Assembly: GCF_022374875.2 (NCBI RefSeq)
Contig: NZ_CP092427.2
Span: 5,084,001 to 5,148,000 of the forward strand
Length of the DNA stretch: 64,000 bases
Direction: 5' to 3'
Origin: Mycolicibacterium rufum
Lineage (GTDB): Bacteria > Actinomycetota > Actinomycetes > Mycobacteriales > Mycobacteriaceae
The translations under genes were made by a program, and so were the position numbers. Below are positions 1-64,000 of the stretch, in pieces. The notes under the pieces were generated by a model, which was not told the DNA's origin, ran no database searches, and saw nothing but the letters and a program-made list of their open reading frames with translations. The stretch's first letter is position 1, and every line of letters starts with the position of its first letter.

Positions 1-1
1 C

Positions 2-418
2 GAACAGGTCGGCTCGCCCACCGAGGTGTACGACAGCCCGGCGAACGCCTTCGTGATGTCGTTTCTGGGCGCGGTGTCACCGCTGAACGGTGCGCTGGTG
101 CGGCCGCACGACATCCGCGTCGGGCGTAACCCGGACATGGCGATCGCCAACGGCGACAACTCGATTCAGGCCACCGGCGTGACGAAGGCGGTGATCGACC
201 GGATCGTGATGCTGGGCTTCGAGGTGCGTGTCGAACTGACCAACGCGGCCACCCACACACCGTTCACCGCCCAGATCACCCGTGGCGACGCAGAGGCGCT
301 CGGACTCCGAGCCGGCGATACCGTATACGTGCGGGCCACCCGGGTGCCGACGTTGCCCGACGAGGCGCAGGGCGATCAGCCGGTGGTCGCCGACGGCGAA
401 CCCGCGCGGCTGTCGTAG
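2..418 (+). CDS. cysA: Sulfate/thiosulfate ABC transporter ATPase CysA, C-terminal part
   Basis: Only the last 138 codons are present; the gene runs off the left edge. The reading frame opens at base 2 with EQVGSPTEVYDSPAN, the stretch just after the nucleotide-binding domain in CysA/PotA-type importer ATPases. It continues with VMSFLGAVSPLNG and LVRPHDIRVG, typical of the regulatory TOBE-like C-terminal domain. The Walker motifs lie outside the window. CysA energises sulfate uptake through the membrane proteins CysT and CysW, so it would feed the reduction operon at 4.3-7.4 kb. It ends at a TAG one base before the convergent CstR-like gene. The family call is firm. Sulfate specificity is inferred from the neighbouring sulfur genes, as I recall the M. 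tuberculosis order. Confidence 0.85.
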   Translation, partial: EQVGSPTEVYDSPANAFVMSFLGAVSPLNGALVRPHDIRVGRNPDMAIANGDNSIQATGVTKAVIDRIVMLGFEVRVELTNAATHTPFTAQITRGDAEALGLRAGDTVYVRATRVPTLPDEAQGDQPVVADGEPARLS

Positions 419-419
419 C

Positions 420-2769
<2,350 letters not shown>

Positions 2770-2787
2770 GGCGTCTCGTCCTTCCGA

Positions 2788-4167
2788 TCAGGCGTGCTGG
2801 GCGATCTCGTCCCAGGCGTTGTAACCGCCCAGGATGTCGCTGACGTCGGTGAAGCCGTTGCGGCGCAACACGCTTGCGGCGACCGAAGAGCGGTAGCCAC
2901 CGGCGCAGTAGACGACCGTGGGGGCGGCGGGATCCAATTCGCCGACACGGCCTGGCAATTGGCCGACGGGGATGTTGACCGCGCCGGGGATCATGCCCGC
3001 GGCGGCTTCGCCCGGGTTGCGGACGTCGACGACCTGCAGGCCGGCGACGGCCGCGGCGCGCTCGCCGAACGCCGTGGCCGACAGCCGCGAGGCGATCTGC
3101 ACCTGCTCGGGGTGATCCAGCATCGCCTGCTCGGGGTCGGCGAGATAGCCGATCACCCGATCGAATCCGATGCGCGCCAGCCGATTCTTGCCCTCGAGTT
3201 CGTGGCCGGGTTCGGTCATCAGCACGATGTCGGTGTCGGGGGTGACCACGGATCCCGCGAATTCGGCGTAGCGGCCGGCGAGTCCGATGTTGACAGCCTC
3301 GCGGAAGTGGCCGAGGGCGAACTCCTCGGGGGCGCGTCCGTCGACGAGCACAGCACCGGTCTGCAGCGCCTTCTGCACCTGGCTGTAGCTCATGGCGGTC
3401 GGCATCTGCGTCTCGTCGAGCAGGCCGCGCTCCTTGCGGTTGAGGATCGCGTCATAGACGAAGTACCCCGGCGCGGGCGGCTGCCCCTCGGTGACGAGCG
3501 CGACGAACGTCGCTTTGTCGGGTGCGCGCAGCGCGTAGTTGTCCTGTTTCTGATCGCCGATGGTCGACCACAGTTCGGTGGACAGGTTCTTGCCGCACGC
3601 CGAGCCCGCGCCGTGCGCAGGGTAGACCCGGGTCGCGTCCGGCAGCGTCATCAACGTGTCGTGCAACGAGTCATAGAGCATGTCGGCGAGTTCGTCTCGG
3701 GTGAAGCCGATCGAGGCGAGCAGGTCCGGCCTGCCGACATCGCCGATGAACAGGGTGTCGCCGGTCAGCACGCCGTAGGGGACGGCGTCGTCGGCGTGCT
3801 CGTAGACCACCACGCTGAGCGACTCCGGCGTGTGCCCGGGCGTGTGCCGGAACTCCAGCGTGACGTCTCCGAGGGAGTAGCGCTGGCCGTCCTCGACGCT
3901 CATCACCTCGAACTCCGGGGTGGCCACCGACGAGTAGACGATCGTGGCCCCGGTGGCTGCGGCGAGCTCGAGATGGCCGGACAGGAAGTCGGCGTGGAAA
4001 TGGGTCTCGATGACGAGTTCGATGCGCAGACCGAGTTTCTCGGCGTCGGCGACGTACTCCGACACGTCGCGCTGGGGGTCGACGACGACCGCGCGCCCCG
4101 ATTCCTCGTCGGCGATCAGGTATGACGCATGCGACAGACAGTCCAGGTAGTACTGGATGAACTTCAT
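2788..4167 (-). CDS. Persulfide dioxygenase-rhodanese fusion (CstB-like)
   Basis: A 459-residue fusion. Residues 1 to about 240 form a metallo-beta-lactamase fold of the ETHE1 persulfide dioxygenase group, with metal ligands H56, H58, D60 and H65 (THFHADFLSGH). Two rhodanese domains follow. The first, at about 270-350, has lost its cysteine (LMTEPGHE at the active loop). The second, at about 365-459, keeps it at C421 (VVYCAGGYRSS). Dioxygenase, dead rhodanese and active rhodanese in that order is the CstB architecture, which turns persulfide into sulfite and thiosulfate. The ATG has a strong GAGGAG site. The gene is first in the operon, and two CstR-type operators sit 18-69 bp upstream of its start. 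Activity has not been shown here. Confidence 0.9.
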   Translation of the reverse strand: MKFIQYYLDCLSHASYLIADEESGRAVVVDPQRDVSEYVADAEKLGLRIELVIETHFHADFLSGHLELAAATGATIVYSSVATPEFEVMSVEDGQRYSLGDVTLEFRHTPGHTPESLSVVVYEHADDAVPYGVLTGDTLFIGDVGRPDLLASIGFTRDELADMLYDSLHDTLMTLPDATRVYPAHGAGSACGKNLSTELWSTIGDQKQDNYALRAPDKATFVALVTEGQPPAPGYFVYDAILNRKERGLLDETQMPTAMSYSQVQKALQTGAVLVDGRAPEEFALGHFREAVNIGLAGRYAEFAGSVVTPDTDIVLMTEPGHELEGKNRLARIGFDRVIGYLADPEQAMLDHPEQVQIASRLSATAFGERAAAVAGLQVVDVRNPGEAAAGMIPGAVNIPVGQLPGRVGELDPAAPTVVYCAGGYRSSVAASVLRRNGFTDVSDILGGYNAWDEIAQHA

Positions 4168-4184
4168 TGTTCCGACTCCTCTAT

Positions 4185-4200
4185 ATACCCAGGGGGGTAT
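4185..4200. promoter_or_regulatory. CsoR/CstR-type operator 2
   Basis: ATACCC-AGGG-GGGTAT is a perfect 6-bp inverted repeat around 4 bp, placed just before the ribosome-binding site of the persulfide dioxygenase-rhodanese gene. It is the closer of two sites in this promoter. Confidence 0.8.
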
Positions 4201-4220
4201 CCACTGACTACAACGAAGGT

Positions 4221-4236
4221 ATACCCCCATGGGTAT
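4221..4236. promoter_or_regulatory. CsoR/CstR-type operator 3
   Basis: ATACCC-CCAT-GGGTAT is again a perfect 6-4-6 inverted repeat. Its centre is 36 bp from that of operator 2, allowing two repressor tetramers to sit side by side over the promoter of the operon. Confidence 0.8.
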
Positions 4237-4260
4237 AGGGTCAAGAGAAGGGGATGTGAG

Positions 4261-4980
4261 TTAGGCCGCTACGTGTGCGGTGAGGGCGGCGTTGTACCGG
4301 TCGAGGACGGTCTCGGCCACCTGACGATGCGCACCCAACGGCGACGACATCGACATACCCTCGGCACGGGCGAAAGCTGCGACGCGATCGGTGATGCGCC
4401 CCGGCGCCAGGAACCAGGGAGCGATGACCAGCCGCGAGGCGCCGCGCTCCCGCAGCGTCTCGGCCGCGTCGGCCACCGACGGCGACGGACCGGTGGCGAA
4501 CGCGGTGGTCGCGGTCCACCGCGTGGTCAGGGTCAGCTCACGGGCGACCGTGGCCGTGCGGACGTTGGCCTGCGCGTGCGACGAGCCGACCGCGGTCACC
4601 AGCACGCCCACGTCCGGGTCGAGACGGGACACGCCGGCGTGCTCGAGCCGCTGCCGCAGCACGTGGATCAGCCGGTCGTCTTCGCCGAGGACGGACGCCT
4701 GGCGCGCGTCGGAACCGGACTCGGCGATCATCGCGGGGATGTCGACCCGGGCGTGGTACGCATCGGCGAGGAGCAGCGGCACGACCACCGCGCCCCGCCC
4801 GACGTCGGCGAGCACGTCGACCAGATTCGGGGTGTTCTGTTCGCAGAACGCGACGCGCACGTCCAGCGAGGGGCGCAGACGCCTGATGCACGAGGCGATC
4901 TCCCGCGCGGTCGCCGCCGAACGGGGATCGGCGCTACCGTGCGCCGTCAGCACCAGCGCGCCGCCCACCCCTGCGTTCAC
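4261..4980 (-). CDS. Sirohydrochlorin ferrochelatase (CbiX/Che1-like)
   Basis: A 239-residue protein of the CbiX/SirB chelatase family, which inserts iron into sirohydrochlorin to make the siroheme needed by sulfite reductase. The N-terminal half has the family start ALVLTAHGSADPRS with the metal-binding histidine. The segment VVPLLLADAYHARVDIP carries a second histidine. A related half follows (VLVTAVGSSHAQ; RLVIAPWFLAPG), so this is the two-domain form. It starts at GTG and overlaps the cysH stop as GTGA, so it is translationally coupled and last in the sirA-cysH operon. Co-transcription with sulfite reductase explains its role. Cobalt chelation for cobalamin is an alternative that this context does not favour. 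Confidence 0.85.
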   Translation of the reverse strand: MNAGVGGALVLTAHGSADPRSAATAREIASCIRRLRPSLDVRVAFCEQNTPNLVDVLADVGRGAVVVPLLLADAYHARVDIPAMIAESGSDARQASVLGEDDRLIHVLRQRLEHAGVSRLDPDVGVLVTAVGSSHAQANVRTATVARELTLTTRWTATTAFATGPSPSVADAAETLRERGASRLVIAPWFLAPGRITDRVAAFARAEGMSMSSPLGAHRQVAETVLDRYNAALTAHVAA

Positions 4981-5684
4981 GACGCGTGCAGCCCGCACTC
5001 CGTCTTGGACTGCCCGGCCCAGCGTCCACTGCGCGGGTCGGCGCCGGCGATCGGCTTGGCCGTGCACGGTGCGCAGCCGATCGACGGATAGCCCTCGTCG
5101 ACCAGGGGATTGACCAGGATGCCGTGGGCGTCGATGTAGTCCTGCATGTCGTCGTCGGTCCACGCGGCCAACGGATTGATCTTCACCAGCCCGAACGCCT
5201 TGTCCCAGCTGATCAGCGGAGCGTTGGCCCGCGTCGGGGCCTCCACCCGGCGGATGCCGGTCACCCACGCCGAGTATCCGCGCAGCGCCTTGGACAGCGG
5301 TTCGACCTTGCGCATCCGGCAGCATTCGTTGGGGCTGCGCTCGAACAGGTTCTTGCCGAAGAGGGCATCCTGCTCGGCGACCGTCGTCTCCGGCCGCACG
5401 TTGACCACGTTGACGTCGTAGACCGCTTCCACGGCGTCGCGCGTGCCGATGGTCTCGACGAAGTGGTAGCCGGTGTCGAGGAACAGCACGTCCACGCCGG
5501 GCCGCACCTTCGCGGCCAGGTCGACCAGGACCGCGTCCTGCATGTTCGAGGCGACGATGTAGTTGCCACCGAAGTTCTCGTCGGTCCAGCGCAGCAGGTC
5601 GGCGGCCGAGGCATCAGGCCCCAGCTCCGCGGCGCCGCGCTCGGCCAGTTGCTGCAGGTCGGTCTCCGTCATCACGTCGGTCAC
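4977..5684 (-). CDS. cysH: Adenosine 5'-phosphosulfate (APS) reductase
   Basis: A 235-residue reductase that turns APS into sulfite in assimilatory sulfate reduction. The iron-sulfur cluster cysteines of the APS-type enzyme are all present: C121-C122 (NECCRMRK) and C204-x2-C207 (GCAPCTAKP). The catalytic C-terminal cysteine is C230 in the KTECGLH motif. PAPS reductases lack the paired cysteines, so APS is the likely substrate. The ATG at 5684 is six bases after the sirA stop; a second ATG four codons in is possible. It sits between sulfite reductase and the siroheme chelatase, matching my memory of the mycobacterial order sirA-cysH-che1. Control by the polycysteine leader at 7475-7582 probably extends to this gene. 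Confidence 0.95.
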   Translation of the reverse strand: MTDVMTETDLQQLAERGAAELGPDASAADLLRWTDENFGGNYIVASNMQDAVLVDLAAKVRPGVDVLFLDTGYHFVETIGTRDAVEAVYDVNVVNVRPETTVAEQDALFGKNLFERSPNECCRMRKVEPLSKALRGYSAWVTGIRRVEAPTRANAPLISWDKAFGLVKINPLAAWTDDDMQDYIDAHGILVNPLVDEGYPSIGCAPCTAKPIAGADPRSGRWAGQSKTECGLHAS

Positions 5685-5690
5685 GTCACA

Positions 5691-7364
5691 TCACCTCAAG
5701 TCCGCGTCGTCTGCTCGTAGTGCCCACGTAGCGAAACGCTCACCCTGCTCGCGTTGTTTCACGAAGTTCCGGACCACCCGCTCGATGTAGTCGCCGAGCT
5801 CGCTGGACAGCACCTTGTGCTGGCGCAACTTGCGGCCGAAGCCGCTGTCCAGGCCCAGACTTCCCCCGAGGTGCACCTGGAAACCCTCTTCCGGGCCGTC
5901 ACCGTCGTCGACCATCTGGCCCTTGAATCCGATGTCGGCGACCTGGATGCGCGCGCACGAGTTCGGGCAGCCGTTGATGTTGATGGTGACCGGCACGTCG
6001 AGTTCGGCGTTGATGTCCTCCAGGCGCTTCTCCAGTTCGGGCACCAGCACCTGGGAGCGCTTGCGGGTCTCGGCGAACGAGAGCTTGCAGAACTCGATGC
6101 CCGTGCAGGCCATCAGGTTGCGCCGCCAGTGCGACGGCGTCGACGGCAGTCCGAGGGCGTCGAGACCGGCGCGCAGCTCATCGAGCTTGTCGTCGGGCAC
6201 GTCGAGCACGATCAGCTTCTGGTATGGGGTGAACCGGATGCGGTCCGAGCCGGCGGCCTCGGCCAGGTCGGCCACCTTCTGCAGGATCGTGCCCGACACC
6301 CGGCCCGCGATCGGGGCGACGCCCACGGCGTTCAGACCGTTGCGCAGCTTCTGGACGCCGACGTGGTCGATGGGTCGCACCACCGGGTCAGGTGCAGGCC
6401 CGTCGATCAGCGGACGCTTCAGGTACTCGGTCTCGAGGACTTCCCTGAATTTCTCGACGCCCCAGTCCTTGATCAGGAACTTCAGGCGGGCCTTGGCGCG
6501 CAGGCGGCGGTAGCCGTAGTCACGGAAGACGCTGACCACGCCCTCCCACACATCGGGCACCTCGTCGAGCGGCACCCAGACTCCGACCCGCTGGCCGAGC
6601 ATCGGGTTGGTCGACAACCCGCCGCCGACCCACAGGTCGAAGCCCGGCCCGTGCTCGGGATGGTTCACCCCGACGAACGCGACGTCGTTGACCTCGTGGA
6701 CCACGTCCTGCAGACCCGAGATGGCGGTCTTGAACTTGCGGGGGAGGTTCGAGTACTCCGGCTTGCCGATGTAGCGGCGGACGATCTCGTCGACCGCAGG
6801 CGTGCCGTCGATCACCTCGTCCAGCGACTCGCCGGCCAGTGGGGAACCGAGCACCACGCGGGGGCAGTCGCCGCACGCCTCGGTGGTCTGCAGACCGACC
6901 GCGTCCAGACGCTGCCAGATCTCGGGCATGTCCTCGACGCGGATCCAGTGGTACTGGACGTTCTGCCGGTCGGAGATGTCGGCGGTGTCGCGGGCGAACT
7001 CGGTCGAGATCTCGCCGAGCGTGCGCAGCGCCGCCGCCGACAGCGCGCCGCCGTCGCAGCGCACCCGGAGCATGAAGTACTCGTCCTCGAGCATGTCGGT
7101 GTTCTCGTCACCGGTCCACGTGCCGTCGTAGCCGGGCTTGCGCTGGGTGTAGAGGCCCCACCACCGGAAACGGCCGCGCAGGTCGCCTTTGTCGATGGAC
7201 TCGAAGCCGCCCTTGGCGTAGATGTTCTCGATGCGTTCCCGCACGTTGAGCGGGTTGTCGTCCTTCTTGGCCTGCTCGTTGGCGTTGAGGGGCTCGCGGT
7301 AGCCGAGCGCCCACTGACCTTCGCCGCGAGGGCGCTTGGCGGGCTTGGGTGTTGCTGTCGTCAT
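5691..7364 (-). CDS. sirA: Ferredoxin-dependent assimilatory sulfite reductase
   Basis: A 557-residue siroheme/4Fe-4S reductase with two nitrite/sulfite reductase half-repeats. Cluster and siroheme ligands are C420-x5-C426 (ACTGIEFCKL) and C466-x3-C470 (INGCPNSCAR). The upstream segments RFRWWGLYTQR and TEACGDCPR correspond to those bearing the tyrosine-cysteine pair found cross-linked in the M. tuberculosis enzyme once called NirA. It reduces sulfite to sulfide by six electrons. The chosen ATG has AGGAG upstream and gives the expected length; an upstream alternative would add 11 residues. It is the first gene of the sirA-cysH-chelatase operon, about 110 bp downstream of the polycysteine leader. 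The context supports sulfite rather than nitrite as substrate. Confidence 0.95.
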   Translation of the reverse strand: MTTATPKPAKRPRGEGQWALGYREPLNANEQAKKDDNPLNVRERIENIYAKGGFESIDKGDLRGRFRWWGLYTQRKPGYDGTWTGDENTDMLEDEYFMLRVRCDGGALSAAALRTLGEISTEFARDTADISDRQNVQYHWIRVEDMPEIWQRLDAVGLQTTEACGDCPRVVLGSPLAGESLDEVIDGTPAVDEIVRRYIGKPEYSNLPRKFKTAISGLQDVVHEVNDVAFVGVNHPEHGPGFDLWVGGGLSTNPMLGQRVGVWVPLDEVPDVWEGVVSVFRDYGYRRLRAKARLKFLIKDWGVEKFREVLETEYLKRPLIDGPAPDPVVRPIDHVGVQKLRNGLNAVGVAPIAGRVSGTILQKVADLAEAAGSDRIRFTPYQKLIVLDVPDDKLDELRAGLDALGLPSTPSHWRRNLMACTGIEFCKLSFAETRKRSQVLVPELEKRLEDINAELDVPVTININGCPNSCARIQVADIGFKGQMVDDGDGPEEGFQVHLGGSLGLDSGFGRKLRQHKVLSSELGDYIERVVRNFVKQREQGERFATWALRADDADLR

Positions 7365-7474
7365 GGGGGCTCCTGGATCGAAGCCAGCGTTCGTCACCGC
7401 GATCTCACCGGGGGCTGTCCGGCGGCGCAGATCCGGCGGCCAGCTGAAAGTGCAGGTGGGCAGGGTCTACGGGG

Positions 7475-7582
7475 TCACAGAGGACAACAACAGCAGCTAC
7501 ACACGCGCTTGAAGTCGACGTGACGACGGATCACCAGCGCTACGCGAGTGGGCACGATGCCGGCGTCGTTCACGTCGGCCAT
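7475..7582 (-). CDS. Polycysteine leader peptide (cysteine-responsive attenuator)
   Basis: A 35-codon frame from ATG ends in VCSCCCCPL followed by TGA: five cysteine codons among the last eight. A shorter start at GTG 7555 or 7534 is possible. It lies in the 5' leader of sirA, 110 bp before that start. Published work in M. smegmatis described short polycysteine reading frames as cysteine-responsive attenuators of downstream sulfur operons. When charged tRNA-Cys runs low, ribosomes stall on the cysteine run and downstream expression rises. The sequence VALVIRRHVDFKRVCSCCCC matches that class. The exact start and any hairpin downstream were not settled by eye. Confidence 0.8.
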   Translation of the reverse strand: MADVNDAGIVPTRVALVIRRHVDFKRVCSCCCCPL

Positions 7583-7621
7583 TGTGCCACGAATCGGGGC
7601 ACCACCTCCAACCGGCCCATA

Positions 7622-7643
7622 TTTGTGCTCACGGTGAGCAAAA
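7622..7643. promoter_or_regulatory. Palindrome in the sirA-hemW divergent region
   Basis: The core GCTCAC-G-GTGAGC is a perfect 6-1-6 inverted repeat, with T-rich and A-rich flanks extending the symmetry. It sits between the divergent sirA leader and hemW and looks like an operator for an unknown regulator. I could not match it to a known mycobacterial site. Confidence 0.45.
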
Positions 7644-7730
7644 GGGGCCAATCGGGCAGGCGGTGCCGGCGCGAACGCCGATCGGGCGGCTGGGCACCCC
7701 TCGACCGACCGCCGCGCCGCGACCGGCTGG

Positions 7731-7736
7731 GACAAT
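7731..7736 (+). promoter_or_regulatory. Putative leaderless -10 element of hemW
   Basis: GACAAT followed by six bases and then the hemW ATG. This spacing would put the transcript start on the start codon, a common arrangement in mycobacteria. No Shine-Dalgarno sequence is visible. Confidence 0.45.
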
Positions 7737-7742
7737 GGCGGG

Positions 7743-8930
7743 ATGTCCGGTTCCGCGTCCGTCCGCCCGGCGCCCGCTGCGCTGCCCGACCTGGCGGTCC
7801 GGCCCGGGGCGCCGTTCGGCATCTACCTGCACGTGCCGTTCTGTGCCACCCGCTGCGGATACTGCGACTTCAACACCTACACCCCGGCCGAGCTGGGCGG
7901 CGCCACACCGGCCGGCTGGCTGACCGCGCTGCGCACCGAACTCGCGCTGGCCGCCGCGCGGCTCGGTGCGGCGCCTGAGGTGTCCACCGTCTTCGTCGGG
8001 GGCGGCACTCCGTCGCTCCTCGGTGCGGCCGGTCTGGCCGAGGTGCTCGATGCGGTGCGGGACCACTTCACGCTGGCGCCCGGGGCCGAGGTGACCACCG
8101 AGTGCAACCCGGAGTCGACGTCACCGGCGTTCTTCGCGGGGTTGCGCTCCGCCGGCTACACCCGGGTGTCGCTGGGCATGCAGTCGACGGCCCCGCACGT
8201 GCTGGCGGCACTCGACCGGGTGCACTCGCCCGGCCGGGCGGTCGACGCCGCCCGGGAGGCGCGGCGCGCCGGCTTCGAGCACGTCAACATCGACCTGATC
8301 TACGGCACCCCGGGGGAGAGCGACGACGATCTGCTGCGGTCCGCCGACGCGGCGATCGAGGCCGGCGTCGACCACGTATCCGCCTACGCGCTGATCGTCG
8401 AGGACGGCACCGCGCTGGCCCGCAAGGTCCGGCGCGGCGAGATGCCCGCGCCCGACGACGACGTGCTGGCGCGTCGCTACGAACTGCTCGACCGGCTGCT
8501 CGCCGACGCCGGGCTGGGCTGGTACGAGGTGTCGAACTGGAGCCGCCCGGGAGCCGAGTGCCGGCACAACATCGGCTATTGGGCCGGCGGCCAGTGGTGG
8601 GGCGCCGGGCCGGGCGCGCACGGCTTCGTCGGCACCACCCGATGGTGGAACGTCAAGCACCCCAACGCCTATGCGGCCACCCTCGGCGAAGGGCGGCTGC
8701 CGGTCGCCGATTTCGAGAGCCTCGATGATGACACCGCCCACGTCGAGGACGTGATGCTGCGCGTGCGGTTGCGTTCGGGGCTGCCCGCCGCGATGCTGAC
8801 CGGCGCCGAGCGCGACGCGGCGGCGCAGGTGGTGACCGACGGCCTGCTCCACGCCGACGGCGACCGCCTGGTGTTGACCGACCGCGGGCGCCTGCTCGCC
8901 GACGCGGTGGTCCGCACCCTGCTGGGCTGA
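7743..8930 (+). CDS. hemW: Radical SAM heme chaperone HemW
   Basis: A 395-residue radical SAM protein of the HemN/HemW family. The cluster motif is C34-x3-C38-x2-C41 (CATRCGYCDF) after the family start FGIYLHVPF. The GGGTPS segment (VFVGGGTPSLL) and YYEVSN-like LGWYEVSNWSRPG are also diagnostic. HemW binds heme and is thought to deliver it to respiratory proteins. It differs from true coproporphyrinogen dehydrogenase, which has an extra cysteine after the motif; here an aspartate and a phenylalanine follow, fitting HemW. Formerly annotated hemN in M. tuberculosis (Rv2388c, by memory). It is divergent from the sulfur operon and convergent, with no gap, to the oxidoreductase at 8931. Confidence 0.9.
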   Translation: MSGSASVRPAPAALPDLAVRPGAPFGIYLHVPFCATRCGYCDFNTYTPAELGGATPAGWLTALRTELALAAARLGAAPEVSTVFVGGGTPSLLGAAGLAEVLDAVRDHFTLAPGAEVTTECNPESTSPAFFAGLRSAGYTRVSLGMQSTAPHVLAALDRVHSPGRAVDAAREARRAGFEHVNIDLIYGTPGESDDDLLRSADAAIEAGVDHVSAYALIVEDGTALARKVRRGEMPAPDDDVLARRYELLDRLLADAGLGWYEVSNWSRPGAECRHNIGYWAGGQWWGAGPGAHGFVGTTRWWNVKHPNAYAATLGEGRLPVADFESLDDDTAHVEDVMLRVRLRSGLPAAMLTGAERDAAAQVVTDGLLHADGDRLVLTDRGRLLADAVVRTLLG

Positions 8931-9791
8931 CTACCCGAGCGCCGCGGCGAGGCGGCGCCACTGCTCGCGCGGGAACTCACGCGGGTCGGCGGTGAGCACC
9001 TGCACGCACACGTGATCGGCGCCCGCGTCGCGGTGTTCGGCGACGCGGCGCAGCACGGTCTCCTCGTCGCCCCAGGCGATCAGGGCGTCGAACAGGCGGT
9101 CGCTGACCGTGCTGATGTCCTCTTCGGTGAAACCGGTGCGCAGGATGTTGTTGGCGTAGTTCGGCAGCGCCAGGTAGGAGCGCAGCCAGTCGGTCCCGAT
9201 CGCGCGCGCCTCATCCCGGCTTTCGGTGAGCAGCACGCTCTGCTCGGGCAGCAGCAGCGGGCCCTCGCCGAGCACCTCGCGCGCCTGGCGGGTGTGCTCG
9301 GGGGACGTCAGATAGGGGTGGGCCCCACCGGCGCGGGTGGCGGACAGCTCCAGCATCTTGGGCCCCAGCGCGGCCAGCACCCGGTTGCCGGTCGGCACCG
9401 GCTGCGGCGTGGCGTCGATGCCGTCGAGGAAGGCCTTGGTGGCGGCGAGCGGCTTGCGGTAGCGGCCCGGCTCCTGGGAGTCGATCAGCGGCGCATGGCT
9501 GACGCCGATGCCGAGCAAGAAGCGGTCCCCGTGGGTCTCTGTCAGCGTGGCGTACCGCGCGGCCACCTCCGCCGGCTCGTGCATCCAGAGGTTGAGGATG
9601 CCCGTCGCGATCACGGTCTTCGTGGTGGCGGACAGGAGGTTGTCGACCGCGTCGAGGACCGGCCCGCCGACGTCGGGGATCCACAGCGCGGGGAAGCCCA
9701 GCTCGTCGAGTTCGGCGGCGGCGTCGGCGGCCTCCTCCGGATTCCCGTAGCGCAACTGCGAACTCCACAACCCGACACCTGTCAATTTCAT
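8931..9791 (-). CDS. LLM-class (probably F420-dependent) oxidoreductase
   Basis: A 286-residue luciferase-like TIM-barrel protein. Features include VGLWSSQLRYG near the N-terminus, LDELGFPALWIPDVGGPVLDAV, LLGIGVSHAPLID in the middle and AALGPKMLELSA. It belongs to the MSMEG-type TIGR03620 group that is abundant in mycobacteria, which mostly use the deazaflavin F420 rather than FMN. The substrate is unknown. The ATG of MKLTG at 9791 has a weak AGTGGA site; a second ATG four codons upstream is equally possible. It reads away from a divergent NTF2-like gene and meets hemW head-on at its stop. No operon partner is visible. Confidence 0.8.
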   Translation of the reverse strand: MKLTGVGLWSSQLRYGNPEEAADAAAELDELGFPALWIPDVGGPVLDAVDNLLSATTKTVIATGILNLWMHEPAEVAARYATLTETHGDRFLLGIGVSHAPLIDSQEPGRYRKPLAATKAFLDGIDATPQPVPTGNRVLAALGPKMLELSATRAGGAHPYLTSPEHTRQAREVLGEGPLLLPEQSVLLTESRDEARAIGTDWLRSYLALPNYANNILRTGFTEEDISTVSDRLFDALIAWGDEETVLRRVAEHRDAGADHVCVQVLTADPREFPREQWRRLAAALG

Positions 9792-9826
9792 GTGTCCACT
9801 CATACCGTGCGCGCGGGCGCGGGCGC

Positions 9827-9832
9827 TACCGT
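9827..9832 (+). promoter_or_regulatory. Putative leaderless -10 element
   Basis: TACCGT (TAnnnT form), then six bases, then the ATG of the NTF2-like gene at 9839. No ribosome-binding site is seen, so a leaderless transcript is likely. Confidence 0.5.
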
Positions 9833-9838
9833 CATCGG

Positions 9839-10222
9839 ATGACATTCGATCCCGGGGCGGTCGGCCGCGCCTTCTCCGAGCACCGCTTCGACGAGGCGCT
9901 GGACCATCTCGCCCACGACGTGAGGTGGACGATCGTCGGGGGCATGGTGCTCGAGGGCGCCGATGCCGTGCGGCGGACGTGCCGGGACACCCTCGAGAGC
10001 CTCGAGGGCACCCGCCGGGAGTTCGACCGCTTCGTCACCGCCGTCGGCGATGGCGTCGTGGCCGTGGACACCGTCGTGCGCTATCTCCGCCCGGACGGGG
10101 TGACGGCCGTGGCCAGCTGCGCCGTCTACGAGTTCGCCGCCGAGAAGATCACCACCATCACCTCGTATGCGGTCGAGATCGATCCCGGGGACGCGGGCGC
10201 GCAGCCGGCGCCGCACCGGTGA
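9839..10222 (+). CDS. NTF2-like/SnoaL-fold protein
   Basis: A 127-residue small alpha+beta protein of the nuclear transport factor 2-like (SnoaL) superfamily. The pattern is a helix with AFSEHRFDEALDHLAHDVRWTIVGG, a strand pair VVAVDTVVRYLRPDG, and a last strand KITTITSYAVEID. Members act as isomerases, hydrolases or bind small polyketide- or steroid-like ligands, and the fold alone does not say which. The stop overlaps the start of the acyltransferase gene as GTGA, so the two are co-translated and may serve one lipid-related step. A leaderless -10 lies six bases upstream. No catalytic aspartate-histidine dyad could be assigned with confidence. Confidence 0.7.
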   Translation: MTFDPGAVGRAFSEHRFDEALDHLAHDVRWTIVGGMVLEGADAVRRTCRDTLESLEGTRREFDRFVTAVGDGVVAVDTVVRYLRPDGVTAVASCAVYEFAAEKITTITSYAVEIDPGDAGAQPAPHR

Positions 10223-10989
10223 CCGACCCGCTCACTCGCGCGGTGGCGGCGATCGCCGCGGCGGGCGAGGACTTCGTGCGCCGGTACCACCGACTCGAGA
10301 TCGACACGGACGTGACCGCGCCTTCCACCCCGGTGCTCTTCGTCGCCAACCACGGTTTCGGTGGCGTCGTGGACCTGAACGTGCTGGCCGTGCGCGCCGC
10401 CCTGGACGCACTGGCGCTGGACCGTCCCGTCACGATTCTGACCCATCAGCTGGCGTGGACGCTCGGCGTCGGCCGGCTGCTCGAGCCGCTGGGCGCCCGG
10501 CCCGCGGGCCACGACAGTGCCGTCGAGGCGTTCGAGGCGGGCCACCACGTGCTGGTGTTCCCGGGCGGCGACAAGGACGCCGCGAAGACCTTCGCTGATC
10601 GCAACCGCGTGATCTTCGACGGCCGTGCGGGTTTCGCGGAGCTGGCCATCGATCAGAAGGTGCCGATCATGCCGGTGGTGACGGCGGGGGCCGGGGAGTC
10701 CCTGCTGGTGCTCTCGAGCGGCGAGGCGATCGCCCGCGCCCTACGGCTCGACAAAATCCTCCGCCTCAAGACGTTCCCGGTGAGTGTGTCGCTGCCGTGG
10801 GGACTCAACGTCGGAGCCGTGGGGTTGCTGCCCTATTTCCCGCTGCCCACCAAGCTGGTCACCCGGGTGCTCGCACCGATGACGCCCGAGAACGGCGACA
10901 CCGCAGAGGGATTCGCCGCGCGGGTCGAGCAGACGATGCAGGACACGCTGACCGCTTTGACCAGCGGGCGGCGGCCACTACTGGGCTGA
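10219..10989 (+). CDS. PlsC-like lysophospholipid acyltransferase family protein
   Basis: A 256-residue protein of the glycerolipid acyltransferase superfamily. The first acceptor/donor motif appears as VANHGFGGVVD, a slightly stretched form of the usual NHxxxxD. The second appears as VLVFPGGDKDAAKTF, and the third as VPIMPVVTAGAG. The family moves acyl groups from acyl-CoA to lysophospholipids or other alcohols at the inner membrane. The C-terminal LPWGLNVGAVGLLPYFPLPTKL is a hydrophobic stretch that could contact the membrane. It starts at GTG overlapping the upstream stop, and its own stop overlaps the convergent TetR gene by 12 bases. The acceptor is unknown. Confidence 0.78.
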   Translation: MTDPLTRAVAAIAAAGEDFVRRYHRLEIDTDVTAPSTPVLFVANHGFGGVVDLNVLAVRAALDALALDRPVTILTHQLAWTLGVGRLLEPLGARPAGHDSAVEAFEAGHHVLVFPGGDKDAAKTFADRNRVIFDGRAGFAELAIDQKVPIMPVVTAGAGESLLVLSSGEAIARALRLDKILRLKTFPVSVSLPWGLNVGAVGLLPYFPLPTKLVTRVLAPMTPENGDTAEGFAARVEQTMQDTLTALTSGRRPLLG

Positions 10990-11682
10990 CCCGTCCCCGA
11001 CGCCGTCGGCGAAAGACTGCTTGAGCGACGACATTTCGGGGAGCGGCTTCTCGCACAGGGCGCGAGCCCGGGCGGGCGTCACCCCGAAGACCCGCAGCAG
11101 GTTCTGGGCCACCTCGTCCACCGCGGCGGCGTCGTCGCGCTCGGGGCGCTCGCGCAACAGCGTGCCCAGGCCGAACAGCGCCCCGCCGGCGAGCACCAGC
11201 GCCAGTTCCGGGTCGGCGAGCCGGAACCGGCCGTCGTCGATGGCCGCGGTGATGTCGCGCAGCGCGCGAGGAGACAGGCCGCGGTCGGAGAGCATCAACG
11301 CGTTCCAGTTGGCCAGCAGCAGTGCCGATTCCTGTGGTCGCTCGCGGAACAGCCGTCCGGTGAGGCGGAAGCTGGTGGCGAACGCTTCGGCCGGATCGGT
11401 GATCGACGCGGTGACGCTGTCCAGCAGGGCGCCGTAGCTGTCGAGGGCGTCGGTGACGGCGGCCTCGTACAGCTGCTCCCTGCTGTCGAAGTGGTTGTAG
11501 AACGAGCCCATCCCGACGTCCGCGGCCTGGGTGATCTCGAGGATCGGAACGTTGAGCCTGCCCTGGGCGATCAGCGTCTGCGCGGCGCCGATCAGAGCCG
11601 CGCGGGTCCGCATCTTGCGCCGCGCGAGTCGGCTGACGGGCACGTCGGAAGCGTCTTCGGCGTCGCGATGCGTCGCATCCAT
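10978..11682 (-). CDS. TetR-family regulator of the adjacent ring-cleavage operon
   Basis: A 234-residue TetR repressor. The N-terminal helix-turn-helix region is TRAALIGAAQTLIAQGR followed by VPILEITQAADVGMGSFYNHFDSREQL, the standard TetR recognition helix. The C-terminal ligand domain includes SALLLANWNALMLSDRGLSPRALRDI. The ATG at 11682 is preferred because AGGA lies eight bases upstream; an ATG three codons earlier lacks one. Two copies of TGAsGATTTCGTCA lie in the 109-bp divergent region, spaced 44 bp apart, and are probably its operators. It should repress both itself and the dioxygenase operon until an aromatic or steroid-like effector binds. The effector is not deducible. Confidence 0.88.
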   Translation of the reverse strand: MDATHRDAEDASDVPVSRLARRKMRTRAALIGAAQTLIAQGRLNVPILEITQAADVGMGSFYNHFDSREQLYEAAVTDALDSYGALLDSVTASITDPAEAFATSFRLTGRLFRERPQESALLLANWNALMLSDRGLSPRALRDITAAIDDGRFRLADPELALVLAGGALFGLGTLLRERPERDDAAAVDEVAQNLLRVFGVTPARARALCEKPLPEMSSLKQSFADGVGDGSAQ

Positions 11683-11712
11683 GCGCAGCATCCTAGCAGT
11701 CCTGATCAGTTC

Positions 11713-11726
11713 TGAGGATTTCGTCA
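11713..11726. promoter_or_regulatory. Probable TetR operator, copy 1
   Basis: TGAGGATTTCGTCA is a palindrome with one mismatch. It shares 13 of 14 bases with copy 2, centred 44 bp away (about four helical turns), and lies close to the TetR start. Confidence 0.65.
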
Positions 11727-11756
11727 GAAAAACTTGACTGAGGCAAACCTCGCATG

Positions 11757-11770
11757 TGACGATTTCGTCA
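11757..11770. promoter_or_regulatory. Probable TetR operator, copy 2
   Basis: TGACGA-TT-TCGTCA is a perfect 6-2-6 inverted repeat 21 bp before the GTG of the dioxygenase gene, placed to block its transcription start. Confidence 0.7.
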
Positions 11771-11791
11771 GTCTCATCGAAAGGCGGCATC

Positions 11792-12934
11792 GTGGCGGAC
11801 ATCTCCGCGCCCGTGCACGACGGGCACAAAGATCTACACAGCGAGCAGGGCGCGCTGCGCGGCGAGCACCCCGGCCGCGCGGCGAACCCGCTGATCCGGG
11901 TGGCCGACATCGCGTGGCTCGAATTCGACAAACCCGACCTCGCCAGAGCCGAGGCGTTCGCCCGCGCCTTCGGCTTCGGTGTGGCGCTCCGCGCCCCACA
12001 GCACCTCTACCTGCGCGGCACCGACGCGGGCGGTCCGTGTGTGATCCTGCGCAGCGGCGCCCGCAGCAGGTTCGGCGGCGTCGCGTTCCGGGCCGCCGAC
12101 GACGTGGACGTGCTGCGGTTGGCCGACGCGACGGGCGCCGCGGTGCAGCCCCTGCCCGAGGTGATCGGGGGCGTGGCGGTGCAACTGACGGACCCGAGCG
12201 GCACCCCCGTCAAGGTCGTCGGCGGTCTGCACCAGCTTCCCGCCCAGCCGGTGCAAGAGCCGCAGGCGGCCAACACCGGGCGGGCCGTCTCACGGATCAA
12301 CGCGACGGTGCGGCCGCCTCGCGTGCCTGCCCGCGTCCAACGCCTCGGGCACGTCGTTCTGCAGTCGACCACGTATCGGAAGACGCTCGACTGGTATCTG
12401 GAGACACTCGGCATGATCGTCAGCGACTTCCTGTACTTCCCCGGGCAGCGCGAGCGCGGACCGGCGATGAGTTTCATCCGCTGCGACCGTGGCGCCACCC
12501 CGGCCGACCACCACACCCTCGCGCTGGCGCTGGGCCCGGCCAACCGGTACGTACATTCGGCCTATCAGGTCAGTGATCTCGATGCGCTGGCCGCAGGCGG
12601 TGAGTATCTGCTCGAGCGCGGCTACGTCCGATCCTGGGGCATCGGCCGGCACATCCAGGGCAGCCAGTTGTTCGACTACTGGCGCGATCCCGACGGCTTC
12701 CTGGTCGAACACTTCGCCGACGGTGACCTCTTCGACAACACACTGGAGCCGGGCTGGGCGCCGTTCACCGCCACCGGCCTGGCGCAGTGGGGTCCGCCGG
12801 TGACCAGGGACTTTCTCGATACCGGACCGAAATCGGCAGGCCGACAGGCGTTGTCGATGGTCCACGCGCTGCGCACCGACAACGAGTTCGACCTCCACCG
12901 CCTCATCGGCCTGTTGAAAGTTGCCACCTCATGA
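11792..12934 (+). CDS. VOC-family extradiol dioxygenase-like protein
   Basis: A 380-residue protein with two vicinal-oxygen-chelate modules. The N-terminal module starts at ADIAWLEFDKPDLARAEAFARAFGF. The C-terminal module starts at QRLGHVVLQSTTYRKTLDWYLETLG. Candidate iron ligands in the second module are the H of LGHVVL, the H of ADHHTLALAL and the E of FLVEHFADG, the His-His-Glu set of extradiol dioxygenases such as BphC and catechol 2,3-dioxygenase. The GTG is chosen over an upstream ATG because GAAAGG precedes it. Its stop overlaps the FAH gene as ATGA. With the hydroxylase and hydrolase it forms a ring-cleavage operon. The natural substrate, monocyclic, biphenyl-like or steroid-derived, cannot be told. 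Confidence 0.82.
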   Translation: MADISAPVHDGHKDLHSEQGALRGEHPGRAANPLIRVADIAWLEFDKPDLARAEAFARAFGFGVALRAPQHLYLRGTDAGGPCVILRSGARSRFGGVAFRAADDVDVLRLADATGAAVQPLPEVIGGVAVQLTDPSGTPVKVVGGLHQLPAQPVQEPQAANTGRAVSRINATVRPPRVPARVQRLGHVVLQSTTYRKTLDWYLETLGMIVSDFLYFPGQRERGPAMSFIRCDRGATPADHHTLALALGPANRYVHSAYQVSDLDALAAGGEYLLERGYVRSWGIGRHIQGSQLFDYWRDPDGFLVEHFADGDLFDNTLEPGWAPFTATGLAQWGPPVTRDFLDTGPKSAGRQALSMVHALRTDNEFDLHRLIGLLKVATS

Positions 12935-13872
12935 GCATCTCCGTCCTCCGCACCGCCGATGCCTGGTGGGTGCAGACCCCGACCGGCGCCGCCCGGATCG
13001 CGACGAACGCGGTCAGCACCGGCGAATTGCTGGCCGACCGCGCCGCGGTCACCGCCGCGGCGGCCACCGGGGGATCGGTCCCGATCGACGACCTGGAGCT
13101 GGTGTCACCGGTCACCGCACCGTGCCGGGTCGTCGCCCAGATGACCAACTTCGAGTCCCATGTCGAGGACGCGGGGATGGACCCGACGACCATGCCGCTC
13201 ACCTTCTTCCGCAAGTCGTCGGCCTCCATCACCGGACCGCACGGCGAGATCGTGCGGCCGGCGCACGTCCGGCTGCTCGACTACGAGGTCGAGATCGGTC
13301 TGGTGATCGGTCGTGACATGCCGGTCGGCACCACGGTCACCGACGCCAACCTCGCCGAATACATTGCGGCGCTGACCATCACGAACGACGTGTCGGCGCG
13401 CGACATCCAGCTGCCACAGACCCAGTTCTACGAGGCGAAGTCCTACCCGACGTTCACCCCGGTGGGTCCGGCCCTGGTGCTGCTCGCCGACGGCGAACTG
13501 TCCCGGTTCGGGGATCTGCGCCTGCGTCTGAGCGTGGGCGGGCAGGAGCGGCAGAACGCCCTCGTCGAGGGCGACATGCTCTACCGCCCGCTGCAGGCGC
13601 TGCAGGCGTTGACCCGGTTCCAGGATCTGTCCGCCGGTGACCTCATCCTCACCGGCACACCCGTGGGCACCGCGCTGAGCGCACCCCCCAAGCCGATCGA
13701 GATCATCGGCAACCTGCTGCCCCCGGCCGTGAAGTGGAAGGCCTTCTTCGCCCGGCAGGCGAAGAACCCGAAGTACCTGCAGCACGGTGACGTCGTGCAG
13801 GCGTCGGTCAGCACCGACGACGGCGCCCTCGACCTCGGGATGCAACGTCTCACGGTGCGCCACCTCCGATGA
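12931..13872 (+). CDS. Fumarylacetoacetate hydrolase-family protein
   Basis: A 313-residue FAH-superfamily enzyme. The metal-binding elements are visible: LLDYEVEIGLVIGRDM (E-x-E pair), ITNDVSARDIQ (D), KSYPTFTPVGPALV (K, T) and GDLILTGTPVGTA, the family's near-C-terminal signature. Members hydrolyse C-C bonds of beta-diketo acids or decarboxylate and hydrate meta-cleavage products. It follows the dioxygenase with an ATGA overlap and precedes the flavin hydroxylase with another, so the three are translated together. Its likely job is to process the ring-fission product made by the dioxygenase. A variable N-terminal domain of about 70 residues precedes the catalytic fold, as is usual in the family. 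Confidence 0.85.
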   Translation: MSISVLRTADAWWVQTPTGAARIATNAVSTGELLADRAAVTAAAATGGSVPIDDLELVSPVTAPCRVVAQMTNFESHVEDAGMDPTTMPLTFFRKSSASITGPHGEIVRPAHVRLLDYEVEIGLVIGRDMPVGTTVTDANLAEYIAALTITNDVSARDIQLPQTQFYEAKSYPTFTPVGPALVLLADGELSRFGDLRLRLSVGGQERQNALVEGDMLYRPLQALQALTRFQDLSAGDLILTGTPVGTALSAPPKPIEIIGNLLPPAVKWKAFFARQAKNPKYLQHGDVVQASVSTDDGALDLGMQRLTVRHLR

Positions 13873-15395
13873 GCCCGGCGGACGGACCCGTCCGGCACGT
13901 GACGGTCGCGGTCGTCGGCGGCGGACCCACCGGGGTCACCGCCGCCACACTGTTGGCGCAATACGGGCTGGACACCCTGGTGCTGGACCGGTGGCCGCAG
14001 GTCTACCCGCAGCCCCGGGCCGTGCACCTCGATGACGAGATCTGCCGGATTCTTGCCCGGCTCGGGATCGCCGACGAGTTCGCCGCCATCTCCCGGCCCG
14101 CTTGCGGACTGCGACTGATCGACCGCCGCCGGACCGTGCTCGCCGAATTCCGCCGCGACACCGCCCTGACCCGCAACGGTTTTCCCGCCGCCAACATGTT
14201 CGACCAGCCCGAACTGGAGAAGGTGTTGCGGCGCAACCTGGCCCGCCACCGGCAGGCCGAGTTCTGCGGCGACACCGAGGTGCTCGACGTCACCGAGGAG
14301 CCGGGTGGCCGGCTCCGGTTGCGCGCGGCCCACCGGGTGAGCGGCCACGAGTTCGCGATCACCGCCGACTACGTCCTGGGATGCGACGGCGCCAACAGCA
14401 TCGTGCGCACCACCATCGGGGCGACGATGCGGAACCTGAACTTCGAGCAGCGCTGGCTGGTGGTCGACATCGCGACCCCGACCGATCTGCGGCAGTGGGA
14501 GGGCGTGCACCAGGTGTGCGACCCCGCCCGGGCCGGAACCTACATGCGTATCGGCGACACCCGCTACCGCTGGGAGTTCGCTCTGCGCGCGGGTGAGTCG
14601 GCCGCCGACTTCCAGACACTGGATTCCCTGCGGCCACTGATCGCCCCGTGGACGGCGCACGCCGGCGACGCCGATCTGCAGCTGATCCGGGTGGCCGAGT
14701 ACACCTTCCGCGCCCAAATCGCGGACCGCTGGCGAGCCGGGAACATCTTCCTGCTCGGCGACGCGGCGCACCTGACCCCTCCCTTCGTCGGGCAGGGCAT
14801 GGGCGCGGGTCTGCGCGACGCGATGAACCTGTCGTGGAAGATCGCCGCCGTGCACCGGGCCACCCTGCCGCGCAGCGTGCTGGACAGCTACGAACGCGAA
14901 CGACGCCCGCACGCCCGGCACATGATCTCGCTCGCGCTGAACATGGGCAGGGCCATGACCGCCGGTGGCGAGATCGGTTCGGCGGTACGACGATTCGTGC
15001 TCCCGCGACTGCACCTGGTGCCGGGGCTGCGGGCCAAGGTGGTCGACTCGGCGACCCCTGCGCTGTCGGCCTCGCCGGTGAACCGGCGCAGCCTGCGCAC
15101 CCGCCGCATCGTGGGGCGGCTGTGTCCGAATCCGGTGCTGCACGACGGACGGCGCCTCGACGACGCGTTGGACCTCGGTTTCGGCCTGCTCACCACGGCG
15201 CCCCTCACACCGGCGCAGCAGGCCCTCGTCACGGAGCGCGGTGCGCGGGCCGTGCAGGCGCCACCGCACTCCGAACTGGCGCACTGGCTGCAGCGCAGCC
15301 GCGTCCGGGCCGCCGTCGTGCGACCGGACCGCACCGTGATGGCGGCCGGGCGTGACATCAGCGCGCTGTGCCGGGTGCTGCCGGCGTTCGCGTAG
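13869..15395 (+). CDS. FAD-dependent aromatic hydroxylase (MhpA-like)
   Basis: A 508-residue class A flavoprotein monooxygenase. The FAD-binding GGGPTG lies at residues 17-22. The DG motif is VLGCDGANSIVR. The second FAD motif is FLLGDAAHLTPPFVGQGMGAGLRDAMNLSWKI. The length and C-terminal thioredoxin-like tail (ending VRPDRTVMAAGRDISALCRVLPAFA) match 3-(3-hydroxyphenyl)propionate hydroxylase MhpA. It would hydroxylate a phenolic ring next to an existing hydroxyl using NAD(P)H and oxygen, making the catechol the VOC enzyme cleaves. It is last in the TetR-controlled operon and starts at ATG within the ATGA overlap. The substrate is inferred from family only. Confidence 0.87.
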   Translation: MSPADGPVRHVTVAVVGGGPTGVTAATLLAQYGLDTLVLDRWPQVYPQPRAVHLDDEICRILARLGIADEFAAISRPACGLRLIDRRRTVLAEFRRDTALTRNGFPAANMFDQPELEKVLRRNLARHRQAEFCGDTEVLDVTEEPGGRLRLRAAHRVSGHEFAITADYVLGCDGANSIVRTTIGATMRNLNFEQRWLVVDIATPTDLRQWEGVHQVCDPARAGTYMRIGDTRYRWEFALRAGESAADFQTLDSLRPLIAPWTAHAGDADLQLIRVAEYTFRAQIADRWRAGNIFLLGDAAHLTPPFVGQGMGAGLRDAMNLSWKIAAVHRATLPRSVLDSYERERRPHARHMISLALNMGRAMTAGGEIGSAVRRFVLPRLHLVPGLRAKVVDSATPALSASPVNRRSLRTRRIVGRLCPNPVLHDGRRLDDALDLGFGLLTTAPLTPAQQALVTERGARAVQAPPHSELAHWLQRSRVRAAVVRPDRTVMAAGRDISALCRVLPAFA

Positions 15396-15398
15396 GCC

Positions 15399-15713
15399 TC
15401 AACCCGAACGGGGCAGCGGTTCGTCCATGTCGAACACTCGGGCGTGCAGCACCGTGCGGTTGCGCAGCGCGGCCCGCACCGCCCGGTGCAGACCGTCCTC
15501 GAGATACACATTGCCGCGCCACTTGACCGCGTGCGGGAACAGGTCGCCGTAAAACGTCGAGTCCTCCGACAACAACCGGTCCAGCGCGAGCACCGTGGTC
15601 GTCATCACCAGCTCGTCCAGGCGGATCTGACGCGGCGGGATCTGCGCCCACTCCCGGTGCGACAAGCCGTGCTCAGGATAGGGTCTGCCATCGCGGACAC
15701 CCTTGAAGATCAT
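15399..15713 (-). CDS. Conserved mycobacterial protein of unknown function (Rv2375-like)
   Basis: A 104-residue protein that I recognise by pattern as the counterpart of M. tuberculosis Rv2375. The order next to hrcA fits. It begins MIFKGVRDGRPYPEHGL and contains IRLDELVMTTTVLALDRLLSEDSTFYGDLFPHAVKW and YLEDGLHRAVRAALRNRTVLHARV. There is no signal peptide or membrane segment. The latter half, with LEDGLHRAVRAALRNR, resembles the ParB/sulfiredoxin-like fold fragments annotated in short ParB-domain proteins, but this is only an impression. The ATG is chosen because upstream residues are poorly conserved in type. It converges on the ring-cleavage operon with a three-base gap. Function is unknown. 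Confidence 0.75.
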   Translation of the reverse strand: MIFKGVRDGRPYPEHGLSHREWAQIPPRQIRLDELVMTTTVLALDRLLSEDSTFYGDLFPHAVKWRGNVYLEDGLHRAVRAALRNRTVLHARVFDMDEPLPRSG

Positions 15714-15822
15714 CGACGCGCCTTTGCTTGCCCCGTAACCCCGCACACACCTTCAGCCCTGCAAGGTTAACCCGGGGCCCGGCGGGGGGCCTCTCGGTCG
15801 GGAACACCACTGCTGAGCACCG

Positions 15823-15828
15823 TAAACT
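15823..15828 (+). promoter_or_regulatory. Putative -10 element of the hrcA operon
   Basis: TAAACT sits 39 bases before the hrcA ATG. GAGGTGG lies between them as the ribosome-binding site. A similar TAAACT occurs at 18878 before phoH1. Confidence 0.4.
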
Positions 15829-15867
15829 GGATCCGGCGGTTACGACCGAGATGAGGTGGGGTGAACA

Positions 15868-16899
15868 ATGGGCAGCGCTGACGAGCGTCGATTCGAAGTT
15901 CTCCGCGCGATCGTCGCCGATTTCGTCGCCACGAAGGAACCCATCGGTTCCAAGACGCTGGTGGAGCGGCACAACCTCGGGGTGTCCAGCGCCACCGTCC
16001 GCAACGACATGGCGGTGCTCGAGGCCGAGGGATACATCACCCAGCCCCACACCAGTTCCGGCCGGGTGCCCACCGAGAAGGGTTACCGAGAGTTCGTCGA
16101 CCGTCTCGACGACGTTAAGCCGATGTCGAGCGCGGAGCGGCGCGCGATCCTGACGTTCCTCGAGTCCGGCGTCGACCTCGACGACGTGCTGCGCCGGGCG
16201 GTCCGACTGCTCGCCCAGCTGACCCGGCAGGTCGCCATCGTGCAGTACCCGACGCTGTCGACCTCCTCGGTGCGGCGGCTGGAGGTCGTCGCACTGACGC
16301 CGGCCCGGCTGCTGCTCGTGGTGATCACCGACTCGGGGCGGGTCGACCAGCGCATCGTCGAACTCGGTGACGGCATCGACGACGGTCAGCTCGCGCAGCT
16401 GCGCGAACTGCTCGGGCAGGCGCTCGAAGGCAAGCCGTTGGCCGCGGCCTCGATCGCGGTGTCCGACCTGGCGTCGCACCTCAACGGGCAGGGCGGCCTG
16501 GCCGACGCCGTCGGCAGGGCGGCGACCGTGCTGGTCGAAACGCTGGTCGAACACACCGAGGAGCGGCTGCTGCTCGGCGGAACGGCGAACCTGACCCGCA
16601 ACACCGCCGACTTCGGCGGCTCGCTGCGTTCGGTCCTCGAGGCGCTCGAGGAGCAGGTGGTGGTGCTGCGGCTGCTGGCCAAACAGCAGGAGGCCGGCAA
16701 GGTGACGGTGCGCATCGGCCACGAAACCGAGGCCGAACAGATGGCAGGCACCTCGGTGGTCAGCACCACCTACGGTAGTTCTGGCAAGGTCTTCGGCGGC
16801 ATGGGTGTGTTGGGTCCCACACGGATGGACTATCCGGGAACCATCGCCAACGTCGCCGCAGTTGCTCTTTATATTGGCGAAGTCCTAGGTAACCGCTGA
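15868..16899 (+). CDS. hrcA: Heat-inducible transcription repressor HrcA
   Basis: A 343-residue repressor of chaperonin genes. The winged helix is at the N-terminus: [72 protein letters not shown] is the textbook HrcA DNA-binding region. A GAF-like middle and the C-terminal [34 protein letters not shown] ending (here [13 protein letters not shown]) complete the family. HrcA binds CIRCE elements at groE and needs GroEL for activity. No CIRCE element was seen in this window, so its targets lie elsewhere. It leads the operon hrcA-dnaJ2-rsmE-phoH1 and onward, with a 56-bp gap holding a hairpin before dnaJ2. Confidence 0.96.
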
Positions 16900-16900
16900 T

Positions 16901-16932
16901 CCGCGCGGCCCCGTTCGGGGTACACCGCGCGG
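16901..16932 (+). other. Hairpin between hrcA and dnaJ2
   Basis: Arms CCGCGCGG at 16901-16908 and 16925-16932, with an inner CCCC-GTTC-GGGG stem and a 4-base bulge. There is no T-tract. It starts one base after the hrcA stop and ends about ten bases before the dnaJ2 Shine-Dalgarno site, so it could tune or protect the dnaJ2 part of the message. Confidence 0.5.
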
Positions 16933-16955
16933 ACGACGGGTGGGAGAGGTTGAGG

Positions 16956-18101
16956 GTGGCACGCGACTATTACGGCTTGCTCGGGGTGAGCAAGGGCGCC
17001 AGTGACACGGAGATCAAACGCGCCTATCGCAAGCTCGCCCGCGAGCTGCACCCCGACGTCAACCCCGACGAAGAGGCCCAGGCGCGCTTCAAAGAGGTCA
17101 GCGCCGCCTACGAGGTGCTCAGCGATCCGGAGAAGCGCCGGATCGTCGACCTGGGTGGCGATCCGCTGGAGTCCGCCGGCGCCGCCGGTGGGGGCTTCGG
17201 CGGTTTCGGCGGCCTCGGCGACGTGTTCGAGGCGTTCTTCGGCGGCGGCGCGACGTCGCGCGGCCCGATCGGCCGGGTCCGGCCGGGCTCGGACTCGTTG
17301 CTGCGGATGCGCCTCGATCTCGAGGAGTGCGCGACCGGGGTGACCAAGCAGGTGACCGTCGACACCGCGGTGCTCTGCGACCTGTGCCACGGCAAGGGCA
17401 CCCACGGCAACTCGACGCCGGTCACCTGCGACACCTGCCATGGACGCGGTGAGGTGCAGACCGTGCAGCGGTCGCTGCTGGGCCAGGTCATGACGTCGCG
17501 GCCGTGTCCGGTGTGCGGCGGCGTCGGCGAGGTCATCCCCGATCCGTGCAACCGGTGTGCCGGCGACGGCCGGGTGCGGGCCCGCCGCGAGATCAGCGTG
17601 AAGATCCCCGCGGGTGTGGGCGAGGGCATGCGGGTGCGGCTGGCAGCCCAGGGCGAGGTCGGTCCCGGTGGCGGCCCGGCGGGCGACCTCTACGTCGAGG
17701 TGCACGAGAAGCCGCACGACATCTTCGTCCGCGACGGGGACGACCTGCACTGCACGATCTCGGTGCCGATGGTCGACGCCGCGTTGGGGACGTCGGTCAA
17801 CGTGGACGCGATTCTGGACGGGCCCACCGAGATCACCATCGCGGCGGGTACCCAGCCGGGCTCGGTGACCACGCTGCGCGGTCACGGTATGCCGCACCTG
17901 CGTTCCGGGGTGCGCGGCGACCTGCACGCCCACATCGACGTGGTGGTGCCCTCGCGGCTCGACCATGACGACGTGGAACTGCTGCGCACGTTCAAGGCTC
18001 GCACCCGCGACACCGCGCAGGTGCGCAGTTCGGCGACCGCGGCGTCGAGCAACGGCGGCGGGTTGTTCTCCCGGCTGCGCGAGACGTTCACCGGCCGCTA
18101 G
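16956..18101 (+). CDS. dnaJ2: Chaperone DnaJ2 (type I J-protein)
   Basis: A 381-residue co-chaperone of DnaK. The J domain is at residues 1-68 with the HPD motif in [14 protein letters not shown] Gly/Phe-rich linker ([14 protein letters not shown]) follows. Four zinc-binding repeats come next: [29 protein letters not shown] and [10 protein letters not shown]. The C-terminal substrate domains end the protein. The GTG at 16956 is chosen because GAGAGG precedes it; a TTG two codons earlier has no room for the site. It is directly downstream of hrcA, the usual mycobacterial pair. All four zinc repeats are intact, so it should bind unfolded substrates itself. Confidence 0.96.
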
Positions 18102-18110
18102 GTCCGTCGC

Positions 18111-18851
18111 GTGCGGACCCTCTTCTACGTCGACACGGTTCCCGGCGTCGGTGAGCTGGCCTTCGTTGAGGGCGACGAGGGGTTCCACGCCGCTACCGTG
18201 CGCCGCACCCGCCCCGGCGAGGAACTCGACCTCGGTGACGGCGCGGGCACCCTCGCGCACTGCGTCGTGGAGGACGTCGCCAAGGGCAGGTTGACCGCGC
18301 GCGTGCAGGAGCGCGGGTACGTCGAGCGTCCCGCTCCGACCGTGACCGTCGTGCAGGCCCTGCCCAAATCCGAGCGCGCCGAACTGGCCGTCGAGTTGGC
18401 CACCGAGGCGGGCGCCGACGCCGTCGTCGCTTGGCAGGCCGCGCGGTGCGTGGCCCGCTGGGAGGGCGCGGCGAAGATCGACAAGGGCCTGCGCCGGTGG
18501 GCCGCGGTGGCCCGTTCGGCGGCGCGGCAGTCCCGGCGGCCGCACATCCCGAAGGTCGACGGCGTGGTGTCCACCGCCGAGCTGGTCGACCGGGTGCGCT
18601 CCGGGCGGCACGGCACGGTGCTGGTGCTGCACGAGTCGGCCACCCGTCCGCTGGGCGACGTGCCGCTGTCGGGCACCGACGCGGTGACGCTGATCGTGGG
18701 ACCGGAAGGCGGCGTCACCGACGCCGAACTGGCCGCGCTGGCCGACGCGGGAGCGGTGATCGTGCGGCTGGGTCCGACGGTGCTGCGCACGTCGACGGCG
18801 GCGGCCGTGGCGCTAGGCGCGCTCGGGGTGCTGACCGGTCGCTGGGCGTGA
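18111..18851 (+). CDS. rsmE: 16S rRNA (uracil1498-N3)-methyltransferase RsmE
   Basis: A 246-residue SPOUT-superfamily methyltransferase. An N-terminal PUA-like domain (residues about 1-70, with [19 protein letters not shown]) leads into the knotted catalytic domain. That domain holds [24 protein letters not shown], the charged [16 protein letters not shown] segment, and the SAM-binding knot [17 protein letters not shown] followed by [18 protein letters not shown]. It methylates U1498 of 16S rRNA in the assembled 30S subunit. The GTG start is nine bases after the dnaJ2 stop, so it is in the same operon. Assignment is secure from the GPEGG and LRTETA-like motifs (here LRTSTAA). Confidence 0.94.
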
Positions 18852-18932
18852 CGGGTGGACCTGTCCGGCCGCGGCGTTAAACTGGGACGTCAACGCACCC
18901 GATCAGTACAGGAAGCAGGCAGAAAAGCCCAC

Positions 18933-21059
18933 GTGACGCCCCGCGAGACGAACGCAGGCTCGGACGCATCAGAGGTCCGCAGCACCATTACCGTTCCGCC
19001 CGACCTGGTCGTGGGCCTACTGGGCCGCTCCGACGAGAATCTGCGGGCCCTCGAGAACCTGCTCTCCGCCGACATCCATGCCCGCGGCAACGCGGTGACC
19101 CTCTCCGGGGAGCCCGCCGACGTCGCGCTGGCCGAGCGCGCGATCTCCGAACTGATCGAGATCGTCGGCAGCGGTCAACGGCTGACCCCCGACGCGGTGC
19201 GCCACAGCGTCGCGATGCTCACCGGCATGCAGAACGGCACGGTGGACGAGTCGCCGGCCGACGTGCTGACGCTGGACATCCTGAGCCGGCGCGGCAAGAC
19301 GATCCGGCCCAAGACGCTCAACCAGAAGCGCTACGTCGACGCGATCGACGCCCACACCATCGTCTTCGGCATCGGCCCCGCCGGCACCGGCAAGACGTAC
19401 CTCGCGATGGCCAAGGCCGTCAGCGCCCTGCAGACCAAGCAGGTCAGCCGCATCATCCTGACCCGGCCCGCCGTCGAGGCCGGTGAGCGCCTCGGCTTCC
19501 TGCCCGGCACGCTGAGCGAGAAGATCGACCCGTACCTGCGTCCGCTCTACGACGCGCTGCACGACATGATGGACCCGGAGCTGATCCCGAAGCTGATGAG
19601 CGCCGGGGTGATCGAGGTCGCGCCGCTGGCCTACATGCGGGGGCGCGCGCAGCCCTTGTTCACCAAAGTGCTGACGCCGCACGGCTTTGAGGCCATTGGT
19701 GATCTGAAGATCGGTGACTTTGTGATCGGGTCCGATGGTCGGCCCACCGAGGTGCTCGGCATTCACCCGCAAGGATTCAAAGAGATCTATCGCGTCTACA
19801 CGCAAGACGGTTCCTCGACCCTTGCCTCAGGTGACCACCTGTGGTCGGTGTACACCCGGTCCGATCGTCGGCGTGACAAGCCGGCGCGCGTTCTGACCAC
19901 CAAGGAGATGATCGGTAATCTTCGGGCTGCGCACCACCACCGCTATGAACTCCCGCTTCTCAGCGCGCCGGTGCAGTTCGAGCCGCAGCCTGTTCCGCTG
20001 GATCCCTATGCCCTCGGCTTACTGCTGGGAGACGGCTGCATCTCATGTCTCACCTCGCCGAGCTTCTCCACCAATGACCCCGAGTTGGCCGACGCCGTCG
20101 AGCGGCTGATTCCGGGCGTCATCCTCCGCAGGAAATCGCAGTACGAGTACTCGATCGTCGGACCCCACGGTCGTGGTGGCACGACCAAGAATCCGTTGAC
20201 CGAAGTGCTGCGAAGTTTGGGCCTAGCCGGAACCAAATCAGATGACAAGTACGTCCCGTACGAATACCTACAAAACACATCGACGGTCCGGTTGGCAGTC
20301 CTCCAAGGGCTACTCGACTCAGACGGTGGACCGGTAACGCAAGACGGCCGCACGTGCAGAATTCAATACGGCTCGGCATCCGAACAACTCGCGGACGACG
20401 TCACCTTCCTCGTCCAATCGCTGGGAGGCGTTGTCTATCGCCGACGCCGCCCCGCGCTCGGGAGGAAGCCGGGTCTTGCACGGGGGCGCGAGGTGCACCA
20501 TCGAGCCGATGCAACCATCCTGGACATTCGCCTCCCCCAGGGGGTCGCGCCCTTCAGATTGCAGCGAAAGCTCGAAAAGTACAGCCTCACGGGAGGCGGA
20601 CAGCCGAAGCGGTACATCGACCGAATCGAAGAAGCGGGCACCGAAGAGGCCGTCTGCATCACCGTGGCGGCTGAGGATTCGCTGTATGTCACCGAGGACT
20701 TCCTTCTCACCCACAACACCCTCAACGATGCGTTCATCATCCTCGACGAGGCGCAGAACACCACCGCCGAGCAGATGAAGATGTTCCTCACCAGGCTCGG
20801 CTTCAACTCGAAAATCGTTGTGACAGGCGACATCACGCAGGTCGACCTGCCGGGTGGTGCGGCCTCGGGCCTCAACGCCGCGACGCGCATCCTCGCCGGT
20901 ATCGACGACATCCACTTCGCCGAACTCACCAGTGCGGACGTGGTCCGGCACCGGCTGGTCTCCGAGATCGTGGACGCCTATGCCCGGGCCGAGGAGCCGA
21001 CCCTGATGAACCGGGCCCAGCGCCGCGCCTCGGGCACCGAAAGCCGGCCGAGGCGGTAA
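18933..21059 (+). CDS. phoH1: PhoH-family ATPase interrupted by an intein
   Basis: A 708-residue precursor. The exteins add up to 351 residues, the normal size of PhoH1. The N-extein has the P-loop [15 protein letters not shown]. The C-extein restarts at [19 protein letters not shown], the Walker B region, and continues to the sensor segment [16 protein letters not shown]. The intein occupies precursor residues 239-595 and must be spliced out for ATPase function, because it separates Walker A from Walker B. The GTG of TPRETNAG is chosen over an upstream in-frame start; the ribosome site is weak. PhoH proteins are RNA-linked ATPases, sometimes found next to ybeY as here. A TAAACT -10-like element lies at 18878. 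Confidence 0.95.
19647..20717 (+). mobile_element. Class 3 intein with LAGLIDADG homing endonuclease in PhoH1
   Basis: A 357-residue in-frame insertion between MRGR and TLNDAF of PhoH1. It starts with alanine rather than Cys or Ser and ends LTHN before a +1 threonine. The WCT signature of class 3 inteins is complete: W66 in block B (SGDHLW), C337 in block F (EEAVCITV) and T355 just before the HN of block G. In this class the block F cysteine, not residue 1, starts splicing. The endonuclease motifs are [10 protein letters not shown] (acidic D129) and [10 protein letters not shown] (D224/D226), so the homing domain looks intact. Codon use is more AT-rich than the exteins, a sign of transfer. 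Confidence 0.93.
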
Positions 21060-21067
21060 CGCGACCC

Positions 21068-21604
21068 ATGACCATCGAGGTGTCCAACGAGTCGGGCATC
21101 GACGTCTCCGAGTCCGAACTCGTCAGCGTCGCGCGCTTCGTCATCAGGAAGATGGACGTCAACCCCGCCGCCGAGCTGTCCATGGTGCTGCTGGATTCCG
21201 CGGCGATGGCCGATCTGCACATGCGCTGGATGGATCTGCCCGGCCCCACCGACGTGATGAGCTTCCCGATGGACGAGCTCGAACCCGGGGGGCGGCCCGA
21301 CGCACCCGAGCCGGGCCCGGAGATGCTCGGCGACATCGTGCTCTGCCCCGAGTTCGCCGCCACCCAGGCCGCTGACGCGGGCCACACCCTCGGGCAGGAA
21401 CTCGCGTTGCTGACCGTGCACGGTGTGCTGCATCTGCTGGGCTACGACCACGCCGAACCCGATGAGGAAAAAGAGATGTTCGCGCTGCAGCGCCAGTTGC
21501 TCGAGGAGTGGGTGGCCGAGCAGGTCGAGGCCTACCACCAGGATCGGCAGAACGAGAAGGACCGTCGGCTGCTCGACAAGTCCCGACATTTCGACGCACC
21601 GTGA
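21068..21604 (+). CDS. ybeY: Endoribonuclease/rRNA maturation factor YbeY
   Basis: A 178-residue metal-dependent RNase acting in 16S rRNA 3' processing and ribosome quality control. The zinc site [11 protein letters not shown] is complete with H118, H122 and H128. The conserved upstream [11 protein letters not shown] is the other family signature. The C-terminal tail beyond residue 150 is charged and helical ([22 protein letters not shown]), typical of actinobacterial versions. It starts at ATG eight bases after the phoH1 stop and overlaps the next gene as GTGA. The phoH-ybeY-CBS protein-era order is conserved across many bacteria and supports an RNA-related joint role. Confidence 0.96.
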
Positions 21605-22911
21605 CCGGGCTCGGACAGCTGATCGGCGCGATCTTCCTGATCGGCTTCGCCGGCCTCTTCGCCGCCATCGACGCCGCCATCAGCACCGTGTCGATCGCGC
21701 GGGTCGAGGAGTTGGTGCGCGACGAGCGGCCCGGCGCGGTCCGGCTGGCGAAGGTGATGGTCGACCGGCCGCGCTACATCAATCTCGTTGTGCTGCTGCG
21801 TATCGCGTGCGAAGTCAGCGCGACGGTGCTGCTGGCGGCCTACCTCGACGATTACCTCGGGGTCAGCGGCGGCCTGATGACGGCCGCGGGGATCATGACG
21901 GTGATCAGCTTCGTGGCCATCGGTGTCGGTCCGCGCACGGTGGGCCGGCAGAACGCCTACACGATCGCGCTCGTGTCGGCGCTTCCGCTGCAGGGCATTT
22001 CGGTGGTGCTCGCACCGGTCAGCCGGCTGCTGGTGCTCATCGGTAATGCGCTGACCCCCGGCCGTGGCTTCCGCAACGGCCCCTTCGCCTCCGAGATCGA
22101 GCTGCGCGAGGTCGTCGACCTGGCGCAGCAACGCGGCGTGGTGGCCGACGACGAGCGCCGGATGATCCAGTCGGTGTTCGAACTCGGGGACACCCCGGCG
22201 CGCGAGGTGATGGTGCCCCGCACCGAGATGGTGTGGATCGAGAGTGACAAGACGGCAGGCCAGGCGACGTCTCTGGCGGTGCGCAGCGGGCATTCCCGCA
22301 TTCCGGTGATCGGCGAGAACGTCGACGACGTCGTCGGGGTGGTCTACCTCAAGGACCTGGTGCAGCGCACCTATTACTCGACCACCGGCGGGCGGGACAC
22401 CAAGGTGTCCGATGTGATGCGCAAGCCGGCCTTCGTGCCCGACTCCAAGCCGTTGGACGCGCTGCTGCGTGAGATGCAGCTCGACCGCGTGCACATGGTG
22501 CTGCTGGTCGACGAGTACGGCGCCATCGCGGGGCTGGTGACCATCGAAGATGTGCTCGAGGAGATCGTGGGCGAGATCGCCGACGAGTACGACACCGACG
22601 AGGTCGCGCCGGTCGAGGACCTGGGCGAGCGGCAGTACCGGGTGTCGGCGCGGCTGCCGATCGAGGATCTGCGCGAGCTCTACGAGCTGGAGCTCGACGA
22701 AGACCTCGACGTCGACACCGTCGGTGGTCTGCTCGCGCTCGAGTTGGGCCGGGTTCCGCTGCCGGGTGCGGAGATCACCTGGGACGGGCTGATGCTGCGC
22801 GCCGAGGGCGGACCGGATCCCCGCGGGCGGGTCCGGGTCGGCACCGTGCTCGTCAGCCCTGTCGACCCCGAGCCAGAGCCGGACGGCGATGGACAGGAAG
22901 GACGGGAATGA
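21601..22911 (+). CDS. CNNM/CBS-domain membrane protein (CorC/HlyC-like)
   Basis: A 436-residue protein. The N-terminal DUF21/CNNM transmembrane domain has three to four helices ([63 protein letters not shown]). Two CBS domains follow, including [15 protein letters not shown] and [31 protein letters not shown] CorC-type C-terminal domain begins at [15 protein letters not shown]. Members are linked to magnesium or cobalt homeostasis, and the CBS pair binds adenine nucleotides. GTG is used as start in overlap with ybeY. It corresponds by position to M. tuberculosis Rv2366c. Transport direction and ion are not shown by the sequence. Confidence 0.9.
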
Positions 22912-23225
22912 CCGAACTCGACGCCGAGGACGCCAAACTCGTGGTGCTGGCGCGCGGCGCGATGGGCCGCGCCGAAGCCGCCAGCGGCGCGGCGGTCCGC
23001 GACGCCGACGGCCGCACGTATGCGGGCGCCCCGGTGGCGCTGTCGGCGCTGGAACTGACCGCACTGCAGGCTGCCGTCGCGGCGGCGGTGTCCAGTGGGG
23101 CGACCGGCCTGGAGGCCGCCGTGCTCGTCGGCGGCTCGGCTGACGACCCCGGCGTGGCGGCGGTGCGCGAGCTCTCCGCCGACGCGGCCGTCATCGTCAC
23201 CGACCGGGCCGGTAATCCCTCGTGA
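22908..23225 (+). CDS. Small cytidine deaminase-like conserved protein
   Basis: A 105-residue protein in the operon position of M. tuberculosis Rv2365c. The pattern ([65 protein letters not shown]) resembles the cytidine deaminase fold: a strand followed by the helix that normally holds the zinc-binding HAE. Here that position reads ALELTALQ, and the PCxxC motif is also missing. It is therefore probably a catalytically dead deaminase-like protein rather than a working enzyme. It overlaps both neighbours by four bases (ATGA, GTGA). Function is unknown; tight coupling to era suggests a ribosome-related role. Confidence 0.72.
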
Positions 23226-24124
23226 GCGACGAATTCCGTTCCGGCTTCGTCTGTTTCGTCGGTCGGCCCAACACGGGCAAGTCCACCCTGACCAATGCGC
23301 TCGTCGGCGCCAAGGTCGCCATCACGTCCAACCGCCCGCAGACCACGCGGCACACCATCCGCGGCATCGTGCACAGCGACACCTTCCAGATCGTGCTCGT
23401 CGACACCCCGGGGCTGCACCGTCCTCGTACGCTGCTCGGGCAGCGCCTCAACGAACTGGTCAAGGACACCTACTCCGAGGTCGACGTGATCGGCCTGTGC
23501 ATCCCTGCCGACGAGAAGATCGGCCCGGGGGACCGCTGGATCTACGAGCAGATCCGTGCCGTTGCGCCGCGGACCACGCTCGTCGCGATCGTCACGAAGA
23601 TCGACAAGGTGTCGAAAGACGCTGTCGCGCAACAGTTGATGGCGGTCAGCGAACTGGTCGGCCCCGACAGGGAGATCGTGCCCGTCTCGGCGACCTCGGG
23701 CGCCCAGCTCGACGTCCTCACCGACGTGATCGTCGCGCAGCTGCCGCCCGGCCCGGCGTTCTACCCCGACGGCGAACTCACCGACGAGCCCGAGGAAGTC
23801 CTGATGGCCGAGCTGATCCGCGAGGCCGCGCTCGAAGGGGTGCGTGACGAGCTGCCGCACTCACTGGCCGTGGTGATCGACGAGGTCGAACCTCGCGAGG
23901 GCCGCGACGATCTCATCGACGTACACGCGATTCTCTATGTGGAACGCGACTCGCAAAAGGGCATCGTGATCGGTAAGGGCGGCGCGCGGCTGCGCGAGGT
24001 GGGCACCGCCGCGCGTACGCAGATCGAGAAGCTGCTCGGCACCAAGGTCTATCTCGACCTGCGCGTGAAGATCGCGAAGAACTGGCAGCGCGATCCCAAG
24101 CAGCTGGGCCGGCTGGGGTTCTAG
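23222..24124 (+). CDS. era: GTPase Era
   Basis: A 300-residue ribosome-assembly GTPase. The G1 motif GRPNTGKST is at residues 14-22, G2 is in the QTTRHTIRG segment, and G3 is DTPGLH. G4 here reads TKID (ATVTKIDKV-like [12 protein letters not shown]), the usual NKxD variant of actinobacteria. G5 is VSATSG. The C-terminal KH domain is present with [15 protein letters not shown]. Era binds the 3' end of 16S rRNA, which agrees with its neighbours YbeY and RsmE. The GTG start overlaps the upstream stop. Its stop overlaps that of the convergent CAP-protein gene by four bases. Confidence 0.96.
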
Positions 24125-24606
24125 CCGGGCTGCCCGTAGACCGCGACCACCACGGTGCGGTCCAGGCTGTTCTCCGACCACACACCGATCTGGGTGTTGG
24201 CGCAGTTGCTCATGATCCCCATGTAGTCGGGCCGGTAGTACCACTGATTGAGGATCTCGATGCCGCTGATCGCCAGCGCCGGGTTGATCGCGACGGTCTC
24301 GGACACGGTGCCGACGAAGCCTGCCTTGTTCGCCCTGTCCTGGGCGGTGGAGCCGTCGGAGCCGATGTCGCCGTCGAGCGCGCGGTTGTTGAGCACATCG
24401 TTGGTATGCCACTGTGCGGCCAGCCGCAGCTGTGGGTTGATCTCGATTTCCGTCGGACAGCCGTGCTGCTTCTGGATCGTGTAGACGTTGACGACGACGC
24501 TCTCGTTGAGGCGCTTGTTGTCGGCGTGCGCGGTCGGTGCCCCCACGACCATGCCCGCGACCAGCACCGCGGCGGGCAGCGCGCGCAGGATCGAGGAGGC
24601 GGTCAC
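24121..24606 (-). CDS. Secreted CAP/SCP-domain protein
   Basis: A 161-residue protein with a clear signal peptide (LRALPAAVLVAGMVVGAPTAHA, cleavage after AHA) and a short CAP (cysteine-rich secretory, SCP) domain. The domain has RLNESVVVNVYTIQKQHGCP, LRLAAQWHTNDVLNNRALDGDIGSDGS, the SETVAINPA segment and MGIMSNCANTQIGVW. The single cysteine pair (HGCP, SNCAN) probably forms a disulfide outside the cell. The usual CAP histidine appears in QWHTND. Function in mycobacteria is unknown. It starts at GTG without a clear ribosome site. It converges on era and runs ten bases upstream of the amidase stop, so it may be read from the amidase promoter side. Confidence 0.82.
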   Translation of the reverse strand: MTASSILRALPAAVLVAGMVVGAPTAHADNKRLNESVVVNVYTIQKQHGCPTEIEINPQLRLAAQWHTNDVLNNRALDGDIGSDGSTAQDRANKAGFVGTVSETVAINPALAISGIEILNQWYYRPDYMGIMSNCANTQIGVWSENSLDRTVVVAVYGQPG

Positions 24607-24616
24607 AGCCGGGAGA

Positions 24617-26131
24617 CTACGCGACCTCGACGGCGACCGAGGGCCGAGCGGGCATATTCGTCTCGGCCGTCGCGGCGGCGGTGCGGGTGTCCCACCAGGT
24701 GTCCGGCTGGTGCGTCGCCCAGCCGTTGATGGCTTCCAGTGCCGCCGCCAACGACACCAGCAGCGGTTCGCTGTGCGCCGGGCCCATCAGCTGCACGCCG
24801 ATCGGCAGCCCGTCGGAGGTGAATCCCGCCGGCACGCTGATCGACGGCCAGCCGAGCAGGTTCCACGGCCAGGTCACAGGGCAGGCCCGGATCATCGCCC
24901 GGTCGGTGGCCAGACCACTCAGACCGTCGAACGCGTCGACCCGGGGCGGCGGCAGCGCGGTCGTCGGAGCCAGCACCACGTCGGCGAGGTTGAAGATCCA
25001 GCCGATCCGCTGCTGGGTGGCGGCCTCGTGGGCGCGAGCCTTGCGCAGCACGTGCTGAGAGAGCAGCCGCCCCATCCGGGTGTTGGCCACCGTGCGGTCG
25101 TCCCAGACGACGCGGTGGCCCATCCGGTCCACCCAGTGCGGGATCCCGGCCGTCGACCGCGCCAGGAAGTTCCACGACATCCGCAGGTCGTAGTCGGGGT
25201 CGGCGGCGACGATCGTGTGGCCGATCTGCTCGAGTTGGTGCGCCACCCCCTCGAGCGCGGCGCGTATCTCGGGGTGCAGCGTCGCCCGGAACACGGTGAA
25301 GGGGAACTTCGTCGACAGCGCGATCCGCAGTGGGCCGGGCGCGCGCGACACGTGGTCGGACACCTGGACCGGGGGCGGGGTATGCAGGTCACCCGGGGCG
25401 TTGCCCGAGGCGGCGTCGAGCACCAGGGCGGCGTCGGACACCGTTCGGGCGAGCACCCCGTTGACCGTGATCCCGTTGAACGCCTCGGCCAGCGGCCACG
25501 TCGAGATCCGGCCGCGCTGGGGTTTGATGCCCACCAGGTGCGTCCACGCGGCGGGGATGCGCACGCTGCCCGCCCCGTCGGACCCGATCGCCGCGGCCAC
25601 CAGACCCGCCGCGACCGCGGCGGCGCTGCCGCCCGAGGACCCGCCGGGGGTGTGCTCGCGCGACCACGGATTGCGGGTGTGCCCGAATGCCGGCCCGCTG
25701 GTGAACGGCCACTGGCCCAGCTCGCAGGTGTTGGTCTTGCCCACGATCACCGCGCCGGCAGCCCGCAGGCGCCGCACCACTTCGGCGTCCGCCTCGGCTT
25801 CGGCCACCTCGCCGTCGGCGCCGAACCGGGTCGGCACGCCGGCGACGTCGACGTCGTCCTTGACCGCGATCGGCACGCCGAGCAGAGGTTGGGCCGAATT
25901 ATTTTGTCCGACAGCGCGTTTGCGGTCCGCGGCGGCCGCCTCGGCGAGGGCGGAGTCCCGCAGCACCACGCGGAAGGCGTTGAGGGTTGGCTGGCTCGCC
26001 TCGATCGCGTCGAGGGACCGGCGGACCAGGTCGACCGACGTCGTACTGCCGCTGGCGAGGGCGAAGAGCTGGTTCCCCAGGGTGGGGAATCGAGTGGGGA
26101 AGCGGGTGCGGGGAGCGGGGGAGGCGACCAT
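24617..26131 (-). CDS. amiA2: Amidase signature-family enzyme (AmiA2-like)
   Basis: A 504-residue amidase. The Ser-cisSer-Lys triad is present: K91 in GVPIAVKDDVDVAG, S165/S166 in TPGGSSGGSAAAVAAG, and nucleophile S189 in GSDGAGSVRIPAAW. Such enzymes release ammonia or amines from carboxamides; the natural substrate is unknown. The ATG of MVASPAP is preferred because GGACAG lies upstream and the alternatives run far into recO on the opposite strand. Position divergent to recO matches M. tuberculosis Rv2363. No signal peptide is seen, so the protein is cytoplasmic. A dehydrating or transamidating role as in GatA is unlikely given the gene context. Confidence 0.9.
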   Translation of the reverse strand: MVASPAPRTRFPTRFPTLGNQLFALASGSTTSVDLVRRSLDAIEASQPTLNAFRVVLRDSALAEAAAADRKRAVGQNNSAQPLLGVPIAVKDDVDVAGVPTRFGADGEVAEAEADAEVVRRLRAAGAVIVGKTNTCELGQWPFTSGPAFGHTRNPWSREHTPGGSSGGSAAAVAAGLVAAAIGSDGAGSVRIPAAWTHLVGIKPQRGRISTWPLAEAFNGITVNGVLARTVSDAALVLDAASGNAPGDLHTPPPVQVSDHVSRAPGPLRIALSTKFPFTVFRATLHPEIRAALEGVAHQLEQIGHTIVAADPDYDLRMSWNFLARSTAGIPHWVDRMGHRVVWDDRTVANTRMGRLLSQHVLRKARAHEAATQQRIGWIFNLADVVLAPTTALPPPRVDAFDGLSGLATDRAMIRACPVTWPWNLLGWPSISVPAGFTSDGLPIGVQLMGPAHSEPLLVSLAAALEAINGWATHQPDTWWDTRTAAATAETNMPARPSVAVEVA

Positions 26132-26194
26132 CACTGTCCAGAGTATCGGCGCTGCGAACTCGGTTTCATCCGCGAACAGTGGAAGACTGTCCTG

Positions 26195-27031
26195 ATGCGT
26201 CTGTACCGGGACCGGGCGGTCGTGCTGCGTCAGCACAAGCTCGGTGAAGCCGACCGGATCGTGAGTCTGCTGACTCGCGATCACGGCCTGGTGCGCGCGG
26301 TGGCCAAGGGGGTGCGGCGCACCCGCAGCAAGTTCGGGGCGCGGCTGGAACCGTTCGCGCACATCGACGTTCAGCTCTACCCGGGCCGCAATCTCGACAT
26401 CGTCACCCAGGTGGTCGCGATCGACGCATTCGCCTCGGACATCGTCAGCGACTACGGCCGCTACACCTGCGCCTGCGCGATGCTCGAGACCGCTGAACGG
26501 ATCGCCGGCGAGGAGCACGCTCCCGTGCCCGCCCTGCACCGGCTCACCGTGGCCGCGCTGCGCGCGGTGGCCGACGGGGCCCGACCCCGTGAACTCGTGC
26601 TCGACGCCTATCTGCTGCGTGCGATGGGGATCGCCGGATGGGCGCCGGCGCTGACGGAGTGTGCCCGGTGCGCCGCCCCGGGCCCGCACCGGGCCTTTCA
26701 CGTCGCCGCGGGCGGCAGCGTGTGCGTGCACTGCCGGCCGTCGGGCTCGGCGACCCCGCCCCAGGGGGTGATCGATCTGATGGCGGCGCTGTACGAGGGC
26801 GACTGGGAGCACGCCCAGACGTCGACCCCACCGCACCGCAGCCAGGCCAGCGGGCTGGTGGCCGCGCACCTGCAGTGGCATTTGGAACGACAGTTGCGGA
26901 CTCTGCCCCTCGTCGAGCGGGTGGACCGGAAGAGCGGGCAGACCATCAGGCAGGATGTGGCGCATGGCAACGGAACGGACCGGGAGACGGAAGGGCAAGC
27001 ACAGCTACCCACAGCTGCCCCCGGCGCCTGA
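26195..27031 (+). CDS. recO: DNA repair protein RecO
   Basis: A 278-residue recombination mediator. The N-terminal OB fold begins [72 protein letters not shown], the family signature. A zinc-finger-like cysteine set is at [11 protein letters not shown] and VCVHCRPSG. RecO loads RecA on SSB-coated DNA with RecR. The C-terminal tail ([14 protein letters not shown]) overlaps the start of uppS by 68 bases in another frame, an unusually long overlap. The ATG at 26195 is the only start that gives the conserved N-terminus. It is divergent from the amidase with 63 bp between them. Confidence 0.94.
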
Positions 27032-27863
27032 CGACTATCCGACGTTCCCGGACAAGTCCACCTGGCCGGTGATCTTCCCGGAGTTGCCGCCCGAGACCAA
27101 CGGCAAGTTCGCCCGTCCGCCGCAGCACACCTCCAAGGCGTCGGCACCGCAAATCCCCGCCGACCAGGTTCCCCACCACGTCGCGGTGGTGATGGACGGT
27201 AACGGGCGCTGGGCCACCCAGCGCGGACTGGGCCGCACCGAGGGCCACAAGATGGGCGAAGCGGTGCTCATCGACATCACCTGCGGGGCGATCGAGCTCG
27301 GCATCAAGCACCTCACGGTGTATGCGTTCTCCACCGAGAACTGGAAGCGCAGCACCGAGGAGGTCCGCTTCCTGATGGGGTTCAACCGCGAGGTGGTGCG
27401 CCGCCGCCGGGAGAACCTCAACGACATGGGGGTGCGGATGCGCTGGGTCGGGTCGCGGCCCCGGATGTGGCGCAGCGTCATCAAGGAGTTCGACATCGCC
27501 GAGGAGATGACCGTCGACAACGACGTCATCACCATCAACTACTGCGTGAACTACGGCGGCCGCACCGAGATCGTCGAGGCGGCACGCCAACTGGCCCGCG
27601 AGGCGGTCGAGGGCAAGATCAATCCCTCCCGCATCACCGAGGCCAGCTTCGCCAAACACCTGCACCGCGCCGACATCCCCGACGTCGACCTGTTCATCCG
27701 CACCTCGGGGGAGCAGCGGGCGAGCAACTTCCTGCTGTGGCAGGCCGCCTACGCCGAGTACGTGTTCCAGGACAAGCTGTGGCCCGACTACGACCGCAGG
27801 GACCTGTGGGCGGCGTGCGAGGAGTACGTGCACCGCAACCGGCGCTTCGGCAGAGCCGAATGA
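26964..27863 (+). CDS. uppS: Decaprenyl diphosphate synthase (undecaprenyl-PP synthase family)
   Basis: A 299-residue cis-prenyltransferase making the long-chain polyprenyl carrier of mycobacterial cell-wall synthesis. The catalytic motif [14 protein letters not shown] holds D78 and R82. Further family motifs are [21 protein letters not shown] and [25 protein letters not shown] basic and proline-rich N-terminal extension of about 65 residues ([14 protein letters not shown]) precedes the fold, as in M. tuberculosis Rv2361c. The ATG is chosen because AGGCAGGA lies upstream and the extension is family-typical. It overlaps recO by 68 bases. The short-chain family member lies elsewhere in mycobacteria, so the long-chain product is inferred from position. 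Confidence 0.94.
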
Positions 27864-27885
27864 TGTGCCTGAGCGGCGGAGCCTG

Positions 27886-28296
27886 ATGGAGCTCGCCGAG
27901 CGGCTGCCCACGGTGCTGGCCGAGATCCTGCCGGTGCAGCGCGAGGACGACGGCGCGCTGACCGTCCAGCACGAGCAGACGTTCGCCTCGTTGCGGGTGG
28001 TGACGATCGCCGAGGGCCTCGAGTTGGTGTCCCTGACGCAGGTGCTGGCCTGGGATCTGCCGCTGAACGCGGCGATGCGCGCCGAGGTCGCCAGGCACGC
28101 CCAGGACACGCTGCTGGGGACCGTGTCGATGGTCGAGAAGATCGGCGCCAAGGGCTCGGGTGGCCCGCGCAAGACGGGGGACGTGCTGCTGCGCTACAAC
28201 TTCCCGGCCGCGGGGCTGACCGACGACGCGCTGTGCACGCTGGTGCTGATGGTGCTGGCGACCGGGGCCGACGTGCGCCGCGCGCTGGTGGCCTAG
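27886..28296 (+). CDS. Conserved YbjN-like/type III chaperone-fold protein (Rv2360c-like)
   Basis: A 136-residue protein without signal peptide or membrane helix. It has an alternating strand pattern (ALTVQHEQTFASLRVVTIAEGLELVSLTQVLAWDLPL) followed by a helical half. This resembles the small alpha/beta YbjN or secretion-chaperone fold, but I could not fix the family by motif. The position after uppS matches M. tuberculosis Rv2360c. The ATG at 27886 has CGGAG nearby; a GTG seven codons earlier would also work. Its last codons overlap the -10 element of the next small gene. Function is unknown. Confidence 0.65.
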   Translation: MELAERLPTVLAEILPVQREDDGALTVQHEQTFASLRVVTIAEGLELVSLTQVLAWDLPLNAAMRAEVARHAQDTLLGTVSMVEKIGAKGSGGPRKTGDVLLRYNFPAAGLTDDALCTLVLMVLATGADVRRALVA

Positions 28297-28299
28297 TCT
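28294..28299 (+). promoter_or_regulatory. Putative leaderless -10 element
   Basis: TAGTCT, then seven bases, then the GTG of the small membrane protein at 28307. The element overlaps the stop codon of the preceding gene. Confidence 0.5.
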
Positions 28300-28306
28300 C
28301 ACAGAG

Positions 28307-28492
28307 GTGCGCACAGGTCTGATCGTCGTCGGTGTCGTGGTCGCGCTGTTCGGTCTGCTCTTCACGTTGCAGGGCGTCGGCGCGGTGGGCGGCAGCCCGA
28401 TGAGCAACACCACCACGTGGTCGGTGCTCGGCCCGATCATCGCGCTCGTCGGCATCGTCGTGGCCGTCGTCGGCTGGCGCCGCAGGCCCTAG
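28307..28492 (+). CDS. Small two-helix membrane protein
   Basis: A 61-residue protein made of two hydrophobic helices (LIVVGVVVALFGLLFTLQGVGAV and VLGPIIALVGIVVAVVGW) joined by a polar loop GGSPMSNTTTW and ending in WRRRP. Both ends point to the cytoplasm by the positive-inside rule. Similar short proteins are common in mycobacteria, and I know no function for them. It starts at GTG with a leaderless-type -10. Its stop overlaps the stop of the convergent zur gene by four bases. It is reported as real because of the clean two-helix composition, not by homology. Confidence 0.6.
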   Translation: MRTGLIVVGVVVALFGLLFTLQGVGAVGGSPMSNTTTWSVLGPIIALVGIVVAVVGWRRRP

Positions 28493-28887
28493 CGTCGCGA
28501 CGCCCCGCAGCGCTCGCAGATCCCGAAGATCTCGATGGTGTGGGTGACGTCGGAGAAGCCGTGGTTGCGGGCGATCTCGGCGGCCCAGGTCTCGACCTCG
28601 CCGCCGGAGATCTCGACCGTCGAGCCGCACTGCCGGCACACCAGGTGATGGTGATGGTGTTCCGAGCAGAGCCGGTACACCGACTCGCCGGTGTCGGTGC
28701 GCAGGGTGTCGACGGCGCCGGCGGCGGCCATCTGCTGCAGCGTGCGGTACACCGTGGTCAGGCCGACGCCCTCGCCCCGCTTGCGCAGCTCGTCGTGCAG
28801 TTCCTGCGCCGAGCGGAAGTCGTCGATGTTCTCCAGCAACGCGGTCAGGGCGGCGCGCTGCCGGGTCGAGCGGACCGCCCCGGTCAC
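28489..28887 (-). CDS. zur: Zinc uptake regulator Zur (FurB)
   Basis: A 132-residue Fur-family repressor. The winged helix includes TRQRAALTALLENIDDFRSAQELHDELRKRGEGVGLTTVYRTLQQM. The regulatory zinc site lies around the histidine run SEHHHHHLVC. The structural site has C84-x2-C87 (CRQC) and C124-x2-C127 (CERC). It represses zinc uptake and zinc-free ribosomal protein genes when zinc is plentiful. It starts at GTG overlapping the smtB stop, forming the smtB-zur operon known from M. tuberculosis (Rv2358-furB). With SmtB upstream, zinc itself would lift SmtB repression and raise Zur. Confidence 0.94.
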   Translation of the reverse strand: MTGAVRSTRQRAALTALLENIDDFRSAQELHDELRKRGEGVGLTTVYRTLQQMAAAGAVDTLRTDTGESVYRLCSEHHHHHLVCRQCGSTVEISGGEVETWAAEIARNHGFSDVTHTIEIFGICERCGASRR

Positions 28888-29249
28888 GGCCGTGGCTCCT
28901 CGTCCTCGGCCGAGTGCGTCACGGCGGCCACGACGATCTCGGCCAGGTGGTCATCGACCAAGCGGTACAACACTTCCCGGCCCGAGCGTTCACCGGCCAC
29001 CACGCCGGCCGACTTCAGGATCCGCAGATGCTGGCTCACCAACGGCTGTGGCACGTCGAGCGCGTCGACGAGCTCGTGCACGCATCGGGCCTCCTGGTGC
29101 AGCTGCAGCACGATCGCGATGCGCACCGGCGCGGCCAGCGCGCGCAGGAGGTCGCCGGCGGTGTCGAGCACGGCGCGCGACGGCAGCGCCGGCGGTGGGG
29201 CGCCGGCGTGCGCGTGCCGCTCCTCGCCGATACTGGAAACGATTTTCAT
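28884..29249 (-). CDS. smtB: ArsR/SmtB-family zinc-responsive repressor
   Basis: A 121-residue ArsR-family repressor. The winged helix holds LLRALAAPVRIAIVLQLHQEARCVHELVDALDVPQPLVSQHLRILKSAGVVAGERSGREVLYRL. The alpha-5 metal site is suggested by DDHLAEIVVAAVTHSAEDE, the D-H-x-H-type zinc site of SmtB/CzrA repressors. An extra His-rich N-terminus (EERHAHAG) may add ligands. The protein leaves DNA when zinc binds. The ATG at 29249 overlaps a palindrome (29234-29248), which fits autorepression. It heads the operon with zur. Confidence 0.92.
   Translation of the reverse strand: MKIVSSIGEERHAHAGAPPPALPSRAVLDTAGDLLRALAAPVRIAIVLQLHQEARCVHELVDALDVPQPLVSQHLRILKSAGVVAGERSGREVLYRLVDDHLAEIVVAAVTHSAEDEEPRP
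29234..29248. promoter_or_regulatory. Palindromic operator at the smtB start
   Basis: TGGAAACGATTTTCA is an inverted repeat with one mismatch (TGGAAA/TTTTCA). It covers the smtB start codon and resembles both Zur boxes (TGAAAATnATTTTCA type) and the SmtB site described upstream of Rv2358. Which protein binds cannot be told by eye. Confidence 0.6.
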
Positions 29250-29322
29250 TAGGACTCACGATACATGCGCCCCTGTGCATGTCAATCGGCATGTGACGCG
29301 CAGGACGACGTGCCGGCCTCGC

Positions 29323-29328
29323 TACGCT
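29323..29328 (+). promoter_or_regulatory. Putative leaderless -10 element of glyS
   Basis: TACGCT, then eight bases, then the GTG of glyS at 29337. The GGAG between them is too close to the start to be a good ribosome site, so a leaderless message is likely. Confidence 0.5.
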
Positions 29329-29336
29329 GTGGAGCC

Positions 29337-30746
29337 GTGGCTCCCACTTCCTCGATCATCGAGACCGTTGCAAACCTGGCCAAGCGGCGCGGGCTGGTGT
29401 TCCAGTCCGGCGAGATCTACGGCGGCACCAGGTCGGCGTGGGATTACGGCCCCCTCGGCGTCGAGTTCAAGGAGAACATCAAGCGGCAGTGGTGGCGGTC
29501 GGTGGTCACCAGCCGCGACGACGTCGTCGGCCTGGACAGCGCCATCATCCTGCCCCGCGAGGTGTGGGTGGCCTCCGGTCACGTCGAGGTGTTCAACGAT
29601 CCGCTGGTGGAGTGCCTGAACTGCCACAAGCGGCACCGGCAGGACCACATGCAGGAGGCGTACGCGGCCAAGAAGGCGTCCAAAGAAGGCGGCCCGGTGG
29701 ACCCGGATTCGGTGCCGATGAGCGAGATCGTCTGTCCCGACTGTGGCACGAAGGGCCAGTGGACCGAGCCGCGCGACTTCAACATGATGCTCAAGACCTA
29801 CCTCGGTCCGATCGAGACCGAGGAGGGGCTGCACTACCTGCGTCCCGAGACCGCGCAGGGCATCTTCGTCAACTTCGCCAACGTCGTCACCACGGCGCGC
29901 AAGAAGCCGCCGTTCGGCATCGGCCAGATCGGCAAGAGCTTCCGCAACGAGATCACGCCGGGCAACTTCATCTTCCGCACGCGCGAGTTCGAGCAGATGG
30001 AGATGGAGTTCTTCGTCGAGCCCGACTCGGCGCCCGAGTGGCACCAGTACTGGATCGACACCCGGCTGCAGTGGTACGTCGACCTCGGTATCGACCGGGA
30101 CAACCTGCGCCTCTACGAGCATCCCAAGGAGAAGTTGTCGCACTACTCCGACCGCACCGTCGACATCGAGTACAAATTCGGTTTCGCCGGCAACCCGTGG
30201 GGTGAGCTCGAAGGCGTGGCGAACCGCACGAACTTCGACCTGTCCACGCACTCCCAGCACTCCGGTGTCGACCTGTCGTTCTACGACCAGGCTTCCGACA
30301 CCCGGTACGTGCCCTACGTCATCGAGCCGGCAGCTGGTCTGACGCGCTCGCTGATGGCGTTCCTCGTCGACGCGTACCACGAGGACGAGGCGCCCAACGC
30401 CAAGGGCGGCGTCGACAAGCGCACGGTGCTGCGGCTCGATCCGCGGCTGGCGCCGGTCAAGGCTGCGGTGCTGCCGCTGTCCCGGCACGCCGACCTGTCG
30501 CCCAAGGCCCGCGACCTGGCCGCAGAGTTGCGCCGCTCGTGGAACGTGGAGTTCGACGATGCCGGCGCCATCGGCCGGCGCTACCGGCGCCAGGACGAGA
30601 TCGGCACGCCGTACTGCGTGACGGTCGACTTCGACTCGCTGGAGGACCATGCCGTGACGATCCGCGAGCGCGACGCGATGACGCAGGAGCGGGTCGCGAT
30701 CGACGCGGTGAGCGACTACCTCGCCACGCGGCTCAAGGGCTGCTGA
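29337..30746 (+). CDS. glyS: Glycyl-tRNA synthetase (class II, homodimeric)
   Basis: A 469-residue alpha2-type glycyl-tRNA synthetase. The N-terminus [47 protein letters not shown] is the family start. A zinc-binding insert has [11 protein letters not shown] and [10 protein letters not shown]. Motif 2 is [33 protein letters not shown]. Motif 3 is [15 protein letters not shown], and a C-terminal anticodon-binding domain begins near [15 protein letters not shown]. It charges tRNA-Gly. It is transcribed divergently from smtB-zur, as in other mycobacteria. An inverted repeat follows the stop. Confidence 0.96.
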
Positions 30747-30755
30747 CTTTCCTCT

Positions 30756-30817
30756 CGCGAGCAGACACGAACTCGCGCGACACGCCGGGGAAGCGGGCGA
30801 GTTTGCGTCTGCTCGCG
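30756..30817. repeat. Long inverted repeat after glyS
   Basis: Arms at 30756-30776 and 30797-30817 match in 19 of 21 positions (CGCGAGCAGAC...AACTCGC and its complement), with a 20-base loop. It lies between the convergent stops of glyS and the TPM gene. There is no T-tract on either side. GCGAGCAGACGCAAACTCGC-like units recur, to my memory, in other mycobacterial genomes, so this may be a dispersed repeat that also ends transcription. Confidence 0.75.
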
Positions 30818-30828
30818 CTGGAACTGGG

Positions 30829-32820
30829 CTAGAAGCGGCCGCCGCCGCCGCTCATCCCGCCGCCACCACCACCGCCGAAGCCGCCCCCGAAGCCGCCGCC
30901 CCCGAAGCCGCCGCCGCCGAAGCCACCCCGCAACGCGCCGGACAGCACGTTGCCCAGGATGATGCCGCCGATGACGGCGCCCATCTGGCCGCCGCCCCCG
31001 CCGCCGTACGGGCCGCTGTAGTGCCGCTGGGCGGCGACGACGTCGTCGTTCGCCAGCGACTGTGCCTGCGCGGCGAGCATCGCGGCCCCGTTGGCGTGGG
31101 CGATGGCGGCGTTCAGATCCGACGCTCGCGTGTCCTGGGCGGCCTGCAGCTGACGCACCGCCTCCGACAGTCGCGTGCGGGCCTCGGGGCCGATGACGCC
31201 ACGGCGCGTGTCGATGTAGTCCGACACCGCGCGCACCCGCGACTGCGCGGTGAACAGCGCCTGGTCGTAGGTGCGCGTCAGCCGTGCCATGGTCTCCCGC
31301 TCCTGCGCGACGTCGTGCAGCAGGCGGTCCAGTTCGGCGTCGGCCTGCGTCAGCCGGGTGAACGCGCCGAGCGGGTCGGTGCTGCCGGCGCTCTGGGCGT
31401 GGGCGACCGCCTGCACGGCCGCGTCGCGTGCCGCGCTGAGTTGGGTGGCCACCGCGAGACTGCCCTGGGCCAGTTGGGCGCCCGCGGCGCTGATGCCGTT
31501 CTGCGCGTCGGTGATCGCCGCTGGCAGCCCGGCCACCGCCCGGTTGATGTCCGTGGACGCACTGTCCACGGCGTCGAGCATCGTGCGGGCCTGCCCGAGC
31601 GCCGCCTCGGCGGCGTGGATGGCGTCGACCAGGCCGCCCTGGCGATCGGCCGGCCGGGCCACCAGGTCGCGGGCGGTGTCGATGTTCTGCTCGGCGAAGG
31701 TCAGCCGCTGCCGGGCCTCGTCGATGTTGTCGGCCACCGAAACCAGTGCAGTCTCGGCGAATTGCGCCTTCAGCCGGGCCAGCGTCTGCCCGGCCGGGTC
31801 CAGCCGCGCAGTCAGGTCCACCAGCTGCTGGGTCAGCGTGTCGAGCCGGCTCGGCGCGTTGATCACCAGATCCCGCAGCTGGGCGAACGCCTCGCGCTGG
31901 GCCTCGAGTTCCCGGTCGGCCTTCGCGGCGGCGACGACCACGCGGGTCAGCAGGTCGCGCTGCTGGAGCGGGGTCTCGGGCACCGCATCGTCGAGGATGT
32001 GCCGCACATTGAGCGCCTGAGCGAGGGTGGTCTTGGCACCGGAGACCGCCCGGCTGAACGCCGCGGTGTCCTGCTCGCCGAATTCCTCGACGGCCAGCGC
32101 CAATTCGCTCTCGCTGGTGCGCACCGCGTTGTCCACCTCGACCACGATGCGGCGCGAGAGATCGTCGAGCGCATCGAGGGAGACGCCGGCCAGCGCCGCC
32201 GGATCCGACGGGTCGACCCGCTGGGCGGCGGCGATCTCGGCTTCCCGGCGACGGCGCCGTCGGCGGCGCTGCCAGAGCACCAGCACCACGATCGCCAGCG
32301 CGATGACCCCGAGAGCGATCACCAGTCCGAGCCAGCTGCCCGATCCGCTCGTTGTGTTCAGCCCGTTCGCCGCGGCGACGGCTGCGCCGGCCCAGTCGCC
32401 GGTGCGTAACAGCGGTTCGACGTCGTTGGTGCGGACCTTGTCGATGTCGACGCCATCGAGCGCCTGCGTGGGCGCGAGGAACGCATAGGCGCGGTCGACG
32501 GTCGCGACCGCGAGGATCGCGTCCTGGTTGCCGAGATCGCTGCGTTGCCGGGTGGCCTGCGCCCAGGACTGGGCGTCCTGGCCGGAGAAGTCGTCGACGA
32601 AGACCACCCACAACCGCAGGCGGCGGTCGTTGTACAGCCGATCGATCGCCTCCTGCACGTCCGCGATGCCCGCGGCGTCGAGCGCTCCCGCGCGGTCGGT
32701 CAGGTAGGTCGGCAGCCGCAGCGGCGGCTCGGCGGCCGCGCCGGGGGCGAGCAGCACGCTCGCGGTGAGCACCGTGAGCAGCAGGCGGATGAGGTGGGCC
32801 AACCGCGATTTCCTGCGCAT
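30829..32820 (-). CDS. TPM-domain membrane protein (Rv2345-like)
   Basis: A 663-residue protein. It has a signal sequence (LIRLLLTVLTASVLLAPGAAA), then a TPM/YgcG domain beginning PPLRLPTYLTDRAGALDAAGIADVQEAIDRLYNDRRLRLWVVFVDDFSG. A transmembrane helix (LGLVIALGVIALAIVVLVLW) and a basic stop-transfer (QRRRRRRRR) follow. A long coiled-coil-rich cytoplasmic part spans about residues 210-620. The end is a glycine-rich tail (FGGGGFGGGGFGGGFGGGG). TPM domains occur in photosystem repair and in membrane proteins of unknown role. It matches M. tuberculosis Rv2345 by layout. An upstream GTG is an alternative start. In M. tuberculosis, as I recall it, dgt is next door; here three extra genes intervene. 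Confidence 0.88.
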   Translation of the reverse strand: MRRKSRLAHLIRLLLTVLTASVLLAPGAAAEPPLRLPTYLTDRAGALDAAGIADVQEAIDRLYNDRRLRLWVVFVDDFSGQDAQSWAQATRQRSDLGNQDAILAVATVDRAYAFLAPTQALDGVDIDKVRTNDVEPLLRTGDWAGAAVAAANGLNTTSGSGSWLGLVIALGVIALAIVVLVLWQRRRRRRRREAEIAAAQRVDPSDPAALAGVSLDALDDLSRRIVVEVDNAVRTSESELALAVEEFGEQDTAAFSRAVSGAKTTLAQALNVRHILDDAVPETPLQQRDLLTRVVVAAAKADRELEAQREAFAQLRDLVINAPSRLDTLTQQLVDLTARLDPAGQTLARLKAQFAETALVSVADNIDEARQRLTFAEQNIDTARDLVARPADRQGGLVDAIHAAEAALGQARTMLDAVDSASTDINRAVAGLPAAITDAQNGISAAGAQLAQGSLAVATQLSAARDAAVQAVAHAQSAGSTDPLGAFTRLTQADAELDRLLHDVAQERETMARLTRTYDQALFTAQSRVRAVSDYIDTRRGVIGPEARTRLSEAVRQLQAAQDTRASDLNAAIAHANGAAMLAAQAQSLANDDVVAAQRHYSGPYGGGGGGQMGAVIGGIILGNVLSGALRGGFGGGGFGGGGFGGGFGGGGGGGMSGGGGRF

Positions 32821-32939
32821 CACCACAATGTAGTGACCCGGCGGACTGCGCCGGGGCATCGCCTGCACATGACCGGGACGGACGGCGGGCCCCGATGTTA
32901 GATTCGGGCCGGCGCACACGGTCGGCCGGGGAGGTCGAG

Positions 32940-34163
32940 ATGGTCATGCGATCCGCCCGCCTGTCGGGTGATCTCGTTCTCGACAAGTGCCACGCGGGCG
33001 TCCACCGGATGATGCAGCCCGAACAGAACCTCTCGGTGATGCGGGTACAGGCGGGTTTGCGCGAACTCGGCTTCTTCGATGCCGACCTCGACGGGATCTT
33101 CGGTCCACTCACCGGGCAAGCGGTCTCGAACTTCAAGGAGTTCCACGCGCTCTCGCCGACAGACCCGGTGGTCGGCGCCGGTACATCGGGCGCCCTCGAC
33201 GAGGATCTGTTCTTCGACCCGCCCTCGCTCGACCCGGCCTTCGGTGAGGTCGCCGGTTTCGTCGCCCGCCACGTGGTCGAGCCGTTCGTCGGGCTGGTGC
33301 TGTCGCCGCTGATCGACGCGCCGCTGAACTCGCAACGCCATGACACCGGCACCTTCATGCTCGCCGCCCTCAATTCCGGCTTCCTGGTCGGAATCGTCGC
33401 CGCGAGCCGTGCCGGCGATCTGGGTTCGGACGCGCGCATTCCCGCCGACCTGCGCGCCCGCCTTGCCGATCTGGGGCCGGCAGCGGGCCAGACCAACCAG
33501 TTCATCGGTACTGATGGTCGGCTCCATGAGGTGGTGGTCGTCGACGATCTGACCATCCGGGGCAAGCGGGTGCTGGTGCACCACCCTACGGGCCGAAAAC
33601 TGCGGGTGGATCTCCTGGAACTGCTCTGCCACGAACTCGTCCACGCCCGCAACGCGGGCCTGAACTTCGCCCTCACGCCGGCGTTCGACGCCGACACCTT
33701 CCTCGACACCGGCCTGGCTCAGACCCTGTCCGATGCCACCGGCCATCACACCGCACGGGTGTTCAACCAGTTCGTCGAGGAGATGTCGGCCCGCCATGTC
33801 ACCTGGATCATCCAGAGGGAGCGCGCCGGCGATCCGTTCGCGCTCGACTTCCTGCAACCCGAGCGGTTGGCGCAGGCCGCGCATTTCTATTTCGCCGAGA
33901 CCGACCCGGAGTTCATGTTCTCCGACAACGGCTACATGCAGGCGATCCGGGCCCGCGGCCCTGCGGCCGTCTTCGGCCAGATCGCGTTGTGGCTTCGGCA
34001 GGCGTCGAGGATGACGTTCAGCGGCAATCCCACCCGCCAGCAGGCCTCTGCGCGGGTGTTCCGCGACGCCGCGGACTCGGCGGAGCGCACCGCGCTCACC
34101 CCTGGGGCGGCCCCACCTCCGAGCGACGGGCTGTTCCCGCTGCTGCACGACATGGACCCGTGA
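32940..34163 (+). CDS. Peptidoglycan-binding domain/HExxH putative metalloprotease
   Basis: A 407-residue protein of the accessory block. Residues about 30-75 form a PG_binding_1 domain (MRVQAGLRELGFFDADLDGIFGPLTGQAVSNFKEFH). A zinc-protease-like motif HELVH (H231, E232, H235) lies in LLELLCHELVHARNAG. A possible third ligand is in FVEEMSARH (E280/E281), giving a gluzincin-like HExxH-E pattern. There is no signal peptide, so if it acts on the wall it needs an unusual exit route. The ATG is chosen for the strong GGGGAGG site; an upstream in-frame start would add 15 residues. It is divergent from the TPM gene and convergent, ten bases apart, to the giant gene. No named family was recognised as a whole. 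Confidence 0.75.
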   Translation: MVMRSARLSGDLVLDKCHAGVHRMMQPEQNLSVMRVQAGLRELGFFDADLDGIFGPLTGQAVSNFKEFHALSPTDPVVGAGTSGALDEDLFFDPPSLDPAFGEVAGFVARHVVEPFVGLVLSPLIDAPLNSQRHDTGTFMLAALNSGFLVGIVAASRAGDLGSDARIPADLRARLADLGPAAGQTNQFIGTDGRLHEVVVVDDLTIRGKRVLVHHPTGRKLRVDLLELLCHELVHARNAGLNFALTPAFDADTFLDTGLAQTLSDATGHHTARVFNQFVEEMSARHVTWIIQRERAGDPFALDFLQPERLAQAAHFYFAETDPEFMFSDNGYMQAIRARGPAAVFGQIALWLRQASRMTFSGNPTRQQASARVFRDAADSAERTALTPGAAPPPSDGLFPLLHDMDP

Positions 34164-34173
34164 CGGTCGACGC

Positions 34174-37100
34174 TCACAGGCTGAACTCGGTCGCGAACAC
34201 CAGGCGACGACCCGCAGGTTTGGCGGCTGCTTCCCCGAAGCCACCTGGCGGCCTGCGCACCGACGTCTCGGCGGTCGACGCGTCGCTCTCGAACAGTTCG
34301 TATTCGGAGATCACCACCCGCTGCTCATCGCGGTCGCCGGGCGGCAGCGCCACGATCGTTGCACCCCAATGGATGTCCGCGAGATCACTGCCCGAGGCGG
34401 CGAGCCGCTTCGGATCGCCCCACGGCCGCCAGTCCAGATCAGTGCCGCCTTCGGGTCGGACCTGCACCTGCGCGGTGACCTCACGGGACGCGTCGACCTG
34501 CGCGGAGACCGGCGAGCCGAACATGAACTCCTGGCCCAGCCGGTTGTAGCCGGACGGCCCGCGCAGCGACACCAGCAGGGCACGGTCGGTCAGCATCGTG
34601 ACCGCGGCCGTGCGGTCCGGAACCAGCTGGATGAAGCCGGGCCGCACGGCCGCCGAGGCGTGTACCCCGCCGACCGAGTACGGCTGGTAACGCACCAGGG
34701 CCAGATCCACGAACGGCTGGTAGGCGCCGCCGGCATCGAGTTGCAGGTCGCAGTACCACAGGCCGCGGGTGGCGTCGAAATGCACCTCGTGGCCGACCAC
34801 CGTCGCCTTCTCCTGCCGGCCGGGGACATCGATCCCGGTTCCCACCGCGACGCGCAACGGAAACTGGTGTATGTAGGGCCCGCGCGCGGTCGGCTTCGAT
34901 CCCCAGGCGGGATCGCTGCCCCATGTCGACACCTGCGGCCCCGCCGGGCCCAGCAGGCCGTCGACCAACCCCATTGCCGCTGAATCCGTTTCGGCTGCGA
35001 CCGCGTCCAGCATCGCCGTCAGCCGCACGCTGCGTGCCGCGTCGGCCACCACGTCCTCGCTGCGACCTGCACCGCCGAGCATCCCCAGGTGCGAGGCCAG
35101 CTGCGCTTCCTCGACGCCGGCGTCGGCGTCGAACACCGGTGTGCGCGCCTGCTGCCTGTCCGTCGTGCCGCGCACCAGGCGCGCGGCCGGGCCAGCGCCA
35201 CGGTCCCCGCCGTCGACGACCAGCCCCGCGTCGAAGAACCGCTGTGCGGCGAGATCGGCTGCACGCGTGGCGGCTTCGGCGCCCAGAACGCCGGCGTCGA
35301 CATCGGCGAACGAGGTCAGCCAGGGCTGGTTGCGGACCACCACACCGAGGAGTTCGTCCTCTCCGGAGCTGAACCAGGGCCGCGCGAGGTACACGCGCAG
35401 ACCGCCGCCGATCCGGGTGCGGGTGCGGGTGAGGCCGAGGCGTGGCGCCAGGGGGCCGGTGACGCCGATACCGACCCGGTCGTCCCACGTCCAGGTCGGG
35501 ATGACGTAGCCGACCTGCGGCGGGTCGGGCCGGTGCGACGACGGCACCGACAGCCGCAGGGCCGGACCCACGTGGGTGATCAGCTCCTTGTCGGCGGTGA
35601 TGGAGGCCGGGAAGTATTCGCGAAAACGCGTCGTCGCGGTGGCGGTGTAGTGCACCCAGCGGTGCTTGGTGTCGCCGAACTCGTGCCGGATCTCGTGGGT
35701 CGGTGGTCGCCCGGGCGACGGCGCCAGGTTCCTGCTACCGATCCGGCAGCTGTCCTCGGTGTCCCCGGTCAGGAAGTCGGCGACGTGGCTCTGGCCGTGT
35801 CGGACCAGCCAGGACGGCATCGTGACGTCGTCGACGGGCTCGGTCCAGGTGGCGTCGACGTCGAGGCGGCCGGTGCTCTTGGCGTGGGTGGCGATGGTGC
35901 CGGCCAGCCACGCATGCGTGTTGCCCGGATAGCGGAACACGCCGGAGTTGTACACGGCGGGTTCGGCCACCGCGAGTACCGGTGCCGCCAAGGGCTTTTC
36001 GACCGCATGCACCAGATCGAGGGTGACCGACGGGGTCAACATCCAGTGCCTGCCGGAGAGGGCATCGGCCTCCTGGGCGGCCTGTACGGCGGGACGCTCC
36101 AACATCCAGACGCCCATCACCGGCAGCGCATCCTTCGGCAGGATCGAGCTGAGTGCCACCCGAACGTGCTCGGCGGGCGCCAGGAACACGCGCAGCAGTC
36201 GGGCGTCGTCGTCCCAGTGGGGCGCACCGGTGCCCTCCTCGATGCGCAGCAGGATCGGTTGCCGGTCGAACCACTCCCTGGATCCCGGCCAGTCCAGCTC
36301 CCAGGTGCCGGCGACTCCGGGCAGCGTGGTGAACGATGCGGCACTCGCCAGCGGGTCCGGCAGGTAGGGCAGTGTGAGGGTGTCGACGTCGTGCAGCACG
36401 TACTCTCCCTCGCCGAGGCTTCCGGTGGGCGAATCCGCCAGCAGCCCGGACCCGTTCAGCACGACGGGCCGCGGGGGATTCTTGCCGTCGGCGATCACGC
36501 CCGCGTCGGCGGGCGACAGGAACGTCCCCGACGACCGGGAGGCGATGACGAACGCGGCATCCCGCTCGGCCGCCGAGGAGGATTCGTGCACGGCGGCGTC
36601 GAAGAGGCCGTGCAACTCGGCCAATTGTTGAGATCCGTCGGGTGCGGCCAGATGGCGGTCGCTGACGGCGCGGTAGGCCAGATCCTCGCGGTCGTGCTTC
36701 GCCAGAGTGACGATGCGCTCCAGCGCCACGTACTGCGTCGTCGGGATCCCCAGGGTCGACCGAATCACCATGCGTAGCAGCGATTCACCCTCGGTGAAGG
36801 CGCGCCGCGGGATCACTGCGGGCGGTGGCACCGGGTCCCACCGGTAGAACGGGACGAACGGGGTGACGTGTCGCGGGTCGAGGGCCTCGGGGGAGACCGA
36901 GCGGCCGGACATGTCGACCAGGCGGCCCCGCAGGCGATAACGGCGACCGAACCGCAGGGCGGGTAGCGTGCCGCTCGTCGGGCGGAACGTCACCTCCAAG
37001 GGCAACTCGAACCCCTGGGGTTCCGATTCCGGCGGTACGGGCGCATTGACTCCCAGCATGCCGATCGGATTGCCCGGCCGCGGGGCCGACAGACTCCAGC

Positions 37101-38610
37101 CGTCCCAGCCCGCGACCGCCTCGTGCAGGTAGGTCACCGTGGGCTCGGCGGCGTTCTTCGTCGACGACGCCGCCTTGACGTAGCCCTCGTCCGGTCCGAT
37201 CGGCGTCGGTACCGGCAGCGGCTCCCGTTCGCCGGGCGTTGCGGTGCGCAGCGCATAGCTGCCGGTGCGGGCGTGCAACGTGTACCAGGTGTCGGGGGCG
37301 CTCAGTTCGGACACGTCGAAGCGGTAACCCCGGGTGACGTCCTCGGCACTGAGTTCCGGGACCACCCCGGCGATCCGCTCGTCGTCGAGTTTCTTGGCCG
37401 CGTCCCACGTGCCGACGATCTTCTGGGCACGCCGGTTGCGGTACAGGGTCAGGCCTATGCCGCGCAGGGCGGGCAGCGACGACGCATCGGGGGTCATCGA
37501 CGGCGCCACCGTCTCGGTGCCGGGCGTGGCCGTCACGACCTCGGCGGTCTTCGACGCCGTGGCGGCGCTGCCCGCCAGCTTCAGTGCGCCGCCGTCGACG
37601 TCGATCTGCTCGAGGTGGAACAGTCGGTCGGACTCCACTCGCAGCGAGCCGTCGACCAGTTCGCCCTCGTCGCTGCGGGGCCGTGCGATGAAGCGGCGAT
37701 CGAGGATCTCGTAGTCGGTCCACGGGCGGGAGACGTCGGGCCGCGTCCATTCGACCGCTAGGGTGCGCGGCTCGAACCTGATCTGCCCCAGCGGGTTCGG
37801 CAGGTCCTGGGCCAGGAGGAAGTCGACGGCCAGCCCGAGGTGGCGGAGCAGTTGCGGGTAGTCGGCCAGCGCGGAGACGAATCCGTGGAACTCCAGTTGC
37901 GGCCGCCGCGGTGGGTCCGGCACCCGGTCCGGGCCGTCGGGGTCGGCGGCGCCCGGCCGGTCGTAGAAGCGCAGCGCTTCGACGAGGGTCTGCAGCCCCC
38001 CGTTGACCGTGGTCGGCGGATCGAGGGCGGAGCGGTCGACGAACCGTCCCGGCGTTCCGGGCGGGCTGCCGGGCGGCGGTGAAGCGAACGGTGGCAGACC
38101 GACACCGGGATGGGTTGCGGCGCTGGTGATCTCACGACGACGCAGCAGCCGGCCGATCGTGGTGAGGCCGGCCAGCGGTCCTGTGGTGGTCGGCGGGAAC
38201 GCGGTCGGCGCGGCCTCGGCGACCGCTGCGTAGGTGGCCCGGATCAGGGTGGCGACCGCCTGGGACGGGAACGAGGCGACCGTCTGGTCGGACAGGTCCT
38301 GAAACGTCCCGGAGCCGACGGTCACCCGGCCGAACAGGGTGCGCCACAGCTGCGCGTCGGGTCGCGGGGAGGCCGGATCGGGGTGCAGTGCGACGCTTCC
38401 GCTGCCGGAGCTGGTCCGGTAAATCAACGAGAGCTCCATCTGACCGCTGAGCGCTCCCCAGTCGCCGAACGTCGGGCAATCCGACAGCGCGACGGGCGGT
38501 TCGTCGCCGGTGACGTCGATCCTGGCGGTGACGAAGGCCGTCACCCGCAGCCGGCCGGATACGGGGTCCCGGCCGCCGGGCAGCGCGGTCAACAGGCCGT
38601 CTTCGATCAT
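34174..38610 (-). CDS. Giant protein of unknown function, 1,478 residues
   Basis: No family recognised. The protein has no signal peptide and no membrane helix. It starts MIEDGLLTALPGGRDPVSGRLRVTAFVTARIDV and proceeds through several segments that look like separate beta-rich domains: a helical stretch near ADYPQLLRHLGLAVDFLLAQD; a strand-rich middle with RGYRFDVSELSAPDTWYTLHARTG and FGRRYRLRGRLVDMSGRS; and a late part with FRYPGNTHAWLAGTI, GYVIPTWTWDDRVGIGVTGPL and DATRGLWYCDLQLDAGGAYQPFVDLALVRYQP. Tryptophan, aspartate and proline are frequent and cysteine is rare. The ATG has GGAG upstream, 16 bases after the stop of the other giant gene, so both form one operon. Composition is like the host's, so the block is long resident or from a high-GC donor. 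Confidence 0.8.
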   Translation of the reverse strand: MIEDGLLTALPGGRDPVSGRLRVTAFVTARIDVTGDEPPVALSDCPTFGDWGALSGQMELSLIYRTSSGSGSVALHPDPASPRPDAQLWRTLFGRVTVGSGTFQDLSDQTVASFPSQAVATLIRATYAAVAEAAPTAFPPTTTGPLAGLTTIGRLLRRREITSAATHPGVGLPPFASPPPGSPPGTPGRFVDRSALDPPTTVNGGLQTLVEALRFYDRPGAADPDGPDRVPDPPRRPQLEFHGFVSALADYPQLLRHLGLAVDFLLAQDLPNPLGQIRFEPRTLAVEWTRPDVSRPWTDYEILDRRFIARPRSDEGELVDGSLRVESDRLFHLEQIDVDGGALKLAGSAATASKTAEVVTATPGTETVAPSMTPDASSLPALRGIGLTLYRNRRAQKIVGTWDAAKKLDDERIAGVVPELSAEDVTRGYRFDVSELSAPDTWYTLHARTGSYALRTATPGEREPLPVPTPIGPDEGYVKAASSTKNAAEPTVTYLHEAVAGWDGWSLSAPRPGNPIGMLGVNAPVPPESEPQGFELPLEVTFRPTSGTLPALRFGRRYRLRGRLVDMSGRSVSPEALDPRHVTPFVPFYRWDPVPPPAVIPRRAFTEGESLLRMVIRSTLGIPTTQYVALERIVTLAKHDREDLAYRAVSDRHLAAPDGSQQLAELHGLFDAAVHESSSAAERDAAFVIASRSSGTFLSPADAGVIADGKNPPRPVVLNGSGLLADSPTGSLGEGEYVLHDVDTLTLPYLPDPLASAASFTTLPGVAGTWELDWPGSREWFDRQPILLRIEEGTGAPHWDDDARLLRVFLAPAEHVRVALSSILPKDALPVMGVWMLERPAVQAAQEADALSGRHWMLTPSVTLDLVHAVEKPLAAPVLAVAEPAVYNSGVFRYPGNTHAWLAGTIATHAKSTGRLDVDATWTEPVDDVTMPSWLVRHGQSHVADFLTGDTEDSCRIGSRNLAPSPGRPPTHEIRHEFGDTKHRWVHYTATATTRFREYFPASITADKELITHVGPALRLSVPSSHRPDPPQVGYVIPTWTWDDRVGIGVTGPLAPRLGLTRTRTRIGGGLRVYLARPWFSSGEDELLGVVVRNQPWLTSFADVDAGVLGAEAATRAADLAAQRFFDAGLVVDGGDRGAGPAARLVRGTTDRQQARTPVFDADAGVEEAQLASHLGMLGGAGRSEDVVADAARSVRLTAMLDAVAAETDSAAMGLVDGLLGPAGPQVSTWGSDPAWGSKPTARGPYIHQFPLRVAVGTGIDVPGRQEKATVVGHEVHFDATRGLWYCDLQLDAGGAYQPFVDLALVRYQPYSVGGVHASAAVRPGFIQLVPDRTAAVTMLTDRALLVSLRGPSGYNRLGQEFMFGSPVSAQVDASREVTAQVQVRPEGGTDLDWRPWGDPKRLAASGSDLADIHWGATIVALPPGDRDEQRVVISEYELFESDASTAETSVRRPPGGFGEAAAKPAGRRLVFATEFSL

Positions 38611-38626
38611 GTGCTCGACTCCGTCG

Positions 38627-41600
38627 TCAGTTCGCGAAGGCGTCGCAGTAGGCGTCCCACGGCCGCTCGACGCCAGGAGCTGCATCGGGATGTGTACCCA
38701 TGACCTGGGCAAACGTCGGATCACCGACGCTTCCGGAGAATTTCTTCTCCACGGCGATGGACACCGAGAACGACAGCAGGCACACCGACACCTCGACGGA
38801 GATGCTGGCGCGGCCGACGGCCTTCTGGGACGCCGTCTCGTAGCTCAGTTCGAGGTAGATCTCGATCGACGCGGTGATCAGGCCGAGGACGTCGACCTCG
38901 CCGCGGGCCCGGAAGTATCCGGCCAGCAGGGCGCTTGTCGTGCCGTCGGCGGTGCGCAGCCGGAAGTAGATGCCCGCCATCACCGATACCGAACCGCTCG
39001 CGACGCCGAAGTCGAGCTCCACGGCAGCGCCGAACTCGAGCGCGGCTTCGAGTTCGCGGACCTCCTCGGGCGTGATCACGATGCCGAAGAAGCCGCCGCC
39101 GGCGAACAGCGCGATCGAGAGCCGGAACGGACTCTCCCGGCTGCTGAACCCGAAGCGGACGGCGATCGATTCACCGATGAAGGGCACCTCGAACGCCGCG
39201 GAGAGGTTGATGTTGGTCAGCGCGAAGATGCCCATCGCGACATTCGGTATCGGCAGGTCGAACCCGGCGCGGATGCCCGCGGGGCTGACGTCGAGATAGG
39301 GCGGATCGCTGAAACCGTCCATCGGGATGATCGAGCGCAGCGTCTCGACGAACTCCAGGCAGCCGCCGAACTCGATGCCGTCGGTCGGGTCGAACACGAC
39401 GTTGACGTCGGTCTTCATCCCCGGGGCGGCGGAGAACTCCAGCGTGGTGAAGTGCAGTGTGACGAACGGCTTGTCGCCGATGAGCCGCAGCCGGAACGGG
39501 GACAGCGCGCAGGACACCAAGGCGCTCGGCTCGCCCCCCGGTGCGGTCGGCGCCTGCACGTCGACGGCGACGCTGATCCGTCCGGTGCCGCCGCCGTCGG
39601 GCACGAAGATGGAGTCGGCGGTCGGCCAGCGACGCAGTTCGCCCGTCCAATCGAGCCGGCCGCGCATCGTCTCGGGAAGCACCTCGCCGGAGGCTGCCCG
39701 GACCACCTGATCGACGACGGCACTGAGTTGCGCTGCGCCGGAACCGAGTTGGTCACCGATCCGGTCGGCGGTGGCGGCCAGTGCCTCGCGGTCCGCGCGC
39801 AGCGCCGACGGGTCGGTGCTGACCGCCGCGACCACGGTGGCCAGCTGCGTCTGGAGTGCGCCGAGGGCTGCAGCCGCGGCGGCCCTGCGGGTCTCGAGGG
39901 GCGGTGCGCCCGCCGAGGGGATCAGTGCGGCGAGCGCGGTGGCGGTGGCCGCGGCGGCCGTCGCGGTGCCCTGCAGCTGCGCGACGGCGGGCCCGCCCGG
40001 GTTCTGGGTGGCCAGCCGTGCGCAGAGGTCGTGCAGCCGTTCGACATTGGTGGTGAGCACGGCCGCCGGATCGAAGCCCTGCGCCTGGAACCGCGGCAGC
40101 GACGCGGTGTCCAGGCCGCCGACCACGAGTTCGCCCAGGCTGACCAGACCGAACAACTTCGCCGACGACGCGAAGAACTTCGCGATCTCGAACGGTGGTC
40201 CGCTGCCCGGGAACAGCGCCGCGGTCGCCCCGCCGACCGGTCCGAGGGTGCGCGAGAGAGCGGTGACGTCCAGAGACGGGGCGACGAACCCGCCGGACCG
40301 GTCCGACCGGGTGGAGAAGTTCAGCGGGGCTTTGGTGACCAGTTCGAGGAAGATCTCGGCGGGGTTGCCCGAGAACTGCGTTGCGACGTACTGCGCCGGA
40401 TACCTGACCCGCACCGTGGTGTTGGCCCCGGCCAGCACACTCATCGCGGGGATCACGCTGTCGCCGTAAGCAAGTCGTGGCTCCCACCGGGTCTGCGCCT
40501 GGTCGGGGCGTTTACTGAAGATCCCGGCGGGCGCGCCCACCTGGAACGTGATCGCGGCGGTGGCCAGGCTGGTGTCATCGGGCACCGCAGAGGGGGCGAA
40601 CGCCACCATCTGGCCGCGCATGTCGAACGGGGGCGGCTTCGCGTTGAAGGCGTCCGAAGTGGTCTGCACCGTCGCCGGGTTCGCGTTGTGGTCGTATTCG
40701 GCGAAGATCAGCGGGCCGTCGAACTCGACCAGCCGGCCGACCAGGTCGACGCCGGAGATCGTGAACCGCACCGGCTGACCGTCGATCGTCGGGGTGAACA
40801 TGAGCCCCGAGATGCCGGAGCTGAGATCCACCGGCGGATCGAGGTCGGGGGTGGACTCGGTGGTGATGTGCACGGTGGTGAACGGCATGGTTCGGTCGTA
40901 GGTCGGGTCACCGGTGGCCCCGTAACTGCGTATCGGTTCCCGGACCACGATGAACATCCGCTGGAACAGGTGAGCCACACCGTGTTTGACCTTGCGTTGG
41001 GTGATCTTCACCAGCGACGCGCGATGACCGAAGGGAAGCATGAACCCGGCGTAGACGACCTTGACGAAGTCGTCCCGGCCGAGTGCGGCACGGTGGGTCC
41101 ACTCCTCGATGGTGGTGTTGCCGCGGGGAGGGGTGGTGTCGAACGTGGACTGCAGCCAACCCCCCAGGGTGGACAGCATCAATCGGTGTACCTGCACCGA
41201 GGGTGGGACGTAGCGTCCGCCGCCGGACCGGAACAGCCGGAAGTTCGACGACTCGTGCACCAGCATCATCCGGTCGCGGCTGGTGAGCGGGCTCCGCCAG
41301 GACGGCCGGTCCTGCTGCTGGCCGGCCGCCGGGAACTCGGTGCCCGCCGCGTCTCCGGTCGGCGGGTCCTCGCGGAACGGGAACGCGGGGAGTTCGTCGA
41401 AGTCTCTGGCCCACACCGCGCGTACGGTCCGGTCGGCTCGCGGACCCTCGTCGACGCCATGCGGGGTCCGGATACCGAGCCGGGTGTGCCACAGTTCGAC
41501 ACGACCGGTGGAGGACACCGCGGGCGAGGTCGCGTGAGAGAAGCCGCTGTCGCCGTGCGGACTCAGCTGCAGCCGAAAGGGGATCTCGATCGCGGTCTCG

Positions 41601-42463
41601 GTGGCCGATGGCGCCCGGGGTGCCGGCGGGCGCAGGTCCACGATGACCGTCGGTACGGCGCGCCGGGCGCCGATCGCCTCGACGGCTGCCCGGCTCAGCT
41701 CGAATGACCCGACGGCAGCGCTGGCGGCCGTGAGCACCTGGGCGGCCGCCGCGTCGCCGAACCGGACCTGTACCGCCGCCGCGGCTGCCAGGGTCCTGCC
41801 CGCGGTCTGCAGCGTGGCGGAGATCCGGGGGAGCGAGTCGATGCCGAGCGCCCCCCCGATCGGTTCGAGCAGGGCATCGGTGTCGATGACGATGAGCCCG
41901 CCGGCCCGGTCGACGGCGTGCGGGACGACATTGAGCGGCAGCGTCCGCATGGCGGCGAGCAGCCCGGCCGTGGTGAACGGGATTCGCTGGTCGGTGACCG
42001 TGAACACCACCCGGGACCGCGCGGCGATGCGGGAGCGCACCGGAGGCGGTGTCGGCGGCTCGATCATCGCCGAGTCGTCGGGCGAATAGTCGGGATCGTC
42101 TGCGGGCGAATTCGTCGAGCCCGCACCTACGGTGCTGCCCGGGGGTTTGTTCGGAACCGCTATCCCCTCGGTTCGTTCGAAGAACGTTTCCTCGTGCAGG
42201 TGCTGACCGCCGAAATGCGCACACAGGTAGCCGTGCTCGGATCCGTCCGAACGGTGCAGGACCCGTCCACCGCCGCTGTCATCGATGCTGATTCCCACGA
42301 AGGACACCACGACGTCGAGCAGATCCGCGGATCGGAACATCCGCACCCGGGGCAGACTCTCGCGCGGCCCGGTGCCGCCGGGGGCGATGACGGAGTGCTC
42401 CACGCGCAGCTGGTCGTCGTGCGATATCCGGAAGTTCGCCATGTTCAGGCTTTCGCTACCCAC
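38627..42463 (-). CDS. Giant protein of unknown function, about 1,278 residues
   Basis: No family recognised. The N-terminal 100 residues are beta-like (FRISHDDQLRVEHSV, ADLLDVVVSFVGISIDD). A proline-rich linker follows near residue 130, then large mixed domains. A helical Ala-rich stretch runs about 870-960 (ALGALQTQLATVVAAV). The last 300 residues alternate hydrophobic and polar residues in long runs (FRLSIALFAGGGFFGIVIT, ALEFGAAVELDFGVASGSVSVMAGIYFRLR, IEIYLELSYE), as in a large beta-sheet or barrel-like surface. There is no signal peptide. GTG at 42463 is chosen for GGGAG four bases before it; ATG at 42442 is an alternative. It is first in a two-gene operon with the 1,478-residue protein. 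Confidence 0.78.
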   Translation of the reverse strand: MGSESLNMANFRISHDDQLRVEHSVIAPGGTGPRESLPRVRMFRSADLLDVVVSFVGISIDDSGGGRVLHRSDGSEHGYLCAHFGGQHLHEETFFERTEGIAVPNKPPGSTVGAGSTNSPADDPDYSPDDSAMIEPPTPPPVRSRIAARSRVVFTVTDQRIPFTTAGLLAAMRTLPLNVVPHAVDRAGGLIVIDTDALLEPIGGALGIDSLPRISATLQTAGRTLAAAAAVQVRFGDAAAAQVLTAASAAVGSFELSRAAVEAIGARRAVPTVIVDLRPPAPRAPSATETAIEIPFRLQLSPHGDSGFSHATSPAVSSTGRVELWHTRLGIRTPHGVDEGPRADRTVRAVWARDFDELPAFPFREDPPTGDAAGTEFPAAGQQQDRPSWRSPLTSRDRMMLVHESSNFRLFRSGGGRYVPPSVQVHRLMLSTLGGWLQSTFDTTPPRGNTTIEEWTHRAALGRDDFVKVVYAGFMLPFGHRASLVKITQRKVKHGVAHLFQRMFIVVREPIRSYGATGDPTYDRTMPFTTVHITTESTPDLDPPVDLSSGISGLMFTPTIDGQPVRFTISGVDLVGRLVEFDGPLIFAEYDHNANPATVQTTSDAFNAKPPPFDMRGQMVAFAPSAVPDDTSLATAAITFQVGAPAGIFSKRPDQAQTRWEPRLAYGDSVIPAMSVLAGANTTVRVRYPAQYVATQFSGNPAEIFLELVTKAPLNFSTRSDRSGGFVAPSLDVTALSRTLGPVGGATAALFPGSGPPFEIAKFFASSAKLFGLVSLGELVVGGLDTASLPRFQAQGFDPAAVLTTNVERLHDLCARLATQNPGGPAVAQLQGTATAAAATATALAALIPSAGAPPLETRRAAAAAALGALQTQLATVVAAVSTDPSALRADREALAATADRIGDQLGSGAAQLSAVVDQVVRAASGEVLPETMRGRLDWTGELRRWPTADSIFVPDGGGTGRISVAVDVQAPTAPGGEPSALVSCALSPFRLRLIGDKPFVTLHFTTLEFSAAPGMKTDVNVVFDPTDGIEFGGCLEFVETLRSIIPMDGFSDPPYLDVSPAGIRAGFDLPIPNVAMGIFALTNINLSAAFEVPFIGESIAVRFGFSSRESPFRLSIALFAGGGFFGIVITPEEVRELEAALEFGAAVELDFGVASGSVSVMAGIYFRLRTADGTTSALLAGYFRARGEVDVLGLITASIEIYLELSYETASQKAVGRASISVEVSVCLLSFSVSIAVEKKFSGSVGDPTFAQVMGTHPDAAPGVERPWDAYCDAFAN

Positions 42464-42608
42464 GAAGCTCCCTGTCCGTCGGCAATGGACGTCTTCCCTG
42501 TGAATTGTTGTCCCAACGCGCAATGGTGTTCGAGTTTTAGGCTGATCGGCCGGCCCTGACCTCACACGTGCGTCGAGACCCGCCACCGTGCTGGCAGACT
42601 GTGGCTCG

Positions 42609-43895
42609 GTGAACCCACGACAGCAGGACAGCTACGACGCGTCCGACCGCCAGCGCCTGGTGGCCGAGCCGGCGAAGAGCGCCGCCCTGCCCGGGACCGA
42701 CGCCGAGCACCGCTCCGACTTCGCGCGCGACCGCGCCCGCGTGCTGCACTGCGCGGCCCTGCGCCGCCTCGCCGACAAGACCCAGGTGGTGGGCCCGCGC
42801 GAGGGGGAGACGCCGCGGACTCGGCTGACGCACTCGCTGGAGGTCGCCCAGATCGGCCGGGGGATGGCCATCGGGCTCGGTTGCGATCCCGACCTCGTCG
42901 ACCTGGCCGGGCTCGCCCACGACATCGGCCATCCGCCCTACGGGCACAACGGCGAACGCGCCCTCGACGAGATCTCCAAGACGTTCGGCGGTTTCGAGGG
43001 CAACGCGCAGAACTTCCGGATTCTGACCCGGTTGGAGCCCAAAGTGCTTGACGCGCAGGGGCGTAGCGCGGGCCTCAACCTGACGCGCGCGGCCCTGGAC
43101 GCGGTCACCAAGTACCCGTGGCCGCGGGTCGGGGAACGCCGCAAGTTCGGCTTCTACGGCGGCTTCCCGGGTGACGACATGGCGGCGGCGGACTGGGTGC
43201 GCGCGGGTGCGCCCGCCGAGCGGCCCTGCCTGGAGGCCCAGGTGATGGACTGGGCCGACGACGTCGCGTACTCGGTGCACGACGTCGAGGACGGCGTCAT
43301 CTCCGGGCGCATCGACCTTCGGGTGCTCGCCGACGCGGACGCCGCCGCGTCGCTCGGACGCGTCGGCGCGGGCTCGTTCCCGACGTTGACCCCGGAGGAC
43401 CTGATGGCGGCCGCCGAACGGCTCTCCCGGGTGCCGGTGGTGGCGGCCGTCGGGAAGTTCGACGGCACCCTCGCGGCGTCGGTGGCGCTCAAGACCCTCA
43501 CCAGCGAGCTGGTCGGCCGGTTCGCCAACGCGGCGGTCACCGCGACCAGGGCCGCCGCGGGTCCGGGACCGCTGCGCCGCTTCGACGCCGACCTCGAGGT
43601 GCCGACGCTGGTGCGTGCCGAGGTCGCGGTGCTCAAGACTCTTGCGCTGCAGTTCATCATGTCCGACCACCGGCACCTGCAGATCCAGGCCGATCAGCGC
43701 CACCGCGTCCAGGAGGTCGCCCTGGCGCTGTGGGGGCAGGCGCCCGGCAGCCTGGACCCGCAGTTCGCGGCCGAGTTCGCCGCCGCCGACGACGACGGCG
43801 CCCGGCTGCGGGTGGTGGTCGACCAGATCGCCTCCTACACCGAGGGGCGGTTGGAACGAGTGCACGAGGCACGCACCCCTCGGCCTCTAGACTGA
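42609..43895 (+). CDS. dgt: Deoxyguanosinetriphosphate triphosphohydrolase-like protein
   Basis: A 428-residue HD-domain dNTP triphosphohydrolase. The HD metal site is visible as H75 ([16 protein letters not shown]) and H104-D105 ([20 protein letters not shown]), with the last aspartate in [19 protein letters not shown]. It removes triphosphate from dNTPs and shapes the nucleotide pool. The GTG of [11 protein letters not shown] is chosen; no ribosome site is seen, and a CAGACT eight bases upstream could make it leaderless. It immediately precedes dnaG, as in other mycobacteria. The 145 bases before it hold no gene and mark the right edge of the accessory block. Confidence 0.92.
43888..43893 (+). 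promoter_or_regulatory. Putative leaderless -10 element of dnaG
   Basis: TAGACT, then six bases, then the GTG of dnaG. It is embedded in the last codons of dgt, giving dnaG its own promoter within the operon. Confidence 0.55.
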
Positions 43896-43899
43896 CCGC

Positions 43900-45843
43900 G
43901 TGGCGGGCGACGGGACGCGGGGACGGGGCAGGATCCCCGATCGCGACATCGCCGCCATCCGCGAACGGGTCAGCATCGACGACGTCGTCGGTGACTACGT
44001 CCAACTGCGGCGCGCTGGTGCTGACTCCCTCAAGGGGCTGTGCCCGTTCCACGACGAGAAGTCCCCGTCGTTCCACGTGCGCCCGAATCACGGCCACTTC
44101 CACTGCTTCGGGTGCGGTGAGGGCGGCGACGTCTATGCGTTCCTGCAGAGGATCGAACACGTCAGCTTCGTCGAGGCGGTCGAGTTGCTCGCCGACCGCG
44201 TCGGTTACACCGTCACCTACACCGGCGGCTCGACCACCAACGTGCAGCGCGACCGGGGCAGCCGCAGCCGGCTGCTGGCCGCCAACGCCGCCGCGCAGGA
44301 GTTCTACGCAGAGGCCCTGCAGAGCGCGGAGGCCGCGCCGGCCCGCCAGTATCTGATCGAGCGCAACTTCGACGCCGACGCCGCCGCGACGTTCGGCTGC
44401 GGGTTCGCCCCGTCCGGCTGGGACTCGCTGACGAAGCATCTGCTGCGCAAGGGGTTCGAGTTCAAGGAACTGGAGGCCGCCGGGTTGTCAAGGGAGGGCC
44501 GGCGTGGGCCGATGGATCGCTTCCACCGGCGGCTGCTGTGGCCGATCCGGGCCAGTGGCGGCGAGGTGATCGGCTTCGGGGCGCGGCGGATCTTCGACGA
44601 CGACCCGATGGAAGCCAAGTACGTCAACACCCCCGAGACGGTGCTGTACAAGAAGTCGGCGGTGCTGTTCGGCCTGGACCTGGCCAAGCGCGACATCGCC
44701 AAGGCGCACCGCGCGGTCGTCGTCGAGGGCTACACCGACGTGATGGCCATGCACCTGGCGGGGGAGACCACCGCGGTCGCCTCCTGCGGCACGGCCTTCG
44801 GCGACGGGCATCTCGGGCTGCTGCGGCGGCTGATGATGGACGACAACTGGTACCGCGGTGAGCTGATCTTCGTGTTCGACGGCGACGCCGCCGGGCAGGC
44901 GGCGGCGCTCAAAGCGTTCGACGGGGACCAGCAGGTGTCCGGGAAGTCGTTCGTGGCGGTGGCCGCGGACGGCATGGACCCGTGCGATCTGCGGCTGAAG
45001 TCGGGCGACGGGGCGTTGCGCGACCTGGTGGCGCGGCGCATCCCGATGTTCGAGTTCGCGATCCGCAGCCTGATCCCGGCCGGCGACGTCCTCGACAACG
45101 ACCCGCAGGCGCAGGTGGACGCGCTGCGCCGATGCGTGCCGCTGGTCGCCCGGATCCGGGACTACGCGTTGCGCGACGAGTATGCGCGCCGGCTGGCGGG
45201 CTGGACCGGGTGGCGTGACGAGGCCCAGGTGCTGACCCGGGTGCGGGAGGAAGCCGCCAAGCGAGGGATGCCCGACAGAACACGCCGCCGGGCGGCGGCC
45301 GAACCGGCGCCGGCATCGCGGCCGCGTCCGGTCGCTGCCACCGCGGATCGCCCGGATCCGGCCGATCCCACGCTGTGGCCGCAGCGGGAGGCGCTCAAGT
45401 CGGCCCTGCAGTACCCGGCACTGGCGGGTCCGGTGTTCGACTCGCTGGCCGCCGAGAGCTTCACCCACCCCGGCTACGCGGCCGTCCGGTCGGCCATCGA
45501 GGCTGCCGGCGGCACGTCGGGCGGCCTGACCGGGGCGCAGTGGATCGAGGCGGTGCGCGACCAGGTGGGCAGCCCGCAGGCGGCCAGTCTGGTCAACGAG
45601 TTGAGCGCCGAGGCGATCAACGCCGAGGAGGAGAAGCTCCCGCGCTACATCGGCGGCGTGCTCGCCCGCTTGCAGGAAGTGTGGATCGGCAGGCAGATCG
45701 CCGAGGTGAAGTCCAAGCTGCAGCGGATGTCCCCGGTGGAGCAGGGCGACGAGTACCACGCGCTGTTCGGGGACCTGGTGGCGATGGAGGCCTACCGGCG
45801 CAGCCTGCTCGAACAGGCCAGCGGCGACGACCTGACTGCGTGA
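43900..45843 (+). CDS. dnaG: DNA primase DnaG
   Basis: A 647-residue primase. The CHC2 zinc ribbon uses C48, H51, C69 and C72 (LCPFHDEKSPSF; HCFGCGEGGDVY). The TOPRIM domain holds VVEGYTDVMAMH and the metal-binding FVFDGDAAGQ. A C-terminal helicase-interaction domain begins after a proline/arginine-rich linker (about residues 465-490) and runs to the end (ALKSALQYPALAGPVFDSL). It makes RNA primers at the fork with DnaB. Start GTG and the leaderless-type -10 are described separately. All expected motifs are intact. Confidence 0.97.
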   Translation: MAGDGTRGRGRIPDRDIAAIRERVSIDDVVGDYVQLRRAGADSLKGLCPFHDEKSPSFHVRPNHGHFHCFGCGEGGDVYAFLQRIEHVSFVEAVELLADRVGYTVTYTGGSTTNVQRDRGSRSRLLAANAAAQEFYAEALQSAEAAPARQYLIERNFDADAAATFGCGFAPSGWDSLTKHLLRKGFEFKELEAAGLSREGRRGPMDRFHRRLLWPIRASGGEVIGFGARRIFDDDPMEAKYVNTPETVLYKKSAVLFGLDLAKRDIAKAHRAVVVEGYTDVMAMHLAGETTAVASCGTAFGDGHLGLLRRLMMDDNWYRGELIFVFDGDAAGQAAALKAFDGDQQVSGKSFVAVAADGMDPCDLRLKSGDGALRDLVARRIPMFEFAIRSLIPAGDVLDNDPQAQVDALRRCVPLVARIRDYALRDEYARRLAGWTGWRDEAQVLTRVREEAAKRGMPDRTRRRAAAEPAPASRPRPVAATADRPDPADPTLWPQREALKSALQYPALAGPVFDSLAAESFTHPGYAAVRSAIEAAGGTSGGLTGAQWIEAVRDQVGSPQAASLVNELSAEAINAEEEKLPRYIGGVLARLQEVWIGRQIAEVKSKLQRMSPVEQGDEYHALFGDLVAMEAYRRSLLEQASGDDLTA

Positions 45844-45905
45844 ACCGGGCAATGGGGTTATGGTGTGTCTGCTGTCATCCGAGTCGGGGAGAAGGCGAGT
45901 TGTCG

Positions 45906-46199
45906 ATGCTGGTGCACACCATGCGGGCTCACGCAGCCCGGCTCATCGTCGGTGCCGTCGCGGCAACGGCCGTCGCCGTCCCGCTGTACGCATCGCTGAG
46001 CGGCCCCGACGCCACCGCGCAGGCCGGCCCCGCTTGCCTGGCGTGGTTCGGCAACAAAGAGGACGGCAACTGCCTGGGCTACTCGAACGGCACCCCGGCG
46101 TTCATCGGCACGCCGACATTCGGCTTCGGCGGCAACGGCCTGGAGTTCAACACGGGTCCGCTGTTGCCGGGGACCACGATCAACCGAGGCATCGGCTAG
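45906..46199 (+). CDS. Small secreted protein, unknown function
   Basis: A 97-residue protein with a strong signal peptide (ARLIVGAVAATAVAVPLYASLSGPDATAQA, cleavage after AQA). The mature part is about 60 residues, with one cysteine pair (PACLAWFGNKEDGNCLGYSNG) and a glycine-rich end (TPTFGFGGNGLEF). It resembles the short secreted proteins encoded after dnaG in mycobacteria, but no function is known. GGGGAGAAGG precedes the ATG at a good distance; a TTG two codons earlier is possible. Its stop overlaps the stop of the convergent gene at 46196 by four bases. The two cysteines may form a disulfide outside the cell. Confidence 0.7.
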   Translation: MLVHTMRAHAARLIVGAVAATAVAVPLYASLSGPDATAQAGPACLAWFGNKEDGNCLGYSNGTPAFIGTPTFGFGGNGLEFNTGPLLPGTTINRGIG

Positions 46200-46465
46200 C
46201 GGCCGCCGCCCGCGGCGTTCCTCTTCTTTTCCGACTGGCCCGGCTCTAATACCTCGGTGCCGGCGTCGATCGGCGTCACCTGCACCATCGCCGGATCCGG
46301 CGACACCCTCTCGGCGATCTTGCGGCGGCTCGCGTCGATGACCGCCCGCGCCGCCGGGCTGCCCGTCACCGCGCGGTAGGTCCCGGCGAGCTGTTCATAG
46401 CGCTGCCTGCCGGCCTTGGTCCCCAACACGTAGCCGACGGCGGCAACGGCGACATACCCGATCAC
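46196..46465 (-). CDS. YtxH-like small membrane-anchored protein
   Basis: An 89-residue protein with one N-terminal hydrophobic helix (MIGYVAVAAVGYVLGTKAG), then RQRYEQLAGTYRAVTGSPAARAVIDASRRKIAERV, an amphipathic helix, and a disordered charged tail. The GYVLGTKAGRQRYEQ segment is the hallmark of actinobacterial YtxH-like proteins, which have no known biochemical role and are linked to envelope stress in other bacteria. The GTG is chosen for the strong GGAGGAG site six bases upstream; longer forms have an arginine-rich extension of low plausibility. It is monocistronic, convergent with the secreted protein. Confidence 0.72.
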   Translation of the reverse strand: MIGYVAVAAVGYVLGTKAGRQRYEQLAGTYRAVTGSPAARAVIDASRRKIAERVSPDPAMVQVTPIDAGTEVLEPGQSEKKRNAAGGGR

Positions 46466-46641
46466 GGGGCTCCTCCAGAACTGTCTCGCGTGACGACGCA
46501 ACCGAATCCGACGCCGTCCATCCCCTCCCATCCTGCCTCACTCTCGGCGCTGCGCGCCCGGCCGGGAACGCATTGGCGACCGTGGCCGGACGTAGGCTAG
46601 AGTGCTCTCTGGCCCGCGGCACAGCGTCCGCGGGAGGGCAA

Positions 46642-46717
<76 letters not shown>

Positions 46718-46744
46718 CGTTTTCTCGCACGGGCTGAACACGAA

Positions 46745-46779
46745 GCAGGGGCCGCACCCCTTCCGGGTGCGGCCCCTGC
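46745..46779. terminator. Bidirectional terminator hairpin
   Basis: A perfect 15-bp GC-rich stem (46745-46759 pairing with 46765-46779) around the 5-base loop CTTCC. No T-tract follows. It lies between tRNA-Asn and the convergent stop of the gene at 46791, so it can serve both. Confidence 0.85.
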
Positions 46780-46790
46780 TCACGTGGCTC

Positions 46791-47033
46791 CTAGCTGTTG
46801 CGAGCAGCCTTCTCTCGAGTCTCCTGAGTCTTCGCCTCGGCGCGGGCCTTCTCGGCCTCGGCCTCTTTCTTCGCCACGTCCTTCTGGGCCTCGGCCTTGT
46901 CCTGCTGAGCCTTGCCCTCCTCCTGGAGGCTGTCGCGGTTCAGAACGATTCCGAGAACCTGCTTGACGATGCCCACTGCACCGTTGACCAAGCTGTTCAC
47001 CGCGGCCAGCGGGCCACTGTTGCTGTCAGCCAT
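46791..47033 (-). CDS. CsbD-like small charged protein
   Basis: An 80-residue protein. The N-terminal half holds a short apolar helix (AVNSLVNGAVGIVKQVLGIVLN). From residue 33 the rest is a run of lysine, glutamate and alanine (EEGKAQQDKAEAQKDVAKKEAEAEKARAEAKTQETREKAA), predicted to form one long helix. The RDSLQEEGKAQQDKAEAQ stretch recalls the CsbD family of general-stress proteins, a loose match. The ATG has an AGGAGAC site. A role in stress or desiccation protection is plausible from composition but not shown. Confidence 0.6.
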   Translation of the reverse strand: MADSNSGPLAAVNSLVNGAVGIVKQVLGIVLNRDSLQEEGKAQQDKAEAQKDVAKKEAEAEKARAEAKTQETREKAARNS

Positions 47034-47183
47034 ATCGATGTCTCCTTGTCGAGTCGCTCATGCTGTCTCGGTAGTCGTACCCCCGTGCTAACTCGTGCAA
47101 GCGTCAGCTAGCAGATAGTGAGCGGGGTCACGCTGCGCCCGATGGCCGCCGCGGGAGTCGGCGATGGCGCAATCTCAGCTGCC

Positions 47184-47189
47184 TATCCT
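47184..47189 (+). promoter_or_regulatory. Putative leaderless -10 element of lppQ
   Basis: TATCCT, then seven bases, then the ATG at 47197, with no ribosome-binding site. Confidence 0.5.
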
Positions 47190-47196
47190 TGTGTCC

Positions 47197-47667
47197 ATGC
47201 GACTTGCGCGTGCCCTCGTGGCGCCGGTCATGGCGGGACTGCTGACCGCTGCGTGCGGCTGGAGCCCGCCGACACCGCCGCCGACGAGTACCCAGGCGTG
47301 CGGACCGGGCCCCGGCGCAGCCGCGGTCAGCGACGAGATCGCCATGCTGGCGCCCGCGTCGTGGACCGAGGCATCGCGGGGCCACGCTGCCGACTGCCGC
47401 CTCAACTGGGTGGTGGTCAGCGCCGGCGCCGCGTCCGACAGCCCGCAGCAGGTGCTGTTCTTCGACGGCGAAAAGGGCGTCGGCTCACCGACACCCGAAC
47501 CGCGGCCCTACATCACCGTGACCGCGCAGGGCGACCACGACGCCGTCGTCCAGTACCAGTGGCGCCAGGGTTCCGAGCCGGCGTGCTGCCCGACGGGTAT
47601 CGGATCGGCACGGGTCACCCTCGAGGACGGCAGGCTCACCATCCTCGATCCGATCCCCGGACCCTGA
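47197..47667 (+). CDS. lppQ: Lipoprotein LppQ-like
   Basis: A 156-residue lipoprotein. The signal peptide MRLARALVAPVMAGLLTAAC ends in a lipobox with C20 as the acylated residue (LTAAC-G). A proline/threonine-rich spacer (GWSPPTPPPTSTQ) follows. The mature domain holds three more cysteines (ACGPGPG, ADCRL, PACCPTG), likely disulfide-bonded. Position between tRNA-Asn and the next block matches M. tuberculosis lppQ (Rv2341). Anchored on the outer face of the membrane, its function is unknown. The leaderless ATG is preferred over an ATG 11 codons earlier because it gives a proper signal peptide. Confidence 0.78.
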   Translation: MRLARALVAPVMAGLLTAACGWSPPTPPPTSTQACGPGPGAAAVSDEIAMLAPASWTEASRGHAADCRLNWVVVSAGAASDSPQQVLFFDGEKGVGSPTPEPRPYITVTAQGDHDAVVQYQWRQGSEPACCPTGIGSARVTLEDGRLTILDPIPGP

Positions 47668-47671
47668 CGCG

Positions 47672-49633
47672 TCAGATCACGCCGGCGCTGGTCGCGTCCT
47701 GACGGCTGTGGTCGTCGGCATCGGGGATGTGCTCAGGATGCAGCATCTCGGCGTAGCGCAAGGACTCCGGAATGCCGAACCCGTCGACGAGCAGTTCGGC
47801 GTAGGGCCGAAGCCGCTTGCAGCGGTCGTTGATCGCCCGTGTCACCGCCTTGGCGCGTTCGGTGGACAGGAAGCGGTGCTCGACGAACCACGCCTTGTCC
47901 TCTTCGATCACGGTCAGCGCGTACAGATCGCAGACCAGTCCCAGGATCTCGCGGGCGGTGCGATCCTGGCAGCCGTCGATGCCCGCGACGAACGCCTCGA
48001 GGATGATCCGGTCGATGTGGGCCTGGGCGACGTGCAGCACATGGTCCTGCACGGAGTTGAAGGCCTCGAACGCGCTCATCTCCTTGGACTTGCTCTGCAG
48101 CCGGCGCGCCACCGACGCGGTCATGTACTCCTCGCGGTCCTCGAGCATCTTGACCTGCGTGCCGCGGTTGAAGAGGCTGCCCTCCTCCTCGTTGTCCTCG
48201 CGGCTGTCCAGGATGGTCTGCATGATCGTCTGCGCCGCAGTGCGTTTCAGCACCCGCTCACCGGCGAATCGGGCCGCGAAGCCAACCCACTCGACCGGGC
48301 TCATGCCCTTGATGTCGTCGGCGTAGGCGGTCAGCAGCTCCTTGGCGACGAGCTGGAACAGCACATGGTTGTCACCCTCGAACGTGGTGAACACGTCGGT
48401 GTCGGCCTTGAGCGCGATGAGCCGGTTCTCGGCGAGATAGCCTGCGCCGCCGCATGCTTCGCGTGCCTCCTGGATGGCGCGGGTGGCATGCCAGGTGTTG
48501 GCGGCCTTGAGGCCCGCGGCCCGCGACTCCAGCTCGCGCTGCTCCTCGGGGTCCGGGTCGTCGGCGGTCTGCAGCTCGTGGCACTTGGCCACCAGTTCGT
48601 TCTGCGCGAACTGCAGCGCATACGAGCGGGCAATCAGCGGGAAGAGCCGACGCTGGTGGACGAGGTAGTCCATCAGCAGGACCTCGCCGCCGTCGGGGTC
48701 GGAGAACTGGCGCCGCTGCAGCGCGTAGCGGGTCGCGATGTCGAGCGCGACGCGGGCCGCGGCGCCGGCACTGCCGCCGACGGTGACGCGCCCGCGGATG
48801 AGCGTGCCGAGCATCGTGAAGAACCGTCGGTTCGGGTTCTCGATCGGTGAGCTGTAGGTGCCGTCCGCGGCGACGTCGGCGTACTTGTTGAGCAGGTTGT
48901 CCCGCGGGATGCGGACGTGGTCGAACTGGAGGCGACCGTTGTCGACGCCGGGCAGCCCGCCCTTGTAGTGGCAGTCCGAGGTGGTCACGCCGGGCAGGTC
49001 GTTGCCCTCGTCGTCCCTGATGGGCACCACGAAGCAGTGCACGCCGTGGCCTTCGCCGTCGGGAGTGATCAGCTGGGCGAAAACCGCTGCGACACGAGCG
49101 GTCTCGGCGGCACCGCCGATGTAGTCCTTGCGCGCGGACGGCGTGGGGGAGTCGATCACGAACTCTTCGGTCGCCGGGTCGTAGGTGGCCGTGGTCTCGA
49201 GGGACTGGACGTCGCTGCCGTGCCCGGTCTCGGTCATGGCGAAGCAGCCGAGCAGCTCGAGGTTGATGAGCTTCTGCACGTAGGCCTCGTGGTGGCGCTC
49301 GGTGCCGAGGTTCTCGATCGCGCCGCCGAACAGGCCCCACTGCACGCCGGCCTTGACCATCAGCGACAGGTCGCTCATGGCAAGCATCTCGATTTGCGTG
49401 ACGGCGGCGCCGACGTCGCCGTTGCCGCCGTGCTCCTTCTTGAACCCGTCCTCGGCCGCGCCGCGCGCGGCCATGATCTTCAACTGCTCCGCCACCTTGG
49501 TGCGTGCGATGACGGTGTTGGGGGTGTAGTGCGGCCGGAAGATGTCGTTGCTGAGTTCCTTCCGCACCCTGTTCTTCACATCGCGCCAGCGGCCGTCGAG
49601 AGAATTCCGCAGATACTCCGCAGTGGTGGTCAT
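47672..49633 (-). CDS. Acyl-CoA dehydrogenase/oxidase-family protein, large form
   Basis: A 653-residue flavoprotein of the acyl-CoA dehydrogenase/oxidase superfamily. The FAD and substrate region includes LGCFAMTETGHGSDVQSLETTATYD. A middle domain reads RKDYIGGAAETARVAAVFAQLI. The C-terminal helical domain has LMDYLVHQRRLFPLIARSYALQ and the catalytic-base region AREACGGAGYLAENRL followed by TFEGDNHVLFQLVAKELL. The TFEGDN motif and length (well above the usual 400) match acyl-CoA oxidase-like enzymes. It would take part in beta-oxidation. The ATG of MTTTAEYL is chosen; an upstream extension looks random. It is monocistronic and converges on lppQ. Confidence 0.88.
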   Translation of the reverse strand: MTTTAEYLRNSLDGRWRDVKNRVRKELSNDIFRPHYTPNTVIARTKVAEQLKIMAARGAAEDGFKKEHGGNGDVGAAVTQIEMLAMSDLSLMVKAGVQWGLFGGAIENLGTERHHEAYVQKLINLELLGCFAMTETGHGSDVQSLETTATYDPATEEFVIDSPTPSARKDYIGGAAETARVAAVFAQLITPDGEGHGVHCFVVPIRDDEGNDLPGVTTSDCHYKGGLPGVDNGRLQFDHVRIPRDNLLNKYADVAADGTYSSPIENPNRRFFTMLGTLIRGRVTVGGSAGAAARVALDIATRYALQRRQFSDPDGGEVLLMDYLVHQRRLFPLIARSYALQFAQNELVAKCHELQTADDPDPEEQRELESRAAGLKAANTWHATRAIQEAREACGGAGYLAENRLIALKADTDVFTTFEGDNHVLFQLVAKELLTAYADDIKGMSPVEWVGFAARFAGERVLKRTAAQTIMQTILDSREDNEEEGSLFNRGTQVKMLEDREEYMTASVARRLQSKSKEMSAFEAFNSVQDHVLHVAQAHIDRIILEAFVAGIDGCQDRTAREILGLVCDLYALTVIEEDKAWFVEHRFLSTERAKAVTRAINDRCKRLRPYAELLVDGFGIPESLRYAEMLHPEHIPDADDHSRQDATSAGVI

Positions 49634-49734
49634 ACCTCGACGGTAGCCCGCAAAACTGCCGCGCAAACTGTGATGTCGCAAACCGTCACGATCCCGGTGT
49701 CCCCGAGACCGCCGGCGCGGCGTTGAATCATCGC

Positions 49735-50445
49735 ATGACCGACTCAGGTGCTGCGCACGTCGAGGATCACCGGCACGCGGACGTGACGGGCGGGTGGCTG
49801 CGCGCCGCGACGTTCGGCGCGATGGACGGGCTGGTGAGCAACACGGCGCTGATTGCAGGCGTGGCCGCCAGCGCGGACGCCCCGACGGTGGTGATCAGCG
49901 GGGCGGCCGGACTGCTCGCCGGCGCCTTCTCGATGGCGCTGGGCGAGTACACGTCGGTGACGACCGCCAACGAGCAGATCGACTCGGAGGTGCACGTCGA
50001 GCGATCGTCGTTCCAGCGTCAACCCGAGGCCGAGCAGGCCGAGCTGGTCGCCAAGCTCGTCGCCTTGGGGATGTCCCCCGAGACGGCCGCCACGGCGTCC
50101 GAGGAGATCCACCAGGACGACCACAAGGCGATCAACTTCCACCTGATCCAGGAGCTCGGCGTGGATCCGCAGGAGAAGCCCTCGCCGCGGCTGGCCGCGG
50201 GGTCCTCGTTCGTGATGTTCGCGATCGGCGCGGTGATCCCGTTGATCCCGTACCTGCTGGGTTACGAGATCCTTTGGGCGGGATTGGCTTTCGGCGGGTT
50301 CGGGCTGATGCTGGCCGGCGCTGCGGCAGCGCGCATCACCCGCCGGTCACCGGTGCTTGGATCGCTGCGGCAGTTGACGTTCGGCGCGGTGGCGATCGCC
50401 GCCACCTACCTCGTCGGGCACCTCATCGGCGTCGCCGCGACCTGA
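49735..50445 (+). CDS. VIT1/CCC1-family metal transporter
   Basis: A 236-residue membrane protein of the VIT1/CCC1 family, which moves iron or manganese out of the cytoplasm. The N-terminal WLRAATFGAMDGLVSNTALIAGVAAS and the SMALGEYTSVTTANEQIDSEV segment are signatures. A charged cytoplasmic loop with EIHQDDHKAINFHLIQELGVDP corresponds to the metal-binding region, here shortened. Five helices end with LTFGAVAIAATYLVGHLIGV. TTGAAT six bases before the ATG could make it leaderless. It is convergent with the MFS gene two bases away. Metal specificity is inferred from family. Confidence 0.88.
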   Translation: MTDSGAAHVEDHRHADVTGGWLRAATFGAMDGLVSNTALIAGVAASADAPTVVISGAAGLLAGAFSMALGEYTSVTTANEQIDSEVHVERSSFQRQPEAEQAELVAKLVALGMSPETAATASEEIHQDDHKAINFHLIQELGVDPQEKPSPRLAAGSSFVMFAIGAVIPLIPYLLGYEILWAGLAFGGFGLMLAGAAAARITRRSPVLGSLRQLTFGAVAIAATYLVGHLIGVAAT

Positions 50446-50447
50446 GC

Positions 50448-51677
50448 TCAGCTCTCGTTGCCGACGGTGACGGCGCGCGCCTCGTCGGTGAGTTCCTCGA
50501 GCTCGGTCTCCTCGTCGTCGATGTGGCCCAGGTGTGTTCGCGTCACCGTCAGGACACCCGCGGCCAGCAGCACGGCGCCCGCGCCGACCCAGAACGGCAG
50601 ATGCACGCTGATGTTCTCACCGAGGACGCCCGCCAGCCACGGGGCCACCGCGGCGCCGCCGAACCGCATGAAGCTGTAGGCCGCCGACGCAACCCCGCGT
50701 TCCACCGGGGCCGCCTTCATCACGGTCTCGGTGATCAGCGTGTTGTTGATCCCGATCCACAGACCCGCGATGACGACGCAGGCGGCCAGCACCGGCTTGT
50801 GGTCGGTCCACACCGCCATCGCGGCGAGCGTGGCGGTCATCAGCAGCAGGTTGACCACCAGCGTGCGGACGGTGCCGAAGCGGTGCTGCAGGCGCGGCGC
50901 CACGAACACCGACGTGAAGGCCAGCGCCAGACCCCAGCCGAAGAAGATCAGACCGATCTCCTGGGCGCCCATGTCGAGGGGGAACGGGGTGAACGCCAGC
51001 AGCGTGAAGAAGCCGAAGTTGTACAGCAGCGCGGTGGTCGCGACGCCCAGCAGTCCGCGGTGCGCCAGCGCCCGGAACGGATCGGCCAGTGTGGTGGCCC
51101 GCGCGGCGGGCGGGGTCGCCGGCAGCAGGAACGCCGTCACCAGCAGCGCGACGGCCATCAGGGCCGAGACGCCGAAAAAGGGTCCGCGCCAGGAGATCTC
51201 GCCGAGCACTCCGCCGACGAGGGGGCCGACGGCGATGCCCAGGCCCAGGGCGGCCTCGTAGAGGATGATCGCCTGCGCGACCGACCCCCGTGCCGAGTTC
51301 ACGATCGTGGCCAGCGCCGTCGCGATGAACAGGGCGTTGCCCAGGCCCCACAGCGCCCGCCAGCCGACGATGCCCATGACGGTGTCCGACATCCCGGCCA
51401 GCCCGGCGCCGGCGATGATGATCACCAGACCGATCAGCAGCGTGCGCTTGGGTCCGATGCGGCTGGCCACTACGCCGGTGATCAGCATCGCGACGCCCAT
51501 CACCGCCATGTAGCTGGTGAACAGCAGGGAGACCTGCGACGGCGAGGCGTTGAGGTTGTCGGCGATCGGTTTCAGGATCGGGTCGACCAGGCCGATCCCC
51601 ATGAAGGCGACGACGGAAGCGAACGCGACGGCCCAGACGGCCTTGGGTTGGCGCCACATCTGTGTTTCGACAGACAC
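50448..51677 (-). CDS. MFS transporter
   Basis: A 409-residue major facilitator with 12 predicted helices. The typical loop 2-3 signature appears as GVVASRIGPKRTLLIGL, and its repeat in the second half as APRLQHRFGTVRTLVV. The motif C-like GPLVGGVLGEISWRGPF in helix 5 indicates a drug/H+ antiporter of the 14- or 12-helix export class. The C-terminal tail (DDEETELEELTDEARAV) is acidic. It starts at GTG with AAGGAG upstream. The MarR gene lies 23 bases upstream on the same strand, so the two probably form one operon with MarR controlling efflux. The substrate is unknown. Confidence 0.88.
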   Translation of the reverse strand: MSVETQMWRQPKAVWAVAFASVVAFMGIGLVDPILKPIADNLNASPSQVSLLFTSYMAVMGVAMLITGVVASRIGPKRTLLIGLVIIIAGAGLAGMSDTVMGIVGWRALWGLGNALFIATALATIVNSARGSVAQAIILYEAALGLGIAVGPLVGGVLGEISWRGPFFGVSALMAVALLVTAFLLPATPPAARATTLADPFRALAHRGLLGVATTALLYNFGFFTLLAFTPFPLDMGAQEIGLIFFGWGLALAFTSVFVAPRLQHRFGTVRTLVVNLLLMTATLAAMAVWTDHKPVLAACVVIAGLWIGINNTLITETVMKAAPVERGVASAAYSFMRFGGAAVAPWLAGVLGENISVHLPFWVGAGAVLLAAGVLTVTRTHLGHIDDEETELEELTDEARAVTVGNES

Positions 51678-51700
51678 AGGCGAACCACTCCTTTCAGGTT

Positions 51701-52150
51701 TCAGCGTGCGGTGGTGCGGGGGGAGGTGGCGTCGGTGATGAGGCGGCGCATCACGTCGACGGCTTCGGTGAGGCAGGCCCGGTCGGCCTCGCTGAGGCGT
51801 TCCAGGTAGGGATCGACGGCGGCACCGCGATCGGCGCGGGCCTGCTGCAGGGCCTGCTTGCCCTCCGGAGTGATCTTGATCAGGACCGCGCGGGCGTCCT
51901 GGGGGTCGGTGGTCCGGGTCACCATGCCGGCGTCCTCGAGGCGACGCACCTGCGTGGTCATCGTGGGCTGCGAGCAGTGGTCGAGTGCGGCGAGGTCGGA
52001 GATGCGTGCCTCGCCGCGGTCATCGATCGTGGACAACAGCCGGGCCTGCGCGAAGGGGATCGGCATCCGCACCCGCTGGTTGGCCAGCCGGTTGAGCCGC
52101 GCCACCACCGAGAGCAGGTCTGCGCCGAGTGTGGGGGACATGCCCGCCAT
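51701..52150 (-). CDS. MarR-family transcriptional regulator (Rv2327-like)
   Basis: A 149-residue MarR repressor. The winged helix is in FAQARLLSTIDDRGEARISDLAALDHCSQPTMTTQVRRLEDAGMVTRTTDPQDARAVLIKITPEGK, the canonical MarR DNA-binding core with the wing DPQDAR. The ATG at 52150 lies beside a 5-5-5 palindrome at 52156-52170. It precedes the MFS gene on the same strand and is divergent from the ECF transporter gene, as Rv2327 is from Rv2326c in M. tuberculosis by memory. It may regulate one or both sides. The inducer is unknown. Confidence 0.88.
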   Translation of the reverse strand: MAGMSPTLGADLLSVVARLNRLANQRVRMPIPFAQARLLSTIDDRGEARISDLAALDHCSQPTMTTQVRRLEDAGMVTRTTDPQDARAVLIKITPEGKQALQQARADRGAAVDPYLERLSEADRACLTEAVDVMRRLITDATSPRTTAR

Positions 52151-52155
52151 GTTTC

Positions 52156-52170
52156 CATAGAAATCCTATG
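52156..52170. promoter_or_regulatory. Probable MarR operator
   Basis: CATAG-AAATC-CTATG is a perfect 5-bp inverted repeat around 5 bases, six bases before the MarR ATG. Read on the minus strand it also contains TAGGAT, a good -10, so the site would overlap the promoter. Confidence 0.6.
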
Positions 52171-52235
52171 CATTCCACCGGCCCCGCCGTGGCAGCGCTC
52201 ACACGCCGGCCCGCGGAGGCGCCCGCGCGGGCTGG

Positions 52236-52241
52236 CAGAAT
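52236..52241 (+). promoter_or_regulatory. Putative leaderless -10 element
   Basis: CAGAAT, then six bases, then the ATG of the ECF transporter gene at 52248. No ribosome-binding site is visible. Confidence 0.4.
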
Positions 52242-52247
52242 CGTGAA

Positions 52248-54305
52248 ATGACCACGGCCGGCCCCCAGCGCTCTCCGCGACGGTTGGGCTCGCTGAAACC
52301 GGTCGAACTGGCGCAGGCGTCGGTGATGGCGGCGTTGTGCGCGGCCATCGCGATCATCGCGGTCGTCGTGCCGTTCGCGGCGGGCCTGTCCCTGTTGGGC
52401 ACCGTTCCGATGGGGCTGCTGGCGTACCGCTACCGGCTGCGGGTGCTCATCACCGCCACGGTCGCCGGCGGCCTGGTGGCCTTCCTGATCGCCGGCATGG
52501 GCGGCTTCATGACCGTCGTGAACTGTGCGTACATCGGCGGGCTGACCGGCATCGTGAAACGCCGCGGCCGCGGGACGCCGACGGTGGTCGCGGCCTCGCT
52601 CGTGGCCGGCGCGGCGTTCGGTGTGTTCGCCGTCGCCGCGCTGACGGTGCTGAGCCGGTTGCGGCACCTCATCTTCGAGTCGATGACCGCGAATGTCGAC
52701 GGCGTGGCCGCCATCATGTCGCGGGTGCCCCAGCTGGAGGGCGCTGCCGAGCGGCTCAAGAGCGACTTCGCCACCGCGCTGCACTACTGGCCGCTGTTGT
52801 TGTTCGCCATCGGGGTGGGCACCATCCTGTGGGTCAGTCTTGTCGGATGGTGGGCGCTGTCGCGGGTGATGTCGCGCCTGCTCGGCGTTCCCGACGTGCA
52901 CAAGCTGGAGACCCCGATCGGTGACGGGCCCGTCGACCCGGTTCCGCTGCAGCTGCACGACGTCCGGTTCCGGTACCCGTCGGCGGCCAAGGACGCGCTG
53001 GGTCCGGTGTCGATGGCGGTGGAGCCCGGCGAACACGTCGCGGTCACCGGGGCCAACGGCTCGGGCAAGACCACGCTGATGCTGGTGCTGTCCGGTCGCG
53101 AACCGACCGCGGGGACGGTGCAGCGGCCCGGCGCGGTCGGTCTCGGCCGCACCGGCGGCACCGCGGTGGTGATGCAGCATCCCGAGAGCCAGGTGCTCGG
53201 CACGCGCGTCGCCGACGACGTGGTGTGGGGTCTGCCGCCCGGGACGTCGATCGACGTCGACCGGCTACTCGGCGAGGTGGGCCTCGACGGGTTCGCCGAG
53301 CGCGACACCGGCGGGTTGTCCGGCGGTGAACTGCAGCGCCTCGCCGTCGCCGGCGCGCTGGCGCGCGAGCCCGCCCTGTTGATCGCCGACGAGGTCACCA
53401 GCATGGTGGACCAGGACGGTCGCGAGGGTCTGATGTCGGTGCTGTCCGGGCTGACCCGCCGCCACCGCACCGCGCTGGTGCACATCACCCACTACAACGA
53501 CGAGGCCGAGGCCGCCGACCGCACGGTCACGCTGAGCGGCAACGGCGCCTCGGCCGACAACGTTGCCGGCCAGGAGATGGTGGAGACCGCCGAGGTGCCG
53601 GTGGCTGCGGCGGACCCCGACCGCCCGCCCGGCCCGCCGGTGCTGGAGCTTCGCGGTGTCGGTCACGTGTACGGCCATGGCACACCATGGGCGAAGGCCG
53701 CGCTGCGCGGCATCGACTTCGCGGTGCACGAAGGCGACGGCGTTTTGATCCACGGTCTCAACGGTTCGGGCAAGTCGACGCTGGCGTGGATCATGGCGGG
53801 GCTCACCGTGCCGACCGTCGGCTCGTGCCTGCTCGACGGTGAGCCGGTGTCCGATCAGGTTGGCGCCGTGGCGATTTCGTTCCAGGCGGCCCGGCTGCAA
53901 TTGATGCGCAGTCACGTCGCGCTGGAGATCGCCTCGTCGGCGGGCTTCTCGATGTACGACCAGGCCAGGGTCACCGATGCGCTCAACACGGTCGGGCTTG
54001 ATCCGACGCTGGCGTCGCGCCGTATCGATCAGCTCAGCGGCGGCCAGATGCGGCGGGTCGTGCTGGCCGGCCTGCTGGCCCGGTCACCGCGCGCACTGAT
54101 CCTCGACGAGCCGCTGGCCGGGTTGGACGCCGCGTCGGCGCGCGGACTGCTGCGGCTGCTCGAGGACCTGCGCCGGCGCCGGGGATTGACCGTCGTGGTG
54201 ATCTCCCACGATTTCGCGGGTCTGGAGGAACTCTGCCCGCGCACGCTGCATCTGCAGGACGGGGAGCTGGCCTCCGTGCCCACCGCCGCGGGAGGTCAGC
54301 AGTGA
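52248..54305 (+). CDS. ECF-type ABC transporter: membrane domain fused to two ATPases
   Basis: A 685-residue fusion. Residues 1 to about 215 are a membrane domain with five to six helices (DUF2232/S-component-like: [50 protein letters not shown]). Two ATP-binding cassettes follow. The first has Walker [10 protein letters not shown], signature LSGGELQRL and Walker B LLIADE. The second has [18 protein letters not shown] and ALILDEP. Together with the T protein in the next gene this makes a complete energy-coupling-factor importer from two genes. The first Walker B ends in DEV rather than DEP. The substrate, probably a vitamin or metal, cannot be read. It matches M. tuberculosis Rv2326c by size and place. 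Confidence 0.87.
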
Positions 54306-55138
54306 GTTCCCGCAAACAGCGCAGGCAGGTGGTGTTGCTGCGGCCCGTGCCGGGACGCACCGTGATCCATGACCTCTGGGCCGGCGCCAAACTGCTCATC
54401 GTCGCGGGCATCGGGGTGCTGCTGACGTTCTATCCCGGCTGGGTGCCGATCGCCGCCGTGGCGCTGCTCGTCGTGGTGGCCGCCAGGATGGCCCACATCC
54501 CGCGCGGCGTGCTGCCGACGATTCCGCGCTGGCTGTGGTTCCTGCTCGCACTGGGAGCGCTGACCGCCACCTTCGCCGGCGGCACCCCGGTGGTCGCCCT
54601 GGGTTCGGTGGAGATCGGCCTGGGCGGGCTGCTGAACTTCCTGCGCATCACCGCGCTGTCGATCGTGCTGCTCGGCCTCGGCGCGATGGTGTCCTGGACC
54701 ACCAACGTCGCCGAGATCGCGCCCGCGGTGGCCGCCCTGGGCAGGCCGCTGCGCCCGCTGCGTATCCCGGTCGACGACTGGGCGGTGGCAGTCTCGTTGG
54801 CGCTGAGGGCGTTTCCGATGCTGATCGACGAATTCAGTGTGCTCTACGCGGCGCGCCGGCTGCGGCCGCAGGACGTCGACGTGCACCGGCGGACGCGGGG
54901 GCGGCGCTGGGCCGCCGAGCTGATCGACCTGCTGGCCGCCGCGATCACGGTGGCGTTGCGCCGGGCCGACGAGATGGGTGACGCGATCACCGCCCGCGGT
55001 GGCGCCGGCCAGATCTCGGCCGCACCGTCTCGGCCTGCGCGTCGCGACTGGGTGGCCTTCGCGGTCGTCGTCGCGGTCTGCGGCGTGGCGCTGGCCGTCG
55101 AGCTGACGGTGTTTCCCACCAGCGCCGCCCGCAGCTGA
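54302..55138 (+). CDS. ECF transporter T component (EcfT-like)
   Basis: A 278-residue membrane protein of the CbiQ/EcfT family. It has five helices, beginning with [36 protein letters not shown]. The two cytoplasmic coupling helices contain the A-R-G/x motifs, here as [20 protein letters not shown] and [12 protein letters not shown], which dock in the two ATPase subunits. It starts at GTG overlapping the ATPase gene by four bases. With the fused protein upstream it would form a working importer. It corresponds to Rv2325c by position. Confidence 0.85.
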
Positions 55139-55143
55139 GCCAT

Positions 55144-55149
55144 TACGGT
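55144..55149 (+). promoter_or_regulatory. Putative leaderless -10 element of tldD
   Basis: TACGGT, then six bases, then the GTG of tldD at 55156, with no ribosome-binding site. Confidence 0.5.
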
Positions 55150-55155
55150 GAAGGC

Positions 55156-56673
55156 GTGACGGCGCCCCGAACAGTCGACGCGGACTTCCTCGCCCTGCCC
55201 CGCCAGGCCCTCGCCGACGCCGCGCTGAGCGCGGCGCTGCACGCCGGAGCGAGCTATGCAGACCTGCGCATCCACGCCATGACCACCGAGACCGTGCAGC
55301 TGCGCGACGGCGCGCTGGAGAACGCCGTCGTCGACGACGAGATCGGGCTCGCGGTCCGGGTGATCGTCGACGGCAACTGGGGTTTCGCCTCACACGCCGA
55401 GTTGAGCCCGGAGGCGGCGGTGGAGACAGCGCGACGCGCGGTGCGGGTGGCCACCACGCTGGCGCCGCTCAACGCCGAGCGCATCGAACTGGCGCCCGAA
55501 CCCGTGTACCGCGACATGACGTGGGTGTCGGACTACCGCATCGATCCGTTCACGGTGCCGCTGGCGGAGAAGATCGGCGTGCTCGAGGACTACTCCGGCC
55601 GGCTGCTGGCGTCCGACGGGGTGGACCACGTGTCGGCGTGGCTGCACGCGGCCAAGGAGCAGACGTTCTACGCCGACACCTTCGGGTCCTCGATCACCCA
55701 GCAGCGGGTGCGGGTGTTGCCGAACCTGGACGCGGTGACGGTCGATGCGGCGGCGGGCACGTTCGAGACCATGCGCACACTCGCGCCACCGACCGCCCGC
55801 GGCTGGGAAGCCGTTGCCGGCGATCAGGTCTGGGACTGGACCGGTGAGCTGGGGGCCCTGCCCGCCCTGTTGGCCGAGAAGGTCAAGGCGCCCAGCGTCG
55901 TCGCCGGCCCCACCGATCTGGTGATCGACCCGTCGAACCTGTGGCTGACGATCCACGAATCCATCGGCCACGCCACCGAATACGACCGGGCGATCAGCTA
56001 CGAGGCGGCCTATGCCGGCACGTCGTTCGCCACTCCCGACAAGCTGGGCCGAATGGCCTACGGGTCGGCGGTGATGAACGTGACCGCCGACCGCACGGTG
56101 GAGCACGGGCTGGCGACCGTCGGATTCGACGACGAGGGGGTGCGCGCGCAGAGCTGGGATCTGGTGCGCGACGGGCTGTTCGTCGGCTACCAGCTCGACC
56201 GGGTGTTCGCCCCGCGGCTCGGCGTGGCCCGGTCCAACGGCTGCTCCTACGCCGATTCGGCACACCACGTGCCGATCCAGCGGATGGCCAACGTCTCGCT
56301 GCAGCCGGGCCCCGAGGACGTCAGCACCGAGGATCTGATCGCGCGGGTGGCCGACGGGATCTACATCGTCGGCGACAAGAGCTGGTCGATCGACATGCAG
56401 CGCTACAACTTCCAGTTCACCGGCCAGCGGTTCTTCCGGATCAGGGACGGCAGGCTCGACGGACAGGTGCGCGATGTCGCCTACCAGGCGACCACCACGG
56501 ACTTCTGGGGTGCGATGGAAGCCGTTGGCGGACAGTCGACCTGGCGTCTCGGTGGCGCGTTCAACTGCGGCAAGGCCCAACCCGGGCAGGTCGCCGCGGT
56601 CAGTCACGGATGCCCGTCGGCACTGTTCCGCGGTATCACCGTGCTCAACACGCGCGAGGAGGGCGGGCGATGA
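55156..56673 (+). CDS. tldD: TldD-family metalloprotease subunit
   Basis: A 505-residue protease subunit. The zinc motif HExxxH is intact as H267-E268 and H272 in LTIHESIGHATEYDRA. The C-terminal half has the TldD signature SNGCSYADSAHHVPIQRMANVSLQPG and a glycine-rich end with FNCGKAQPGQ. TldD forms a heterodimer with TldE and cleaves unfolded peptides, including some modified peptide precursors. No such peptide gene was found beside it. It starts at GTG six bases after a leaderless-type -10 and overlaps tldE as ATGA. It matches M. tuberculosis Rv2315c by place. Confidence 0.93.
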   Translation: MTAPRTVDADFLALPRQALADAALSAALHAGASYADLRIHAMTTETVQLRDGALENAVVDDEIGLAVRVIVDGNWGFASHAELSPEAAVETARRAVRVATTLAPLNAERIELAPEPVYRDMTWVSDYRIDPFTVPLAEKIGVLEDYSGRLLASDGVDHVSAWLHAAKEQTFYADTFGSSITQQRVRVLPNLDAVTVDAAAGTFETMRTLAPPTARGWEAVAGDQVWDWTGELGALPALLAEKVKAPSVVAGPTDLVIDPSNLWLTIHESIGHATEYDRAISYEAAYAGTSFATPDKLGRMAYGSAVMNVTADRTVEHGLATVGFDDEGVRAQSWDLVRDGLFVGYQLDRVFAPRLGVARSNGCSYADSAHHVPIQRMANVSLQPGPEDVSTEDLIARVADGIYIVGDKSWSIDMQRYNFQFTGQRFFRIRDGRLDGQVRDVAYQATTTDFWGAMEAVGGQSTWRLGGAFNCGKAQPGQVAAVSHGCPSALFRGITVLNTREEGGR

Positions 56674-58043
56674 TCGGCGCGGCGCACGTGGTCGACATCG
56701 CGTTGGCCGAGGCGGCGCGGCTGGGCGGGGCCGACGAGACCGTCGTCCTGGTCACCGACCGCGTCGATGCGGCGCTGCGGTGGGCGAACAACACGATGAC
56801 CACGAATGGCGAATCGACCAGCAGGACCACCACCGTCATCTCGATCGTCCGCCGCGGCGACGACGCACACGTCGGCTCGGTGCGCTCCAGCGCCGTCGAT
56901 CCGGCGGTGCTCGCCGATCTGGTCGGTGCGTCGCAGCGTGCGGCGGCCGCGGCGCCCGCGGCCCGCGACAGTGCACCGCCCCTGCCCGCGGGCGAGCCGG
57001 CCGTCGACTGGGATGCGCCCGTGCCGGAGACCGGGGCGGACGTGTTCGCCGGCGTCGCAGCAGATCTCGCGCAGGGGTTCCGGGGGAACGACACGTTGTT
57101 CGGGTACGCCCGCCACATCCTCGAGACCACGTTCGTCGCCACCTCGGGTGGCCTGCGGCGGCGTTTCACTCAGCCGACGGGCTCGGTCGAGATCAACGCC
57201 AAGCGCGACGGGGCCAGCGCCTGGGCGGGAGTGAGCACCCCCGATTTCGCCGACGTGTCCACCGATGCCCTGCTCGAGGAGCTGGGCATCCGGTTGTCGT
57301 GGGCGCGCCGGACCGTCGCCTTGCCCGCGGGCCGCTACGAGACGATCCTGCCGCCGTCGACGGTCGCCGACCTGATGATCTACCTGACGTGGACGATGGG
57401 CGGACGCGGCGCGCAGGAGGGCCGGACCGCGCTCGCGGCGCCCGGCGGCGGCACCCGGGTGGGGGAGAGGCTGACGGACCTGCCGCTGACGCTCTACTCC
57501 GACCCGCACGCGCCCGGTTTGGAGTGCGCGCCCTACGTCGCGGTGCCGACGTCCTCGGAGCGGGCGTCGGTGTTCGACAACGGAATGGACATCGAGCGGG
57601 TCGACTGGATCCGCGACGGCGTGATCAACGCGCTGGCCTATCCGCGGGCGGCGGCGGAGGAGTTCGGGGCCCCGGTCGCGGTCGGCGCGGACAACCTGCT
57701 GATGACCGGAGGGTCGACGGCGTTGCCGGACATGATCGCGGCCACCGAGCGGGGTCTGCTGCTCACCACCCTGTGGTACATCCGCGAGGTCGACCCGTCG
57801 GTGCTGCTGTTGACAGGATTGACCCGCGATGGCGTCTACCTGGTCGAGGACGGAGAGGTTACCGCCGCGGTGAACAATTTCCGGTTCAACGAGAGCCCCC
57901 TGGACCTGGTGCGCCGGGCCACCGAGGCCGGGGTCAGTGAGGCGACGCTGCCGCGCGAATGGGGCGACTGGGCCACCCGCGCGCAGATGCCGTCGCTGCG
58001 GATTCCCGACTTTCACATGTCCTCGGTCAGTCAGGCGCAATAA
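56670..58043 (+). CDS. tldE: TldE/PmbA-family protease partner
   Basis: A 457-residue TldE/PmbA protein, the non-metal partner of TldD. It lacks HExxxH, as expected. Family segments are [19 protein letters not shown] at the N-terminus, the middle [32 protein letters not shown], and the C-terminal [49 protein letters not shown], which is the TldE signature. It starts at ATG in a four-base overlap with tldD, giving equal translation of both subunits. It matches M. tuberculosis Rv2314c. The usual pair is complete. Confidence 0.93.
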
Positions 58044-58050
58044 TCACTCG

Positions 58051-58893
58051 GTGAGCGACCGCGCGCTGCCCGAACGGCTGGCCGATCTCGTCGCGCTGTC
58101 CTCGGGGGACAGCCGCGCCGACACTCTGATCCGGCTGACGTGCGGGCGGGCGCTGTCGCTGCCGCCGCTGCCGGTGCGGGTCGACCTCGCCGACGAGCGC
58201 TCCGATGCCGAACTGGTGCTCACAGCTTTCGCCGAGCAGTTCAGCACCGATGTCACCGGAATCGGGGACAACCAGCGGCGCCGACTGACAGAGGCTTACG
58301 GCGACAACACCTTCCGTGTGGTGGTCGCGGTGTTCATCGCCGATTTCGTACCCCGGGTCTGGGCGGGCTGCGAGGCGCTCGGCCTCGGCCGGCCGGGCTC
58401 GGTCTCCGAGGTGGCGTGGGACGACGACGGCGATCCGGTGGAGCAGGTGCTCGGCGGCTTCGTGCCCGCGGTCGCGCGGCTGCGCGAGCTCGACGCCCTG
58501 ACCACCGAGGTGGTGCGGCTGCGCGGAGCCGCCGCGCATCACTGCCGGCTGTGCCAGTCGCTGCGCGAGCGGCACGCGCTCGACGACGGCGGCTCGGAGG
58601 ATCTCTACCGCCAGATCGAGGACTTCGAGACGGCGGCGGACCTGTCGGCGGCGCACAAGGCGGCGCTGCGCTACGTCGACGCGCTGATCTGGTCGCCGTC
58701 GCAGCTCAGCGACGCGATCGTCGACGGGGTGCACACGCACTTCTCCGAGAAACAGGCCTTCGAGCTGACCCTGGACGTCATGCGCAACGCGGCCAACAAG
58801 ATAGCGGTGTCACTGGCCGCGGACGCGCCGCGGGTGGCCGAGGGCACCGAACGCTACGAGGTCGACGAGGCGGGACAGACCGTCTTCGCGTGA
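58051..58893 (+). CDS. AhpD-like (carboxymuconolactone decarboxylase-fold) protein
   Basis: A 280-residue all-helical protein. The C-terminal half shows an AhpD-type CxxC in AAAHHCRLCQSLRERHALDDGG, followed by helices (SAAHKAALRYVDALIWSPSQLSDAIVDGVHTHFSEKQAFELTLDVMRNAANKIAVSLA) like the carboxymuconolactone decarboxylase fold. The N-terminal half carries a helical repeat of the fold without cysteines. Such proteins often act in thiol-based peroxide reduction. It starts at GTG eight bases after the tldE stop and is therefore likely in the same operon. No partner peroxiredoxin is nearby. The exact reaction is unknown. Confidence 0.75.
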   Translation: MSDRALPERLADLVALSSGDSRADTLIRLTCGRALSLPPLPVRVDLADERSDAELVLTAFAEQFSTDVTGIGDNQRRRLTEAYGDNTFRVVVAVFIADFVPRVWAGCEALGLGRPGSVSEVAWDDDGDPVEQVLGGFVPAVARLRELDALTTEVVRLRGAAAHHCRLCQSLRERHALDDGGSEDLYRQIEDFETAADLSAAHKAALRYVDALIWSPSQLSDAIVDGVHTHFSEKQAFELTLDVMRNAANKIAVSLAADAPRVAEGTERYEVDEAGQTVFA

Positions 58894-58931
58894 CCCGCAA
58901 TATGCGACCATGGTGCCGCGCACGTCGCGAT

Positions 58932-59005
58932 GGGGCGGTAGCTCAGTCGGTTAGAGCCGTGGACTCATAATCCATTGGTCGCGGGTTCGAGCCCCGCCCG
59001 CCCTA
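58932..59005 (+). tRNA. tRNA-Met (CAT)
   Basis: A cloverleaf with acceptor GGGGCGG pairing to CCGCCCT (one G-T), D-arm GCTC/GAGC, anticodon loop CTCATAA (anticodon CAT), T-arm GGGTTCGAGCCCC and discriminator A. No CCA is encoded. A tRNA-Ile with lysidine-modified CAT cannot be excluded by eye. It marks the border between backbone and the degraded low-GC region. Confidence 0.88.
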
Positions 59006-59015
59006 CTTCAGAGCT

Positions 59016-59275
59016 GTATTGCGTCGGCTACACCAACACCGCCTACCTCTACGAGCGGACCGCCGAATCCGACACCGCCACCCACCCCACACATCTGTCC
59101 GACATTGTGGCGACTCTGGTCACCCAGCGACACGCCGCCGCCGAGCAACGCCGCGCCGCCTATGACCACTAGCGCACCGCGACGGACAAACTTGCCGCTG
59201 CGATGGTCGACGGCCATGCGGGACCAGCCGAACGCAGTCACGACCGCCAACAGAAAGTTGGACTGGGACTGTGAA
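59016..59275 (+). pseudogene. Decayed coding fragment beside the tRNA
   Basis: One frame reads SDIVATLVTQRHAAAEQRRAAYDH, then an in-frame TAG at 59170-59172, then RTATDKLAAAMVDGHAG. Composition on both sides of the stop is protein-like (Ala- and Arg-rich helix), which suggests a nonsense-mutated gene. There is no start codon of its own and no family was recognised. The opposite strand also has a frame with an apolar stretch (GALVVIGGAALLGGGVSLG), so strand is uncertain. Confidence 0.3.
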
Positions 59276-59454
59276 TTGGGGGATCCGCTAGTCACTCAAT
59301 GGTGATGGTTCAAGAGTCGATGGGCGACGCGGTTGCGACCCAACCCGCGCCGCGCAGCAGCTTCACATCCACCCCCATCTAGAACGCCGGCAGCATGTCA
59401 AATCCGTGGTCGTGGGGGACTGCCCCGAGTTCGGTTGACTCGCGGGGTGTGAAT

Positions 59455-59600
59455 TCAAGCCGCGGCGACCGATGAGTCGAGCAGTTCGATCTCTATCGGG
59501 GTGAGTCTGCCGAGGGCGAGTTGCCGGCGGCGTCGGTGATAGGGCTGCTCGCCAGATCCAGCGGCATAGCGGCTCGGTCCGGCTCAGCGACGGGTACAGA
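59455..59600 (-). pseudogene. C-terminal remnant of an IS3-type transposase
   Basis: On the minus strand the frame reads EQPYHRRRRQLALGRLTPIEIELL and ends at TGA (59455-59457). This is the YNxxRxHxxLGxxTPxxxE tail of the integrase core of IS3-family (or related IS481) transposases. The catalytic DDE part is absent upstream, and no inverted repeats were recognised. It is a dead fragment showing past insertion activity at this junction. Confidence 0.7.
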
Positions 59601-59650
59601 TACATAGGGGCGCGACGCGCCGTGATCTGGCTATCTACAAGGGATCGTCT

Positions 59651-60148
59651 CTAGCCGGCAGGCTTAGACCGACGCACATTAAGACAGTTTGCGCAAAGCT
59701 CACGAACTGTTACTTTTTCGGAATCCAGGTCCGCTTTCCGCGCCGCCCAATCCGAGTCCGTGGCATTGAGGATGGCGTCGGCTGATCCCTCCAGAAATAA
59801 CGCGATCCACTTTTTGTCGTCGCTATCGAAGTCACGCAGGGCTTCAGGCACGAATAAGTCGATCTCATCCTCGGCAGCTCCGATATCCACCAGATGCACG
59901 CGCGAAGGATTCGCAATATTGTCGGTTAGGGCCTTGAAGAAGAAGTCTCCCGCGCCAGGCTGACCAGCCCAACTGCAGTGCTTCCTGTACTCGTCGATCG
60001 CAAGTTGCTCGGTGTCAAGCACCACAACTCCCTGCCTTAACGCGTCTTGTAGCGCATTTCCGGCAGCTTCTTCGCAGGCTGGGTCCGCCTGTTCACTCTT
60101 GCCATTGGCGACCTTTAAAACGTTGGTATCAATCACCAATCGAGTCAC
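59651..60148 (-). CDS. PIN-domain nuclease paired with the ATPase
   Basis: A 165-residue protein of PIN-domain type. Acidic residues fall where the fold needs them: D7 in LVIDTNVL, E53 in LAIDEYRKH, D110/D111 in DFDSDDKKWIAL, and D131 in ILNATDSDW. PIN domains are metal-dependent RNases found in VapC toxins and in defence systems. The C-terminal 30 residues add two cysteines (ELCANCLN). The ATG overlaps the ATPase stop as ATGA, so the nuclease is made with the ATPase, and there is no VapB-like antitoxin gene beside it. That argues for control by the ATPase rather than an antitoxin. The pairing is not one I can name. Confidence 0.8.
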   Translation of the reverse strand: MTRLVIDTNVLKVANGKSEQADPACEEAAGNALQDALRQGVVVLDTEQLAIDEYRKHCSWAGQPGAGDFFFKALTDNIANPSRVHLVDIGAAEDEIDLFVPEALRDFDSDDKKWIALFLEGSADAILNATDSDWAARKADLDSEKVTVRELCANCLNVRRSKPAG

Positions 60149-61545
60149 GGGTTGGCCTTGGCCTTCCGCCGCTTCGCAGCATCCAGCATCGCTATGCGGT
60201 CAGCAAGTGGATCACCAAAAAACTCAGCAGGCCAGTTGACGATGTTTCCGAAAAGATCGATCTCCAGCCTTTCCAGGTGGCTACCCTTAGGGGTCTGCTT
60301 CGCGAAATACAACGACACGTCGGATGGCTTTACCCGGAGATTCCGTCCAAATTCCTCTTCAGCGATCCGACGCTGAAGCCTCATCAGAAGATGCTCGCTA
60401 TGGCTCTCGAGAATTATCTGGACATTGCGAGTCAACGCCGTTTCTAAAATAATATCTGCAAGACCTGATTGCACAGCGGGGTGCAAGTGTATTTCGGGCT
60501 GCTCCAGTACCAAAGTATCGCCATCCTGGGCATAAGCCAGCATCACAAGCACTGGGAGTACCTGACTTACTCCGAAGCCTACGTCTGTCAACAAGACCTG
60601 AGGGGCTCCAGATCGCAATCTGACGTTCATTCGATATAGCGTTTGACGTTCGTCTAACATGTCCAGATCAAACGACGAGATAAGGCCAAGTTCGGACAAC
60701 CATGCCCCAATCACCGACTCCATAGGCTGCTTTTTTGTCAAGCGCCGATTGTTGAAGCCTTTCGTCCAACCACGCGAAATCATTTGGTGAGCGTTCCGAG
60801 CAGCGACTAACGCGTTGACCGTGTATTCCCCACGCTTACCCACATCCCTCGGGGCACTACCCGTGATGGAGTATTCACGTTGCGGATCATTGCGAAGTGG
60901 GCCTAGATAGCGGATCGTTTCACAGATTCCCTCGAACTCGAATTCGACGTCGTAGAGCACAGATGCATTCTGGTAATACACTTTTGCCTGCTGCGGAAAC
61001 CCGTAGCATTTCACCGGTTCCGGCAACTGCCACGCCCGTCCCTGACTTCTCTTGAAGTCATACAGGTTAGATTCCAGCTTGTAACGACCTTTTGCGTCAT
61101 CGGACCTGCTCATAAGGAAGCTGTAGTAACCGACGCGATAGGACATTTGTTGCACGTATGGAGCTTTACGGTCACTCCGTATCTCAGTTTCGAACGAAAG
61201 TTCGTTGCTCGATAACAGCACGGATTTTTTTTTCTGAACCTGGGCGGCAAGGTCAATAACATCGACAGGCCTACTTGACTCCCAGTCCAAATGTATGCGT
61301 AAAGGTAATGATTTGTCGTGGTTAAAAACGATGTCTTGGTAAGTTCCTAGATCAACAATTCCATTCAGCGCCAACGTTTGGTTCCGATCGGAGTCCTCCA
61401 CCGTCTGCCGAAGCATCAGTAGGCTCTGGAGAATACTGGTCTTTCCAGACGAGTTTGTGCCAAAGAATGCCGTAACTGGCGAGAGCTTAATGTCATTTGT
61501 ATCGCGCCAAGTCTTGAAATTCTGAAGCCGTAGTCCGGTCAGCAT
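60145..61545 (-). CDS. SMC/OLD-like AAA ATPase with DUF3696-type C-terminus
   Basis: A 466-residue ABC-type ATPase of the RecF/OLD group. Walker A is GTNSSGKTS at residues 29-37 after the family start LRLQNFKTWRD. The ABC signature region reads LLTDVGFGVSQVLPVLV. Walker B is LVLEQPEIHLHP, and the H-loop is ILESHSEHLLMRLQRRI. The C-terminal DVSLYFAKQTPKGSHLERLEIDLFGNIVNWPAEFFGD matches DUF3696 proteins. The insert between Walker A and signature is about 270 residues, in place of long coiled coils. It is first in an operon with the PIN nuclease. AT-rich codons mark it as foreign. Related ATPase-effector pairs (PARIS, Septu, Gabija) act against phages. Confidence 0.85.
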   Translation of the reverse strand: MLTGLRLQNFKTWRDTNDIKLSPVTAFFGTNSSGKTSILQSLLMLRQTVEDSDRNQTLALNGIVDLGTYQDIVFNHDKSLPLRIHLDWESSRPVDVIDLAAQVQKKKSVLLSSNELSFETEIRSDRKAPYVQQMSYRVGYYSFLMSRSDDAKGRYKLESNLYDFKRSQGRAWQLPEPVKCYGFPQQAKVYYQNASVLYDVEFEFEGICETIRYLGPLRNDPQREYSITGSAPRDVGKRGEYTVNALVAARNAHQMISRGWTKGFNNRRLTKKQPMESVIGAWLSELGLISSFDLDMLDERQTLYRMNVRLRSGAPQVLLTDVGFGVSQVLPVLVMLAYAQDGDTLVLEQPEIHLHPAVQSGLADIILETALTRNVQIILESHSEHLLMRLQRRIAEEEFGRNLRVKPSDVSLYFAKQTPKGSHLERLEIDLFGNIVNWPAEFFGDPLADRIAMLDAAKRRKAKANP

Positions 61546-61918
61546 GTTGCGCCCTGCCTGCGAGGTGTACGTGAACCTGGTGGATAAACGGAACCCACCT
61601 TACTGGGCGGTCGTCGAATCGGAAGGACGACGCACACTGGCGCCTTGCTATTGGAACGCCCGGTAGCTTTCGCCGACACCAGCAAAAGGCCAGATCGCCA
61701 GCGGAAGGTTCTAGCTGGCCGGGAAGACTGGCTTAATCGCCGAGCGACGCGCGACGTCCCGGTACTGCGCGCGCCGGTGGATCTCCGAAGAACATGGCGC
61801 CGGGGCGATGCGAAAGCCCGGGCGCGGCGCTGATAAGGCTCGACGACCACTGGAGTGGGCTCCACGTTCACTGGCACCTACAAGGTCCTGCCCTGCTCGT
61901 CGCCGACGGGACGAGTGG
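61546..61918. other. Intergenic region upstream of the ATPase, no gene seen
   Basis: There is no credible reading frame on either strand; the short open frames have no start signals and are rich in arginine. It must hold the promoter of the ATPase-PIN operon near 61550-61620, but no clear -10/-35 pair was picked out. Some stretches look like shuffled fragments of host-like DNA. Confidence 0.4.
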
Positions 61919-62086
61919 ATGTCTGCGAGAGAACTCACACACGCCATCGACCGCGCCCGCAAGGACATCTATGGATGAACTCGCGCCGGACACATAAAAC
62001 AGCGTGCCGGCGCTGACGGCATACCCGAATACCTCGTTGTCGACATAGTCGCGTTCATCAACAGCCTCGCGGCAGCGACGGACTAA
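61919..62086 (+). pseudogene. Small gene broken by an in-frame TGA
   Basis: ATG at 61919, preceded by GGGACGAG, opens MSARELTHAIDRARKDIYG. A TGA at 61976 interrupts, and the same frame continues TRAGHIKQRAGADGIPEYLVVDIVAFINSLAAATD to a TAA at 62084. Both parts look coding, and a single base change (TGG to TGA) would explain the break, giving an original protein of 55 residues. The family is unknown. Confidence 0.4.
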
Positions 62087-62311
62087 GACAGTCCGAAATA
62101 GCTAGCGGCAAGAGCGCGGAGTTCGAATCGCTTACCTGCCGCTCCTCGACGACGCCGCCGCAATCAGTGCCTCGAGTAGCGCGACGGCGGCTCCGCCACC
62201 GATGCCCACCCAAATGCCGGCTACGAAAGCACTGCGTGCATTTGGTCCAGCACGTCTCGACGCACTCCCACCGATTAGCCGGAGAATTCGTGGGCCAGTT
62301 CAGTGTCGACA

Positions 62312-62473
62312 ATGAGCGTGGCCAGATCACCCAAAATAGGGCAAACCGTTTACGAGACCAAGTTGCCCGACTTCAAACGCGTTGAGGAGGCGATCCTGTC
62401 TGCCTCAAAGGCGGCACTGAAGACGCCTACTGAATGGGTCGAACCGCCACGACGAAGGATCTTCCAGAAGTAA
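62312..62473 (+). CDS. Possible small protein in the island
   Basis: A 53-codon frame from ATG to TAA: MSVARSPKIGQTVYETKLPDF, then a helical KRVEEAILSASKAALKTP and a basic tail PPRRRIFQK. Its composition is protein-like, but no ribosome-binding site precedes it. The opposite strand in this area also has short frames, including an apolar stretch at about 62132-62250 (AGIWVGIGGGAAVALLEALIAAA) that may be the remnant of a membrane protein. Neither could be matched to a family. Confidence 0.25.
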   Translation: MSVARSPKIGQTVYETKLPDFKRVEEAILSASKAALKTPTEWVEPPRRRIFQK

Positions 62474-62509
62474 CGGACTCGGGGGACGTGCCAGCCCTTC
62501 AGACAACCA

Positions 62510-62960
62510 TCATGTGGCTAGGCCAGCAGGGCGGGGGCGTAGCGCCGTCCAGTACATGCCCTTCGTCGGGTCATAATTGACGACCGCGCTCTTAAGCGCC
62601 TGTAGTGGAGGAACGGTGTCTCCTCGTGAGCAAGTCCCAGGGCCCTTCGCCATCATATTGGTAGACGACGGGCCAAAGCAGGAGGTCTTCAATGTCCTCT
62701 AGGTCCACGTCGGCGATATGTTCACCTGCGCCGATGTCGACGACGATCAAGCTGAGCTCCTCGCCGGTGTCATGGTAGTCAACACCAGGCCAGGCGTGTC
62801 CACGGCTCCGGCCCGGTCGCCCACTTCGCGCGGCCCCTCACCGGACGCCCAGTACCGGTTGAGCACAGCGGACGCGCCCGACGCCCCAGCCAGCGTCTAC
62901 TCCTGCAGCCATTGCTCAACTCCCGGCGCGGCGTACGATTCAACGACCGACGACCCGGAT
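62510..62960 (-). pseudogene. Frameshifted remnant of an unknown gene
   Basis: On the minus strand, pieces of protein-like sequence lie in successive frames: YAAPGVEQWLQE, then NRYWASGEGPREVGDRAGAVDTPG, then GVDYHDTGEELSLIVVDIGAGEHIADVDLEDIEDLLLWPVVYQYDGEGPWDLLTRR, then ALKSAVVNYDPTKGMYWTALRPRP. The junctions need at least two frameshifts and one stop. The acidic middle part is the best preserved. No family was recognised. The 500-bp stretch is best read as one decayed gene. Confidence 0.45.
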
Positions 62961-62973
62961 CTCGTTAGTTAAT

Positions 62974-63576
62974 TCAGTACTCCCACTTCGTCAACATGGT
63001 TTGGACATGATCACGGACCACGTGCGCGGCATCGCGCAGCTTCACGACCAGAGGGTCGTCTTCGGCGAACTCTTCTAGGGGAGTGCGGTTTTCGGTGGCA
63101 TCCCAGAGCAGATTTTCCCGGAACTCATGCAGCAGTGTGACGGCGCGCCCGAGTTCGGGATTGAAGAAGTAAGCGTCCGACAGTAGGCGGGCAGTTTCGC
63201 GTTCAACTTCTGTCGTCGGCGTGCCCGCGTTCGCATACGGCCGTCGGGGGTAGATCGGCGTCCCGTCGGGCAACGGTGGGAGCGTCACGTTATGTGCGAG
63301 GGCGATGGCATCGGCTGCCATGCGATTGATCTGTAGGAGTGTCGTCATCCGTGAGTCATCTCGCCGCAGCGCCAGCGCAGACTTGCGATCAGCTTCGGCG
63401 ATCGAGGCATCCACGCTCTTCAGCTTTTCGGCATTAGCGTTCTTCGCCGCCTCAAGCCGCGCTGTCAGCCTCCGCTGCAGCCCACCGTTGAAAAGTGTAG
63501 CGAGAGCCGCAGCCACGCCGCCGCTCGTCAGGACCGATAGGGCCACGCTGACGCCGACAACCAACCAGTTGGTCAA
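62974..63576 (-). CDS. Membrane-anchored coiled-coil protein, unknown function
   Basis: A 200-residue protein. One N-terminal transmembrane helix (WLVVGVSVALSVLTSGGVAAALATLF) is followed by a coiled-coil-like stretch (LQRRLTARLEAAKNANAEKLKSVDASIAEADRKSALALRRD). A helical domain then runs to the end (ETARLLSDAYFFNPELGRAVTLLHEFRENLLWDATENRTPLEEFAEDDPLVVKLRDAAHVVRDHVQTML). It starts at TTG with GAAAGG ten bases upstream. Small proteins of one helix plus coiled coil occur as effectors or anchors in islands, but nothing specific was recognised. It is intact and has better codon structure than the decayed DNA around it. Confidence 0.65.
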   Translation of the reverse strand: MTNWLVVGVSVALSVLTSGGVAAALATLFNGGLQRRLTARLEAAKNANAEKLKSVDASIAEADRKSALALRRDDSRMTTLLQINRMAADAIALAHNVTLPPLPDGTPIYPRRPYANAGTPTTEVERETARLLSDAYFFNPELGRAVTLLHEFRENLLWDATENRTPLEEFAEDDPLVVKLRDAAHVVRDHVQTMLTKWEY

Positions 63577-64000
63577 ACTCTGCGGCCTTTCGCGACTATC
63601 GCATCGAGTGCGGGCATAGCGTGCTTAGAACACAGCGTACTAACAAGCGCAAATTGTGGCACCTGTCGTTTACGCGCCAATCCCCGTCTACGTCGTTTAG
63701 CCTGTTGGCGTGTAGTGGCGTGGGTCCGCGATTGTCGGCGTCGTTGGGGCTGCTGCGTTTTCATTTGCTCGCGCCGGATCTCGCCGGGATGCTCGGGGAC
63801 CGACGCACCTCATGCAATAGGCAATGTCCTGTTACCCGCACCAGACACGGACGCTGAGGATCGCCGTGCACGGAATGCTCAGCGATAATCTTTGGGATTC
63901 GGCCGTAATTGCCCGCTTATGTTGGAGTGGCCGGAGGATGAAAGGCCCTGTGGCGCTGGGAAATAACCGGCTCGGCGGGTAGGTGCCGAGAACCGTCAAG
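63577..64000. other. Right end of the window, no gene assigned
   Basis: Short frames on both strands lack start signals and known motifs. A plus-strand frame at about 63700-63800 reads LGLLRFHLLAPDLAGMLGDRR and could be a remnant, but nothing confirms it. The promoter of the coiled-coil gene at 62974 should lie in the first 100 bases. Confidence 0.35.

Follow-up and report, generated by a model that had tools for sequence, protein, structure and literature searches.

A two-gene module for undescribed giant proteins in bacteria and its possible role outside the cytoplasm

Gene organization of the Mycolicibacterium rufum locus

The window, i.e., the whole 64,000-nucleotide stretch of the Mycolicibacterium rufum genome analyzed here, contains a block (positions 32920..42587, no strand assigned) bounded on the left by a TPM gene on the minus strand (30829-32919) and on the right by dgt on the plus strand (42588-43895). 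It holds three genes, which we term M, A and B. The giant gene B (38627-42463, minus strand, GTG start) encodes a protein of 1278 aa and lies upstream of a second giant gene on the same strand, A (34174-38610, ATG start, 1478 aa). Gene M (32940-34163, plus strand, ATG start, 407 aa), whose product combines a peptidoglycan (PG)-binding domain with a zincin-like part, is convergent with A. All three reading frames have a single terminal stop, and the intergenic gaps amount to 20 b (TPM-M), 10 b (M-A), 16 b (A-B) and 124 b (B-dgt). The genome has one copy of A. These coordinates bear out the earlier note on this DNA, which, from the letters alone, had described a 9.5-kb block parting TPM from dgt and, within it, an operon for giants of 1,278 and 1,478 residues.

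According to the earlier note, the two flanking genes are neighbours in M. tuberculosis. Setting the M. rufum genome itself aside, dgt is present in 11 of the 12 relatives of the same genus that were examined. Judged from the tblastn ends, TPM and dgt overlap or are at most about 160 b apart in eight of these 11 and about 1.2 kb apart in one; in the other two, tblastn did not detect TPM in the short flank fetched around dgt. Since TPM and dgt adjoin in most relatives with dgt, the M-A-B block is, going by gene order, an insertion between them. The closest relative fetched (G538) keeps the order TPM-M-A-B, with identities of 74% for M, 73% for A and 76% for B, which is partly covered because the fetched stretch ends inside it. 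Measured against this relative, M, A and B have dN/dS values of 0.19-0.20 (B over 1004 codons) and TPM one of 0.27; in this single genome pair B-A is under purifying selection.

A and B lie outside the searched family libraries

Neither A nor B has a match in Pfam, PHROG or NCBIfam at E up to 1 or in PADLOC at E up to 0.1, and comparison with PDB sequences yielded nothing credible, the single match being one for B at E 0.034. No catalytic domain was recognized in either by Pfam, and a search of the open literature found no published account of the pair. The earlier note's description of the giants as undescribed and of no recognizable family thus stands, and the view that B and A are undescribed giants outside the family libraries searched is supported at the sequence level. 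Two kinds of identity were considered and rejected: a defense system, as PADLOC has no match for A or B, and a phage or prophage origin, as no relative of B was found in IMG/VR (searched with two peptide patterns) or in 50,697 phage records. A viral structure library gave one match at E<1e-3, with a TM-score below 0.1. Homologue searches, with about 8000 candidates scored for each, gave at least 195 matches for B and at least 63 for A at E<=1e-3, using queries that included 41 and 38 residues, respectively, upstream of the likely starts.

B-A is an ordered, jointly inherited pair

Scanning species-representative contigs with an alignment of B recovered 210 relatives, of which the best 80 were kept and combined with 12 plasmid loci into a set of 92, four of them too short downstream of B. 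A follows B on the same strand in 86 of the other 88 loci, which span several phyla; the two exceptions (L114 and L121) have an unrecognized giant ORF in the A position. Further, distances among A and among B correlate with r=0.958 over 60 A-B pairs, a value reached by none of 2000 permutations that ignore relatedness. As a statement about sequence distances, this correlation (Mantel test) demonstrates that A and B are inherited together, not that they interact. In a tree of 70 B sequences, midpoint-rooted for drawing, there are two large groups, each with both Actinomycetota and Pseudomonadota, and the M. rufum B falls beside a Microbacteriaceae and an Actinomycetales sequence. Within the genus, B was found in five and M in two of 198 sampled genomes, and plasmid-borne relatives number 19 records for B and 15 for A.

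We also surveyed 96 neighbours of the pair, hand-picked from 211 called (at most two on each side, 100-900 aa, from loci with called B and A). No Pfam family occurs in more than three of the 96, in a survey that leans to ordinary neighbours, since genes already scanned singly were among those left out of it, e.g., the hydrolase and tyrosinase genes of Williamsia and the majority of the Bacteroidota-type companions. The neighbours of B-A, apart from the pair itself, look random. A fixed third gene is ruled out by the 86 of 88 loci with B-A together with this survey and its lack of a recurrent family. The unit is therefore the pair, and the 'three-gene system' posited in the earlier note does not hold; as for whether the three genes travel together in other phyla, B-A does so, while M occurs seldom and sometimes by itself. 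The fixed order, the joint inheritance, the presence in few genomes of the genus and the absence of a recurrent neighbour family, as read from gene order and distances, show that B-A is a module of two genes, self-contained and patchy in its spread. It is almost certain that B and A function together. A giant pair in fixed order across several phyla, absent from the libraries searched, marks a blind spot of annotation.

Predicted folds and comparison with known giants

Predicted structures of homologues are consistent with the earlier description of both proteins as beta-rich. The last 1200 aa of the modeled A homologue form, going by the fold matches listed, a predicted string of FN3/Ig-like beta sandwiches, and the modeled B homologue has a C-terminal amphipathic sheet that, among the matches listed, appears porin-like in fold comparison. 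Carried over from the model of the homologue P0114, this amphipathic beta-meander would correspond to about residues 1050-1261 of the M. rufum B (38681..39316, minus strand). Over the strands of B the hydrophobic side is more conserved on average (mean entropy 0.86 versus 1.35), a bias present in five of nine strands and not in the other four; such conservation would be expected of a packed core no less than of a membrane face. Outer-membrane beta-barrels such as OmpG, CymA and FhaC differ from B, which is much larger and has no convincing Sec signal, and neither Pfam nor PDB comparison found a sequence relation between them. Moreover, unlike such barrels, which go with a Sec signal and a diderm host, B-A also occurs in monoderms, among them Streptomyces and Agromyces.

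In Foldseek, MTP and PelB rank first (E about 3e-4), followed by ApoB (E 2e-3), which would suit a carrier of lipid or hydrophobic polymer in which the sheet of B forms a lipid-lined trough. However, the TM-scores of these matches are only 0.05-0.22. The same idea could draw on a weak profile match of the B C-terminus to DUF6603 (PF20248), likewise giant beta-rich proteins without known function. Here too the figures hold back: the score of 39.2 exceeds two reversed controls (19.0 and 21.7) but is matched by the top-scoring one among 100 block shuffles (39.1), the hhalign probability, from a comparison using 10 of 20 sequences, is only 26-35%, B has no Pfam match to PF20248 at E up to 1, and the function of DUF6603 is itself not known. 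Homology between B and DUF6603 is suggestive only, and we regard the carrier as unlikely. A 98% hhalign match of A to DUF6603, extending over 14 columns, was rejected as an artefact because segments of A score only 16-17.

Separately, a stretch near dnaG in another Mycobacteriaceae genome (G295, L137:1-16641) encodes a DUF6603 protein, two more giants for which Pfam has no match, and a PG-binding protein that by eye looks M23-like. Its layout parallels that of B, A and M, near the same genes; no relative of A or B was recognized in it.

Export signals and wall-binding modules

Reading the starts of the M. rufum M, A and B proteins by eye, we saw neither a Tat nor a Sec-like start, in agreement with the earlier note, which reported no signal peptide on any of the three. 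Among relatives, 10 of 189 B N-termini, some of them incomplete, and none of 128 A bear a Tat pattern; for comparison, it occurs in 4 of 3199 windows taken from the interior of A and B. A stricter pattern is present on 7 of 189 B and none of 129 A. Hosts of the pattern-bearing B comprise Chlorobiota, Bacteroidota, Balneolota, one named deltaproteobacterium and the sources of four metagenome proteins; beyond the 10 matches, two further B (L074 and P0102) look Tat-like by eye. The same holds for five of the eight plasmid B whose start was read (L113, L115, L120, L122 and L163), with no Tat-like start seen on the remaining three (L111, L114 and L121). A Sec-like pattern was found on three of the 189 B, all three unconvincing on inspection by eye, and on none of 129 A.

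In two rhizobial loci a tatA gene is linked to the giants: 49 b after A on the Sinorhizobium meliloti plasmid pC, and, encoding a 45-aa TatA, 20 b after an A relative in Ensifer adhaerens, where no B was recognized in the fetched stretch. With only these two linked loci, a general tie of B-A to tatA was rejected. A TatA pattern scan of the 92 loci gave two matches, one real (L120) and one that by eye is not TatA (L081); no recognized giant lies beside the TatA-like gene of R. etli, and those of Sinorhizobium sp. B11, Methylobacterium and Jiella are in other surroundings.

Wall-binding modules are fused to a few relatives. LysM is present on four B, three from Williamsia loci (recognized by similarity) and one from M. 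agri (by Pfam), and on the A side one relative has a PG-binding domain (P0170) and another a sub-threshold one (P0174). These signs in some relatives, none of which is on the M. rufum proteins themselves, support the earlier suggestion of a large, possibly cell-surface-acting assembly, and it is likely that the B-A complex acts outside the cytoplasm.

The co-occurrence of LysM, a barrel-like meander and an Ig string resembles the intimin/invasin inverse autotransporters, which unite LysM, barrel and Ig-like domains, and would suit a surface adhesin or matrix protein in which B supplies the LysM anchor and the barrel-like part and A the Ig-like arms. Unlike those single chains, B-A has the barrel-like part and the Ig string on separate genes, the domain order differs, and the signal, where there is one, is Tat rather than Sec. 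The absence of a convincing Sec signal from 189 B and 129 A, the rarity of fused wall modules and the presence of monoderms among the hosts all speak against such an adhesin, to which we give little credence. Two-partner secretion of the FhaC/FhaB kind is similar in that a barrel-like protein is encoded beside a giant partner; A differs from FhaB in having no Sec-like start (0 of 129), no Pfam match and no TPS domain.

Gene M and other PG-binding partner genes

The two features that the earlier note had read in the convergent gene were both found in M: a PG_binding_1 domain (PF01471; 33033..33194, plus strand, residues 32-85, E 4e-7) and the HExxH motif HELVH (33630..33644, plus strand, residues 231-235). 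A possible third zinc ligand, E281 (33780-33782, plus strand), is invariant in the alignment, as are H231, E232, H235 and N238 (61 of 61 aligned M relatives). M thus displays the conserved HExxH and distal glutamate of zincins throughout these relatives and, on its residues, is a PG-binding zincin, probably a peptidase. The homologue search for M, with about 8000 candidates scored, gave at least 63 matches at E<=1e-3, the last two being weak ones to other PG-binding proteins.

Full-length M adjoins A, and is convergent with it, in three of the four genomes whose surroundings were read (M. rufum, G538 and G030); in the fourth (G843), B-A is absent from the 20 kb read around M. A profile built from M only detected the M. 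rufum locus itself and four of 80 others (L048, L051, L063 and L073), the latter by their N-terminal domain only. In Williamsia, Nocardia and the genus member G066, the gene after A has an N-terminus that is PG-binding-like. The rest of this gene is a tyrosinase domain in two Williamsia, another HExxH part in Nocardia and G066, and, in W. faeni, a region without HExxH or assigned domain. Of the five sampled genomes of the genus with B, three show a gene of this kind next to A (M. rufum, G030 and G066); no PG-binding-type gene is beside A in the other two (G049 and G166).

An earlier profile that joined M with these partners had been built including the same partner sequences. On the tyrosinase, W. 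faeni, G066 and Nocardia genes, a profile of the M N-terminus scores 16-47 bits, against 7-32 bits on ordinary PG-binding proteins as a control; the W. faeni gene has 47 bits, and the others are in or near the control range. In Pfam, the PG-binding domain is above cut-off in none of the partner genes (W. faeni reaches 20.2 bits against 23). W. faeni excepted, the partner N-termini are no closer to M than ordinary PG-binding domains are, and a special domain common to M and the other partners was rejected. So was a PG-binding-like start of the M. agri B, which came only from the joint profile and had no support from Pfam or the M-only control; that start has a lectin-like look.

This control bears on two readings. 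One takes B-A for a folded-export device that swappable modules attach to wall or glycan and that presents exchangeable enzymes to a neighbouring cell or to the cell's own wall. The pre-assembled complex would leave via Tat in those lineages that have a signal, in some rhizobia through a TatA of its own, and in Mycobacteriales the enzymes (zincin, tyrosinase or another HExxH protein) would often have a PG-binding domain. Because that domain behaves as an ordinary one in the control, the exchangeable-partner idea becomes less likely, and we consider the device improbable. The same result makes it more likely that M is an unrelated passenger merely beside A, as do its absence from nearly all B-A loci and its solitary occurrence in G843. 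Against a passenger stands G030, which retains the convergent A-M order with a B and an A that share only about 25-36% identity with those of M. rufum; we put its chances somewhat below even.

Neighbouring enzymes and the question of antagonism

Several loci have conspicuous enzymes near the pair. A tyrosinase and an S8 peptidase are nearby in Williamsia. Divergent from B-A in G066 (L128:362-9504) are genes for a Tle1-like phospholipase, an MBL-fold protein, a caspase-like protein, a second MBL-fold protein, an unassigned protein and an astacin-like protein with hemopexin repeats. A Ruegeria plasmid has an M35 peptidase and a Zn-dependent PLC, and a Rhizobium plasmid a patatin; the company of B-A on Rhizobium/Ruegeria plasmids includes a PG-binding gene. 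Nocardia abscessus has tandem B-A plus an HExxH gene and, about 6 kb from the tandem pair (L131:3221-19900), an encapsulin-like shell gene beside a Tc-type cluster.

Such company hints at antagonism, in a few loci that were picked out as striking. On this reading, B-A would be a toxin-like delivery or pore-forming complex with M and the nearby enzymes as payloads or helpers, and the patchy spread and plasmid occurrence of the pair would be in keeping with it, as would the Nocardia cluster. Tc toxins resemble B-A as giant multi-subunit proteins, but neither A nor B has a Tc family match in Pfam at E up to 1. The one TcA family searched, the neuraminidase-like PF18413, occurs in two of 29 B-A genomes, near B-A in one of them (Nocardia), and is absent from the M. 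rufum genome; a general tie to Tc toxins was rejected. Further, most loci have ordinary neighbours, no catalytic domain was recognized in A or B, and no delivery machinery was found, with no injection-system family among the 25 commonest of 134 families matched by the 96 neighbours. An antagonism device is accordingly rather unlikely, and it is equally doubtful that the B-A complex harms other cells. Nor is the injection-like role raised in the earlier note borne out: no B relative was found in the phage and viral collections searched, the 25 commonest neighbour families include no injection-system family, and a single Tc-type neighbourhood was seen.

A putative giant complex outside the cytoplasm

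We propose, with a probability of roughly 0.5, that B and A are two subunits of one giant complex working outside the cytoplasm. As B has a twin-arginine signal in several diderm lineages and A has none, B would there probably carry A out, the two folded together, with A as a Tat hitch-hiker. Wall modules in a few relatives, LysM in the case of B and a PG-binding domain in that of A, fit such a place of action. The C-terminal amphipathic sheet of B could form a barrel, or else a sheet with one side towards lipid, in contact with a membrane or hydrophobic ligand. A could be a long scaffold of Ig-like domains or an arm for binding, and M, which accompanies the pair in a few mycobacteria, could act on wall-associated proteins. 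If exported folded, B-A would, by an estimate from lengths, be an unusually large Tat cargo, offering a concrete system for how giant folded complexes cross envelopes and for asking what the enzyme neighbours of B-A do at the envelope.

Several points weigh against this proposal of an envelope complex. The Tat pattern is missing from 179 of 189 B, some of them truncated, although two more look Tat-like by eye, and the M. rufum B and three of the eight plasmid B read are without a Tat-like start as well. In a monoderm host a porin-like domain would find no outer membrane, and homology does not follow from a high Z within a widespread fold class. The tatA linkage is confined to two loci, the Ensifer stretch lacking a recognized B, and M occurs without B-A in G843.

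Additional observations

Directly past a tRNA-Met in the window, GC content drops from about 0.70 to 0.52-0.61 (58932-64000), and this segment is a possible tRNA-linked island; by eye, its minus-strand ORFs at 60145-61545 and 59651-60148 resemble an OLD-type AAA ATPase and a nuclease of PIN-like character, respectively. In four loci from Chlorobiota, Bacteroidota and Balneolota (L010, L011, L012 and L014), B-A is flanked by two recurring genes, whose products are a protein that looks secreted (about 330-370 aa) and a larger one (about 650-710 aa) that by eye is outer-membrane-barrel-like; the members scanned have no match above Pfam or NCBIfam cut-off. On an Agrobacterium vitis plasmid (L163:1246-30504), a 3043-aa B relative with a Tat-like start and an A relative in two ORFs are followed by dpd genes. 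On a Rhizobium plasmid (L114:20786-21361), the giant ORF in the A position is followed by a 191-aa gene without Pfam match, whose THGC stretch by eye recalls enzymes of the L,D-transpeptidase type.
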